A stretch of DNA of 64,000 nt from Thereva unica (Eukaryota > Arthropoda > Insecta > Diptera > Therevidae), in the NCBI GenBank assembly GCA_949987705.1, contig OX465283.1, positions 91,437,813-91,501,812 of the forward strand. Reading direction: 5' to 3'. Below the pieces are notes generated by a model. The model made no database searches, was not told the DNA's origin, and was given only the letters and a program-made list of their open reading frames with translations. Of this stretch, positions 1 to 64,000 are shown piece by piece. The first letter of the stretch is position 1. Every line of letters starts with the position of its first letter. The position numbers were made by a program, and so were the translations under genes.

Positions 1-81
1 GTGAAAAATGAAGCTAAGGAGTTCATGCTAAAATACCTCAATGAAATTGAAAACAAATTATATTGTGGTGAAAATAGTTAA
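1..81 (+). CDS. C-terminal end of an unidentified open frame, cut by the window edge
   Basis: Frame 1 is open from the first base to a TAA at 79-81 and gives 26 residues rich in Lys and Glu, ending CGENS. AATAAA-type polyadenylation hexamers follow within about 50 bases. I do not recognise the protein; it could be the last exon of a host gene or the end of a transposase. Gypsy-A begins about 95 bases further on, so any transcript would run into its 5' LTR. Confidence 0.3.
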   Translation: MKNEAKEFMLKYLNEIENKLYCGENS

Positions 82-263
82 TTTTTCTTCGTTATTTTTA
101 CAATAATAAATCCACACCAATAAAAGTAAATAGTTAATATAATAATTGTGTTTTTGTAGAATAACCTTAAAATATTGTGATGATTTATGCGCCATCCGTT
201 TGTCAAAGCCATAATCAACGATTGTCGGTAACAACTCTGGTTGATGTCTGAACTAATGACTTA

Positions 264-836
264 CAAGCTCTGTTCGCGTACTTTTCTGGCTACCAGTTTT
301 CTGGCTCAAACTTACGCCAAGAGTGGGGGAAATCCCATCAAAAAACTGAAAAGTAAAAAAACGCTTCTCGGGCGATTTCTTACCAATAAGAAGAAGAAGA
401 TTAAATGCCATTTGTGGTTTTCTGGCAACGGTTTTGGATTGTCAAATTAATTATATTATTTATTTGTGTCCTCGAATCTGTTTTACCTTGTTGGACTTGA
501 AAATGTTCCAGGAGAGAAGCTTAATGTAAAATTTGTCTCTGCCATCTTTTATTTCTTCTATCACGGCTATAAACAACTTTTAAACATGACAACGGAAAAC
601 ATTGACAACAGCAAGAAAGCGCCCGAAATGGCCAGATTGCTGTTCGTTTACTTTCTCGGGCTACAAAAAACAAATCGCCCGTAATTGCCCGAGCTAAAAC
701 CTCTAGCACTTTCTAGCTGCAGGGGAAGTAAAAATTTCCCCTCTTTTTGTAGCCAGAAAAAGTAAACGAATAGAAATCTGGCGGTTTCGGGCGCTTTCTG
801 GCGCCCGATGGAGCCCGCAGGCGAGTACGCGAACAC
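264..836. mobile_element. Inverted-repeat DNA element (MITE-like)
   Basis: An 11-bp inverted end (TGTTCGCGTAC near 271 and GTACGCGAACA near 823) encloses a larger imperfect inverted repeat: 616-664 pairs with 749-796 (both carry a GCGCCCGAAA-like segment and a GTAAACGAA-like segment) around a loop of about 85 bases. There is no transposase. Boundaries are uncertain because the element abuts other TIR elements; the superfamily is not assigned. Confidence 0.5.
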
Positions 837-872
837 ACCTATTGATTATAGAGTAAGTAGATATGAACAAAC

Positions 873-2039
873 ATCTTTCAGGTTATCTTGTTAGATGGCG
901 ATAGTTACACTGATTTAAGTTTTAGGGCTGCGAATTTCTGTTGTAAACCTCTAAAATTAATGGGAACATTAGTTTAATAATATTAATTTTTTATTAGTGC
1001 ATAATGATCATAAAATAGACAATTTTTTTTTAATTTTGCTATTTTTTAGTAAAACATAAAAAAGCGGGTTTGCGCCTGAATTTAAAAAAGCATTTCAAAG
1101 CCTTCATGTTGGAAGAAAAACCAAAAGTTTCGGATCTAAAAATGTGCGGGTATTCCTTTTGTTTTGTTTTGGATGGGGGTGGGTGGAATGAAACTGTAAT
1201 AAGGGTAATTGTTTACTGCGGGCTGCCTGATTAAGTAAACAATTACACTTTATCAGGCAGCCCGCCCTCCGCTTTGGGCGCAACGGTTAAAAGTTCGCGC
1301 AATACTCCAAAATTGCGGTAGAAGTTTGGGTGGGAGAATTAAACTGCTATTTTTTGTAAAATTTACTTTTTCAAAATTTCAACCCTGAATAACCAACCGG
1401 TGACCAAGGTCTAATTCCAAAAGAAACGCGTTATGGTCAATCACTTACAAACCCTACCTCCAGCGGGTGTGCGGTGATAAAGTAAATAACTATCCAAAAC
1501 TCTAAGAATGTTTGTATATATGTACAGGTATATGAATATCCCACTCCACCACCCGTTCATTTAATAATGGTAGCTTCAATAAAACCACCTTACTTCTGTT
1601 AGTATCAAATTTTAAAATTTAATGAAAATTATGGTATTGGAAATAAAAATAATTAAAATTATAAAAAGCAAACCAGTCTGGAATAGTTATTTAACTGGAA
1701 GCCTGCCATGAAAACCTATAATTAGTGGCGGGTCCGTCGATACAAATACTCACTTGTTTTGTGGTGGCAAAAAGATTGCAAACAAGTTAGAACTCTTGTT
1801 GTTCAGGTTGCAACGAGAGCCAAATTTTCAAGAAGAAAATGTATACATATTGCGTAGCTATAAGAATGATGAGAGATCACAGGCTCTTGCTTGGGACCAC
1901 CAGCTTTAATGAGGGAGCATAGTGTTAGTACTAAAAAGCACAGACGAAGAGAAATCTAGAATAGAAAACTCTAGTATGTCTCTAGTATTAACCGGTAGTT
2001 GAAAGGTCTTCGTGATATTCAATATTCATCATACTGGGT
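873..2039. other. No gene recognised; AT-rich interior of the TIR element
   Basis: I see no coding segment here. The only ordered structure is a pair of interleaved perfect inverted repeats at 1205-1265, listed separately. GC-rich fragments around 1260-1310 and 1440-1480 resemble nothing I recognise. Confidence 0.5.
1205..1265. repeat. Interleaved inverted repeats in A-B-A'-B' order
   Basis: GTAATTGTTTAC (1205-1216) is the exact reverse complement of 1235-1246, and GCGGGCTGCCTGAT (1218-1231) is the exact reverse complement of 1252-1265. The 12-bp and 14-bp pairs interlock rather than nest, the topology of a pseudoknot if transcribed. It may instead be scar DNA from two overlapping foldback insertions. 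Confidence 0.7.
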
Positions 2040-2456
2040 AGTTGGGCATGTGAGCTTTATGGCCCGCCCACATAACACAAACCTTGTACGCGCGAACTCT
2101 TTTCCCATGGATTTTTATCCGTCAAACAAAGGAAAGCTGGTGGAAATGTGCGCACAAACATTCCGTCGACATTGCCCGCACAGGCATCCTGCCGGCCATA
2201 TCATTCAAACATCAAAGTCTCACCTGATCTCTTTCTAATATTCATTAATGATTTGCTCACAATCCCCTCCAACCCACTTCATAGTTTTGGCAATGACACC
2301 CTGCGTACTCCTACGCCGTCGTCAATATAAGGCAAGCACGGGCTAGACCTTGAGCTGAGCTCTTATCTCTACGAAAACTTGTACCATCCTTCTCTTTATC
2401 TCAGTGGGGGAAAAGAATCTCATGGCTGACTCTTCTCTTGAGATCTTAATACCCTC

Positions 2457-2583
2457 GACAGACTATCAAACGTAATCCGGATTATGACGTCAGAATGACG
2501 TAAACCCCATTTCATTTTCAGATCTTTTATATGGGTTTACGTCATTTTGACATCATAATCTGGAATAAGGATGCTAGTCTGTC
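2457..2583. mobile_element. Palindromic MITE of 127 bp
   Basis: The two halves are near-perfect reverse complements over about 50 bases each: the left arm starts GACAGACTA and contains GATTATGACGTC; the right arm ends TAGTCTGTC and contains GACATCATAATC. The loop is about 25 bases. No target duplication is visible and no protein is coded. Confidence 0.7.
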
Positions 2584-2768
2584 TCCGGTAACAGGTACGA
2601 GTTCACCAAAGGCAAACAAACATTTACTCGCGGGCAAAATAACGTCACCAAGAAAGTGCATATCACAGCTATGCACATCTGAAACATATCCTTTTAACGT
2701 CATTATAACTTCATTCAAATGCCTGCGCGCAAATGCCTTGGCGGATTCGTACCTTTAAGGACGAAATA

Positions 2769-2816
2769 CACGAGCGCTCCATCCATTGATGTTTTGGCGT
2801 GCATGGAGCGCTCGTG
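2769..2816. repeat. Short perfect hairpin
   Basis: CACGAGCGCTCCAT (2769-2782) is the exact reverse complement of 2803-2816, separated by 20 bases. It lies in the LINE relic and may be the core of a tiny foldback insertion. Confidence 0.55.
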
Positions 2817-2849
2817 CATTGGGCCCTTTTGACATAATTTTATCTTCAG

Positions 2850-2980
2850 GGGCCCTATTCTCTATTACAATATTGTTAAATCCAATGTGAAAACAAAACA
2901 GTAAAATCTTGCTAATATTATTAAACTTTCATGTAAAATAAATTCCGATATTCTAATAGAGAATACGGTTTCGGCCAGTT
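2850..2980. mobile_element. Small inverted-repeat element (MITE-like)
   Basis: TATTCTCTATTA (2856-2867) is the exact reverse complement of 2954-2965, and the pairing continues imperfectly outward and inward over roughly 25 bases. The interior is AT-rich and non-coding. It interrupts the LINE relic. Confidence 0.5.
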
Positions 2981-3544
2981 TCGTCAAAAAATATAACAAT
3001 TTTAAGGCCCGAGATACATAGATACGTGATGGCGTAATCACATTCCAAATCGTCAAACAAGCTAATCAATGCTTGAGATTAATCCAGAGACTAAAATCCC
3101 TCCTTCAGCCAGCTGTTCAGGCTACAATCTACAAGTAATACATTCCGCCTTGAATATAACTCGTATATTTGGGCGGACGTAGCCAAACAAGCTTGGCTAA
3201 ACTGAATAAGGTGCCAAACGAAAAAGTACATTGGCGGTAGCACCCGTTTGGTCCTCTATATACCCTTCAAGCCGGTAGGAATGTAGCACCTAAGTTTAAC
3301 CTCTTTCATCTACACGCACCTTTTTTCCAAGATTAGCCAACTCAGGACATCCCTGGTCCACTACATACCTCCCCTTTGTTAATAAATAGAACACACAGTT
3401 GGTGATGTTAAGCCATATAACACCTCACAGATCAAACGTACGGTTCATTGACATCTACTCATGCATCATCCAGACTAACCTAAACTTACCAGTACATCCT
3501 TACTTGAAGGACATAACGTGGTAACGGTACAAAGGGTTGGACTT

Positions 3545-4081
3545 GGCCATGCCACATAAATAACGATAAATAAAATCAAAAACAAAAAAAAATTTTTTAT
3601 ATCTCAACAGTAATAAAACTATTCGTAAAAATTTCAAATTTCTACGAACTTATAAAATACCTGAGAACAAATCTAAAAATTTGTCACCTTTTCGCTAAGA
3701 AAAAGGAAATAATCCCTTCATTTTTCTAAAGATAATAAAAACATGCTTGTAGCCAAATTTCCCATTAAAGTTGTCTCGCCCATTCATTTATTCCCTCATT
3801 GTCAAATTTCACCCATCGGCTACGAAATCATCTTCATTTTATCACCCTCTTTGCCCTTCCTGAACAAAACAATAGGAATAAGCGCATAGAAATCTATTTT
3901 TAGATCCACCGCCACTAAACTCAAAGCCGCAGCTTCTGATTTTGTTTTCAAATGCGCAAAGAGCTTTCACATAAACAAAAAAGTTTATTTCGGAACCTAA
4001 CCATATATAGCGGAGCATAAAACCCTGCGATATTAGCGCCCCCAGCTCATGGTGCCGTAACCTGAAGTTAATTTGACTCGC
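3545..4081. other. No gene recognised
   Basis: AT-rich non-coding DNA inside the 841-4119 composite, with A-runs near 3580-3600 and no frame that resembles a known family. Confidence 0.5.
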
Positions 4082-4117
4082 GTTTGTCCATATCTACTTA
4101 GTATATATGTATAATCA

Positions 4118-4261
4118 ATTACTATGATTACATGCATACTTGAAGTCGGCTTCAAGTAGACTTGAAAATCATGTAACCTCAGATCGACTTCAAATCAAGA
4201 ACATTTAACTGTCAGTTCAAGTTCAAGTCCAGTCCTCAGTCCGGCGTGTAATCGTAGTAAT
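4118..4261. mobile_element. 144-bp TIR MITE
   Basis: ATTACTATGATTACATGC (4118-4134) matches the reverse complement of 4244-4261 at 16 of 18 positions. The interior repeats CTTGAAG and CTTCAAG motifs in both orientations. It lies at the right border of the insertion block in the Gypsy-A 5' LTR, next to the TGACTTA duplicate. Confidence 0.6.
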
Positions 4262-4282
4262 GTGACTTATGTACTAAACTAA

Positions 4283-4773
4283 AGGCCCAACTATAATGCA
4301 CGTAAGAAACGCACGTCAATCGACGTGCGTAAATTTCGTCAAACGCAAAACCGACTAATTGGTTTGCGTATTGGGAGAGACTTCAAAGTTTAAAATTATT
4401 AAAATGCTTGAATATTATTCATTGACTATTAAAACTAGGCTATTAATATTTGCATATTATTAATAATCGTGTTTATTTTCAATTATAATAAATTTCTCAT
4501 CAAAATTGCTATCATGTATTTGAACCACAACATTTTCCATACTCTTTTTTCTTTAAAAACCACAAAACAACAACAAAAAATTAGCTTTCATCGATGTAAC
4601 TACAAATCATCTCACAAAACTTACGTAGAGCGCGGTTCTTTTCCCATTTTTACGTTTAACGAAACTTAACGAAATAAAATATGACTGACGTACGTCCAAT
4701 ATGGCCGAACACATTAATTTCCATGAGAGCGCCGAGATGACGTGCGTTTCTTACGTGCATTATAGTTGGGCCT
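4283..4773. mobile_element. PIF/Harbinger-type MITE in the Gypsy-A 5' LTR
   Basis: TIRs of about 35 bp begin AGGCCCAACTATAATGCACG at 4283 and end with its exact reverse complement at 4773. The flanks are TAA (4280-4282) and TAA (4774-4776); removing the element and one TAA restores the sequence seen in the intact 3' LTR. A 3-bp TWA target is the hallmark of PIF/Harbinger. The 491-bp interior has no transposase. Confidence 0.88.
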
Positions 4774-4860
4774 TAAAATTGGAACGAGCGATAAGTGAAG
4801 ACAACTTCAAGCTTCTGGACGAAAAGAAACGAACATACCACTAGGCTCTAGAAAAGGGAC

Positions 4861-4904
4861 GAAGGTTCCGGAAGTTAGATAAAGGTGGAGCTTGGATATA
4901 AAAG
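4861..4904 (+). promoter_or_regulatory. Heat-shock element plus TATA box of the Gypsy-A 5' LTR
   Basis: GAAGGTTCCGGAA (4861-4873) fits the three-unit heat-shock factor site GAAnnTTCnnGAA exactly. TATAAAAG follows at 4897-4904. An AGTTTTGATTTG segment about 25 bases after the TATA box is a plausible initiator/start region. The same arrangement recurs in all five promoter-bearing LTRs of this family in the window. Heat responsiveness is inferred from the motif. Confidence 0.72.
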
Positions 4905-5186
4905 CGGCTTGCAGGCGCTGAGAGAGTTAGTTTTGATTTGAAAGGCGATAAAAGTGATCTAAAGTGAGAACGGTGAAAAGTGGTGATTTAAAAATGAAAT
5001 ATAAAGCGATAGATAGAATTTAATAGTGCGAGTTATTAAATTGAAAGTGAGTATAGTGAACTGTAAGAATTGTGTTTATTGTTAAATTGTGTTTTGGTAT
5101 GTAATAAATAAATTTTGTGTGGATAATTAAAAAGTGTATTCCTTCATTAATCCTACGAATCCGTTAAGCCGTGAAAATGTAACAAT

Positions 5187-5203
5187 TGGTGTCAGAAGTG
5201 GGA
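5187..5203 (+). promoter_or_regulatory. Gypsy-A primer-binding site
   Basis: TGGTGTCAGAAGTGGGA begins two bases after the LTR end. The leading TGG matches the universal tRNA CCA 3' end, and the rest fits a tRNA 3' acceptor, most likely a leucine tRNA as in several insect Gypsy families (from memory). The same 17 bases occur in Gypsy-C. Confidence 0.75.
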
Positions 5204-5800
5204 TTAATTAAGAGATAAGTGAAATAAGTGAATTTTTTTTAAAAACTATTGTGACCGGAATTTAATTTTTGTGAGTACGAACTAAAGACATAATAATAAA
5301 ATGGGTCGAAAATTAGTGGATTTGCGCATTGTGGAGTTGAAAAGAGAATTGAGTAAACCGTCGTTGTCGACAGCGGGGGCTAAAAACTCCCTAACCGCCC
5401 TGCTTCGAGAAGCTAAAACGAAGGTAGGGATCCTGAAACCTACATGTTTGAAAGCGAGGTAGAAGCAGATCCAGAAGAATCGACAGTAAGTATGGCAGAA
5501 CTTTTTAAGACATTGATGGTGATGAAAGAGGCCCAAGAACGCGCATCAGCAGATATGAAAGAAGCGACAGCCGAGATGAAGGAAGCGCAAGAACGGTCAT
5601 CAGCAGCCCAAGAACGTGCATCGGCAGAGATGAAGGAAGCGACAGCAGATATGAAGGAATTACAAGGACGTTCAACTATAGAGATCAAGGCAGAAGTGAT
5701 GGCGCTAAAAGACGAACAGAAATTGTTAGCAGTAGCTCATGAACGCTCGTTAGCAGAGCTCAAAGAGGCGATGGAAGAACAGAGGAACCAGCTGGATAAC

Positions 5801-8252
5801 TTCTTCTTCTTTAACGGCTCTACAACCGGGATCCGGTCCTGGCCTCGCGCAACTGTTCTCTCCACCGGTCCCGATTCTGAGCCGATGTCATCCAGTTTGG
5901 CATCCCTAAACTCTGAGCGTCCTGGTCCACGCCATCCTTCCAGCGAAGGTTGGGCCTCCCTCGCTGTCGCACCCCATAGGTCTTACCGCAGAGAACTTTA
6001 CGAGCAGGCTCATCTTCACTCATACGAGCTAGATGCCCTGCCCACCGGAGCCTACCGAGCTTTATTTTCTTCACAACATCTATGTCGCGATAGCGCTCGT
6101 AGATCTCGTCATTGTAGAGTCTCCGGAATCGTCCTTCCTCACATACGGGGCCAACAATCCTCCGAAGTATTTTCCTCTCAAACACGCCCAAGAGGTTTGA
6201 GTGCTTTTTGCTAAGCACCCACGTTTCGGATGCATATGTGAGAACGGGTAAGACCATCGTCTTATATAGTAAAAGTTTAGACGTTATGGTTAGATATTTG
6301 GATTTGAAGAGCCTTGACAGACTATAGTAGGCTTTGTTGGCTTTTAGCAGTCGTGCGCGTATTTCTGGTTCCATGCTATTGTCGGCTGCTACTATTGACC
6401 CAAGGTAGGTAAATGATTTTACCACGTCAAACTCGTGTTCCGCTACCTTGATTGTGGGACCAATGTTAGGTGTTCTTCCAGACGAGGCCACCATGTACTT
6501 TGTTTTGCTTTCGTTAATGTGCAGTCCCAGATTTCCTGCCGCTTGCTCAATCTGAGTGAAAGCTTCTTGTACAGCTGTTGTTGTTCTTCCAATGATGTCA
6601 ATGTCGTCTGCGTAAGCCAGTAATTGGGTGGACTTGTGGAGGATTGTACCCCTTGATGTCACGCCCGAATCGCGGATCACTTTCTCCAACGCCAGGTTGA
6701 AAAGGAGGCAGGCCAGACCGTCCCCTTGTCGGAGTCCATTATAGATGTTGATTGGTCTGGACAGTGTTCCGGATACCTTTACTTGGCTTGACACATTGAT
6801 CATGGTCAACCTACATAGTCTTGTCAGTTTGTTGGGGATGCCGAATTCTCTCATGGCTTTGTAGAGTTCTTCCCTGGCTATGCTATCATAGGCGGCTTTA
6901 AAGTCTATGAAGAGGTGTTGAATTGAGTTTTGAAACTCTAGACATTTTTCCATAGCCTGCCTCAAGGTGAAAATCTGATCAGTCGTTGATTTGCCTGGGC
7001 TGTAGCCACACTGGTAATGGCCTATGATGTTTCTGGCGTATGGGGCCATCCTGTTTTGTAGGATAGCGGAGAATATCTTATACACGGTACTCAACAACGT
7101 TATACCGCGATAATTAGTGCACGCTGTGATATCTCCTTTTTTGTGTACCGGACAGAGGATGCCTTTTCTCCAGTCTTCTGGCATCACTTCCTGCTCCCAT
7201 ACTTGCACAATTAGTTCATGAATCGCTTGGTGTAATGTAGGCCCTCCATATTTAACCAGCTCCGCTGCGATGCCGTCTGCACCCGAGGCCTTGTTGTTTT
7301 TGAGCCGGCTGATGGCTCTGCTAACTTCTTCTATGCTTGGTGGCGGCAGCATAGCATTGTCATCAGATATTGGTGGAGCCTCCGAATCCTCAGTTAGCTC
7401 GCCATTTAGCAATTCATGAAAGTGCTCTTCCCATCGCTCCAAGATGCCTTTAGGATCGGTGATCAGATTCCCTTCTTTGTCCTTGCAGTATGTGCAACGT
7501 GGTGTGAATTGCGTCATACTGCGGACTCTTTGGTAGAACTCCCGCGCCTGGTGCGGCCGTCGTTCTCTGTACTGTTCTAGCTCACAGACGAGATTTTTTT
7601 CCCAGGCTTCCTTTTTCCGTCTGTGAATTCTCTTTTCTTCTTTTCTGAGCTCTTTATAGTTCTCTTCGCGTGCCCGTGTTCTCTGAGACTGCTGCATGGC
7701 TCGGTACGCAGCATTCTTACGTTCAGTTGCCAGCTTGCATTCATTATCGAACCAGTCGTTCCGATCTTTACGACTTCTGCCTAAGATGGAATCAGCAGTA
7801 CTAATGACAGTATTTTTAAGGCGTGTCCAGTTCTCTTCAACGCCCGGCATCTCATCCCCAGGACTTAGGGCGAGTTCTAATGCATGACCGTAGCTGTTTC
7901 TGGCCATTTCATTGCGTAGTGCAGCTGCGTTGATTCGAGCCTGATCAGCGGATACAAAGCTTTTCAGCGTTGTAATGCGCTCTCGGAGCACCATACCAAC
8001 AAGATAGTGATCCGAGTCGAAGTTGGCACCTCGGTACGTTCGTACCGTCATCAGACCCGAAAGGTGGCGGCGGTCTATCAACACATGATCTATTTGGTTG
8101 CGAGTGGCTCCATCAGGTGATACCCAGGTGGCTTTATGGATATCTTTACGCGCAAATCTAGTACTTGCAACGACCAAGTTCTTACTTGCTGCCATCTCTA
8201 CAACTCGCTGTCCATTGTCATTAGTGTTTTCATGCAAGCTGTGGTTGCCGAC
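5801..8252 (-). mobile_element. RTE-clade LINE, 5'-truncated, inserted antisense in Gypsy-A gag
   Basis: The insertion is bounded by AGCTGGATAAC at 5790-5800 and 8253-8263, an 11-bp target duplication. On the minus strand it starts inside the endonuclease domain and ends with a very short 3' UTR and a GAA-type trinucleotide tail, both usual in RTE elements. Compared with Gypsy-B and C, about 45 bp of gag around the target are missing. A decayed relative lies at 51713-52797. Confidence 0.9.
5820..8252 (-). CDS. RTE LINE endonuclease (partial) and reverse transcriptase ORF
   Basis: The frame is open from the truncation point at 8252 to a stop at 5820-5822, about 810 codons with no interruption. 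It starts at VGNHSL in the AP-endonuclease domain and keeps NQIDHVLIDRR and the SDH catalytic motif (about residue 74 counted from the codon at 8237). RT motifs follow: NYRGITLLS, FIDFKAAYDS (near 445) with the first catalytic Asp, GLRQGDGLA, and YADD at 542-545. The C-terminal region carries LRWAGHLARM and RQRGRPNLRW, typical of RTE. The missing endonuclease N-terminus makes this copy inactive, but the lack of stops suggests a recent insertion. It is antisense to gag, so it is not expressed from the Gypsy promoter. Confidence 0.9.
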   Translation of the reverse strand, partial: VGNHSLHENTNDNGQRVVEMAASKNLVVASTRFARKDIHKATWVSPDGATRNQIDHVLIDRRHLSGLMTVRTYRGANFDSDHYLVGMVLRERITTLKSFVSADQARINAAALRNEMARNSYGHALELALSPGDEMPGVEENWTRLKNTVISTADSILGRSRKDRNDWFDNECKLATERKNAAYRAMQQSQRTRAREENYKELRKEEKRIHRRKKEAWEKNLVCELEQYRERRPHQAREFYQRVRSMTQFTPRCTYCKDKEGNLITDPKGILERWEEHFHELLNGELTEDSEAPPISDDNAMLPPPSIEEVSRAISRLKNNKASGADGIAAELVKYGGPTLHQAIHELIVQVWEQEVMPEDWRKGILCPVHKKGDITACTNYRGITLLSTVYKIFSAILQNRMAPYARNIIGHYQCGYSPGKSTTDQIFTLRQAMEKCLEFQNSIQHLFIDFKAAYDSIAREELYKAMREFGIPNKLTRLCRLTMINVSSQVKVSGTLSRPINIYNGLRQGDGLACLLFNLALEKVIRDSGVTSRGTILHKSTQLLAYADDIDIIGRTTTAVQEAFTQIEQAAGNLGLHINESKTKYMVASSGRTPNIGPTIKVAEHEFDVVKSFTYLGSIVAADNSMEPEIRARLLKANKAYYSLSRLFKSKYLTITSKLLLYKTMVLPVLTYASETWVLSKKHSNLLGVFERKILRRIVGPVCEEGRFRRLYNDEIYERYRDIDVVKKIKLGRLRWAGHLARMSEDEPARKVLCGKTYGVRQRGRPNLRWKDGVDQDAQSLGMPNWMTSAQNRDRWREQLREARTGSRL

Positions 8253-9316
8253 AGCTGGATAACATGAAAGAAAATATAAGGAATGATCTGGAAAGTCTCG
8301 AATCTTCCATCAAGGAAAATGTAAGGAATGATCTGGAAAGTCTCGAATTTTCCATCAAGGAAAATGCAAGGAATGATCTGGAAAACCTCAAATCTTCCAT
8401 CAAAGCAAATGTAGGGAATGATCTGAAAAAGCTCGAAAATTCCATGAGGGAAAATGATGATAAATTGAAGATTGAACTAGAATCGGTAAGAGCGGACCTG
8501 GAAAGGGTAAAGATTCCTCACCTAGTGACGGCATCTCACGAAGTCATCAGAGTTAGGAAACTACAGCCTCCAACTTTCGACGGGCAAAGCCCATGGCCTA
8601 CTTACAAGCTCCAATTCGAAGCAGCAGCAGCAGGCAATTTCTGGACTGATGAGGAAAAAGCAATGGCCTTAACGTTGTCACTAAGGGGCATAGCAGCAGA
8701 AATATTGCAGTCAATACCAGCAGAACATCGCAACAGCTACGGGTTCTTAGTTCAAGCGCTGGAAATGCGTTACGGCGATCAGCACATGCAAGAGGTTTAT
8801 CGACTTTAACTTAGAAATAGACTTCAAAAGCCAGGAGAAACTTTGCCAACAACTATGCGCCGATATCGAGAGGTTAGTGCATCTGGCTTATCCTAGTTTC
8901 GGGCAAGACTACATCAACGAAGTAGCAAGAGAGGCTTTTATTAACTCTTTTGCCGACTGAGATCTACAACAGGCAGCCAGATTGGCCGGAAAGAAGAATA
9001 CCGCAGAAGTTTTGGCATATGCTCTGGCATATGAGGCAGCGAAGCAAGCAACAAGAAGTGCAGTCCGCCTCAGAGAGATCCACACCACAGAGGATACTTG
9101 CAGCAGAATGAATGCAACGGAAGTACGCGGTCGACTCCGATGCCGGAACTTTAGTGAACCGCGTCATTTGCAAAGGAATTGCAGAAAGCGAAGGAGAGCA
9201 GAGTCTCCCGAGAATATGAGTGGCGGAACTTGTTGTGAAAAATGCGGACATCGAAAGAAAGGTGACCTGAGGGAGGCCGAAAACAATGATTCCGTGTCTC
9301 CCCGCAGACAGCAGCA

Positions 9317-9376
9317 GGGAAACGAATAAAGACTAACTCCATGGGGCGGGAGTTGGTCGGGGAAATCGAAGCCCCC
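9317..9376 (+). promoter_or_regulatory. Predicted -1 ribosomal frameshift signal, Gypsy-A gag/pol
   Basis: GGGAAAC (9317-9323) lies in the gag frame as G GGA AAC, followed by GAA and the gag stop TAA (9327-9329). After a 7-nt spacer, GACTAACTCC (9331-9340) can pair with GGAGTTGGTC (9349-9358) through nine Watson-Crick pairs and one G-U. The 8-nt loop contains GGGGC, which can pair with GCCCC at 9371-9375 to form an H-type pseudoknot. Pol is in the -1 frame and is open across the site. Confidence 0.72.
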
Positions 9377-12300
9377 GCTGTCATCATCCCCCCTATCAAA
9401 CAACTGCAGCGCAGTGGCAACAGCCTTGTCATCGATGGAAAGATTGGAGCAGAAAAATGCACAATAACTGTAGATACTGGTGCTTCTAAATCGGTCATCC
9501 GGGCTGACATGGTCGGTAATAATTGGCTGAAAGACGCACGCCAATACAGACTGAAAACTGCAACAGGAGAGCCAGTACGATTACACGGAGAAATTATGTT
9601 GGATGTGGTTCTCGCAGACATTGGATTTTCGCATTCGTTCCTGGTAGCTGATATAACAGACGAGTGTATTCTAGGGCTGGACTTTAGGAAAGCACATAAA
9701 ATTCTACTGGACATCGGAGAGGAAATACTGAGATATGACTACAAGGAGATTCCAATGGCCACAGGATCCACTTGTTATTCGCAGCTTAAAGTCGTCGTTC
9801 GTGAAGGTACCGTGCTTCCTCCGTGTGCTGAGAAATTGGTACGAGCGATAGTCGAGGGAGATCCTGGGAGCTACCGATTTTACCTTATAGAACCAGAAAA
9901 AACGGAACAAATCAAAAATATAGCAATTGGAAAATGTCTGGTGAGCATCGTCGACAAGAAGGAGGTATTCGTGAGAGTGCTAAATACTAGCGAACGAGAA
10001 AAACGATTGAAGAAGGATACGGTTTTGGGGAAAGGAGAACCGGCAGAACAGATTACATTAGTGGAGTGCGCTAACATCGAAAAGGTTCCAAAACCAAAGC
10101 CAAAGGCCACGAAATTAGTAAACGCAGTGCTCTCTGTTCAATATCCCCTCCTTGATATTGAGTAAAAATGCCAGTTCAATTAACTCGTCTGCTTGAAACA
10201 CATTTCTTGAAATAAGAACGTTTTTTTAAAATTTTATATTCTTTTTATTAAAAATTAACTCAACTTTAACAATAACAGAATATGGTATCTTTTGATACTC
10301 TGTATCTTCAATTCGAATTGAAACCACAAGTGTTATACACCTAACAGAATGCAGATTGGTAATTCCCAACCCGCAAGCTAAACCCTATTTGTGATCCTCA
10401 AGTTGAATTGGTATGCAAATAAAGTGAGGGTTTAATCCTAACGAAGCGCAGTTTGGTAATTCCCAACCTGCGATCTAACCCTATATGTGGTAAATATCCA
10501 CTGGCTCTTACTAATTTCTCTGATAATTCCCAGTTAAGTAATGAGCAATTTTCATTATTTGTATCGGCTATTTATAGTAAGCAAGCTTAAACGCCTTGCT
10601 TTCTATGTTTTTTATTGCCAAAAGCTTTTTAAGCTCTATTCTACTTGTTGCCTGTAAACTTAATCATGCCACACCTGACACTTTGTACAATTTGTACTAA
10701 ATACTTGTATTATTTTGCCATCCAAGTTGGCTGTCAGTTTGACGTAAGTTTAATAAATTATTTGTTGTATATCCATTTGACGTAAATTTGATACATTATT
10801 TGTTGCATTTAATTTCTTTCTTTTTAGGCAACAAATCCTGTTGTGTAGCTGCGCCACAACACTCTCAACTAGTTGTCTTGAACAAAAACAGTATCTCCAG
10901 GCAAGAAAATTAGTAGAGGATTTCAGTGATATCTTCGCCATGAGAGATGATGACTTTGGAAAAACGAACGTCGTTCAACACAGGATCGGTACCAAAGATA
11001 TCCAGCCCAACTGAAACTCAGTCCTAAAAAGTGCGTACTGTTCAGAGGCCAAGTCAACTATCTCGGACATGTGGTTTCATCCAATGGAGTTCAAACATCC
11101 TGAGAAAATAACAGCGGTTAAGAATTGGCCCACACCGAAGGATAAACATGAACTTCGAAGCTTTTTGGGACTTGCCACCTATTATAGGCGTTTTGTCAGG
11201 AATTTTGCCGACATAGCTAAGGAATTACATAAGCTGACAGAAAAAGGAAAACCATTTATCTGGACAGAAAAGTGCGAGGAAAGTTTCAACACACTAAAAC
11301 GAGGACTTTGCCAAGCACCAATATTCACATACCCGAAGCCAGGCGAAAGATTCATATTGGACACAGACGCGAGTAATGTTGGGATTGGTGCAGTGCTATC
11401 ACAAAACTTCGAAGGACAGGAAAAGGTCATAGCTTATTACAGTAGAGCGCTGTCAAAATCGGAGCGGAATTACTGTGTCACAAGAAGGGAACTATTGGCA
11501 ATCGTGGACCCAACTAAAAACTTTCACAAGTATCTCTAAGGGCAAAACTTCATCCTTCGAACGGATCATGCAGCATTAAAATGGCTGATGCAATTCAAAA
11601 ATCCTGAAGGACAAGTGGCAAGATGGATCGAGAGACTTCAGTCTTACGACTTCAATATAGGCCACAGAAATGGAAGGAACCATGGAAATGCAGATGCACT
11701 CTCCCAGTGACCATGCGTACCAAACTGCAAACATTGTGGACGTATCGAGGAAAAGTGTCAAAGGACGACAGTCGAGCCAATGACAGGATGGGACGACCAG
11801 GGACTCCGAGACGCCCAACGCGACGACCCGGATGTTTCTTCAATCCTGACATGGAAGGAATACGAGGAAAAGCCTGAATGGAAGGACATTGCAGAGAGGA
11901 GCGAGACCCTGAAGAGATATTGGGCCAAATGGGATTCCTTGCACATTGAGCGAGGAGTATTAAAGCGCAAATGGGAAACCGCTGACGGTACCTCTCATCG
12001 AATGCAGCTATTAGTCCCTCGCATTAGATTAAGAGATATTCTCGAGGAGTGTCATAATGGCGCATCAGGAGGACATCTGGGAGTCAATAAAACTTTGGCA
12101 GAAATAAGAGATAGATTCTATTAGCTTCACATGCGAGACGATGTGGGAGACTGGTGCCGTAAATGCACAACTTGTGCCAGCAGCAAGGGCCCTCGAGTAA
12201 GAACAAATGGAGAAATGCAGCAATACAACGTGGGAGCCCCATTTGAAAGAATCCCAATCGATGTGGCGGGACCTTTTCCGGTGTCTGACCGAGGAAATCG

Positions 12301-13120
12301 TTACATTTTGGTGGTCATGGACTACTTCAGTAAGTGGCCCGAAGCATATGCCATTCCAAATCAGGAAGCAATCACTGTTGCAGAGGAATTAGTGAACAAT
12401 TGGATCTGCAGATTTGGTGTTCCTCATGAGCTTCACTCTGACCATGGGAGAAACTTTGAATCTCAAGTTTTCCAAGAAGTATGTAAGATTCTCAGGGTGA
12501 AGAAGACCAGGACGACGCCCGTTCATCCCCAGTCCGATGGAATGGTAGAACGATTCAACAGGACAATGCTGGAACACCTAAGGAAAGTTGTTAGTGAGCA
12601 CCAGCATGACTGGGACAGTTACATCCCTATATTTCTAATGGCATATCGGACAGCGGTTCATAATTCCACAGGACAAACCCCTTGTAGTGTGATTTTTGGA
12701 AGACAAATCCGGCTGCCAAGCGACTTGAAATTTGGGACACCTGTTGAAAGGAACGAGTCTACTGGCGGTTATACAGGTGAACTTCGTGATCGACTCGCAG
12801 ATATCCATCAGCTTGCAAGGAAGAATCTTAAGATAGCCAGTGACATGATGAAAACTAGGTACGACCTCCGAGCAAACTGTAGCGGATACCAGGAAGGTGA
12901 CCTCGTTTGGCTGTTCAATCCTCGACGACGAAAAGGCAAGTCTCCGAAACTTCAGCGCTAGTGGGAGGGGCCCTATAAAATCCTAACATGGATCAACGAC
13001 GTTGTCTACAGGATTCAACAACGACCCAAAGCCAAGAAGAAGATTGTGCACATAGACAGGCTGTGCCCATATCATCAGCCGGATCCAGGATGGACAACTG
13101 TTCGGGACGAACAGTCCTAA
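9341..13120 (+). pseudogene. pol: Gypsy-A pol: protease, RNase H and integrase, RT core deleted
   Basis: The aspartic protease (DTGAS near 9476) reads to 10134, where a solo LTR is inserted. After it the frame resumes, but about 540 bases present in Gypsy-C (62876-63416, including the YLDD active site) are missing; the junction near 11003 lies at a shared CAGCC. A 2-bp deletion near 11097 is a further frameshift. RNase H (LDTDASNVGIG, RRELLAIV, RTDHAALKW) and integrase follow, with HHCC zinc finger (HLGVNKT to CRKCTTC) and DDE residues in IDVAGPF, HSDHGRNF and VERFNR. In-frame stops are at 11537, 11708, 12122 and 12959. The C-terminus after 12961 reads WEGPYKIL to DEQS and ends at 13118-13120. 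Confidence 0.9.
10135..10861. repeat. Solo LTR of an unidentified retrotransposon in Gypsy-A pol
   Basis: A 727-bp insertion begins TGTTCAAT and ends CACAACA, within CTCTC duplicates at 10130-10134 and 10862-10866. Gypsy-C is uninterrupted here (GTGCTCTCAACTAG), which gives the empty site. TG...CA ends and a 5-bp target duplication without internal coding sequence fit a solo LTR left by LTR-LTR recombination. Its family has no other copy in the window. Confidence 0.85.
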
Positions 13121-13131
13121 GAAGGGGACAA
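13118..13131 (+). promoter_or_regulatory. Gypsy-A polypurine tract
   Basis: TAAGAAGGGGACAA overlaps the pol stop and abuts the 3' LTR start at 13132, the expected position of the plus-strand primer. Confidence 0.75.
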
Positions 13132-13629
13132 TGTGATGATTTATGCGCCATCTGTTTGTCAAAAAGCATAATCAACAATTTTCGGTTGATGTCTGAACTA
13201 ATGACTTATGTACTAAACTAAAATTGGAACGAGGGATAAGTGAAGACAACTTCAAGCTTCTGGACGAAAAGAAACGAACATATCACTAGGCTCTAGAAAA
13301 GGGACGAAAGTTCCAGAAGTTAGATAAAGGTGGAGCTTGGATATAAAAGCGGCTTGCAGGCGCTGAGAGAGTCAGTTTTGATTTGAAAGGCGATAAAAGT
13401 GTTCTAAAGTGAGAACAGTGAAAAGTGGTGATTTAAAAATGAAATATAAAGCGATAGATAGAATTTAATAGTGCGAGTTATTAAATTGAAAGTGATTATA
13501 GTGAATTGTAAGAATTGTGTTTATTTTTAAATTGTGTTTTGGTTTGTAATAAATAAATTTTGTGTGGATAATTAAAAAGTGTATTCCTTAATTAATCCTA
13601 CGAATCCGTTAAGCCGTGAAAACGTAACA
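13132..13629 (+). repeat. Gypsy-A 3' LTR, uninterrupted
   Basis: 498 bp from TGTGATGATT to AACGTAACA. It is the best reference for this LTR subfamily and reveals the two insertions in the 5' copy. ATAT follows at 13630-13633, then the Gypsy-B 5' LTR begins at once. Confidence 0.92.
13306..13349 (+). promoter_or_regulatory. Heat-shock element plus TATA box of the Gypsy-A 3' LTR
   Basis: GAAAGTTCCAGAA (13306-13318) still satisfies GAAnnTTCnnGAA although its spacer differs from the 5' copy. TATAAAAG is at 13342-13349 and TCAGTTTTGA follows as a likely initiator. As a 3' LTR promoter it would read out into Gypsy-B. Confidence 0.72.
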
Positions 13630-13793
13630 ATATTGTGATGTTTTATGCGTCATCTATATAATGACTTTGGTTGTTGTCTGAACTAACGATTAATGTGCTA
13701 ACTAAAATTGGAACGAGCGATAATTGAAGACAACTTCAAGTTTCTCACAAACTTGCCATAAAAAGAACATACCACTAGGAGCTAGAAATTGGG

Positions 13794-14282
13794 GACGGTG
13801 TCACTTTGAGTTCCTTGCCCCGTGTTCCGGAGATGGAGTCGACTTCTAGGCCGGTCTCAGTATCAACCTCTTCGCCCTTAATAGTGGCCAACCCCCCGGT
13901 CACGGCAGCTACAGTTCCCCTACAACCGTGCACCCCTCTGGTTACGATACCGAGACCTTTAGATATCTTTATATCACGATTTTCTCCTGAAACTATGACG
14001 GAGTCTGTCTGTGAATATTTAAGGAAGAAATCTATAGACCCTGGAACTGTCTCCTGCATAAAAGTCAGCAAGGCTTCCAAGCCTGTTGCTTCTTTTGTTT
14101 TGTCTGCACCGCCCGTTATTGCCGAGACTCTTTTAGATCCCGGTTTCTGGCCTGCTGGTGCCCTTACCAAGCTTTTTGTTCCGCGTACCCGTACTCAAGC
14201 GCATCGTGCAAACGCTTCTACTCCGAGCACTATACAGATGCCAAAAAACTCGAGACGCTTTCCCTCTACTACCAGAATGTAA
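13794..14282 (+). CDS. LINE ORF1 C-terminal fragment
   Basis: Truncated at the insertion point and open to a TAA at 14280-14282. After a Ser/Thr/Pro-rich stretch it has LDIFISRFSPETMTESVCEY and, later, WPAGALTKLFVP, matching the RRM-like C-terminal domain of LINE ORF1 proteins that bind the element RNA. No CCHC knuckle remains. Its end overlaps the start of the ORF2 frame. Identification rests on pattern only. Confidence 0.55.
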   Translation, partial: DGVTLSSLPRVPEMESTSRPVSVSTSSPLIVANPPVTAATVPLQPCTPLVTIPRPLDIFISRFSPETMTESVCEYLRKKSIDPGTVSCIKVSKASKPVASFVLSAPPVIAETLLDPGFWPAGALTKLFVPRTRTQAHRANASTPSTIQMPKNSRRFPSTTRM

Positions 14283-17124
14283 GAGGGACTAGGTCAAAAA
14301 CTAACGACATCCTTCAGGCATCGATGGCTAGTGGGTTCGATGTCATAGCATTTACTGAAACCTGGCTTCATGAAGGTATTCTTAATGCGGAACTCTTTGA
14401 TTCCTCTTACCAAGTTTTTCGGAGGGTTCGTTACACTGACTCGGATGCTCGTGGAGGTGGCGTACTTCTTGCTTGTAGTAGCCATCTGTCTTGTAATCCA
14501 ATTTCTCTTCCTAGTTTTTCTATCCACCTTGACATTGAGCTTGTCGCTCTTAAAATTACCTTATCAAAAATTAATCTCTTTCTGCTGTGCTGCTATATCC
14601 CACCAGATATGTTAAGCACTCTTGACGATAGAGGTAAAAATCTCTATGATATTCTCATCTCTGGTGTTGATTATATCTCGAGTATGATGGACACTGGCGA
14701 TGAATTACTTCTCCTTGGAGACTTTAATTTACCCAATATTCAGTGGGTAACGGATGTAGATGACGATAACTACCTTCCTGAAGGCAACCTGAATTCCAAG
14801 GAATCCTGTTTTCTTAATTCCTTATTCTCACCTGGCTTGAATCAAATGAGCGGTGTATCTAACGTTTTGGGGAGGCAGTTAGATCTTGTATTCTTTACTG
14901 ACGCAGTCAATATGACTGTCGAACTCAGTCCAACAGTCATGACGTTTGGTGACAGTTACCATCCTCCGCTTCTGCTTAATTATTGCTTCAATTCAGAGAA
15001 TAAGCCTTGTCCGGAGGAGGTAACCCATTCCTTTAACTTTAGAAAGGCTAACTTTGGGGAGCTGTCATCTAAGCTTGCCTCGATCGATTTTAACAGTTTG
15101 CTTTCCGCAAATGAGCTGGATGACGACGTGGCACTGTTTTATAACGTACTATACGAGGCCCTCGTTTCTTGCGTACCTTATGAGCCCCAAAAACTGCCCA
15201 GTTCTTCTCCATCTTGGTTTAATAATGAACTCAGGCATTTAAAAAATCAGAAGAATAGACTTTGGAAAACCTATTTAAAGAGAAAGGACTCTCCTAGTCG
15301 CAATTCATTTATCAATTGCTATAACAGATTTCGTTCACTCTCTTTTACTCTGTATCGTGAACACCTTAGCAGCATGAGTGATAAAGTGTTTACTGATCCT
15401 AGGAACTTCTTTAAATTTGTTAACTCTAAGAAAAAAGTTGATAACTACCCTAATACTATGCAGCACACGAACTGGTCTAGTTCTGAGTCACTTGCGATTT
15501 GCAACATGTTTGCATCATTCTTTCATCAATCTTTTTTACCTTCTGACTTTCAGCCTAATGACAATCATTTTCGTCACATTAACCCTAACCGAGAGCCTCA
15601 TTTTTTACCTCTTCAATTACCCTTGCTGATATCGTGAAACATATTGATGAACTCCCTTTCGACTTCACTTCGGGCCCTGACGGTATTCCACCTGCTGTCC
15701 TGAAGTCCTGTGCGGAGGTTCTCCAGTCTCCACTGAAAACCCTGTTTCAGAAATCCCTGGATAAAGGGTGCTTCCCTACGCTTTGGAAGAATTCGTTTAT
15801 AATTCCTATTCGCAAAAACGAAATATCGAATTATAGACCAATTGCGAAGTTGTCTGTTATACCGAAGCTTTTCGAATCAATTATCTATTCTGCGATCGCT
15901 CCGATCTGCAAGAGGCTTGTCTCAACGAATCAACATGGTTTTCTTGCAGGTCGTTCCACTACCACCAATCTTCTTGAGTTCACTTCTCATGCTGTCGAGG
16001 GCTTCGTTTCTGGTTGTCAAACTGATTGCGTTTACACTGATTTTAGCAAGGCATTTGACAAGCTCTCCCATTCTATTATAATTCTCAAATTAAGAAGGCT
16101 TGGCTTTCCGCAAGCACTTCTGGTGTGGTTCCAGTCTTACTTAGCTGACCGGACCTACCAAGTTCTTTTTCGAGGATCCAAATCAGTACCCATTGAAGCA
16201 TCATCCGGTGTCCCTCAAGGAAGTCATCTTGGCCCGCTTCTCTTCATTTTATCAATTGATGACATTGTTTCCTTGTTAAGACACTGTAGAATATTGATTT
16301 ACGCTGATGACATCAAGTTATACCGTCACATTAAGAGTATTGAGGATTGCAAACTTTTGCAAGCTGATCTTGACACCTTTTACTCTTGGTGTACTTATAA
16401 CAACCTGGTTCTTAATATTAGTAAATGCGAAGTCATGACTTTTAGTAGGAAACGTGATCCTATAATTTTTAACTACACCTTTCTTAATGAAGGTGTCCCT
16501 CGTGTAAACTTTGTTAAAGATCTCGGGATTAGATTTGATAGTAAGCTGGATTTTTCCACTCACATCAACTATATCTCTTCTAGAGGTAGTTTAGTCCTGG
16601 GTTTTATAAAAAGGTGGTCCAGAGAATTTAACAACCCCTTGATTACTAAACACCTTTATATTTCTCTTGTCAGACCATTACTCGAATATGCGTCCCAGGT
16701 TTGGTCTCCTCACTACTCTGTGCATGTTAGAACTATTGAATCGGTCCAACGAAGGTTCGTTCGATTCGCACTGAATCATCTTCCTTGGGAAAACCCATTA
16801 GTTCTTCCATCTTATGAATCTCGGCTTAAGTTACTTAACTTAAGCTCTCTACACAAGCGCCGTGAGGTGGCCGATGTTGTTTTTGTTCATCAGCTCCTTA
16901 ATGGAAAGGTTGACTCAGGTTTTCTAGATCACCGTGCATCGTTTAGAGTGAGTCGTTACAACCTAAGAGGACCACCTCTCTTACAAATCAACTCTTCTAA
17001 TACGAATTACGGCAGATTCGAACCTGTCAATCGCATGTTCATTAACGTGAACAACAATATTCATGTGTTTGACGTGAGTATTGGTAAAGATGCCCTTAAA
17101 AGGAGTCTTTTCAATCTGACGTGA
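14213..17124 (+). pseudogene. LINE ORF2: endonuclease and reverse transcriptase, one frameshift
   Basis: The frame is open upstream of the first ATG at 14324 and carries the AP-endonuclease: YYQNVRGTRSKT, ITFTETW-like FTETWLH, LLGDFNLPN, and a degenerate C-terminal block (GDSYHPPLLL). The frame shifts near 15634. RT follows: SGPDGIPPAVLK, NYRPIAKLS, YTDFSKAFD (near 16040) with the first catalytic Asp, SGVPQGSHLGPLLF and YADD at 16299-16310. The C-terminal region has RPLLEYASQVWSP and ends at 17124. Apart from the frameshift it is close to intact. Clade placement between CR1 and Jockey is uncertain. Confidence 0.85.
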
Positions 17125-17310
17125 TTACGTACATTTTATGTTGTCTGGTGGGTTACATGTTGGATGCCCTTACTTTTTATTTTAATCTATGTTCAATCTC
17201 TACTAATATTTACTAATATTTTATGTTTGCATGTCTCAGCTGAGCCACGGCAGTGGTAAATATTTCTCAGCCCTGCTGGGAAGTGTGCCTTCTGTGTTAG
17301 AAGGGAAACT

Positions 17311-17368
17311 CTATATATGTATATATATATGTATATATATATATGTATGTATGTGTATGCATATATAG
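17311..17368. repeat. TATATG-type microsatellite in a LINE 3' UTR
   Basis: Runs of TA interrupted by TG and CATA between the ORF2 stop and the terminal A-run. Confidence 0.8.
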
Positions 17369-17440
17369 ATTTTCATGCTTAGCTGAAAAGTGCGCCTTCT
17401 GTGCTAGAAGGGTTAACTCTTGCTATAAAAAAAAATGGCC

Positions 17441-17484
17441 GAAGGTTCCAGAAGCTAGATAAAGGTGGAGCTTGGATATAAAAG
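17441..17484 (+). promoter_or_regulatory. Heat-shock element plus TATA box of the Gypsy-B 5' LTR
   Basis: GAAGGTTCCAGAA (17441-17453) is a perfect three-unit heat-shock site, 23 bp before TATAAAAG (17477-17484). The LINE insertion ends only a few bases upstream, so everything distal to the site has been moved 3.6 kb away. Confidence 0.72.
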
Positions 17485-17744
17485 CGACTTGCGGGCGCTA
17501 AAGTGTCAGTTTTGATTTGAACGGCGATGAAAGGGTTCTAAAGTGAGAAAAGTGAAAAGTGGTGATTTAAAAGTGAATTATAAAGGATAGATAGAATTTA
17601 ATAGTGCGAGATATTAAGCTGAAAGTGATTGTGTTTGTAATTGTGAATTGTGTTCTAATTAAATTGTGCTTTGGTTTGTATTAAATAAATTTTTGGCTAG
17701 ATAAATAAAAAGTGTATTCCGTTAAGCCTTAAAAACGTAACAAT

Positions 17745-17761
17745 TGGTTTCGGAAGTGGGA
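17745..17761 (+). promoter_or_regulatory. Gypsy-B primer-binding site, mutated
   Basis: TGGTTTCGGAAGTGGGA differs from the A and C site (TGGTGTCAGAAGTGGGA) at two positions, consistent with decay. Confidence 0.7.
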
Positions 17762-17802
17762 TTAATTAATAGCATGTACACACCGACTTGGTTACTACTA
17801 TT

Positions 17803-18124
17803 GGGCTGGCATACACGGATCATAACGTCAAGACTAAAAAACCGGTTTTTAGGACAGAGGGGCAGAAGGAAGAGAGAAATTTGTTGTAACTTGTTCAACA
17901 GAAATTTTTGGCGTGAGAACTAACATATGCATAAATGTATCTTCTTCTTCTTTGTGTCTGATATTGACATATCTCTTTGTTATTCGCGTTCGAGGTGTGC
18001 ACACATTGATATTCCGTGTAGGGATAATAAAGTTACTCTCGGTAAAATAAATAACCATGTACGCTGAGAGTATCATAAAACCCGTTTTTTTAGTGTTGAT
18101 ATTACGATTCGTGTATGCCAGCCC
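17803..18124. mobile_element. 322-bp TIR MITE with ATT target duplication
   Basis: GGGCTGGCATACACG at 17803 is matched in reverse by CGTGTATGCCAGCCC at 18124 (one or two mismatches), and the inverted arms extend to roughly 45 bases. ATT is present on both sides (17800-17802 and 18125-18127). The interior has no transposase. Confidence 0.75.
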
Positions 18125-18236
18125 ATTGAGATGGTTTCAAGCGCTAACCATAATAATTTAGATGGTTTGTGCATGGTTTGCCGTACATATTCAAACCAAG
18201 CAAGAATTGCAAACCAAGCAAAATTTCAATGGTTAA

Positions 18237-21200
18237 AGCCTAGTATCCTGTTCGTGCGGAATTCAGACTCCCCTTTAAAATGCATGTTAAAAAAGTGTGC
18301 GGAATTCAGGTTAGAGTACGGTCTGAATTCCGTCCACAAAGTTTAGTATCCTGTTCTTGCGGAATTCAGACCTGTAAATGAGCTTTGTACTCTAGAAAAT
18401 AGATGGCTTTTTGAAGTAAAACTTCTTTAGGGACGTTTGCTTAAAAAAATTTACATGAGAGTGAATCAATTTCATTCATGTAACGCTCTCACACATGAAA
18501 AATCGTCAGAACTTTCGTATAACGATGGGAAAGGGTACAAGAGACGAAGAAACTCGGGGCTGTGTATGCAACAGCTAAAATACACTCTGCCTTACTGCAT
18601 AGATTTTCTGGCATGTTAGCTACGTTGTCGCCCGGACTTTGCTTTATCTCATTATAGGAATACAAATTCACCATTCTGTAGAGGTGAATTATTTCAGATT
18701 TTTCTTGTGGTTTGGTCACGGGCCGGGCTGACATGTTGGAAGCGGCATATACGAGAAGAATTTTCGGCGGTGGTTTGGGTGCTTAGAATACCAAAAGGGA
18801 GTGGTGAATTAAATGTGTGAGGTGCTGTTGTTTAAAATTGGCACCCACTTCCCCTTTGGTGAGATGTGCTGGACCTTTCCCCTTTTTAAAATACAATTTT
18901 TTTAACTTGCACAAATCGACGAATCGTTTATGTCAAAACATTACACTGTTGTGAAAACCGTTCCTGATATGTTTTTTGGGTCGCTGATTACGAAAATCAG
19001 GGTCCCACTGTCTTAAAATATGGATGTCACCTTTGTTTTCGCGATAATTTTAATTATAATCAAAAACAATCTAATAAAATACATTTTTTGCAACATAATA
19101 TTCAAAAGTGGTTGATTTATAAAAAAGCAAATTTTATGATAAGGGATAATAGTAAAGTGAAACTATCTCTACATCGACTGAAAATATATGTAAAGGTTTG
19201 TAAAAAATGTTTTTTCAACTTTATGCTTCGAATTCGGTTTAATCAGCCAAAATAAATTATTTTCGACTACGCATAGAAAGAAGAATTTGAAAAAAGGTTG
19301 ATTGCATAAATCTTTTTGCTCCCTTTAAAATTAATTGGCTCCTTAAAAGATTGTATGTGACGAAGTAATCAGGTAATTGGCTAGGTGGCCATAAAGGGTG
19401 CCAATACCATACTCAAGTAGACTGGCTCTCGTTCGCGTAGGTAAAGCTTCATTGTATGTGGTTGGCGGACTGCTTGGTAAAACAATACTTGGATTTGGAA
19501 TAGTCTATGCCGATGCGGATGCAATTATAAATGATCATGAATGTAGCGGGAGCGGAGCATGCATACAGCTGGTGACATATCCAAGCGTACATGCGTTCAA
19601 TTCGTTGATAAATAATATAGAAGTGTGTGTATTCAAATGCGGCCTGACGGAATGTTCCATGAATGGAATGCATGCCACGCAAAGGTCGGACTACTTTTAA
19701 CTTTTTCTGTAATGCCGCATTCGAAATAGCACACACAAGTATGCACAACAAACACATGCACCTTGCATGCACTCGTTACTTAGATTTTCGGGCTATGTGT
19801 GAAAGCCGGGACGGAAAAAACCATGCAATTTTATGAACCTCTGAATGTAATGCATGTACGCTTGCATATGTCAGCAGCTTACTTCCATGAGGCGAATGTT
19901 TAGATTTTCGTGCCTGTTCCGGTAGTATCCATGCCTGTGGCGGAAGCGTGCATACCCGTGTGGGATGCGCACTTATATGCTATACGTACTAGGTGCACCG
20001 TGTATGCTTTTAAGAAAATTAGCCAATAAAAATTATTTTTACGCGGTTACTTTTATGTTTTAATGTAAATAGGAATTCATAAATATTGATATTTTCAAAT
20101 AGAATTTGTATCAAGTCCGTCAGTAGATTCGTCACTATTCTTCCTGCATCTGTCGTTGGCCTGAATTTTCTCAAGCGTATTATAGATCCGACAGACTTTC
20201 CACTATATCTATTGCATATTACTAGCCGTTGGGCACAAAATTTTTACTTCTAAAGTGTGGTCTTAAGCACACTCATTTTTTTTTTCTGAGTGGAGACTTT
20301 TCATTTCATTTTCCGCAGGATTTTTAGCTTCAAGAAATGTATTTACTATTTTCATGAGCGGAAATTTTGACATTTACTTTTCGGAGGCTACGAGATTGAA
20401 AAATGAAACTTTAACAAATGTTCGCGTCAAATAAAAATTATTTAAGCCTAGTATCCTGTTCATGCGGAATTCCGCTATGTAGAGAATCCATATAACTAGT
20501 CTGAATTCCGCTTAGCTGGGAGAGTTATGTAGACAATATAGACCTGACAGTTGGACTATTTGAAAATGCTTCTGGAGTGTTATGACAAGATCAGAAAATT
20601 GCTTGCTTATCGGGTAAATCCATTATTTGGAAAAAAGAAGATTGAAAGAGAACTTTATCAAAGATGCATGTTCCATACATAAATACAGCTAAAACATTAT
20701 ACATTAAGAGAGAGTGAAAAGAATCAAGAAAAGATTTTTCATTTAAAATGTAAAAAACACATAACAATTAAATAATTTTGATTTGACGCGAACGTCTGTT
20801 TTATATTTTTCGGTCTCGTATGCCTCTGAAAAGTAAACGTCAAAGTTTCCGCTCATGAAATAGTAAATCCATTTCGTGAAGCTAAGTATCCTGCGGAAAA
20901 TGAAATGAAAAGTCTCCACTCAGACAAACACACCATCTATTTTCTAGAGTACGCTCATTTACGGGTCGGAATTCCGCAAGAACAGGATACTAAACTTTAA
21001 GGACGGAATTCAGACCGTCCTCTAACCGGAATTCCGCACACTTTTTTTACATGCATTTTAAAGGGGAGTCTGAATTCCGCACGAACAGGATACTAGGCTT
21101 TAATTGTAATGTGTTTTTTACATTTTAAATGCAAAGTTTTTTCTTGATTAATTTATAATGTTTTAGCTATTCAAATTTATAAGAACATGTACATATCTCT

Positions 21201-21400
21201 AGAACATGCATCTTTGATAAAATTCTCTTTTCCAAATAATGGATTTACTCAATAGGAAAGCAATTTTCTTAACTCATCATAAAGCCGCAGAAGCATTTTC
21301 AAATTGTCCAACTGTCAGGTCTACATTGTCTGCATAACTCTCCCAGCTAAGCGGAATTCAGACTAATTATATGGATTTTCTACAGAACAGGATACTGGGC
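18237..21400. repeat. Interlocked TTAA-flanked foldback repeats, order X Y Z Y' X' Z'
   Basis: Three inverted-repeat pairs are visible: X 18233-18406 with X' 20933-21103, Y 20285-20442 with Y' 20770-20925, and Z 20442-20768 with Z' 21099-21404. Four borders carry the same inverted end (GCCTAGTATCCTGTTC-like) next to TTAA: 18233-18236, 20442-20445, 21100-21103 and 21401-21404. TTAA targets suggest a piggyBac- or Kolobok-like family. The arms interlock instead of nesting, so at least one rearrangement followed insertion. No coding sequence. Confidence 0.75.
18407..20284. other. No gene recognised; insertion-like DNA separating foldback arms X and Y
   Basis: These 1.9 kb separate X from Y, whereas the mirrored copies X' and Y' are adjacent, so this segment is probably itself an insertion. 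It is non-coding as far as I can see, with short frames (for example 19398-19700) that resemble nothing I know. Confidence 0.45.
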
Positions 21401-21412
21401 TTAACTCGTTTA

Positions 21413-21892
21413 CCCTGCGTCTCGACGTGCAATTTTTCCTTGCATAAAATATTTTTGCATGACGTCATTTCTGTCAATCGAATATTTTAGTGGGCATGAA
21501 ATTTTAATTGTGAAAATGTCGTTAACAAGGCAGTAACTCATGTGTGCTTGTTCCCTATTAGTGTTGAGGTAATTAGAGCGTCTGGAAAAAGAGAAAACTG
21601 AATCCCATTCTTTTTCCTTCAGATCCTCTCTTCTATATAACTTTGTTTTTCCACAGAATCTCCGTATCATTTATTAATTTGAGTATGTTTTCTCTAGTCC
21701 ACTTGCGTTCCGCCATTTTTACTTGATATGTCAAATTAAATATTGCCGCAAAGATAGTATGCAAAAATGACATGCTATCTCACTACAATATTTCATGCAA
21801 GTAAATTCTTGCTGCCATCTGTGGTCTAGATAAGCAATTTCGCTGCAATAACATATTTCATGCAAGGGAAAATTGCACGTCGAGACGCAGGG
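21413..21892. mobile_element. 480-bp PIF/Harbinger-type MITE
   Basis: TIRs start CCCTGCGTCTCGACGTGCAA at 21413 and end with the matching reverse complement at 21892, continuing imperfectly to about 45 bases. TTA flanks both ends (21410-21412 and 21893-21895). No transposase. Confidence 0.85.
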
Positions 21893-21895
21893 TTA

Positions 21896-22264
21896 ACCAT
21901 GATAATTAACTGGCATGAGTGCCATCTATCAATGAAAAAATCTTCCAAAATTTGTTGTCAACAATCATGATATTTAATTTGGATATAATTTGTTGACATG
22001 ATATTTTTAAATTTTTCGCTGAAATTAAAATCAGCCTTGCAGAACCGCAAAAGAAAATACACATTCCTGTATTATAACGTTCGGGATTCGAAAAACACTT
22101 ATATATTCATTTTGCAACATTTAAAACTCCTTCACAAAACATTTTGTAATAAAATAGAGATGACATTCATATTTAATATTACCAATGACCGAAATAACCA
22201 ATCGAGTTAGTGTGTACAGTTGTTAGTTCTGAAATAGTCTGAAACCACATAAAGCGATAACCAT
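21896..22264. other. No gene recognised
   Basis: AT-rich end of the insertion block before Gypsy-B sequence resumes with AGAGATAAGTGAAATAAGTG. Confidence 0.45.
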
Positions 22265-22331
22265 GCTATAAGAGATAAGTGAAATAAGTGAATTTTTAAA
22301 ATAATTGTGCCCGGAAATTAATTTTTGTGAG

Positions 22332-23146
22332 TGCGCCCTAACCGCCGTGAAGGATCCTGAAATCTACATGTTTGTAGGCGAGGTAGAAGCGGAGCCAGAA
22401 AACACGACAGTGAGTATGGCAGAACTTTTTAAAACATTGATCGTGATGAAGGAAGCGAAAGAACGGTCATCAGCGGCGCAACAACGTGCATCAGCGGAGA
22501 TGAAAGCAGACATGAGGGAGGCGACAACAGAGATCAAGGCTGAAGAGATGGCGTTAAAAGATGAACAGAATTTGTTAGCAGTACCTCATGAACGCTCGTT
22601 AGCAGAGCTCAAAGAGTCGATGGAAGAACAGAGGAACCAGCTGGAGCAGAAAATCGAATCACTCTCACTTTCTGTCGACAATAAGATGGATAACATCAAA
22701 GAAAATGTTAGGAATGATCTGGAAAGTCTCGAATCTTCCATCAAGGAAAATGTAAGGAATGATCTGGAAAACCTCGAATCTTCCATCAAAACAAATGTAG
22801 GGAATGATCTGGAAAAGCTCGAAAATTCCATGAGGGAAAATGATCAAAAATTGAAGATTGAACAAGAATCGGTCCGAGCCGACCTGGAATGGGTAAAGAT
22901 TAATCACCCAGTGACGGCATCTCACGAAGTTATCGGAGCTAGAAAACTACAGCCTACAACTTTCGACGGGCAAGGCCCATGGCCTACTTACAAGCTCCAA
23001 TTCAACTTCGAAATAGACTTCAAATGCCAGGAGAAATTTTACAACAACTATGCGCCGATATCGAGAGGCTTAACGCATTTACTGACCGGGACTTGCTACA
23101 GGCAGCTAGACTGGCCGGGAAGAAAACTACCCAAGAAGTTTTGGCA
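22332..23146 (+). pseudogene. gag: Gypsy-B gag, lacking the N-terminus and most of the capsid domain
   Basis: The SAP-like N-terminus of copies A and C is gone; coding similarity starts at KDPEIYMF and runs through the coiled coil and three 15-residue repeats (KENVRNDLESLESSI-like). After PTYKLQF about 200 bases of the gag domain are deleted, and the reading frame continues out of register into a short Gag tail, where the truncated LINE at 23147 follows. It cannot make a working Gag. Confidence 0.82.
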
Positions 23147-23466
23147 TTCCCTTCACCTGCAACTCCCCCTTTCACGCACTCAACAAGATATGAATTCGTT
23201 TGTTAATAGAACAACTCGACTGTGGAATAGTCTCTCGCAGTCAGTATTTCCGAGCTCCTACAACATCCAAGAGTTCAAACGCAGGGTTCATCACCACCTT
23301 CTTCAATACCCCCCCGTTCCTTTTAACCCTTAACCTATACCCCCCTCCCCTCCCGTACTAAGCTTACTGCTAGACATTGCACCATGACGTGACAAATGAC
23401 ATGACGGACTGGTAGTACAAAGGGTGCCTCCTGAGTTTAGCACTGTCACATAAAAAAAAAAAAAAT
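23147..23466 (+). mobile_element. 3' end of a LINE (5'-truncated) inside Gypsy-B gag
   Basis: The coding frame reads FVNRTTRLWNSLSQSVFP and then FKRRVHHHLL before a stop at 23331-23333, the typical C-terminus of Jockey/CR1-group ORF2. A pyrimidine-rich 3' UTR and a run of about 14 A residues end at 23466, after which Gypsy-B gag sequence (ALAYEAAKQA) resumes. It differs from the other LINEs in the window. Confidence 0.75.
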
Positions 23467-24110
23467 ATTATGCTCTGGCATACGAGGCAGCAAAGCAAGC
23501 AACAAGGAGTACGGTTCACCTCAGGGGAATCAATGCGACTGAAAACATTTGCCATCGAAACAACACCTCGGAAGTACGTCGCCGTCTACGATGCTGGAAC
23601 TGCGGTGAGACGGGCCATCTCCAAAGGAGTTGTCGAAAGCGAAGGAGAGTGGAGTCGACAGGGAGTAGGAGTGGCTCCACATGCTGTAAAAAATGTGGAC
23701 AACGGCAGAAAGGCGACCGGAGGGAGTTGGTGGGAAAAATTGAGAGCTCTGATGTCATCAACATCACCCAACTGCAGCTTAGCAACAACAGCCTTGTAAT
23801 CGAGGAGAAAGTTGGTGATGAACAATGCACAATTACAGTGGATACAGATGCTTTAAGATCTGTCATCCGGGCTGAATTGGTCGGTAGAAAATGGTTGAAG
23901 AACGCGGACCAGTTCACTCTGAAAACGGTAACCGGAGAACCAGTAAGATTACATGGGGAGACAATGATGGATGTAGCTGTAGCTGACATAGTAGACGAGT
24001 GTATTTTTGGTTTGGGCTTTATGACAACACACGGAATACTATTGGACATCAGAGAAGGAATGATGAAACATCGCAACAGGGTAATTCCAATGGAAACTGC
24101 ACTGTCCCGG
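23467..24110 (+). pseudogene. Gypsy-B nucleocapsid/protease remnant, fused in one frame
   Basis: Part of the nucleocapsid region (CCKKCGQRQKGD) is joined straight to the protease start (RRELVGKIE): about 80 bases are deleted, including the frameshift heptamer and stem found in A and C. The active-site triplet reads DTDA instead of DTGA near 23839, so the protease is dead. The frame runs to METALSR and a TGA at 24111-24113. RT and RNase H are absent: protease joins the RNase H end by a deletion of roughly 2 kb. Confidence 0.82.
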
Positions 24111-24710
24111 TGACCATGCGAACCAGGCTTTAAATATCTTTAGCGTATTGAGGAAAAGTGTCAAAAGATGACTGCTGAGCCAAGCATAAAATACGAGGAC
24201 CAGGGAATTTGAGATGCGCAGCACGACGACCCGGACATTTCTCAGATTTTGTCATGGAAAGAGCACGAGGAGAACCCTAAATGAAAAAACATCGCAGAGA
24301 GAAGTGAAATCCTGAAGAGCTATTGGGCCCAATGGGATTCATTGCATATCGAAGGAGGGGTATTGAAGCGCAAATGGGAAACAGCTGATCGTACCTCTCA
24401 TCGAATGCAGGTGTTAGTCCCTCGTGCTGGACTAACCGATATTCTCGAGGAGTGTCATAATAGCCCGTCAGAAGGACATTTGGGAATCAACAAAACTCTG
24501 GCAAAATAAAGGACAGATTCTATTGGCTTCATATGTGGGAGGATGTTACGAACTGGTGTCGTAAATGTACAGTTTGTGCCGGCAGTAAGGGTCCTCGAGC
24601 CAGAACGAAAGAAACGCGACAATACAACGTTGGGAACTCAGTTGAGAAAATCGCAAGGGAGAATCCCAAGACGGCCATAGACGGTGATAGATTGAAACCA
24701 AGGTACGACC
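24111..24710 (+). pseudogene. Gypsy-B integrase N-terminal remnant
   Basis: Degraded sequence similar to Gypsy-A 11708-12250, with HHCC finger residues (CRKCTVCAGSKGPRAR) and many stops. After YNVGNSVEKI the catalytic core is deleted and the C-terminal segment (LKPRYD) follows. The CR1-like LINE is inserted at 24711; the integrase C-terminus resumes at 46818. Confidence 0.8.
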
Positions 24711-24810
24711 AAAAGGTCAATGACTGCTGTCAAGTCGCGTCGCGTCTGAAGTAAAATTGCTATAGTTTTAACAGGAAATAAAGTGTTTTCATCTCAAATA
24801 TTTATAAATA

Positions 24811-25348
24811 CAGTACAGTCGCGATAGTTTCAACATGTGGTCGTTTCAACCTTTGATTATTTCACCCTCAGAATTATTGTATTATATACTCTGTAATTTC
24901 AATTGATGGTCAGAGTGTTACCTCAGTAATTTCAACTTAAAATTTTTTTTGGATTCAAAAGTTAACGGAACTATGCATTTATGTGTATGTGGGCTCTAAA
25001 AGCATAAACAATGGGCTACGCAAAACTCAGTTCCACCGGATAAAATCGAAACACTGCGAGAATTCCGAAATATGGCAAGAAATAACAAGCAAGCCGAGGC
25101 GTAGTTTAAAGCAACTAAAAATTAATACATTTTTCAAAAAAATTAAATTATAAATGTCACTTCAAATGACATAATCAAATAATTATTGTTCCTATTTTTC
25201 AATAAAAACTGAATTATTGTTACTTTTGTTAAAATTGAGTGTTTAAATAAGTCAGAAATTTTAAACACACTGCCTTGACTATTTCAACTATTTTGATAAT
25301 TTCAACCACCCCGGTTTTAATTAGTTGAAACTATCGCGACTGTACTGT
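24811..25348. mobile_element. pogo/Tc1-mariner-type MITE with TA target duplication
   Basis: Perfect 24-bp TIRs begin CAGTACAGTCGCGATAGTTT at 24811 and close at 25348, flanked by TA on each side. CAGT ends and a TA target are typical of pogo/Tigger-like Tc1-mariner elements. A GTTTCAAC/ATTTCAAC-type motif recurs within 100 bp of each end. The 538-bp interior is too short and broken for a transposase. Confidence 0.88.
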
Positions 25349-25598
25349 ATTTTATGTAATGTGATTAATAGTAATAACATTAGCGGTATTAAGTGCATTA
25401 AAATAGTTTTTAGTGATATAAACAAACACGGGCACGAGTGAAGAAAACCTTAAAAAAATCATTTGACGTGTGTCAATTTTTGGAGTGTGTGTTGGTTAAA
25501 TTTTGTGTACATACACGTTTTCGAAGTCATTCAAATAAGAAATTAACTTGGAACACTCATGAGAATCAAAAAACCAAAAAAGTACAAAATCAAATAAA

Positions 25599-26492
25599 AT
25601 GGAAAGAATGAAACGAAATTGTGATAAATGTAAAAAAACGATACACACGGAGGTGAATTATTGCACAAGGTGTATGAAACACTTCCATCCGGGATGTGTT
25701 TCATTGCATAAAGTGTACAATGAGAAGAATCAGCTGATACAATGCACTGCGAAGATTGAAAGTTACAATGTAAAAAACAACGGAAAGGAGGATGAAGAGA
25801 GGAAACAGGATGAAGAGATCGTAGAAGGAGAGCATAAAAATATGGAAAATAAATTGGCAACAGTGATCCGAGAAGAAATGGAAAAAATGAAGTTAAATAT
25901 CTTACAAGAAATCGTCGGAGTAAAATTAAAAGAAATCATGTAAGAAATAGTGGAGAAAGAGGTAGAAAAAGCTACGAAGATCTTGAAGGCAGAGATAGAA
26001 ACACTGAAAGCACAACTGGTGAAAACGAACATGCAAGTGGAACAGTACGAGAAGAAAACTGATGCAGACAAAAATAACAGAGAGGCGGAGCAAAGGAGAA
26101 TTAAAAAACCAACGTATTCACAAATAGCCAAGAAAAGTCAAAGAGAAGAAATAGTAGTAAAACCAGTGGAAGAACAGACAAGTGAAGTCACGGAGGGAAC
26201 GATGAAAAACAATGTCAACATAATGGAGCTGGGAATTGGTGTGGATAATATAGTGAAAGCTGCGAAAGGAAAAGTGATAATTGAATGTCAAAAAAGTGAA
26301 GACAGAGCGATTCTTACGGGAGTGCTGAAAGAAAATCTTGGTCCACAATATAAAGTATATGCACCGAACAAAAAGCTGCCAAAAGTAAAAATAGTAGGTA
26401 TTGAAGAAGAGATAGGGAGAGAAGAAAAAGAAGAAGCGGAATTCATCAAGACATTCAAAACACAAAATGAAATCGAAGACAGAGCAACATAG
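25599..26492 (+). pseudogene. LINE ORF1, N-terminal PHD-like finger and RRM-like domain
   Basis: ATG at 25599. The first 50 residues have a Cys/His pattern (CDKCKKTI, NYCTRCMKHFHPGC) like a PHD-type zinc finger, known from ORF1 of some insect CR1/L2-group LINEs. A Lys/Glu-rich coiled coil follows, broken by an in-frame TAA at 25941-25943. Residues from about 200 on (GIGVDNIVKAAKGKVIIEC to KLPKVKIVGI) form the RRM-like nucleic-acid-binding block. The frame ends at 26490-26492, with the insertion block just beyond. Confidence 0.75.
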
Positions 26493-27772
26493 AAAATGAA
26501 GATCATCAAAAATACGAGTGTGCGTAGGACCACACTTTAGAAGTGTTAACTTCTATGGCTAGTCTAAATGTCCAAATCAATCTTAATACAGGACGATAAG
26601 GATTAATATATTTTATTTAGGAATATTCTGTTAAAGTTTATTTAATTGTTACTTATATGCACTCCCTCCAAAATGTCTTGCAATGTTTTGGAAATTAAAC
26701 AATTTATCTTAAACTTATCACACAAAGATCGGACGATGGATGACTGGGATAATGTAGTTTTTAGTAAAAATAGTAGATAATACATATATAGTAATAAATA
26801 CATAATACATAGTTCATAGGAAAAATGTAGTATACATAGTACTTGTCGTCGGGTTGATGCAATAGTCACGAAACAGAAATTTTTGCTATTTTAAACATTG
26901 TGCAAATATGCAAAAAAGTCATATTATATTTAGCCAAAGTCACGGATCTAAATTTTTATGGGAATCCACTGGATTCATTTTGAATTTTTTCAGAACATAG
27001 TACATAATATGCAGTACATTGTATATAGTACGTAATAGATAATATATAATACATAGAAAATAATATAACATACCAGTAGGGAATGGAATTACTGGAAAAA
27101 CTACTTCTACAGAAGCAGTTCAGTACTTCCACCCAGTACAAAAAAGGCATTACATTAACACGGCGATGGCTTAGGCTGGGAAGTACTTTTTTTCCCTTCC
27201 CTTTGGAAGTACTTATACTACATTTATTACTAAACTCATAATGCAAAGTTATTATACTGTAAATTTTTATAATATAATTTAGTTGGCGTAGGCGTGAAGG
27301 GGTGGGGTAGCTTGAAGTAAAATTAAGCGATTTATATTTATATCATAAACATAAATTCAAATATATGTTTATACATTAAAGACATAAAACTTAATGGCTG
27401 AGACAACTGTGATGGTTAACAAAGAAAACGAGCAGCTACGAAGTTTTTCAACACGCTTTTTGCGCGAAATCAAACGCTTGGTCACCAAACCCATTCTCCT
27501 CTGCATTATTTGTAAGTCATTACAGAGAACACTAATTAAAGAAGTACTTCCAAATCGACTTCCCACAATAAATACCTGCGATTTTCCCTACTGGGATACT
27601 ACCTCAGATATGTACGTAAAATACAGATGCCCAGTCGAATAGGCGAAACGCCGAAACGTATTCCATGTCGCCGAAAGCGATTAATCCAAGCAAAAGATTT
27701 AAATATTGCAGCCATTTAGTTGGCTAGAGCATGGCAACTTTTAGTCGAGGTCCAGCAACAGACATCAGCGAT

Positions 27773-28829
27773 GGTCACGCGCATTTTTGGTTCGCACCCG
27801 TTTCTGGGCACTTGTGCCTATGCAGCTGGCTAGAACATGGCAACTTTTGGTTTAGCTCCGCATAGAAACAGCAGCGTATAATTCTATGTGTGCGAGGAAA
27901 AATAGCCCGCGCTTGGTGGGTGGGATTGGGTTAGAATGTTGCAATGCAGAAGCTGCTCTCAGCATTCGTTTTATATTCTCGCGCCGCTCTCAAAATTCAT
28001 GTCATATTCAGGGGTGCCACTTTGGCTCTATAGAGCCATTTGTGGCTCTTTATAAAAAAAAACTTTTAAAATTGGCTCTTTGGCTCTTTTTCAACTTAAA
28101 TGGCTCTTTTGCCTTTTTCTTTCAACTTGATCTTGAATTTTAACTGATTTGGTTTTTCCTAATTACATACTCGCAAAGAATTTACCATTACTGTTACTGG
28201 ATAAAAATTCAATATTTGATTTCAAGATTTGAAGATTTTTGAACTATCCTACAACTAATTTCTCTGGTCGACCATGCCTCCTACTCGTATGGTAAAGAAG
28301 AAGATTTGTTTTTGACATCTTATTGTTCGCGGTTTTCAATGTAATTCCTGTTGTGTTTGAATTTGGCTCTTTTTTATCAGCTTTGGCTCTTTTTCTCGGA
28401 AAATTTGGCTCCAAAATTTTTTGTTTAGTGGCAACCCTGGTCATATTCTCGCACGCCATCGCACACAGCAGCGAATGTATGAATGTATGCAGACCCGCTC
28501 TCAAAATCCATGGCATATTCACGCCGCTCTTTAGCATTCATTTCATCCTCTCGCACACATTCGCTGCTGTGTGCGATGGCGTGCGAGAATATGACATGAA
28601 TTTTGAGAGCGGCGCGAGAATATAAAACGAATGCTGAGAGCAGCTTCTGCATTGCAACATTCTAACCCAATCCCACCCACCAAGGGCGGGCTATTTTGCC
28701 TCGCACACATATAATTATGCGCTGCTGTTTGTAAGTGGAGCTCAACTAAAAGTTTCCATGCTCTAGCCAGCTTCATAGGCACAAGTGCCCAGAAACGAGT
28801 GAACAACAAAGTGCGCGTGTCGCCAACAT
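27773..28829. mobile_element. Foldback element with about 300-bp inverted arms
   Basis: The left arm (27773-28008) and right arm (28440-28829) are reverse complements over most of their length: GGCACTTGTGCCTA against TAGGCACAAGTGCC, GGTGGGTGGGATTGGG against CCCAATCCCACCCACC, and ATTCTCGCGCCGCTCT against AGAGCGGCGCGAGAAT. Both ends show subrepeats: GTGCGCGTGTCGC with CCAGAAACGRGTG recurs at the right end and GGCTAGARCATGGCAACTTT at the left. A hAT MITE is inserted in the left arm. No coding sequence. Confidence 0.78.
28009..28439. mobile_element. hAT-type MITE with 8-bp target duplication
   Basis: GTCATATT occurs at 28001-28008 and 28440-28447, flanking inverted ends CAGGGGTGCCACT and AGTGGCAACCCTG. 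An 8-bp duplication with CAGGG-type ends identifies hAT. The 431-bp interior is built from TGGCTCTTT repeats and has no transposase. Confidence 0.88.
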
Positions 28830-28963
28830 GTGTCCAGAAACGGGTGTAAGCAACAAAATGCGCGTGTCGCGAATTCTTTGTTTTACCCCCAGCGAAAAAG
28901 TGCCAAACGCGCCTAAAGAAGTTAACACTTCAAAAACAGCGAACACAAGAAAACGGAACGACG

Positions 28964-29236
28964 ATGATTATGGAAACAGATCCGGAAACTCACAAGCTGC
29001 TGGTGGAAAAACAACGTGTGAAAGTGGGGTGGATAAACTGCCCAGTTTACGACCACGTGAGTGTAAAAAGATGTTTTAAGTGTTGGGGGTTCGACCATAT
29101 CGCGAGTGATTGCAAAAATGAAAAACGCTGTCGAAGATGCGGTGGCAACCACGACGTATCGGAATGTTCATCGGACGTTAAAAAATGTGTAAATTGTTCA
29201 AACATGGTAGATAAATTCAAACTGAAGCGACCATGA
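28964..29236 (+). pseudogene. LINE ORF1 C-terminal zinc knuckles
   Basis: The frame reads METDPETHKLL, then VKVGWINCPVYDH, then knuckles CFKCWGFDHIASDC and CRRCGGNHDVSEC and a partial third (CVNCSNMV), as expected for the nucleic-acid-binding C-terminus of insect LINE ORF1. Frame and order continue the ORF1 part before 26500. Confidence 0.8.
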
Positions 29237-29356
29237 AGCGACAGATTTTAAATGTGAATCGTACCAAAGAATAGTTAGCAGAAATAGAAAGAGTATACAG
29301 TAAGGACAAGATTAGCAACGAAAATATCAGGCAAGCAAAACAGGTAGGCCATTCAT

Positions 29357-29725
29357 CCTTTCATTAAATGCACAAGGCTTTTTAAAGCATAAAGACGAAA
29401 TTGATGACTTAGTTGTAAAATTTAAACCAAAAATATTATGTCTAACGGAAACCCATGTGACGGAAGAAGTAGAAGAAAATGAATTAAAAATAACAAACTA
29501 TGAAATGGTGCGATGCAATTCAAATAATAGAAGAACGGGAGGAGTTAGTACATACATAAGCAAGGACATAAAATATAGAATATTAACAAACAAAAACATT
29601 GAACAAAACACGTGGCTAATAGTCTGTAAGCTAGCAGGAATATATAATGAAATTATTATTTGTAATCTGTATCACTCACCAAGTACGAGTGATGGTGTTT
29701 TTATTAGTGAATTAACGAATGAATG
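29357..29725 (+). pseudogene. LINE ORF2 endonuclease, first half
   Basis: LSLNAQGFLKHKDEI and CLTETHVTEE carry the Asn and Glu of the AP-endonuclease site; GGVSTYISKDIKYRI and ICNLYHSPST follow. The BEL array enters after GAATG at 29721-29725. Removing the array and one GAATG restores a continuous frame into 43797 (ELTNECEKMVDMG). Confidence 0.83.
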
Positions 29726-30394
29726 TGTTCAGACACTTGCTATAATATGTCGTAAGGGGACAAGTAGGCGGCGACAACTGCAACGACAAAGTAATATGTC
29801 AATAGAACTTAAGTAGGCGACGAAAGAAAATTTGGATATAAAAGGCGAGCCGGAGCTTCAAAATTTTAGTCAATCACAATCATCTAAACCATCAAGTTCA
29901 AGTCAAGTTCAAGAAGTTTCGTTTTGTTATAATTATATTGTTCCCTATTAAATAAGTTGGAAGGTATGTTCTATAACTTCGGCACATACATGTCATTTGA
30001 TGACATCGTGCCCACACCAGACACTTTTTAACCACTAGCATCTGCGGCACATACATGTCGGGCAACCGAAATCGTGCCAAAGAGACTAGTTTCTTTTTGT
30101 TGTATTGTTCTTTCAGAGCCAGACTAGCAATTTTGGTTGTATTGTTTGTATTCCTTTAATATGTCATTAAATAAATAAATAGATAAACCTAGATAACCAA
30201 TAATCAATAAACTAAGTTTACTAACCAACACAGAGTTTTAATTATCCACTCAATCCGTCTTCTTCTCTGAGTTTGCTCTGGATAGTGGTCCTTGGTACGC
30301 GTAGTGGTCACGTTTGGAACTGTTACATTTCGAACGATATTATATAAATTGCCAATCCATTCTTTCATCCGCTACACTAGACCCTCACTAAACA
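29726..30394 (+). repeat. BEL LTR1
   Basis: 669 bp, TGTTCAGACAC to CACTAAACA, with TATAAAAG at 29837-29844. TGGTGGTTCCATCC starts four bases downstream as a candidate primer-binding site. The 3' border is inferred from this and the CA end. Confidence 0.85.
29837..29844 (+). promoter_or_regulatory. BEL LTR1 TATA box
   Basis: GGATATAAAAGG, conserved in LTR1, LTR3, LTR4 and LTR5. LTR2, the LTR that precedes the only pol-bearing copy, reads GGATATATGTAAAAGG at 33247-33261 because of a 4-base insertion. Confidence 0.6.
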
Positions 30395-30452
30395 TTTTGG
30401 TGGTTCCATCCAGGATTGGCAATCTATTTTATCGACGAAATCAAGTTCTAAG

Positions 30453-33101
30453 ATGAGTTCACTAAGGAAGGCAATGCTGCGAGAGCAGGCTCAGAGATCT
30501 CGTATTGAGAAATTTATTGAAAATTCGAAGAAAACTGCGACGGTAAAAAGAACCAAGGCATTCTATGAAGTAAAACTGGAACAAATGAATCAGTTATGGT
30601 TGGAGTACAAGGAGACAGATCAGTTATTAACGGATGCGTATCTATGTGACGAGTCAGATTCCGCAGCAGCACCTGAAGATACATACGTGCAAATAGAGTC
30701 GAAATATTCTGAGTATCGGAGTGAACTGCTGGAAGGACACAGGAAATTGTCTGCAGCAGAACCTCTGCCAACTCAACCTGCAACAATTCCAATGGTCCGA
30801 ACGGAGACATTTTTACCAAAGATAGAGCTACCAAACTTTGATGGGAATTATGATTCATGGTTTTCCTTCCATGATTTATTCGTGTCATTGATTCACAACA
30901 ACGTGCAATTGAGCGCAGTGCAGAAGCTGTATCACCTGAAATCATGTTTGATTGGTGATGCTGAACAACTTCTACGACACATACCAGTTACGGATAATAA
31001 CTATGACGTTTCTTGGAACAAGGTTAAGGAACGATATGAAAATAAGAGAATTTTGGTAAATCATTATTTGAAGACACTTCTCAATCAACCAAAAGTTCCA
31101 ACCGAAAATTCCACTAATTTAAAAACATTCATAGCAACAACGGATGATTGTCTACAACAAATCATCAATTTGAAAATTGATATAGAATCATGGGATCTTT
31201 TACTTATACACATCCTGATCTCAAAACTCCCGTTTGTTACGATGAAATTGTGGGAAGAAGAACAAGGCGCATCCCAAACTCTGCCTACTTACAAGGCGTT
31301 CCATGCATTCCTGTGCAAAAGACATAAGGTACTTGAGTCTATCTGTGACATTGTGTCCACAAATCAACAGCCACAACTAAATCGGACAAAACCCACTACA
31401 AGGGTTCACCATACAGTCAAAAGGAATCAGTGTCCAGCTTGCCAGGAATGTCACTGGCTTCAGAGATGCCCTAAATATGTTAATATGGACCCAACTGCAA
31501 GACGAAGGGTAGTGAGGACAGCGGGGCACTGCTTCAATTGCCTGTCGAAAAACCACGTGACGAACCAATGCAACAGTAAATTTAGATGTTTGAAGTGCAA
31601 GGAAAAACATCATACGACCTTGCATGAAGAGACACAGAGTAAGAAGTTCTACTTAGATCCAAATCCACAACAACCAAGGGAATTACACACAACTATGTTA
31701 CAATCCCAACATGATCAAACTAATCAATTACCAAACGATGCACCTATATCGTCACATCAACGAACCACTCACCAGGCCCACAGCGCTGGTGGTTCAAACA
31801 ACGTGCAAGCCTTCCTCGCAAGGGAGGGATCGCACACGTTGCTATCAACAGCCTTGGTACTCACAAGGGGGAGCAACGGACGGCAACATACTATCAGATG
31901 CCTAGTAGATAATGGCTCGGAGTCATCCTTTATTACCCAGAATACATGCAAGAAACTAGGAGTGTCCTGTAGCCCGGCAGGAGTCAACATATATGGTCTG
32001 AACACAAGGCCAACAGGGAAGTCAACGAAACAAACTAGGATTATTCTGGAATCAATGAGCGCTAGCAAATTTCAGATGTCCCAAACATTTCTAGTGGTCA
32101 ACAGTATAACCGAAAGCTTACCTAAGACAGCAATTTCAAGTCACCGGTATAACCATTTGCATGGTCTTGAACTGGCAGACCCGGGATGGTGGAAACCTGG
32201 CGACATCGATGCTTTGCTGGGTGCTGATGCATATGCTAGGATAGTTCAAGATGGTGTTCGACGAGGTGCAGAAGCAGAGCCCGTGGCAGTAAACACAAGT
32301 TTTGGATGGGTAATAATCGGACCCACACACGAGATGTCTAATACTACAGCTAACAATTTCACGATTCAAGTCACAAACGAGGATCTCAGCAATCAACTTA
32401 AACAATTCTGGGAAGAAGAAGAGCTCAATTCACAACCAATTCTGATTCAAGAAGAGCAAGAATGTTCGGACTATTATACAAAAACCCATCGACGGCTAGA
32501 GAATGGGCAATACCAAGTCAATCTCCCATTCAGATGAAACGAGAAGCCCAACTTAGGCAACTCACGTGCGATGGCCCTCAAGCGGCTGTATTGTGTGGAA
32601 AGACGGCTCAATAGCAACCCTCAACTAAGGAAAGACTATGAAGCCTGTTTACAGGAATACATCCTATCTCCTCCATCAGTGGATGGTTCGACGAGGCCTC
32701 CCGATCAGCCATCAGGCAGTTCAGAAAACAAGAGAGAATATCCGAAGGCGTTGCCAGAACAAACAAAATACACGAAGTCGACATTAGAGGAACCGGCTCA
32801 GATTAATGGAAGGACCATCTCATCCTTGCAGAAGCTAAGAACTACAACCACTCTGAAGGAACTGAGGACGAGGCTTACCAACGATTTCCAGCGGTTTACG
32901 ACTCGGGAAGGGAGTGACATTTTCCTTCCAAGACAAGTGATAGAAAAACTGGACATTGGAAAAATCCAGAAGCGGAAGGGAAGAGAACAAACTATCAACC
33001 TTCCGGGACGATACCAAGTGAAGGTGAAGGTTAAGGTGAATGGTGACCTACAGTTCCACCACTACCGGAAACGAGGAGTATCGAAAGTAAAAAAATGTTG
33101 A
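30453..33101 (+). pseudogene. BEL copy 1: gag-protease joined to ORF3, pol deleted
   Basis: ATG at 30453. Gag N-terminus with a Lys/Glu-rich helix and the DUF1759-like domain (FLPKIELPNFDGNYDSWFSF, VQKLYHLKSCL), then three Cys/His knuckles (CPACQECHWLQRC, CFNCLSKNHVTNQC, CLKCKEKHH). A retropepsin-like domain follows (CLVDNGSESSF). An in-frame TGA at 32535-32537 replaces Arg found in copies 2 and 3. The same frame continues to EACLQEYI, where about 3.2 kb of pol are missing and ORF3 sequence (LSPPSVDGS) is joined in frame, ending at 33101. Confidence 0.88.
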
Positions 33102-33137
33102 TCTAATTGATCAAGATTAGATCAACGCGGGGGAGTA
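33097..33137 (+). promoter_or_regulatory. BEL copy 1 pre-LTR hairpin and polypurine tract
   Basis: GTTGATCTAAT (33097-33107) and ATTAGATCAAC (33116-33126) are a perfect 11-bp stem with loop TGATCAAG. GCGGGGGAG follows and abuts LTR2 as the plus-strand primer tract. The same layout is present in copies 2 and 3. Confidence 0.75.
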
Positions 33138-33810
33138 TGTTCAGACACTTGCTATAATATGTCGTAAGGGGACAAGTAGGCGGCGACAACTGCAACGACA
33201 AAGTAATATGTCAATAGAACTTAAGTAGGCGACGAAAGAAAATTTGGATATATGTAAAAGGCGAGCCGGAGCTTCAAAATTTTAGTCAATCACAATCATC
33301 TAAACCATCAAGTTCAAGTCAAGTTCAAGAAGTTTCGTTTTGTTATAATTATATTGTTCCCTATTAAATAAGTTGGAAGGTATGTTCTATAACTTCGGCA
33401 CATACATGTTATTTGATGACATCGTGCCCACACCAGACACTTTTTAACCACTAGCATCTGCGGCACATACATGTCGGGTCACCGAAATCGTGCCAAAGAG
33501 ACTAGTTTCTTTTTGTTGTATTGTTCTTTCAGAGCCAGACTAGCAATTTTGGTTGTATTGTTTGTATTCCTTTAATATGTCATTAAATAAATAAATAGAT
33601 AAACCTAGATAACCAATAATCAATAAACTAAGTTTACTAACCAACACAGAGTTTTAATTATCCACTCAATCCGTCTTCTTCTCTGAGTTTGCTCTGGATA
33701 GTGGTCCTTGGTACGCGTAGTGGTCACGTTTGGAACTGTTACATTTCGAACGATATTATATAAATTGCCAATCCATTCTTTCATCCGCTACACTAGACCC
33801 TCACTAAACA
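33138..33810 (+). repeat. BEL LTR2
   Basis: Full-length LTR serving as 3' LTR of copy 1 and 5' LTR of copy 2. It has a 4-base insertion in the TATA region. After its end, TTTTG joins directly to mid-gag sequence TAAATCATT because the copy 2 leader and gag N-terminus are deleted. Confidence 0.85.
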
Positions 33811-36800
33811 TTTTGATAAATCATTATTTGAAGACACTTCTCAATCAACCAAAGGTTACAACCGAAAATTCCAATAATTTAAAAACATTCATAGCAACAA
33901 CGGATGATTGTCTACAACAAATCATCAATTTGAAAATTGATATAGAATCGTGGGATCTTTTACTTATACACATCCTGATCTCAAAACTCCCGTTTGTTAC
34001 GATGAAGATGTGGGAAGAAGAACAAGGCGCATCCCAAACTCTGCCTACTTACAACGCTTTCCATGCATTCCTGTGTAAAAGACAGAAGGTACTTGAGTCT
34101 ATCTCTGACATTGTGTCAACAAGTCAACAGTCACAACCAACTCGGACAAAACCCACTACAAAGGTTCACCACACAATCAAGGGGAATCAATGTCCAGCCT
34201 GTCGGGAATGTCACTGGCTTCAGAGATGCCCTAAATATATTAATATGGACCCAACCGCAAGACGAAAGGTAGTGAGGACAGCGGGACACTGCTTCAATTG
34301 CCTATCGAAAAACCACACGACGAATCAGTGCAAGAGCAAATTTAGATGTTTGAAGTGCAAGGAAAAACATCATACGACCTTGCATGACGAGACGCAGAAG
34401 TCTTACTCAGAGCCAAAGTCACAACAACATGATCAAACGAGTCAAAGACCAGACGATACACCTATATCGTCACATCAACGAACCACTCACCAGGCCCACA
34501 GCGCTGGTGGTTCAAACAACGTGCAAGCCTTCCTCGCAAGGGAGGGATCGCACACGTTGCTATCAACAGCCTTGGTACTCACAAGGGGGAGCAACGGACG
34601 GCAACATACTATCAGATGCCTAGTGGATAATGGCTCGGAGTCATCCTTTATTACCCAGAATACATGCAAGAAACTAGGAGTGTCCTGTAGCCCGGCAGGA
34701 GTCAACATATATGGTCTGAACACAAGGCCAACAGGGAAGTCAACGAAACAAACTAGGATTATTCTAGAATCAATGAGCGCTAGCAAATTTCAGATGTCCC
34801 AAACATTTCTAGTGGTCAACAGTATAAGCTTACCTAAGATAGCAATTTCAAGTCACCGGTATAACCATTTGCATGGTCTTGAACTGGCAGACCCAGGATG
34901 GTGGAAACCTGGCGACATCGATGCTTTGCTGGGTGCAGATGCATATGCTAGGATAGTTCAAGATGGTGTTCGACGAGGTGCAGAAGCAGAGCCCGTGGCA
35001 GTAAACACAAGTTTTGGATGGGTAATAATCGGACCCACACACGAGATGTCTAATACTACAGCTAACAATTTCACGATTCAAGTCACAAACGAGGATCTCA
35101 GCAATCAACTTAAACAATTCTGGGAAGAAGAAGAGGTCAATTCACCACCAATTCTGAGTCAAGAAGAGCAAGAATGTTCGGACTATTATACAAAAACCCA
35201 TCGACGGCTAGAGAATGGGCAATACCAAGTCAATCTCCCATTCAGACGAAACGAGAAGCCCAACTTAGGCAACTCACGTGAGATGGCCCTCAAGCGGATG
35301 TATTGTGTAGAAAGACGGCTCAATAGCAACCCTCAACTAAGGAAAGACTATGAAGCCTGTTTACAGGAATACATCCAGCTGGGACACATGGTTGAAACAA
35401 GCCAGCCCAACGACGGTGAACCAAACTATTACATCCCACATCATGCGGTAATAAAAGAGAGCAGCACCACCACCAAAGTGAGAGTTGTATTTGATGCGTC
35501 TGCGAAAACGACTAATGGTCATTCGTTGAATGATTTTTTGCTAGCTGGCCCAACAATACAATCCAAGTTGTTTTGCACTCTACTAAGATGGAGAAGACAT
35601 AGAATAGCTGTCCATGCAGATATCGAGAAAATGTATCGAATGGTTCAGGTATCACCAGAACATCGGACATATCAACGAATTCTCTGGCGGCATCAAACTC
35701 AAGGCAATGTTCAAGACTATATGCTGACAACGGCAACTTTTGGAACAACAGCTGCTCCTTATTTGGCGATTAGAACACTGAACCAACTGGCAGTAGATGA
35801 GAAGCAGAACTTCCCACTTGCATCTAAGGTAACTGAGTCTGATTTCTATGTGGATGATTTATTGACAGGCACGGATGATGTCAAAGAAGCACTTGAACTG
35901 CAGTTCCAACTACTCACAATGCTCAAGTCAGGTGGATTCAATCTGAGGAAGTGGAGCAGTAACGAGAAGCAAGTGCTTGAACAATTACCAATGAAGTACA
36001 GAGAGCATAAAGATTTGGTGACATTTTCAGAGCCGAATGCAATAAAGACTCTGGGGGTCCGTTGGCAACCGTGTTCTGATCACTTCTCTTTTCAATTCAA
36101 GCTGCATAAAGAACATAACGTCATAACTAAGAGAACAATCTTATCAGAAGTGGCGTCGTTATATGATCCTCTAGGGTTGCTACAACCAGTGATAATCGTT
36201 GCTAAAATGTTAATCCAGGATTTATGGCTGACAGGGTGTTCATGGGACCAACAAGTGCCAGAACATATAGCCAAAAATTGGGAAAACTACAAGGCGGATT
36301 TACATAATATAAACAAAATTACAATTCCTAGGTGGATCCACTATTCTCCACAACATGACATGCAAATCCATGGCTTCTGCGACGCATCAATGCGAGCAAC
36401 TGCTGCTGTGATCTATTTGCGAGTCACGGACAACGAAGGCAACATTATGTCGACACTACTAACCTCGAGAACTAAGGTAGCATCAACCAAACCAATGACT
36501 ATACCTCGATTGGAACTGAACAGTGCGTTGCTATTAGCACGATTGTTGAAAGAAACTGTATCTAGCATGAACTTACAAGGAATTCCGCTAATTGCGTGGA
36601 CTGATTCGACCATCGTGCTCGAATGGATCCGACAACATGCGTCGAGATGGAAAACCTACGTGGCGAATCGAGTTTTACAAATACAGGAACTTGTGAAGTA
36701 TGACCAGTGGAGACATGTTTCAACGCAATGGAATCCTGCCGATCTTGCGAGCAGAGGAACCACTGCAAATTCACTAATAGACAACCATCTATGGCTTAAC

Positions 36801-38399
36801 GGTCCACCTTGGCTCACTAAATCACCGACAGACTGGCCGACAGGGGCCATCGTCAAGGAGGATACAACATTAGAGGCTAAGGAACGCACAACGGCTTTGG
36901 TATCTACAAGTGAAGATGACGTAATGTTCCGGTATTCATCGTTTACACGAACTATCCGAATAATAGCAATGTTACGACGCTTCATTCACAACCTGAGGGA
37001 TCCCATGAACAAAGAATTGCAAGCAATCACTACGGAAGAACTGAATCAGGCAGAACGGACAATTTTAGGGCGAGTCCAACAAGTTGCTTTCCATTTTGAG
37101 CTACAAAGCCTTCTAAATGACAAACGTCTATCGTCAAGCAGCAAGTTACTCACATTAAATCCATTTGTTGACGAACATGGTTTAATCAGGGTAGGAGGAC
37201 GTTTAAAGAACGCTGCAATTCCATACACACAAAAACATCCCATCATAATTCCGCGAGATCATCACGTAACAAATCTAATTGTAGACAAAACACACCATGA
37301 TACGTTGCATGGTGGTACATCCTTAGTGCTAGCAACAACAAGGAACAAATACTGGATTCTCGATGGTAGGAGATGCATTACTTCAAGAATACATCGGTGC
37401 ATTACCTGCACGAGATATCGGCAATCCACGACCCATCAACTAATGGGAAATCTACCTCAGTGCAGAACTACAATGGCGAAGGCATTTACGCATACAGGAG
37501 TCGACTATGCCGGGCCTTTTAACATAAAGGCAGCTAAACATCGAAATGCCAAAATATCTAAAGGATATGTGTGTGTCTTCGTCTGCATGTCAACTAAGGC
37601 GGTACACATCGAGTTAACTTCTGATCTCACAGCGGAAGCATTTGTAGCTGGATTCAAACGCTTCATGGCCAGGCGAGGAAAATGCACAGACATATATTCT
37701 GACTGTGGCACAAATTTTGTCGGCGGAAGAAAATTGCTCGATAAAGAATTAAGCCAAGCCATCAAGGAATCAAGTCCAGCAATGGAAAGATACTTAGCAG
37801 ACTTATCTATAAACTGGCACTTCAATCCACCAGCTGCGCCACACTTTGGAGGTTTGTGGGAGGCCGGTGTCAAATCCATCAAACACCACATTAAAAGGAT
37901 AATGGGAAACTCCATTTATACTTTTGAAGAATTTACAACGATCCTCAACCAAATCGAAGCGTGTTTAAATTCAAGACCAATATGTTATGTACCCAACAAT
38001 TCAGAAGATCCACTCATCCTAACTCCAGGTCATTTTCTTATTGGTCAATCGTTAATGGTATTACCAGAAGCAGAGTCAAGAACAGGCAACACCTCACTCA
38101 ATATACGATGGCAACACACCAAGAACATTATGTCACAATTCTGGGACAAGTGGTCGAAAGATTATCTCAATCAACTGCAGCAGAGACCCAAGTGGCAACG
38201 ACAACAGACCAATCTGCAAGTAGGACAGGTAGTGCTGGTGAAAGGCGACAAAACACCGCCGGCAGTATGGCCTCTTGGGATCATAGAAGAACTATTCCCG
38301 GGGAACGATGGACTAATTCGGGTGGTACAAGTTCGCACCAATATGGGTCAAGTTAAACGGCCAATCACAAAATTGTGCCCTCTACCGATACAGGTCTAA
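33811..38399 (+). CDS. pol: BEL copy 2 gag-pol polyprotein, gag N-terminus deleted, pol complete
   Basis: The frame is open from within LTR2 (33708) to TAA 38397-38399. About 660 bases covering leader and gag N-terminus are missing, joined at an ATTTTG shared by both break points. Then: gag knuckles; retropepsin-like domain with DNGS (near 34627); RT with VVFDASAKT, HADIEKMYRMV and YVDD (35847-35858); RNase H (HGFCDAS near 36370, PRLELNSALL); integrase with HHCC finger (HHDTLHGG to CITC), DDE residues in VDYAGPF, SDCGTNF and GGLWEAG; and the BEL C-terminal domain ending KLCPLPIQV. All catalytic motifs are present without a stop. Without a gag N-terminus and leader it could act only with help from another copy; that is inference. 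Confidence 0.92.
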
Positions 38400-38473
38400 G
38401 TACATACACCCAACAGTCCAACACTTTGTAGATATACATTTTAAATTCAAAATTTATCATTAACATATTTCAG

Positions 38474-38989
38474 ATGGGTAACCGGTATGAATGTGAGGAG
38501 GAAGATTACTGGGACAATTGGGACACCTACCTACACATTGATGAAGAGGTCTCGTTATCTCCTCCATCAGTGGATGGTTCGACGAGGCCTCCTGATCAAC
38601 CATCAGGCAGGTCAGAAAATAAGAGAGAGTATCCAAGGGCGTTGCCAGAACAGACCAGATTCACGAAGTCGATACTAGAGGAACCGGCTCAGATTAATGG
38701 AAGGACCATTTCATCCTTGCAGAAGCTAAGACCTACAACCACTCTGAAGGAACTGAAGACGAGGTGTACCAATGATTTCCAGAGGTTTACGACTCGGGAA
38801 GGGAGTGACATTTTCCTTCCAAGACGAGTGATAGAAAAACTGGACATTGGAAAAATCCAGAAGCGGAAGGGAAGAGAACAAACCATCAACCTTCCGGGAC
38901 GATACCAAGTGAAGGTGAAGGTTAAGGCGAATGGGGACCTACAGTTCCACCACTACCGGAAACGAGGAGTATCGAAGGCAAAATGTTGA
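38474..38989 (+). CDS. BEL ORF3, 171 codons downstream of pol, function unknown
   Basis: ATG at 38474, 75 bases after the pol stop. The N-terminus is acidic and aromatic (YECEEEDYWDNWDTY), the middle is rich in Pro/Ser/Glu (SPPSVDGSTRPPDQ) and the C-terminus is strongly basic (KIQKRKGREQ, then YQVKVKVKANGDLQFHHYRKR). I see no signal peptide, membrane segment or cleavage motif, so it is not an ordinary envelope protein. Most of its sequence is also kept, in frame with upstream gag, in copies 1 and 3. I do not recognise the family. Confidence 0.7.
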   Translation: MGNRYECEEEDYWDNWDTYLHIDEEVSLSPPSVDGSTRPPDQPSGRSENKREYPRALPEQTRFTKSILEEPAQINGRTISSLQKLRPTTTLKELKTRCTNDFQRFTTREGSDIFLPRRVIEKLDIGKIQKRKGREQTINLPGRYQVKVKVKANGDLQFHHYRKRGVSKAKC

Positions 38990-39025
38990 TCTAATTGATC
39001 AAGATTAGATCAACGCGGGGGAGCA
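38985..39025 (+). promoter_or_regulatory. BEL copy 2 pre-LTR hairpin and polypurine tract
   Basis: Perfect 11-bp stem 38985-38995 with 39004-39014, followed by GCGGGGGAGCA and LTR3. Confidence 0.75.
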
Positions 39026-39694
39026 TGTTCAGACACTTGCTATAATGTGTCGTAATGGGACAAGTAGGCGGCGACAACTGCAACGACAAAGTAATATGTC
39101 AATAGAACTTAAGTAGGCGACGAAAGAAAATTTGGATATAAAAGGCGAGCCGGAGCTTCAAAATTTCAGTCAATCACAATCATCTAAACCATCAAGTTCA
39201 AGTCAAGTTCAAGAAGTTTCGTTTTGTTATAATTATATTGTTCCCTATTAAATAAGTTGGAAGGTATGTTCTATAACTTCGGCACATACATGTCATTTTA
39301 TGACATCGTGCCCACACCAGACACTTTTTAACCACTAGCATCTGCGGCACATACATGTCGGGTCACCGAAATCGTGCCAAAGAGACTAGTTTCTTTTTGT
39401 TGTATTGTTCTTTCAGAGCCAGACTAGCAATTTTGGTTGTATTGTTTGTATTCCTTTAATATGTCATTAAATAAATAAATAGATAAACCTAGATAACCAA
39501 TAATCAATAAACTAAGTTTACTAACCAACACAGAGTTTTAATTATCCACTCAATCCGTCTTCTTCTCTGAGTTTGCTCTGGATAGTGGTCCTTGGTACGC
39601 GTAGTGGTCACGTTTGGAACTGTTACATTTCGAACGATATTATATAAATTGCCAATCCATTCTTTCATCCGCTACACTAGACCCTCACTAAACA
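39026..39694 (+). repeat. BEL LTR3
   Basis: 669-bp LTR with intact TATAAAAG, shared by copies 2 and 3; a candidate primer-binding site TGGTGGTTCCATCC follows. Confidence 0.85.
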
Positions 39695-39752
39695 TTTTGG
39701 TGGTTCCATCCAGGATTGGCAATCTATTTTATCGACGAAATCAAGTTCTAAG

Positions 39753-42578
39753 ATGAGTTCACTAAGGAAGGCAATGCTGCGAGAGCAGGCTCAGAGATCT
39801 CGTATTGAGAAATTTATTGAAAATTCGAAGAAAACTGCGACGGTAAAAAGAACCAAGGCATTCTATGAAGTAAAACTGGAACAAATGAATCAGTTATGGT
39901 TGGAGTACAAGGAGACAGATCAGTTATTAACGGATGCGTATCTATGTGACGAGTCAGAGTCCGCAGCAGCACCTGAAGATACATACGTGCAAATAGAGTC
40001 GAAATATTCTGAGTATCGGAGTGAACTGCTGGAAGGACACAGGAAATTGTCTGCAGCAGAACCTCTGCCAACTCAACCTGCAACAATTCCAATTGTCCGA
40101 ACGGAGACATTTTTACCAAAGATAGAGCTACCAAAGTTTGATGGGAATTATGATTCATGGTTTTCCTTCCATGATTTATTCGTGTCATTGATTCACAACA
40201 ACGTGCAATTGAGCGCAGTGCAGAAGCTGTATCACCTGAAATCATGTTTGATTGGTGATGCTGAACAACTTCTACGACACATACCAGTTACGGATAATAA
40301 CTATGACGTTTCTTGGAACAAGGTTAAGGAACGATATGAAAATAAGAGAATTTTGGTAAATCATTATTTGAAGACACTTCTCAATCAACCAAAAGTTCCA
40401 ACCGAAAATTCCACTAATTTAAAAACATTCATAGCAACAACGGGTGATTGTCTACAACAAATCATCAATTTGAAAATTGATATAGAATCATGGGATCTTT
40501 TACTTATACACATCCTGATCTCAAAACTCCCGTTTGTTACGATGAAATTGTGGGAAGAAGAACAAGGCGCATCCCAAACTCTGCCTACTTACAAGGCGTT
40601 CCATGCATTCCTGTGCAAAAGACATAAGGTACTTGAGTCTATCTGTGACATTGTGTCCACAAATCAACAGCCACAACTAAATCGGACAAAACCCACTACA
40701 AGGGTTCACCATACAGTCAAAAGGAATCAGTGTCCAGCTTGCCAGGAATGTCACTGGCTTCAGAGATGCCCTAAATATGTTAATATGGACCCAACTGCAA
40801 GACGAAGGGTAGTGAGGACAGCGGGGCACTGCTTCAATTGCCTGTCGAAAAACCACGTGACGAACCAATGCAAAAGTAAATTTAGATGTTTGAAGTGCAA
40901 GGAAAAACATCATACGACCTTGCATGAAGAGACACAGAGTAAGAAGTTCTACTCAGATCCAAATCCACAACAACCAAGGGAATTACACACAACTATGTTA
41001 CAATCCCAACATGATCAAACTAACCAATTACCAAACGATGCACCTATATCGTCACATCAACAAACCACTCACCAGGCCCACAGCGCTGGTGGTTCAAACA
41101 ACGTGCAAGCCTTCCTCGCAAGGGAGGGATCGCACACGTTGCTATCAACAGCCTTGGTACTCACAAGGGGGAGCAACGGACGGCAACATACTATCAGATG
41201 CCTAGTGGATAATGGCTCGGAGTCATCCTTTATTACCCAGAATACATGCAAGAAACTAGGAGTGTCCTGTAGCCCGGCAGGAGTCAACATATATGGTCTG
41301 AACACAAGGCCAACAGGGAAGTCAACGAAACAAACTAGGATTATTCTAGAATCAATGAGCGCTAGCAAATTTCAGATGTCCCAAACATTTCTAGTGGTCA
41401 ACAGTATAACCGAAAGCTTACCTAAGATAGCAATTTCAAGTCACCGGTATAACCATTTGCATGGTCTTGAACTGGCAGACCCAGGATGGTGGAAACCTGG
41501 CGACATCGATGCTTTGCTGGGTGCAGATGCATATGCTATGATAGTTCAAGATGGTGTTCGACGAGGTGCAGAAGCAGAGCCCGTGGCAGTAAACACAAGT
41601 TTTGGATGGGTAATAATCGGACCCACACACGAGATGTCTAATACTACAGCTAACAATTTCACGATTCAAGTCACAAACGAGGATCTCAGCAATCAACTTA
41701 AACAATTCTGGGAAGAAGAAGAGGTCAATTCACCACCAATTCTGAGTCAAGAAGAGCAAGAATGTTCGGACTATTATACAAAAACCCATCGACGGCTAGA
41801 GAATGGGCAATACCAAGTCAATCTCCCATTCAGACGAAACGAGAAGCCCAACTTAGGCAACTCACGTGCGATGGCCCTCAAGCGGCTGTATTGTGTGGAA
41901 AGACGGCTCAATAGCAACCCTCAACTAAGGAAAGACTATGAAGCCTGTTTACAGGAATACATCCAGCTGGGACACATGGTTGAAACAAGCCAGCCCAACG
42001 ACGGTGAACCAACCTATTACATCCCACATCATGCGGTAATAAAAGAGAGCAGCACCACCACCAAAGTGAGAGTTGTATTTGATGCGTCTGCGAAAACGAC
42101 TAATGGTCATTCGTTGAATGACGAAGAGGTCTCGTTATCTCCTCCATCAGTGGATGGTTCGACGAGGCCTCCCGATCAGCCATCAGGCAGTTTAGAAAAT
42201 AAGAGAGAATATCCAAAGGCGTTGCCAGAACAGACAAAATTCACGAAGTCGATACTAGAGGAACCGGCTCAGATTAATGGAAGGACCATCTCATCCTTGC
42301 AGAAGCTAAGAACTACAACCACTCTGAAGGAACTGAGGACGAGGCTTACCAACGATTTCCAGCGGTTTACGACTCGGGAAGGGAGTGACATTTTCCTTCC
42401 AAGACAAGTGATAGAAAAACTGGACATTGGAAAAATCCAGAAGCGGAAGGGAAGAAAACAAACTATCAACCTTCCGGGACGATACCAAGTGAAGGTGAAG
42501 GTTAAGGTGAATGGTGACCTACAGTTCCACCACTACCGGAAACGAGGAGTATCGAAAGTAAAAAAAATGTTGATCTAA
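39753..42578 (+). CDS. BEL copy 3: gag-protease fused in frame to ORF3
   Basis: A single 941-codon frame. It has the complete gag N-terminus, DUF1759-like domain, knuckles and retropepsin-like domain as in copy 1 but without its stop, continues through EYIQLGHMVETSQ and VRVVFDASAKTTNGHSLND at the start of RT, and there joins EEVSLSPPSVDGS of ORF3. Everything from the RT palm to the integrase end is deleted. The break points share ATGA, so the fusion arose at microhomology. The frame was kept, so a Gag-ORF3 fusion protein could be made. Confidence 0.88.
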   Translation: MSSLRKAMLREQAQRSRIEKFIENSKKTATVKRTKAFYEVKLEQMNQLWLEYKETDQLLTDAYLCDESESAAAPEDTYVQIESKYSEYRSELLEGHRKLSAAEPLPTQPATIPIVRTETFLPKIELPKFDGNYDSWFSFHDLFVSLIHNNVQLSAVQKLYHLKSCLIGDAEQLLRHIPVTDNNYDVSWNKVKERYENKRILVNHYLKTLLNQPKVPTENSTNLKTFIATTGDCLQQIINLKIDIESWDLLLIHILISKLPFVTMKLWEEEQGASQTLPTYKAFHAFLCKRHKVLESICDIVSTNQQPQLNRTKPTTRVHHTVKRNQCPACQECHWLQRCPKYVNMDPTARRRVVRTAGHCFNCLSKNHVTNQCKSKFRCLKCKEKHHTTLHEETQSKKFYSDPNPQQPRELHTTMLQSQHDQTNQLPNDAPISSHQQTTHQAHSAGGSNNVQAFLAREGSHTLLSTALVLTRGSNGRQHTIRCLVDNGSESSFITQNTCKKLGVSCSPAGVNIYGLNTRPTGKSTKQTRIILESMSASKFQMSQTFLVVNSITESLPKIAISSHRYNHLHGLELADPGWWKPGDIDALLGADAYAMIVQDGVRRGAEAEPVAVNTSFGWVIIGPTHEMSNTTANNFTIQVTNEDLSNQLKQFWEEEEVNSPPILSQEEQECSDYYTKTHRRLENGQYQVNLPFRRNEKPNLGNSRAMALKRLYCVERRLNSNPQLRKDYEACLQEYIQLGHMVETSQPNDGEPTYYIPHHAVIKESSTTTKVRVVFDASAKTTNGHSLNDEEVSLSPPSVDGSTRPPDQPSGSLENKREYPKALPEQTKFTKSILEEPAQINGRTISSLQKLRTTTTLKELRTRLTNDFQRFTTREGSDIFLPRQVIEKLDIGKIQKRKGRKQTINLPGRYQVKVKVKVNGDLQFHHYRKRGVSKVKKMLI

Positions 42579-42609
42579 TTGATCAAGATTAGATCAACGC
42601 GGGGGAGTA
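42569..42609 (+). promoter_or_regulatory. BEL copy 3 pre-LTR hairpin and polypurine tract
   Basis: Perfect 11-bp stem 42569-42579 with 42588-42598, then GCGGGGGAGTA and LTR4. Confidence 0.75.
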
Positions 42610-43205
42610 TGTTCAGACACTTGCTATAATATGTCGTAAGGGGACAAGTAGGCGGCGACAACTGCAACGACAAAGTAATATGTCAATAGAACTTAAGTAG
42701 GCGACGAAAGAAAATTTGGATATAAAAGGCGAGCCGGAGCTTCAAAATTTTAGTCAATCACAATCATCTAAACCGTCAAGTTCAAGTCAAGTTCAAGAAG
42801 TTTCGTTTTGTTATAATTATATTGTTCCCGATTAAATAAGTTGGAAGGTATGTTCTATAAACTTCGGCACATACATGTCATTTTATGACATCGTGCCTAC
42901 ACCAGACACTTTTTAACTACTAGCATCTGCGGCACATACATGTCGGGTCACCGAAATCGTGCCAAAGAGACTAGTTTCTTTTTGTTGTATTGTTCTTTCA
43001 GATCCAGACTAGCAATTTTGTTTGTATTGTTTGTATTCCTTTAATATGTCATTAAATAAATAAATAGATAAACCTAGATAACCAATAATCAATAAACTAA
43101 GTTTACTAACCAACACAGAGTTTTAATTATCCACTCAATCCGTCTTCTTCTCTGAGTTTGCTCTGGATAGTGGTCCTTGGTACGCGTAGTGGTCACGTTT
43201 GGAAC
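42610..43205 (+). repeat. BEL LTR4, truncated at its 3' side
   Basis: Begins TGTTCAG and stops at GGTCACGTTTGGAAC, about 73 bases short of the LTR end. It carries several differences absent from the other four LTRs (for example CCGTCAAG, CCCGATTAAA, GTGCCTACACC, CAGATCCAG). Confidence 0.85.
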
Positions 43206-43791
43206 GTGACCACTACGCGTACCAAGGACCACTATCCAGAGCAAACTCAGAGAAGAAGACGGATTGAGTGGATAATTAAAACTCTGTGTTGGTTAGTAAA
43301 CTTAGTTTATTGATTATTGGTTATCTAGGTTTATCTATTTATTTATTTAATGACATATTAAAGGAATACAAACAATACAACCAAAATTGCTAGTCTGGCT
43401 CTGAAAGAACAATACAACAAAAAGAAACTAGTCTCTTTGGCACGATTTCGGTGACCCGACATGTATGTGCCGCAGATGCTAGTGGTTAAAAAGTGTCTGG
43501 TGTGGGCACGATGTCATCAAATGACATGTATGTGCCGAAGTTATAGAACATACCTTCCAACTTATTTAATAGGGAACAATATAATTATAACAAAACGAAA
43601 CTTCTTGAACTTGACTTGAACTTGATGGTTTAGATGATTGTGATTGACTAAAATTTTGAAGCTCCGGCTCGCCTTTTATATCCAAATTTTCTTTCGTCGC
43701 CTACTTAAGTTCTATTGACATATTACTTTGTCGTTGCAGTTGTCGCCGCCTACTTGTCCCCTTACGACATATTATAGCAAGTGTCTGAACA
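43203..43791 (-). repeat. BEL LTR5, inverted, forming a 590-bp palindrome with LTR4
   Basis: The reverse complement of LTR positions 1 to about 593. GTT (43197-43199) and AAC (43203-43205) close the palindrome around TGG. Its outer edge, TGTCTGAACA, abuts GAATG. Outside the centre it agrees with LTR1 at the sites where LTR4 differs. Confidence 0.88.
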
Positions 43792-43796
43792 GAATG

Positions 43797-44218
43797 TGAA
43801 AAAATGGTAGATATGGGACACGTCATAACAGTAGGAGATTTTAATATAGATGTGAGCAAAAATAACCATTACTCAAATAAACTATTGAAAAATTTAAGAA
43901 GTCTAGGACTGAAACAGTACATTACCGAATACACGAGAATTACAGAAACATCTCAAACAATAATTGACTTGGCATTCTCAAACTTTTATATAATAGCAGA
44001 TGTATTACAAACACCGAAAATTACTGACCACCAAATTGTACAGATAAGAATTGTAAAAAATGTCCACAGACATGGCAGACGAACAGAGTATTTTAAAAGA
44101 GATATGAAAAACTTCCGAGATGAACATTTTAACGAAATATTAACTACTGTGATTGAAAACAAATGTGATACAAACAGTGATATAAACAATTTAGCAAATA
44201 ACGTGATAGAAAGTATAA
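43797..44218 (+). pseudogene. LINE ORF2 endonuclease, second half
   Basis: VITVGDFNIDVSKN gives the catalytic Asp and Asn, IDLAFSN and ITDHQIVQI the C-terminal Asp-His. The frame runs to VIESI, where a Harbinger MITE is inserted; without it the frame reads on (VIESIIEAINIEAP). Confidence 0.83.
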
Positions 44219-44680
44219 GGCTGGCCGCACACGTACGGTTTCCGTGTTCGGTTTCCGAATTCGGAAATCCGACTCGGGATTCCGTGAGCTTAGCGCAGAC
44301 GTTCGGTTTTTTGTATTAGGAATCGACAGAAATCGACGGATCGACAAAAAATACTGCCACAAAATACAACAAAATATAAAATGTACTCGGCACAGCACTG
44401 GCGCGATTCCGAATGGAAATTTCCTGACGTGTGCGCCGGTTAAGCAAAAATGTATGTGAGCGCTGCGTTCGGGATGACGCCATTCGGTTTTTTTTCGTTC
44501 GGATACTCCGAACGCAAGTCCTGGCTTCTGAACCGAATATCAGGAATGGTTTCCGAACGGAATATTTAAGAACGTGTGCGGTAATTAGAATTATTTGTAT
44601 CAAATGCCTGCATTCGGTTGTCCGAGTACGGAAACCAAATTCGGAAACCGAACACAGAAATCGTACGTGTGCGGCCAGCT
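44219..44680. mobile_element. PIF/Harbinger-type MITE in LINE ORF2
   Basis: Inverted ends GCTGGCCGCACACGTACG and CGTACGTGTGCGGCCAGC, one base inside each border, and TAA on both sides (44216-44218 and 44681-44683). Removal of the element and one TAA restores the LINE reading frame. The interior repeats CCGAATTCGGAAACCG-like motifs in both orientations and has no transposase. Confidence 0.88.
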
Positions 44681-44683
44681 TAA

Positions 44684-46696
44684 TAGAGGCAATTAATATC
44701 GAAGCCCCACTTGTATTTAAATGTATTCCAACAATATGGAAACAAAAACCATGGATAACAGAAGAAGTGAGGGATCAAAGTAAAATAAGAGACTGGGCAT
44801 ACAAACGTGCAGCAAGTACTAAATCTCAGTGGGACTGGAATGAATATAAGAGGAGACGGAATATAGTCGTAAATGCAATTCGCCAAAGTAAACAACAATA
44901 CTACGAAGAAAATATAGATGCAGTAAAATCAAACACTAAAAAAATGTGGTATACGCTTAAAAAACTAATAGGCGATAAAAGTAAGGATGTAAGCATAAAT
45001 GGAATCAGCTTTGAAGGGAACATATGTGAGGATGAACAAGAAATAGCAAATAAATTTAATGAGTTTTTTATTCAAAGTATTGAGGAAATTGTCAGAAATG
45101 AAGTAGAAAATGAAAATGATGAAAGAATTAATGTGGAAGTTGAATACAGCATCGAATCATTTCAAGTAGTAACAAAAGGCGAGATAGATAAAATTGTAAG
45201 CAATATGGAAAACAAAAAAGGAACGGAGGAAGGAATTAGCACTTTTTTTCTGAAAGCAGGATGGAAAAGTATGGGGCAAGTCATGTTGTCATTAATTAAT
45301 AAATCTATGCAAGAAGGAGTTTTCCCGGAAAGGTGGAAAACGTCAACTGTAGTTCCAATTCCAAAAATAGCTGGCAGCATGAAAGCAGAAGAATATAGAC
45401 CAATTAATATGTTGCCTATATATGAAAAAATATTAGAAACTGCAGCAAAAAATCAACTAGTTGAATATACAGAAAGAAAACGAATATTGGTAGATGAACA
45501 GTCAGGTTTTCGGGAAAACTTCTCCTGCGAAACGGCTGTACAAAATGTTATGATTAAATGGAGAAAAGAACTTGATGAGAGCAAATTTATTGGTGTCGTT
45601 TTCCTAGGCTTTAAGAGAGCTTTTGAAACCGTAAGTAGAAGTATATTGTTGCAGAAACTGAAAAATTATGGAATTAAAGGAAAAGTGTATAAATGGCTGG
45701 AGTCTTATATGGAAAATCGCATCCAACAAGTAAAGTACGGAAAAGCAAAAGTAGAAACAGTTCATGGTGTTCCACAGGGATCCGTATTAGGTCCTCTGTT
45801 ATTCATATTGTATATAAATGATATTGTGAGTCAATTGGATTACTGTTCGTGTAAATTGTTCGCAGACGATACTATGTTATATGTGAGTGATCGTGATGTT
45901 TGTCAAATAGAGAAAAAACTAAATCATGATTTAAAGAATGTTGTGAAATGGTTAGGGAAAAACTCGCTAAGATTAAATACAAAAAAAAACTAAGTTCATG
46001 GTGATACACGACCAAAGAAAGCAGTATACAAAAAACACATGTGATATTCTAATTGATAATACAAAGATTGAAGAAATGGATGAAATGAATTATTTAGGCA
46101 TAATAATAGATAATAATTTAAAATTCGACAGCTATGCAGCATTTATTGCAAAAAAAGTAGCTAAAAAAGTGGGCTTCATGTATAGAATTAATAAATATGT
46201 ATCAGTAAATACGTTAGTGACAATTTATAAGTCCATAGTGGCGCCACACTTCGACTACTGTAATACTCTTCTGTTAAACATTAATGAATACTGGATGGAT
46301 ATATTGCAGAAAACACAGAACAGAGCAATGAGAGCTATCTTGAGATGTGATAGATATACAAGAATAAATGACATGCTAAATGCGTTACGTTTCCTAAGCA
46401 TAAGACAGCGGATGAAATTCAATGTATGTGTCTTTGTATATAAAATAAAAAATGGAATGCTGCCGAGATACCTAAGTAACGACGTGCAATTAGTAGGAGA
46501 AAGATATTTATATAACACCAGGCAAAGAAATGAGTTGAGAGTATGTTATCGCAAAACAAGCGCAGCCCAAAAATGTATAACATACACAGGATTCGAAATG
46601 TTTAACAAGTTACCGACGGAAATAAAAACAGCTGGACGATTAAATGACTTTAAAAAAATGTTGAAAGAATTTGTGAAATCAGGGGAAAATGTGTAA
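44684..46696 (+). pseudogene. LINE ORF2 reverse transcriptase and C-terminus
   Basis: After the linker (WITEEVRDQSKIRDW) the RT shows EYRPINMLPIYEK, QSGFRENFSCE, VFLGFKRAFETV, GVPQGSVLGPLLF and FADD (45859-45870). The first catalytic Asp is Gly (codon GGC at 45607-45609), so this copy is catalytically dead. A frameshift in an A-run near 45990 separates the last part (46001-46696), with YLGIIIDNNLKF, PHFDYCNTLL and FEMFNKLPTEIK. Confidence 0.85.
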
Positions 46697-46817
46697 AATT
46701 AAAGGAGGGATTTAGTAGATGTAATTTTATAATTTAAGAGTGATTTGTATTTTATGTATTTTTGTATATTTTTTTATATGTAGTAGCCAAAGGCTAAATA
46801 AATCACTATCAATCAAA
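46697..46817 (+). other. LINE 3' UTR and terminus
   Basis: AT-rich sequence ending AAATAAATCACTATCAATCAAAA, without a long poly(A). Confidence 0.6.
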
Positions 46818-47038
46818 ACCTCCGAGCGAAAAGTAGCGGGTACAGGAAAGGGGACCTCGTTTGGCTGCTCAACCCCCGGCGACGGAAAGGCAAGCCTCCG
46901 AAACTTCAGCGCAAGTGGGAGGGGCCCTATAAAATCCTAACACGGATCAACGATGTTGTCTACAGAATTACGCAAAGAAGAAGATCGTGCACATGGACAG
47001 GCTGTGCCCATATCATCAGCCGGATCCAGGATGGATAA
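46818..47038 (+). pseudogene. Gypsy-B integrase C-terminus
   Basis: Continuation of the integrase after the LINE: GDLVWLLNPRRRKGKPPKLQRKWEGPYKIL-like sequence in which Gypsy-A has a stop (12959-12961) and Gypsy-B keeps Lys. A deletion near 46970 disrupts the frame before the polypurine tract. Confidence 0.78.
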
Positions 47039-47052
47039 CTAAGAAGGGGCCA
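47039..47052 (+). promoter_or_regulatory. Gypsy-B polypurine tract
   Basis: CTAAGAAGGGGCCA directly before the 3' LTR, matching the Gypsy-A tract except for the last bases. Confidence 0.65.
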
Positions 47053-47556
47053 TGTGATTGATTTGTAAAAAGCTGAATCAACAATTGTATGTAATGACTT
47101 TGGTTGTTTTCTGAACTAACGATTAATGTGCTGAACTAAAATTAGGAACGAGCGATAACTGAAAAAAAAACTTCAAGCTTCCCACAAACTTGCCTTAAAA
47201 AGAACATACCACTAGGAGCTAGAAAATGGACGAAGGTTCCAGAAGCTAGATAAAGGCGGAGCTTGGATATAAAAGCGACTTGAGGGCGCTGAAGAGTCAG
47301 TTTTGATTTGAAAGGCGATGAAAGTGTTCTAAGGTGAGAACACTGAAAAGTGGTGATTTAAAAGTGAATTTTAAAGCGATAGATAGAATTTAATAGTGCG
47401 AGATATTAAACTGAAAGTGATTATAGTGAACTATAAGAATGGTGTTTGCTATTAAATTGTGCTTTGGTTTGTAATAAATAAATTTTTGTTGTGGATAATT
47501 AAAAAGTGTATTCCTTAATTAATCCTACGAATCCGTTAAGCCTTAAAAACGTAACA
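47053..47556 (+). repeat. Gypsy-B 3' LTR
   Basis: 504 bp from TGTGATTGATT to AACGTAACA, followed by ATAT at 47557-47560. It is the uninterrupted reference for the B subfamily LTR. Confidence 0.9.
47232..47275 (+). promoter_or_regulatory. Heat-shock element plus TATA box of the Gypsy-B 3' LTR
   Basis: GAAGGTTCCAGAA at 47232-47244 and TATAAAAG at 47268-47275, the same spacing as in the 5' LTR. TCAGTTTTGATTTG follows. Confidence 0.72.
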
Positions 47557-47649
47557 ATATGTTAAAGTTAAACTAACATACTATCTATAATATACTAAGC
47601 ACTGTAGCAATGCCAGAACAAAGTTGTGTATTTCTTGTGACATCTCTCA

Positions 47650-48770
47650 TTAGGGTTGAAAAGGTACTTTCCCCTCATGCATGAAGTATTGTGTTAACAT
47701 CTGTCCAACTTCTAGGGCCTCACGGGTGCTATTATTGCTTCCAATTCGGGTAATAGACTGCAGTGCTATATTTTCCTGTCGCCAAAGACCTTCGATTATT
47801 TCGTTGTCTTCATTCGAGAGATCGCAATAATTTTGTGGACAATAAGTATTGTCATTATAATTACCGGCAGTTTTTTCAAAAAATTGTGTAATATTGTTCA
47901 TGCATTATTGGGATGGAATTCTATGCAGCTACAAAGGACCCGCCAGCGTGTAAACAAAATCCCAAAAGCATTTTCCACTACGCGTGGTGCTCGGGACAGT
48001 CTATAATTAAAGACTTCCTTATCTTTTGTCAACAACAGTCTAGGATATGGTCCATTAATTTTTTTCGTAGGTGTAAAGCATTATCAACGATAAAATAGTG
48101 TGGTAGAGCTATATTTGAATTTGACATATGTGACGATGGTGGTAGATTGATTTCATCTTGCCAAATTTTTTTTTCCAAATACTGAATGGCGGAATATCCC
48201 TCCATCACTTTGGCTACCAAAAGCTGTTAAAATATAATTAGCAATCGCAATACAATTTGGATCCTGATTTTGGTGGGCACTTTATTTGCACGTGTTTACC
48301 GTTGATACTTCCAACGCAGTTAGGCATTTGCCATTTTTGTCCAAATTCGTCGCTTATCACAGTTGTGGCATATATATGGGTGACAACAATTTCCATAGTA
48401 TTCCACAAGCTTCTATAATTATTGCACGTACTGTTGACACAGCAATCCTAAAAGTCCAAGCCAAGTAACGCCTAGATACCCCTTGCGAAAAATATCTGTA
48501 AAATATTCAAATATTAACAACAATATTCTGAAAAACTGTTAAACATTACTATACATTAAAGTTAAGGCAAGCCTGCACTCTGGATCTATTGGTTTTCTTA
48601 TAGACGTTTTTGTGAGATGGCCTTTCACTAAACTTAAAAGCAATTCGTATTGTAATTTGCTCATTGGCGTAGCTTTGAAAAACAGCTCTTCATCGTTTTC
48701 TTTTATAAATTTAAAGGTAGTCTGGTAAAATCCTTGCTGTTTCCTCTGCTGATACAAGGGTCGCACCTAC
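47650..48770 (-). pseudogene. PIF/Harbinger transposase, decayed
   Basis: Minus-strand pieces in order: an N-terminal helical segment (EELFFKATPMSKLQYELLL, DPECRLALTLMY), a DDE core with CVGSINGKHVQIKCPP, then [17 protein letters not shown], and the C-terminus (GSNNSTREALEVGQ, KVPFQP). In active members the first motif is G-(A/S)-I-D-G-x-H; here the Asp is Asn (codon at 48301-48303). The Glu of the third motif (VVENAFG in active enzymes) is lost next to a stop. Several stops and frameshifts break the gene. It is unrelated in sequence to the TIRs of the Harbinger-type MITEs as far as can be judged, because no TIR is visible around it. Confidence 0.8.
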
Positions 48771-48916
48771 CATCTCCTTCTATTTCTCCTTTGCAAAAGT
48801 TTATAAGTCAAATAGACATATTCAATACATTCATTAAGAACACTGCTTCTTCATTTTTATTCATTTAATAAAAATATATTTGTCACGAAATTCAACGCGC
48901 CAGCGCTACATTGTAG
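48771..48916. other. No gene recognised
   Basis: Upstream flank of the Harbinger transposase relic; the last seven bases, ATTGTAG, are the left duplicate of the next element. Confidence 0.4.
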
Positions 48917-48959
48917 CACAGAGTACTTAATATACAGAGGGAACAACGAAGAACAAAAT

Positions 48960-49696
48960 GTGCTATCAAATTATTTTGAAGCAAAGCTTTACGCAAGCTT
49001 TTTGTGAGAGACAATATCAAATTTGAAGAGAGAAAATTCTGTCCAATTTAACTTTTTCTCACGACTTCGTTGGCGCAGCAACAAGCGCCGGGCAGAGGGT
49101 CTTACCTTACACACATACATATAAATAATGTGCCAGCATAATATTATGGAGAAAGTTGATAGGAGCATTCCGGTGCGGTAAGGGAAATTCGAAAGGGGGG
49201 GAGGTTTTTTCTAGTCCCAAACATCTGCTATGAGTGTTTTTTTTTCATTTATGCACGTACGAAGAAAAAAACAAAGTTTTCTGCCCATGAACAAAATTAA
49301 ATTTTGGTGGATAGCATAAAAAATCTACCTTTCTGGTTTAACTAAGGAATATTCTCGGGGATATTGGCTTTTTATTGTTATTATTGTAAAATGTGAGAGT
49401 ACTTAGTTTGTTTTATTTATAACTGATAAAGAAGAATTGTTGTGGGCATCTTTGTTATGATGTACGACAGGCTATGTAATGTAAATTTCACCTGGTGTGG
49501 TTTTTTAGGGGGGTTAAAAGGGATAAAATTTAGTTTTTCATGATTAGATCGAAAACTATTGATTTTTGAGATATATAATTTTTATAAAAATTAAACTTCA
49601 TTAAATGTTCACAAGAAATGGAAGGAAACTATTGTAGCATACATTTTTAACCGTCAAAGACCTACAATTATATGGTGCGGATTTTTAAAAAAAAAA
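48960..49696. other. No gene recognised
   Basis: AT-rich interior of the composite with homopolymer runs; no frame resembling a known family. Confidence 0.45.
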
Positions 49697-50797
49697 TTTA
49701 AAAAACCGACTTCAGAAAAAAACCCGCGATGCACAAAAAAGGATGAAATAATTGTTTGTAATTCTTAACAACATCAATCCAATAAGAATGGATCTAGAAA
49801 GAAGAATCACTTTTGAAGACGAAGATTGATGTTGTTAAGAATTACAAACAATTATTTCATCCTTTTTTGTGCATCGCGGGTTTTTTTCTGAAGTCGGTTT
49901 TTAAATTTTTTTTTTATTTCGTGCTTTTTAGTTCATTCATTTTTTAATATTGCCTGTCATTGCAAGGAGCCTACGTTTTTACGACGCCACGTAGCGAAGT
50001 GTATTCTACTTGTCACACCTTTTCATTTGATACCCATGTCTGGGGTCGGGGAGCGCAATTGCAAAATTTGATTGCAGATTGTATTGTCATGCAAACTATA
50101 CGTATGTGCAAAATTTGCAGTTGATCGGTTATATGGAACTGAATCAAGTTGCAAGATTTGTTTACACTATACACACATACAGGACAAGATAATATAAGGC
50201 ATATAAAAAGTTAAGTTGCCATTGATATCGGGGAAATTAAATGTAAACAATAAACTTCTTTGATTCTTCATCCACGTCATGGTATATTTATTTATTCGAT
50301 ATAAACAATAGTTTTTTGAGCTGCAAATTTCGCCATAATTTCGTTCTTATCGGCTATGTCAAGTACTGTCGGCCGCTGACCAATATGTTAATAAATCATT
50401 TCAGAAAGAAGAAAAAGAGAAAAAGAAAAAAACCGGCTGCCCCGACCGGAATCGAACCTGCAAACGTCACACTACGCTGAATCGAGGATCCGACGCTCTA
50501 CCCACTCCGCCATCGGCCTGCTGCCAGATTTACAACAATAAAGTAATTTGTTCGGTGCCCATGAAATGTTTAGGTTGAACTTTAACAGGTTGAATTTTAA
50601 CAGTTTTTTCTGCCTAACTTCGAACTCCGTTATCAGAATTTAGAAAAAATTTAACGGGACCACCGTGGGAAGCTCCCCCTTCAAATGAACCAAAAAAAAG
50701 CAAAAAAGTTATTGGGTTACAAAGTTATGCGTGAACAGGACCACAAAATACCTACACGTCGAATTGAGTAACCTCCTCTTTTTTTGAAGTCGGTTAA
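49697..50797. mobile_element. MITE-like element with CCGACTTC ends and an internal hairpin
   Basis: Sequences AAAACCGACTTCAG at the left and GAAGTCGGTTAAAA at the right (50785-50797) are inverted ends of a widespread insect type. Next to the left end lies an almost perfect hairpin: 49697-49779 pairs with 49824-49905, about 80 bases per arm, repeating the same end motif. The rest is non-coding and contains a tRNA-like segment. Confidence 0.6.
50400..50519 (-). ncRNA. tRNA-derived SINE or tRNA pseudogene
   Basis: On the minus strand an A-box-like TGGCGGAGTGGGTAGA lies about 40 bases before a perfect B box, GGTTCGATTCC (50448-50458 on the plus strand). The intervening part does not fold into a proper anticodon arm, so it is not a functional tRNA gene. 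A T/CT-rich tail (50400-50432) follows on the minus strand, in line with a SINE. Confidence 0.55.
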
Positions 50798-50959
50798 AAA
50801 CCAGGGCTAAAGATGACTAACTAACTTACTATCAAACCTAATTGCAAAAATTGCGATACCAGTTTTATTATTTGATGAGTCCCATCAGCTGACCAACCAG
50901 CAACGATGATTCATACAAAGTAAGTTGTCTTCTTGTTTGGAGACAGCGCTCGCCATCCC

Positions 50960-51560
50960 GGCACTGAAGTGGTCGTTAGGTCAGGTTAAAATGGCTGCCC
51001 ACTTAAGCCCGACATTGGGCACATTGTGATGCCATCCTATGTAGTGTTGGAACAAAGTTCAGGCCATTTTAAGCCATTTTGAGCTTTTGATAAAGCGACA
51101 GAGGTTAGGAGCACCAATATTTTGCAGCTCGCTTAATCCATTAAGGAAGGGTGAGCCAAGGAAGGTCCTCTTTTTCTTCCGAGGGCGCGACATGTACAGA
51201 GAATATGGGAGACAGTTTCTTCTTCTTATTCATTACCACAACTTCTTCATAAGTCGTTGTGGGGAAGTTCTAATCTTTCGGCGTGCGGGGCAAAGGTACA
51301 GTGACCGGTCAGCACCTTTACTATATGGCTTACCTCATTTTTGGTTCAACTGAACAAGAGATGTTGAACGCTTTGCGTCCAAAGTTGGCCACATTGCATG
51401 AAGAGTGCGGCACACCGTTGCTGTGATCCAACTCAACCCAGCTCGAGCCAAGCTGATTTTCCTCACAGCTTGTTTGTAGGAGGCAAGGGCATTCCCATCC
51501 GGGTTAAGTGGGGTGTGCTTTCCACTTCGTTTCCCTGTCTGCAAGCTCATCAGCAGCAGG
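50960..51560 (-). pseudogene. I/R1-group LINE relic: end of the RNase H and C-terminal segment
   Basis: Minus-strand frames read ADELADRET, then VLTGHCTFAPHAERLEL, ETVSHILCTCRALGRKR and LGSPFLNGLSEL. The LTGHC block followed by a Cys-rich C-terminus is typical of RNase H-bearing LINEs of the I, LOA or R1 groups. Stops and frameshifts are frequent; the RT is absent. Confidence 0.68.
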
Positions 51561-51712
51561 TCGTTACCAAAACATTTTTGATTTGATATGGTCCTGTAAA
51601 TTGAATTAGTTGAAGCTTATGACTTTCTCTGGTAGATGGTCGTTCATATGTGGTTAATACGAGGTCGTTAAGTGAATACGGTTTATGCGATGTATGCATC
51701 CATCCATTAATG

Positions 51713-52797
51713 ACTTCTTCTTATTTAACGGCTCTACAATCGCTTTACCGTCCCGCCCTCTCGTAACAATTCTCGCCACCAATCCCGATTCTATCCAGCC
51801 ATCCTTCCAGCGAACGTTGGGTTTCCCTCGCTATCGCCCTCATAGATGTTACCGTAGAGAACTTTCCGATCCTGTCCATCTTCACTCATAAGAGCTAGAT
51901 ACCCTGACCTACCGCGCTTTGATTTCTCCACAACATCTATGTCGCTATAACGCTCGTAGATCTCGTCGTTGTAAAATTTTCGGAATCGTCCTTTATCTCC
52001 ATCATCATTGGCACTACAGCCGTCTGTGAGCCTAGGCCTCCTCAAGAACTTTCGTTCAATGATCTTGGTCCTGTATCTCTGTGTTCTGGTGTACCCAATT
52101 GTAAGTTCATTTTTTTGTCACCTTTATATCTCTTCCTAGGTCTTGTAACCCTAATCGCTCTGGCCTTTGGAGGAACAGGAAGTTTGGGGCACTTCTGCAG
52201 GCATTCCCATTACATGTCCTATCTAATGTAGGCGTGATATATCTATGGTTGTGGCAGGTTCTTTATATATTTAGTACAATTTGGGGTTGTATCTTCTTCA
52301 CAACAATTTTCCGAAGTAAGTTACTGTCGAACAAGGTTAAGAGGTTAGAGTGCTTGGATTTGAAGTGTCTTGACACACTGCAGTAGGTTTTGTTGGCTTT
52401 TAGAAGCCGTGCGCGTATTTCTAGTACCATGCTATAGTGGGCTGCTACTATTGACTCAAGGTAGGTAAATACTTTTACCACTTCAAAATCGTATTCCTCT
52501 ACCTTGATTGTGGGACCAATGTTAGGTGTTCTTGCAGACGAGGCCACCATATATGTACTTTGTTTAGCTTTCGTTGATTTGCAGTCCCAGCTTTCGTGCC
52601 GCCGGTTCAATCTGGGTGAAAGCTACTTGTACTGTTCTTGATGGTCTTCCGATGATGTCAGTGTCATAAGCCATCAGTATTTGTGGAGGATTCTGCCCTT
52701 TAATGTCACCCCTGGATTATTTTCTCCACCACTAAGTTGGAAAGGACAAGCCGGTCGGAGTCCTTAATAGACCAGACCTATAAGGACAGTGGTCCGG
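51713..52797 (-). pseudogene. RTE LINE relic, same family as 5801-8252
   Basis: The minus strand ends with the same short 3' UTR and trinucleotide tail (TTCTTCTTATTTAACGG on the plus strand at 51715). Recognisable pieces: FRKFYNDEIYERYSDIDVV and ALMSEDGQDRKVL near the C-terminus, then MVASSARTPNIGPTIKVEE and EIRARLLKANKTY in the RT tail. About 230 unrelated bases (52030-52260) interrupt it. It is much more decayed than the copy in Gypsy-A. Confidence 0.82.
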
Positions 52798-54856
52798 ACG
52801 TTTAAATCCTTATCGCAGATAATGTCATTTAAAATTTTCCAGCCGGATGACATGCAATGAAGATGAAAATTTTTCTTTGTTAGATGCTATGAATTATAAT
52901 CAATGTTAAACAAACGTAGCGGGTGTTCTTGTCAAGGACTTACTTTCTTTGTAAGTCGATAATGAAAATTTTAATGAAAGTACTGGTATTTAGCAGAGGC
53001 ACTTGATACCGTTGTTTAAGCACTATTTCTACCAAGAGGTGTCGAAAAACACTTTTCAAAGTATGCGTGTGGAAAATGCTTAGTAGAGAAACCATTGATT
53101 TGTAAAAACTGTGATATTAAATAAGGAAAAAGTTTCATTACAGTGCGGTTTTTATGACTACTGTTTTTTCTTGTTACAAAGATTGAAAAGACACCGTTTG
53201 GTCAAAATAGGTACACACAAAATCGTGGTAGAAATAGTGTTAAAAACTAATTTCTCAGATGAGGCTTCTATAAACTAATATATATTCAAAACAAAGGTTG
53301 AACATTGTAATAATTGCAAGAATATTTATTAAAACAAGGAGAATGGCTTGGACTTAAAAATTAGTCCCTTTTAAATAGTAAAAATTACATAAACAGTACT
53401 AATCCGGGGTCTTACATTCGCCTTGAAAACTTCTTTTTGATTTGGGTAAAGCTCATATCAAAATTTTTGGGAAGGGGTTTAGTGAACGGTCGCAAGAAAT
53501 TCCATTAAATCAAAACCTATGCAAAAGTGCTATACCAGAAAAGACAGAAACATTGCTAATAACGACTAATAAATAGCTTGGTGTACTGTATGCCCTCCAT
53601 ATTTCCCTCTTATCCTCTTTGTTCTTGCCGTATATGCAAATATAGTTGTGCTTGTTTGATCACAACAAATCGTGGGTTGTGCTTACGTTTTAAAATGCGC
53701 CTACGGTGGTGTTATATACTATGCAAAATATAAACTCGCAAAATATAAATTCGAAGGAGTATATACTATCGTTTGTGAAAAAATTGCATGATCTACAGTT
53801 GTTATTGTAATTATTTTTGCGATAAAACCTACCATTTAAGAGATATTTGTTTTTGAATGTTGGATCTTGGAAAATTTTGTAAAGTAAGTTCGATAGATTG
53901 GACTAGATGTATTTTTGTTCCAGTAAGCACTTTGGGAACGAGTCCCCCAAATTTTGACAGCAAGTGGTGTCACGGCTACCAAGTTGTGTTCAAAACATCA
54001 GGCCGGTTCAAAGAAAAGTGTGTTTAAAATGCATGAATACGATGCAACTAACAAAAATGTCAAATATTCCAAGTAACTCCCAAAAAAATTGAAAAATTAG
54101 GAGTTACAAACATAGTGGAAACATATTTGTTTTTGATATAACGTGTAAATTTAATAAATAAACCACCTGGTTCCACTATTAGAACAGGCAGCAAAGGAAC
54201 TTTCGACCGCGTCATCGCGTCACAGGGTAAATTTTCTATATTAGGATAGTATTTTTATAATTGTGTTAGGAAACGTTGAGTTGCCAAGGTATATCCTGGT
54301 ACCATAAGGGATATATTATTATAAACAGTTATTTTATAACAAAACGAAAATTAAAATTGTAACAATTTTGTAATATTTTTGGACGGATTTAGAACTAGAA
54401 ATGTAATATAACTTTTTTTCGTAAAGTTAATAATTTAAATACACATTAATCTTTAAAAATTAAAAATTTTCCAATTATTTTACAATTCTTAATTTTTTAT
54501 ATCATCTAAACTCCCAAAAAATCTTATTAGCAATTTTAATATTTTAATTGTTTTTTATATTTTTAGTGCGCCAGCCTAATCGTTCGTTTACGAAAAAAAG
54601 TTAGTTAAAAACAATATAAGACCCATTTCATTTTATTATCACAATCGCAGGTAGAAAAATATTCTTTTCCTTTCCAAAGATTCTATTTCAGTTCATTACT
54701 ATACTACCACACCAAAAAGTTATTGCGCACACACAACCTGCTTAACAGTGAAAAACTTGAAGAGAGAGTCATGATGAGTTCGCTCTCAAAGAAAACAAAA
54801 AGCTCGGATGGGTTACGACTTGTGACCCATTTTGGACGTCGTAACCCATTGTTCCT
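52798..54856. other. No gene recognised
   Basis: Two kilobases of AT-rich non-coding DNA up to the right TIR of the composite. No coding frame or clear inverted repeat was found. Confidence 0.45.
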
Positions 54857-54894
54857 GTTGTTCCCTCTGTATGTTAAGTACTCTGTGATTGTAG

Positions 54895-55113
54895 TGTTGA
54901 AGTAAATTCTGATAGGTACTAGTTTAAGTCAAAATGTATTAGATTGGTTATCATATATTTTTGAGCTGACAGCACTTTTTTCTTTTTCTTTTACTACGGT
55001 CTGTTCTTAATTTGTAACTAAAGTAAAAGCGTGTTTTTTCTTTCCAAGTGTATTAATTTTGTTTAATAAAATAATAATGGTAAAATTAGAATCTAAATAG
55101 TATTACTTTAACA
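54895..55113 (+). repeat. Copia 5' LTR
   Basis: 219 bp from TGTTGAAG to CTTTAACA. The borders are set by the TG and CA ends and by the primer site immediately following; there is no second LTR to compare. Confidence 0.6.
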
Positions 55114-55128
55114 GGTTATGGTCCCAGC
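55114..55128 (+). promoter_or_regulatory. Copia primer-binding site (internal initiator tRNA-Met type)
   Basis: GGTTATGGTCCCAGC closely resembles the GGTTATGGGCCCAG site of Drosophila copia, which pairs with an internal part of initiator tRNA-Met. One base differs. Confidence 0.65.
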
Positions 55129-55160
55129 TACGTTATCGATGTGTAAGCAGGAAAAGTGAT

Positions 55161-57522
55161 ATGAAAAAAATGGATCTGAAAATCTTTAAAACCACTGTCA
55201 GGCGAAAAAGAATGGCCGCTATGGAAAAGAAAAATTCGCGATTTGGTCGATTACCACGAAGGAGCAATAGATGTTATCGATGGAAAATTGGTCAAACCAG
55301 AACAGCCAGCAGAAGATGCAACTTCTGAACAATTGAAAACATACAAGCAGAAAAATGATTTATTCAGAAAGGCAAATAGCTACGCTAAATCGATGATTAC
55401 GTCATCTGTAACAGATTCAGTCTATCAGAAAATAATGGACAAAGAAACAGCTCATGAAGCATGGGAAGCGCTTAAACAAAATTATGAAGCAAGCGCTAAG
55501 AATCAGCTATTTAAAATATGCACTGATTTTTTCGCTTTTGAGTGGTCCAGTAATGATGATGTATCAACACATGTTGCCAAATTAAAAAGCGTATTTAATG
55601 AATTAAATGCCGGACTGACAGAAATAAAAGAGAATACAATACCACAAATGTTGTTAATATGTAAAATTCTTCAGATTCTTCCAGACAAGTTTGAAGCATT
55701 TAAATCTGGATGGATGCTATTGTCCCAGGATGAAAATAAGTCTTTTAATGAATTAAGTTCAAAACTGTGTATCTATGAAAGAAGTTTTAGTCGCACCACC
55801 GATCAAAATGTAGTTCAAGAAGCATTAATGGTAAAGCAACGACAAAAATACTTCAACAAAAAGAATTCATTCTGCAAACATTGTAAAAAGAAAGGTCATT
55901 GGATTACAGAAAACGAATGGCAGATGAAAAGGAGCAGAAATATAGAAGAGAAGTTCCAGAACAAATTAGAAATGACGCCGCCGTCGTCGAGTTCAACTCA
56001 GCAAATGCTGATATACTGTTTGCAGGTAGTAACAATGATAAAACTAATGCATGGTGGATTGACAATGGAGCTACGAAGCATGTAACGAATAATCGTGAAC
56101 TCTTCGCAAAATATGAAGAATTCGAAAAAGAATTTGCAGTCAATTGTGAAGGGGTGAAAATCTAAAAGCTGTTGGCAAGGGCGAAGTGCATTTAAGAACA
56201 AAAGTTGGAAACATAAATAAAAAACTTATTCTGATGGATGTGTGGCATGTCCCAAAGATTTCGAAAAATCTTTTTTCAGTCTTAGCTGCCCAAGATCGGA
56301 ACTTTTTCTTCTTCGGGACGTCCCCGCACCGGATACGCTGCTGTCGGTGCCGCTGGGTCCCGAACTCTATTCACGATTCGCTTCCATTCTTCTCGGTTTT
56401 TGGCGGTGTCTCGAGCCTCGGTAACTGATAATCGTTGATTCTTTAAGTCACCCTCGATATTCTTCAACCAGGTTTTCTTCGGTGCCGATCGCTGTATTCG
56501 GAACTTAAATAGTACTTTTGAGTCTACAGCAACAAAATGTTCATTGAAAACGAACGATAACATTCTCTTAAATGGAACTCGTTTTAGATATGGAACATTA
56601 TATAAAGCTGATGCCACCGTGATTAGTACTACAAATGATGAAATCAATCTAACAACTGCAGATAGCTCATCAATATTACAAGTATATCATGAAAGATGGG
56701 GACATCAAGATAAAAGACGAATTAAAAGAAAATTAGAAAAAGAACTAAATATCATTGTAAAGTCAAATACAGAAGTATGCGAGCCATGTGTTTATGGGAA
56801 GGCACACAGGTTACCCTTTGGAACCAGAGAAAGTGCTACGAAACCTGGTGAGTTAATATCAGGTGACATTTGTGGTCCTTTTCCAGAATCATATGGTAAG
56901 CGCAAGTATCTTGTAGTATTCAAAGACAGTTACACGAAATTTAGATACGGATTTGTCGTTAAGGAAAAGTCACAGGTAAAAGAAGTCTTAAAACGATTAA
57001 TAGCCTTTACAGAAAAACAAGGTCATGTAATCAAAGAATTTCTTAGTGATAATGGCGGAGAATTTGACAATGATGATGTAAAAACTATACTAAGTGACAA
57101 AGGAATTATTCAAAGATTCACAGCTCCATATACGACACAACAAAATGGCATAGTCGAAAGAGATAATCGAACAATTGTAGAAATGACGCGAACTTTTAAA
57201 TATAGTACAGAAAAAATTGAATTTCCTGATGCAATGTGGGCAGAATTAGTGGCCACTGCAGTATACATCTTAAATAGGATAGGAAAGATAAAAGTCCGTA
57301 TGAATTGTGGGTAAGGAAAAAGCCTAGAATCAAACATATGAGAATAATAGGAAGTGTTTGTTATGTACATGTGCCACAACAAGAACGGAAGAAAATGGAC
57401 AAGAAAGCATTCAAAGGTTACCTCTTAGGATATGATGGAGATGATCGTTATCGAATTTGGGTAAAAGAGCAGAACCAAGTCATCGTATCAAGGGACGTTA
57501 TTACGTTCAAGATTTCGCGTAA
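55161..57522 (+). pseudogene. Copia gag-protease-integrase, broken
   Basis: Gag begins near 55161 (MKKMDLKIFK, then a frameshift) and has the UBN2-like domain (KPLSGEKEWPLW, YAKSMITSSV, AHEAWEALK). The knuckle CKHCKKKGHW is disrupted by a frameshift near 55905 and a Cys-to-Tyr change. Protease has WWIDNGATKHV. After the LINE insertion, integrase shows the HHCC finger (HERWGH to CEPCVYGKAHR) and DDE residues in GDICGPF, LSDNGGEF and GIVERDN. A frameshift near 57305 leads into KPRIKHMRIIGSVCY and KGYLLGYDGD, ending at DVITF near 57515. Confidence 0.87.
56286..56490 (-). mobile_element. 3' end of a LINE inserted in Copia
   Basis: The minus strand codes for SAPKKTWLKNIEGDL, LSVTEARDTAKNREEW and VRGRPEEEKV, a typical C-terminal tail of RTE-like ORF2, and ends in a TTC/GAA-rich 3' end. 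GATCG occurs next to both borders and Copia coding resumes after it, so it is a 5'-truncated LINE insertion with a 5-bp duplicate. Its sequence differs from the RTE family at 5801. Confidence 0.68.
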
Positions 57523-58714
57523 TGTATGACTTTTCTTATTTGGGCGCCACGTAGACGGTCTACGAACCGATTATTATATAAAAAAAAAACTTGAAGGACA
57601 GTTAGTTTTGTAATTTTATTTACACTTGAATTTTGAATTCTTAAACAATCAATTTAATTTAGATACTTAATAATCAATTTAATTTAGATACTCAATAATC
57701 AATTTAATTTATAATAAAGGTTACAAATTCCTACCTGTGCCTAGCCTTATCCCGATCCTAATCTCCTTTTCTTCAAAAAAATTCGATTTACGGTTTCCTT
57801 CTTCGCTTTCCCGTTAATACCGACTATACTATAATTAAACTTCTCCTTTTCTTAAAAAAAAAAAAATCGATTTCGGTTTTCTTCACTTTCCCGTTAATAT
57901 ATGCTATAACTTCACTCTATCAAATTCCGGACTCTATCGTATCAAAAAAAGCAAAAAGCCCCCTATCACACAAGGGCCCATGTTTATATAGGGAAATGGT
58001 CCCTATTTCCAAAGGTTCCCGCTGTTTACAATACTGTTTCCGACCGTTCCAATGATGTTGGTTGAAATTGGTATGTCGGTTATAATCGGTAAACATTTGA
58101 AATATTATCAATAATATTTTTCATAAATCTTGGACCTTGGATTTTTGGCGGCCGGGTGCTACTCCTGGGAAAATTCTACGTGCAAGCATAATCTCGCGAA
58201 CGGCGAAGAAGCCAGAAGTATGGTCTGGATATGCTTGCCGGATTTTCCAGGGCTAACCCATTTCTCCCGTTTATCATCCCCTAGAGCACTCCTTGGTGGT
58301 TAATATGCCTTCTGGTATTATTATGTAGTCTTGTGCTGTGAAATTTAGTATATTTATTTTTTGCGTGATTATATTTTAGAGATTAAAATCGGTACGGGCT
58401 CAATTAACAGGTGAGTTCTATGTATTTAATTAATACTATTTACTATTTTTTTATTTATTTAATTAAGACTATTTATTAAATTATATCTATTTTTTTCCAT
58501 TTTGGTGATCGTCTATGGGCTGCTCCGCTTCTGGTGGTTGGTCCTGAATTTAAAAAAAAGAGGTCCTGGATTTCAAAAAAAGAGACCTTAAGAGACCTGA
58601 AAAGAGAGATCCAGCAGCAGTAAGGTTCTTTAAGGGACGACAGACATAGGTAAGTATCTATAGCATACTATTATATATTAAATATTAACGCCCCTCTATT
58701 TTTAGGTCGTAACA
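57523..58714 (-). repeat. LTR of a second Gypsy family (minus strand)
   Basis: On the minus strand the LTR starts TGTTACGACC at 58714, directly after a purine-rich GAAGGAAGGGGAGGTA, and ends at AGTCATACA near 57523. It abuts interrupted Copia coding sequence. No second LTR is present, so the 3' border is provisional. The interior is AT-rich and non-coding. Confidence 0.6.
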
Positions 58715-58730
58715 TACCTCCCCTTCCTTC
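58715..58730 (-). promoter_or_regulatory. Polypurine tract of the second Gypsy family
   Basis: GAAGGAAGGGGAGGTA on the minus strand, between the integrase-side sequence and the LTR start. Confidence 0.65.
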
Positions 58731-58867
58731 AAGATATTTCGAAGAATAGATTCGAAGAAATCTCAAGAGGTATGAACGTTAGCTCTCTCCAAGTGTCAAA
58801 TTTCACTCTATAAACCTAACTATATACCATCACCCTGCCTTATCCTATTTCTTATCGCTACACGTTA

Positions 58868-58955
58868 ACCACCACCATGTCTTATTCTACTACAAGTTAC
58901 CACCACCATGTCTTATTCTACTACAAGTTACCACCACCATGTCTTACTCTACTGC
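58868..58955. repeat. 31-bp tandem repeat, nearly three copies
   Basis: ACCACCACCATGTCTTATTC and the following 11 bases recur with a period of 31 at 58868, 58899 and 58930. It lies between the end of the integrase frame and the polypurine tract of the minus-strand Gypsy element. Confidence 0.85.
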
Positions 58956-58992
58956 TTTAATCCTATAAGCTTATTTATAACTAACTTCTCCT

Positions 58993-59536
58993 TCAGCCTG
59001 GAGTTGACAAATCCGAATTCTCGGCTATCTTTAAGTCCTTGGAATGCCAAACTCCAGCATCTTTACCGGTGCGATCTTTTAATCGATAAGTCCACGGAGT
59101 CAATACTTTTGTTATGGTAAATGGCTCCACGTATTTCGAGGCTAGCTTTGCACTGAAATATTGCGCGGCATCGGACAGAACATAGTTCTTCCGTAAAACT
59201 AAATTATTAACGTAATACCTCTGATCTCTTCTTCTAAGATTGTAGGTGTTTTTCGTTGCTTCTGCTAATTTGCTTAACCTTTCCCTGACGTCTTTCCACA
59301 CGTCTTGTAGTACCTTCGAACGGACTTCGGGGTTGTCTTCTCCCTGACTCGCCCCATGCGCCTGGCCATGTAACACCATTTCCTTGCCGAAATTAATAAA
59401 GTATGGCGTTAACTTCGTGCCCTCGTGTGTTCCAGTTCGAATTGCGCAGCCAATTTTTGCTAGGTATGTGTCCCACGTCCGATGGTTATAGGCGCGCAAC
59501 ATCGACTTCACATTTTGATTCATCCTTTCAGTTGGG
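58993..59536 (-). pseudogene. Gypsy integrase C-terminal part (second family)
   Basis: The minus-strand frame reads ERMNQNVKSMLRAY, WDTYLAKIGCAIRT, THEGTKLTPYFINFG and, after a linker, YVNNLVLRKNYVLSD and YVEPFTITKVLTPWTYRL, the end of the core and the C-terminal domain of a Gypsy integrase. It ends at 58993. Upstream of ERMNQ the similarity stops abruptly at a tRNA-like segment, so the 5' part is lost. It differs clearly from the A/B/C family. Confidence 0.82.
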
Positions 59537-59600
59537 ATCGAACCCTGGTCCTTTCGCACCCCGATCTAGCGCCTTCCCATTACTCCAAACGCTAACTTGT
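59530..59600 (-). ncRNA. tRNA-like relic (SINE head or tRNA pseudogene)
   Basis: On the minus strand TTTGGAGTAATGGGAAGGCG resembles an A box and GGTTCGATCCC (59534-59544 on the plus strand) is a perfect B box, about 30 bases apart. It abuts the truncated integrase. No anticodon arm is evident. Confidence 0.5.
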
Positions 59601-59898
59601 AGGAATGTGGCAATAAACATAATTATTCATGCTTACGTAAAAATGTACATTCCAATGCAAGATATGTATAAAGTTTCGAAGGAAGTAAACAACTGAATTA
59701 TGACAACAGAAATGTTTTTTGTATATTTTATGGAAATTGATAAATCATAGGTAAAACGAAGAGTAATGTAATATTGCCATAGATGGTGTTCACTATTCTT
59801 TGTCATAGATGGGGTGCAATTAAGATATATCAATTCTTTCAAATTCTTGGCGGGTAATTATTGTATGATTCTTTCAGCAGCATCTCCATGAAAGATAC
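59601..59898. other. No gene recognised
   Basis: AT-rich spacer; a short direct repeat CATAGATGG occurs near 59780 and 59805. The last four bases, ATAC, are the left flank of Gypsy-C. Confidence 0.4.
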
Positions 59899-60361
59899 TG
59901 TGATGATTATGCGCCATCTGTTTGTCGAGAGGATGAATCAACGATTCTCGGTTGTTGTCTGAATTAAGAATTTATGTACTAAACTAACGAGCTATAAGCG
60001 AAGACAACTTCAAGCTGGTCGAAACTAAAAGAAACATAGAACATACCACAAGGAACCAGAAAACGAAGGTTCCAGAAAGTAGACAAAGGTGGAGCTGCCT
60101 ATATAAAAGCGCCTGGCACCCGCTATCGAGTCAGTTTTGATTATAAAGGCGATACAAGTGTTCCAAAGTGAAAAGTGGTGAAATAAAAAGCGATAATTAA
60201 TGCGAAATATTAAATTTGCTAGTGATTATAGTGAACTCTAAGAATTGTGTTTGTGTTATTAAATTGTGTGTTGTTTCGTAATAAATAAATTTTGTGTGGA
60301 TAATTAAAAAGTGTATTCCTTAATTAATCCTACGAATCCGTTAAGCCGTAAAAACGTTACA
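59899..60361 (+). repeat. Gypsy-C 5' LTR
   Basis: 463 bp from TGTGATGATTATG to CGTTACA, preceded by ATAC. It differs from the A and B LTRs by substitutions and small deletions upstream of the promoter but keeps heat-shock site, TATA box and initiator. Confidence 0.9.
60065..60109 (+). promoter_or_regulatory. Heat-shock element plus TATA box of the Gypsy-C LTR
   Basis: GAAGGTTCCAGAA (60065-60077), TATAAAAG (60102-60109) and TCAGTTTTGA (60131-60140) as likely initiator. Sequence between these elements differs from A and B, while the elements themselves are kept. Confidence 0.75.
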
Positions 60362-60363
60362 AT

Positions 60364-60380
60364 TGGTGTCAGAAGTGGGA
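60364..60380 (+). promoter_or_regulatory. Gypsy-C primer-binding site
   Basis: TGGTGTCAGAAGTGGGA, identical to Gypsy-A and two bases after the LTR end. Confidence 0.75.
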
Positions 60381-60472
60381 TTAATTAAGAGATAAGTGAA
60401 ATAAGTGAACTTGAACAATAATTGTGATTGGAATTAAATTTTGTGCGTGAGAAATAAGGACTTCTTAATAAA

Positions 60473-61935
60473 ATGGGTCGAAAGCTAGTGGATTTGCGCA
60501 CTGTAGAGTTAAAAAGAGAATTAAGTAAACGCTCGTTGTCAACGGTGGGGGTTAAAAATTCCCTAACCGCCCTGCTTCGAGAAGCTATGGTGAACGAAGG
60601 TAAGGATCCTGAAACCTACATTTTTGAAGGCGAGGTAGAAGCAGAGCCAGAAGAAGCGACAGTGAGTATGGCAGAACTTCTTAAAACATTGATGGAGATG
60701 AAGGAAGTGCAAGAGCGTGCATCAGCGGAGATGAAGGCAGATATGAAGGAATTACAAGAACGTTCAACTATAGAAATCAAGGCGGAAGTGTTGGCGTTAA
60801 AGGATGAACAGAAATTGTTAGCAGTAGCTCATGAACGCTCGTTAGCAGAACTCAAAGAGTCTATGGAAGAGCAGAAGAACCAACTGGAGCAGAAAATCGA
60901 ATCATTCTCCCTTTCTGTCGACAACAAGCTAGATAACATGAAAGAAAATGTAAGGAATGATCTGGAAAATCTCGAATCTTCCATCAAGGCAAATGTGAGG
61001 AATGATCTGGAAAATCTCGAATCTTCTATTAAAGAAAATGTAGAGAATGATTTGGAAAAGCTGATGAAAAGTTGAAGATTGAGCTAGAATCGGTCAGGGC
61101 CGAGCTAGAAAGGGTAAAGATTCACCACCCAGCGACGGCATCTCACGAAGTCATCGGAGTTAGGAAACTGCAGCCTCCAACTTTCGACGGGCAAAGCCCA
61201 TGGTCTACTTATAAGCTCCAATTCGAAGCAGCAGCAACAGGCAATTTCTGGACTGAGGAGGAGAAAGCAACCGCCTTAACGTTGTCACTAAGGGGCACAG
61301 CAGCAGAAATATTGCAGTCAATACCAGCAGAACATCGCAACAGCTACGGGTTCTTAGTTCAAGCGCTGGAAATGCGTTACGGTGATCAACACATGCAAGA
61401 GGTTTATCGACTTCAACTTCGCAATCGACTTCAAAAGCCAGGAGAAACTTTACAACAACTATGCGCCGATATCGAGAGGTTAGTGCATCTGGCTTATCCT
61501 AGCTTCGGCCAAGACTACATCAACGAAGTAGCAAGAGAGGCTTTCCTTAACTCTTTTGCCGACCGAGATCTACAACAGGCAGCCAGATTGGCCGGAAAGA
61601 AGAATACTGCAGAAGTTTTGACATATGCTCTGGCATACGAGGCAGCGAGGCAAGCATCAAGAAGTGCAGTCCGCCTCAGAGAGATCCACACAACAGAGGA
61701 TAGTTGCAACAGAATGAATGCAACGGAAGTACGCGGTCGACTCCGATGCTGGAACTGTAGTGAACCGGGTCATTTGCAAAGGAATTGCAGAAAGCGAAGG
61801 AGAGCAGAGTCTCCCGAAAATAGGAGTGGCGGAACTTGCTGTGAAAAATGCGGACATCGGAAGAAAGGTGACCAGAGGGAGGCCGAAAACAATGACTCCG
61901 TGTCTCCCCGCGGACAGCAGCAGGGAAACGAATAA
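60473..61935 (+). pseudogene. gag: Gypsy-C gag with a single frameshifting deletion
   Basis: ATG at 60473 after a 110-base leader. Residues 1-45 form a SAP-like motif (LVDLRTVELKRELSKR), followed by a coiled coil to about residue 195 with three 15-residue repeats. A 22-base deletion near 61060, seen against Gypsy-A, shifts the frame, and a TGA ends the first part at 61075. The second part (from about 61070) holds the capsid-like gag domain and a CCHC knuckle CWNCSEPGHLQRNC, a further CCEKCGHRKK segment, and ends QQQGNE at TAA 61933-61935. Otherwise it appears undamaged. Confidence 0.88.
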
Positions 61936-61982
61936 AGACTAACTCCATGGGGCGGGAGTTAGTCGGGGAAATCGATGCCCCC
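61923..61982 (+). promoter_or_regulatory. Predicted -1 ribosomal frameshift signal, Gypsy-C gag/pol
   Basis: GGGAAAC (61923-61929) in phase G GGA AAC, 7-nt spacer holding the gag stop, then a perfect 10-bp stem GACTAACTCC (61937-61946) with GGAGTTAGTC (61955-61964). The 8-nt loop contains GGGGC (61949-61953), complementary to GCCCC (61977-61981), which allows an H-type pseudoknot. The pol frame, -1 relative to gag, has no stop between the heptamer and the pol ATG at 61947. Confidence 0.78.
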
Positions 61983-64000
61983 GGTGTCATCATCACCATT
62001 ATCAAACAACTGCAGCGCAGTGGCAACAGCCTGGTCATCGAAGGAAAGATTGGAGCTGAAAAATGCACAATAACTGTAGACACTGGTGCTTCAAAATCTG
62101 TTATCCGGGCTGACATGGTCGGCAATAAATGGCTGAAAGACGCACGCCAATACAGACAGAAAACTGCAACAGGAGAGCCAGTACGATTACACGGGGAAAT
62201 TATGTTGGATGTGGTTCTTGCTGACATTAGATTTTCGCATTCGTTCCTGGTAGCTGATATAACAGACGAGTGCATTCTCGGTCTGGATTTTATGAAAGCA
62301 CATAAAATTCTACTGGACATTGGAGAGGAAATACTGAGATATGACAACAAGGAGATTCCAATGGCCACAGGATCCACTTGTTATTCGCAGCTTAAAGTCG
62401 TCGCTCGTGAAGATACCGTGCTTCCTCCGTGTGCTAAGAAATTGGTACGAGCGATAGTCGATGGTGATCCCGGGAGCTACCGATTTTACCTTATAGAACC
62501 AGAAAAAACGGAACAAAGCAAAAATATAGCAATTGGAAAATGTCTGGTGAGCATCGACGACAAGAAGGAGGTATTCGTGAGAGTGCTAAATACTAACGAA
62601 CGAGAAGTACGATTGAAGAAGGATACGGTTTTGGGGAAAGGAGAACCGGCAGAACAGATTACATTAGTGGAGTGCGCTAACAACGAAACGGTTCCAAAAC
62701 CAAAGCCAAAGGCCACGAAATTAGTAAACGCAGTGCTCTCAACTAGTTGTCTTGAACAAAAACAGTATCTCCAGGCAAGGAAATTAGTAGAGGATTTCAG
62801 TGATATCTTCGCCATGAGAGATGATGACTTCGGGAAAACGGACATGGTTCAACACAGGATCGACACCAAAGATGCCCAGCCAATTAAACAACCGCCGAGA
62901 AGACTACCACTAGCCAAGCGGGAAGAGGCAGCCGGTATGATTGAAGATATGAGAAGACAAGGCCTTATAGAGGAGTCGAAAAGCCCTTGGATGTCTCCCG
63001 TGGTTCTAGTCAGAAAGAAAGATGGCAGTACAAGATTTTGCGTGGATTATCGGCGGTTAAACGATATCACTAAAAAGGACAGCTACCCATTACCTCGTAT
63101 CGATGATACACTGGATACTCTCTCTGGAGCTAAATGGTTTTCTACCTTGGATCTTAAGAGCGGCTACTGGCAAGTCGAAATTCACCCAGAGGACCGAGAA
63201 AAGACAGCCTTCTCTGTAGGAAACGGCCTGTGGCAGTTTACAGTCATGCCGTTTGGACTGTGTAATGCTCCAGCTACATTCGAACGACTGATGGAATGCG
63301 TCTTGCGAGGACTGACATGGAAGACTTGTCTGGTTTATTTGGACGATATCATTGTCGTTGGAAAAAGTTTCGAGGAACATCTGGGCAATCTACGAGAGGT
63401 TTTCCAAAAGTTGAGAACAGCCCAACTGAAACTCAGCCCTAAAAAGTGCGTACTGTTCAGAGACCAAGTCAACTATCTCGGACATGTGGTTTCATCCAAT
63501 GGAGTTCAAACAGATCCTGAGAAAATAACAGCGGTTAAGAATTGGTCCACACCGAAGGATAAACATGAACTTCGAAGCTTTTTGGGACTTGCCACCTATT
63601 ATAGGCGTTTTGTCAGGAATTTTGCCGACAAGGCTAAGGAATTACATAAACTGACAGAAAAAGGAAAACCATTTATCTGGACAGAAAAGTGCGAGGAAAG
63701 TTTCAACACACTAAAACGAGGACTTTGCCAGGCACCAATACTCACATACCCGAAGCCAGGCGAAAGATTCATATTGGACACAGACGCGAGTAATGTCGGG
63801 ATTGGTGCAGTGCTATCACAAAACTTCGACGGACAGGAAAAGGTCATAGCTTATTACAGTAGAGCGCTGTCAAAATCGGAGCGGAATTACTGTGTCACAA
63901 GACGGGAACTATTGGCAATCGTGGACTCAACTAAACACTTCCACAAGTATCTCTATGGGCAAAACTTCATCCTTCGAACGGATCATGCAGCATTAAAATG
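61947..64000 (+). CDS. pol: Gypsy-C pol: protease, reverse transcriptase, RNase H (partial at the window end)
   Basis: Open for 684 codons from the first ATG, and open upstream to the frameshift site. Protease active site DTGAS at about residue 45 with ILGLDF later. RT: QPPRRLPLAKREE, SPWMSPVVLVRKKDG, FCVDYRRLN, FSTLDLKSGYWQV (first catalytic Asp), MPFGLCNAPATF and YLDD at 464-467 (63336-63347), then LGHVVS and FLGLATYYRRF. RNase H: LDTDASNVGIG near 610, RRELLAIV and RTDHAALKW at the edge. No stop, frameshift or insertion is visible, so this pol may be functional, depending on the integrase outside the window. Translation probably requires the -1 frameshift rather than the internal ATG. Confidence 0.93.
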   Translation, partial: MGRELVGEIDAPGVIITIIKQLQRSGNSLVIEGKIGAEKCTITVDTGASKSVIRADMVGNKWLKDARQYRQKTATGEPVRLHGEIMLDVVLADIRFSHSFLVADITDECILGLDFMKAHKILLDIGEEILRYDNKEIPMATGSTCYSQLKVVAREDTVLPPCAKKLVRAIVDGDPGSYRFYLIEPEKTEQSKNIAIGKCLVSIDDKKEVFVRVLNTNEREVRLKKDTVLGKGEPAEQITLVECANNETVPKPKPKATKLVNAVLSTSCLEQKQYLQARKLVEDFSDIFAMRDDDFGKTDMVQHRIDTKDAQPIKQPPRRLPLAKREEAAGMIEDMRRQGLIEESKSPWMSPVVLVRKKDGSTRFCVDYRRLNDITKKDSYPLPRIDDTLDTLSGAKWFSTLDLKSGYWQVEIHPEDREKTAFSVGNGLWQFTVMPFGLCNAPATFERLMECVLRGLTWKTCLVYLDDIIVVGKSFEEHLGNLREVFQKLRTAQLKLSPKKCVLFRDQVNYLGHVVSSNGVQTDPEKITAVKNWSTPKDKHELRSFLGLATYYRRFVRNFADKAKELHKLTEKGKPFIWTEKCEESFNTLKRGLCQAPILTYPKPGERFILDTDASNVGIGAVLSQNFDGQEKVIAYYSRALSKSERNYCVTRRELLAIVDSTKHFHKYLYGQNFILRTDHAALK

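Follow-up and report, generated by a model that had tools for sequence, protein, structure and literature searches.

Architecture of the array

In the window, the stretch of 64,000 nucleotides of Thereva unica DNA analysed here, a LINE is interrupted by a BEL/Pao array of about 14 kb (29726-43791), which consists of three deleted units followed by TGG and by an inverted full-length LTR, LTR5 (Table 1). The units share LTRs beneath one target duplication, as in tandem LTR-retrotransposon insertions. Each internal unit has direct LTRs, and the outer LTRs of the array are inverted to each other, so that both tips are U3. The LTR4-LTR5 pair makes up only the right end of this larger unit. It forms a single palindrome (42610-43791) with 98.4% identity over 1183 aligned columns in a BLAST comparison, and the preliminary description, according to which LTR4 continues after TGG as its own reverse complement, was right on this point. 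Over the 590 columns in which LTR4 and LTR5 were aligned with each other, seven mismatches and one one-base gap were found. The LTR boundary used throughout is the boundary of the palindrome, and the plus-strand LTRs other than LTR4 all run into the leader. Tandem arrays with shared LTRs are already known; it is the inverted terminal LTR that is new here.

Table 1. Features of the BEL/Pao array and its borders, in window coordinates.
Feature	Position	Strand	Description
Left GAATG	29721..29725	.	5-bp target duplication; within GAATGAATG, in the LINE endonuclease frame; followed by TGTTCAGACAC
LTR1	29726..30314	+	left U3 border; two adjacent differences from LTR5
Unit 1 interior	30315..33137	+	leader and gag-like part (DUF1759) retained; RT/integrase region missing
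LTR2	33138..33730	+	common to units 1 and 2; private 4-base insertion
Unit 2 interior	33731..39025	+	first 85 leader bases kept, gag start deleted; open frame of 1565 aa
LTR3	39026..39614	+	common to units 2 and 3
Unit 3 interior	39615..42609	+	leader retained, with a gag-like region called from DNA that is 99% like unit 1; RT and integrase mostly lost
LTR4	42610..43199	+	left arm of the palindrome; seven private changes and one base in common with LTR3
Turn, GTTTGGAAC	43197..43205	.	native LTR/leader boundary sequence
Spacer TGG	43200-43202		between LTR4 and LTR5
LTR5	43203..43791	-	terminal, inverted; U3 tip is the right border; no private changes among the five LTRs
Right GAATG	43792..43796	.	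target duplication; preceded by TGTCTGAACA; LINE frame resumes beyond

The assignment of the element to BEL/Pao follows from Pfam matches in four pieces of its frames, where DUF1759, Peptidase_A17 and DUF5641 scored above the cut-off and RVT_1 and Integrase_H2C2 below Pfam's own cut-off. The frame of unit 2 matches a partial DUF1759, RT, Peptidase_A17, the integrase zinc domain and DUF5641. The best 120 of the 2823 matches to a pol piece are pol-type proteins, 41-46% identical, and the species-named ones among these 120 come from insects and other arthropods. The deletions are complementary, units 1 and 3 having gag without most of pol and unit 2 a pol-type frame without the start of gag. The interior of unit 3 ends, ahead of LTR4, with GCGGGGGAGTA, a run resembling a polypurine tract. 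The long frames of all three units are open, which suggests a young insertion.

The interiors are not equally related. In the 5' part, comparison of units 1 and 3 over 2350 bases gave 18 differences, with five synonymous and 12 nonsynonymous ones in the compared frame; their 3' parts differ at eight of about 490 columns. In the shared gag-pro region, unit 2 has 63 differences from unit 1 and 58 from unit 3, of which 51 and 53, respectively, fall within the first 800 columns, and in the 3' part it differs from them at 27 and 24 columns; overall it is 93-94% like them, patchily. Where the deletions were joined, the flanking matches overlap by six bases in unit 2, by three in unit 3 and by none in unit 1. 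Judged from these patterns, the units seem to be mosaics and to have been distinct already before they were joined, and such deletion-derivative, mosaic interiors are as expected from template switching or recombination preceding insertion.

Outside the array, the same LINE carries to its right a second element of about 470 bp (44214-44685) with imperfect 64-base inverted ends (83%). A 224-base inverted repeat, 92% complementary and with arms 577 bases apart, lies at 27786-28810 and encloses tandem units as well as shorter palindromes. At three places, 8263-8456, 22694-22842 and 60937-61059, a similar unit of 45 bp (CATCAA[G/A]GAAAATGTA...) is repeated in tandem; it sits in a dispersed repeat family, of which the copies at 8308-10134 and 60937-62740 are 93% alike.

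Borders and target site

Both borders of the array are U3 tips with TG, TGTTCAGACAC on the left and its complement on the right, where the last bases are TGTCTGAACA. The palindrome halts at the U3 tip, as just outside the arms only six of 20 bases match in an ungapped comparison. When the array and one GAATG are removed, the LINE endonuclease frame is open, and the alignments of 49 of the 52 LINE relatives span the junction, while the remaining three fall short of it; 35 of the 49 are gap-free within 15 residues on each side. Seven of the 52 relatives are named to species, namely six ants and one mosquito. BEL/Pao elements produce target duplications of 4-5 bp, and the 5 bp of GAATG agree with this. 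Three statements of the preliminary description were thereby borne out: that the BEL insertion has U3 at both borders, that GAATG flanks it on both sides, here as a single 5-bp duplication, and that the LINE frame is continuous over the insertion site.

Given the U3 tips, the two flanking copies of GAATG and the LINE frame that closes between them, the most economical interpretation is that the whole array was inserted once, by an integrase-type reaction, as a molecule that carried U3 at either end. An integrase accepting two U3 tips would be consistent with the duplication. Several other origins were considered and rejected. A chance occurrence of GAATG is disfavoured by a probability of roughly 1 in 1024 for a 5-base match at two borders (hand estimate) and by the closing of the LINE frame. 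Two separate insertions at one site should have left GAATG between the arms, where TGG is found. An inversion after integration, or a chromosomal break healed by fold-back, does not agree with a right arm that ends exactly at the U3 tip beside GAATG; a chromosomal fold-back copy would extend into unit 3, whereas the LINE continues past GAATG.

The turn at the LTR/leader boundary

The palindrome turns within GTTTGGAAC, which begins at 30312, 33728, 39612 and 43197 and has no other occurrence in the window on either strand. In the preliminary description this sequence was placed at the end of the LTR. That placement has to be corrected, because TGGAAC directly follows LTR1, LTR2 and LTR3, after each of which TGGAACTGTTACATTTCG is found, and LTR4 diverges from the native boundary only beyond AAC. 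Since GTTTGGAAC is native at LTR1-3, AAC belongs to the leader, and a 3' end at AAC would be available without added bases. AAC doubles as leader bases 4-6 and as the first bases of the inverted arm, a 3-base overlap, and the turn can be drawn as a stem of three base pairs, GTT/AAC, that closes a loop of three bases. If a strand ended at AAC, it could anneal to the GTT of a U5 end and prime copying, and pairing on itself or on another LTR would give the identical turn sequence.

How much weight this pairing can bear was estimated in several ways. Stems of three bases with a 3-base gap begin at 1.75% of window positions, and among 22 start positions around the end of LTR1 such a stem occurs at one, namely the turn point. 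Overlaps of at least three bases are seen at about 5% of random joins, so the 3-base overlap is weak evidence. When the strand was folded as far as AAC, its minimum-energy structure lacked the GTT/AAC hairpin, and it folded no better than its own shuffles; the missing hairpin and the frequency of random overlaps make the pairing argument a modest one.

TGG, the usual start of a primer site, stands directly after the LTR, at the position of the putative tRNA-primer site. A tRNA scan with bacterial settings found no tRNA in the 64-kb window, and no Rfam match reached the gathering score there. At the boundary of LTR1 and the leader (30311-30336), an imperfect inverted repeat, CGTTTGGAA / TTTCGAACG, appears in the predicted fold; this fold was matched or beaten by 174 of 200 shuffles and may mean nothing.

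Relationships among the five LTRs

The number of differing alignment columns is 2 for LTR1-LTR5, the smallest of the ten LTR pairs, then 4 for LTR3-LTR5, 5 for LTR2-LTR5, 6 for LTR1-LTR3, 7 for LTR1-LTR2, 8 for LTR4-LTR5, 9 for LTR2-LTR3, 10 for both LTR1-LTR4 and LTR3-LTR4, and 13 for LTR2-LTR4. Of the eight columns separating the two arms of the palindrome, seven are changes private to LTR4 and none is private to LTR5, and in the remaining one the LTR4 base is that of LTR3. On the assumption that LTR4 and LTR5 were the same at birth, the skew of seven to zero has p = 0.016 (two-sided binomial); if LTR1, LTR4 and LTR5 were all identical at birth, p = 0.008 when the adjacent pair of LTR1 differences is scored as a single event. 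Both tests were picked post hoc and assume independent mutation and zero gene conversion.

The private changes, the base shared with LTR3 and the nearness of LTR5 to LTR1 together make it appear disfavoured that LTR5 is a self-copy of LTR4. The snap-back turn suggested in the preliminary description thus stands in its GTT/AAC stem geometry, and its other part, the copying of LTR4 upon itself, finds the seven private changes against it. The pattern would agree with a single template for the two terminal LTRs, LTR1 and LTR5, and with a different origin for LTR4 as an internal LTR. Alternatively, LTR4 could have mutated later, or LTR5 could have undergone gene conversion, and either event could account for the differences between the two.

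Comparison with known systems

Ordinary BEL/Pao elements have direct LTRs, with a U3 tip at one end and a U5 tip at the other, whereas this array has inverted outer LTRs and U3 at both tips. DIRS elements are not known to make a target duplication, and here the GAATG duplication is present; in the four scanned BEL pieces, Pfam detected no tyrosine recombinase. DIRS-1 is likewise bounded by inverted LTRs, and it is described as using a tyrosine recombinase and a circular intermediate (PMC5633606); the present array differs from it in its target duplication and in encoding BEL/Pao proteins. The likeness to the BEL/Pao group (PMC3118150) lies in the encoded DUF1759, Peptidase_A17 and DUF5641.

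The chaining of LTRs and interiors resembles the tandem LTR-retrotransposon insertions TLI1 and TLI2 of rice, which share internal LTRs (PMC11899658), and the Cassandra arrays, in which tandem elements also have common internal LTRs (PMC7215508). The rice arrays have one target duplication of 4-5 bp and were argued to be single insertions (PMC11899658), and tandem arrays were proposed to form by recombination or during retrotransposition (PMC11899658; PMC7215508). In contrast to these, the array described here ends in an inverted LTR and its units are differently deleted. The available parts of the rice and Cassandra accounts contain no inverted terminal LTR, and the rice study excluded more complex arrays (PMC11899658). 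No BEL copy with an inverted terminal LTR was found among the titles and abstract openings of, at most, the top 6-20 hits per literature search, a weak result as it leaves most subscription journals uncovered. Pattern scans of two non-insect collections, which may omit the genome of the window, gave no confirmed relative among viral contigs (1, 0, 5 and 18 pattern stretches in four scans) and 0 matches among genome contigs; neither collection has a bearing on the host.

Concerning integration, retroviruses are said to require action on both U3 and U5 ends during infection (PMC11054761). For Rous sarcoma virus integrase, concerted integration was assayed with a U3 oligonucleotide donor (PMC10209032), which makes it plausible that two U3 ends could also be inserted in nature and leave a clean duplication. 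However, that assay used purified enzyme and short gain-of-function U3 DNA, whereas a natural insertion is considered here.

Proposed mechanism and alternatives

What can be read from the locus directly is five near-identical LTRs, three differently deleted interiors that share LTRs, a turn at the LTR/leader boundary, a full-length inverted LTR that ends precisely at its U3 tip and one 5-bp duplication that encloses the whole. We propose, with a probability of about 0.45, that the array is a single integration of a U3/U3 BEL/Pao DNA that arose when reverse transcription switched in trans to another strand; the evidence for the U3/U3 insertion is one locus. According to this proposal, the plus strand leaving LTR4 would stop six bases into the leader, at AAC-3', and the last three bases of this end would anneal to the GTT that terminates a plus strand of LTR length. 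The template would more likely be a second free molecule, such as plus-strand strong-stop DNA, than the strand's own LTR4, and it would be copied as far as its 5' end, the U3 tip. Second-strand synthesis would then yield a duplex bearing U3 at both ends, and integrase would join both to the GAATG target within the LINE. A template in trans fits the 2 columns between LTR5 and LTR1 compared with 8 between LTR5 and LTR4. In Ty3, repeated priming at the polypurine tract yields extra plus-strand strong-stop DNA (PMC5371799); repeated plus-strand priming in BEL is assumed by analogy. The strand switch in trans is favoured because it explains at once why the U3 end is exact, how the turn arose and why LTR4 and LTR5 differ.

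A molecule with two U3 ends could also be produced by the head-to-head joining of two linear BEL DNAs, U5 to U5, with TGG, in this case the complement of the tRNA CCA end, kept through incomplete primer removal. This is the main rival and stands close behind the strand switch in trans, although taken by itself it is somewhat doubtful. It explains why both arms turn at the same coordinate, makes use of TGG as the usual beginning of a primer site and accounts for different source molecules of LTR4 and LTR5; moreover, several DNAs or templates came together, as the units with common LTRs show. However, the agreement of the leader's AAC with the U5 end would then be a coincidence (1 in 64, hand estimate), and the right partner must have been LTR-only or have become a solo LTR later through recombination between its two LTRs, an additional step if the second DNA carried an interior. 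A true snap-back, in which the plus strand of LTR4 folds at GTT/AAC and copies itself and the differences either postdate the insertion or stem from gene conversion of LTR5, agrees with the geometry of the turn and with the coincident ends of both arms. It is nevertheless unlikely, given the excess of private changes in LTR4 (p = 0.016), the base which LTR4 has in common with LTR3 and LTR5 lacks, the closeness of LTR5 to LTR1 and the hairpin missing from the minimum-energy fold.

It may also be asked whether the inverted LTR was created in the library or the assembly, by a fold-back read or an LTR misjoin, as long palindromes and LTR arrays are general hazards for assemblies. A fold-back read should duplicate the arm without the eight differences seen and should continue into unit 3, but the arm ends at the U3 tip beside GAATG and the second half of the LINE. 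As the arms differ at eight columns and end at a biological boundary, an artefact is very improbable.

Implications

If the strand switch in trans or the head-to-head joining, or any other route to two U3 ends, is real at this locus, it would provide natural evidence that the integrase of an LTR retrotransposon can carry a normal insertion through, target duplication included, when both ends are U3 and neither is U5, and one abnormal reverse-transcription product would be fixed in the genome at base resolution. A more far-reaching idea is that GTT-TGG-AAC is a built-in end of reverse transcription that gives rise to U3/U3 molecules used in the germ line, in which case palindromic insertions would recur and LTR double-stranded RNA could silence the family; we regard this as a long shot.

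LTR hairpins have been put forward as silencing triggers, and they were sought for EVD in Arabidopsis (PMC11624286). That study found no close inverted LTR pair, its search being restricted by short inserts; a single nested antisense insertion had LTRs 2562 and 1942 bp apart (PMC11624286). As in that case, the opposed LTRs of the present array could be transcribed into double-stranded RNA, but here they lie 3 bases apart. If real, the locus holds a 590-bp LTR hairpin, a structure of the type looked for as a possible start of silencing by small RNAs (PMC11624286), and a transcript spanning LTR4 and LTR5 would form such a long hairpin.
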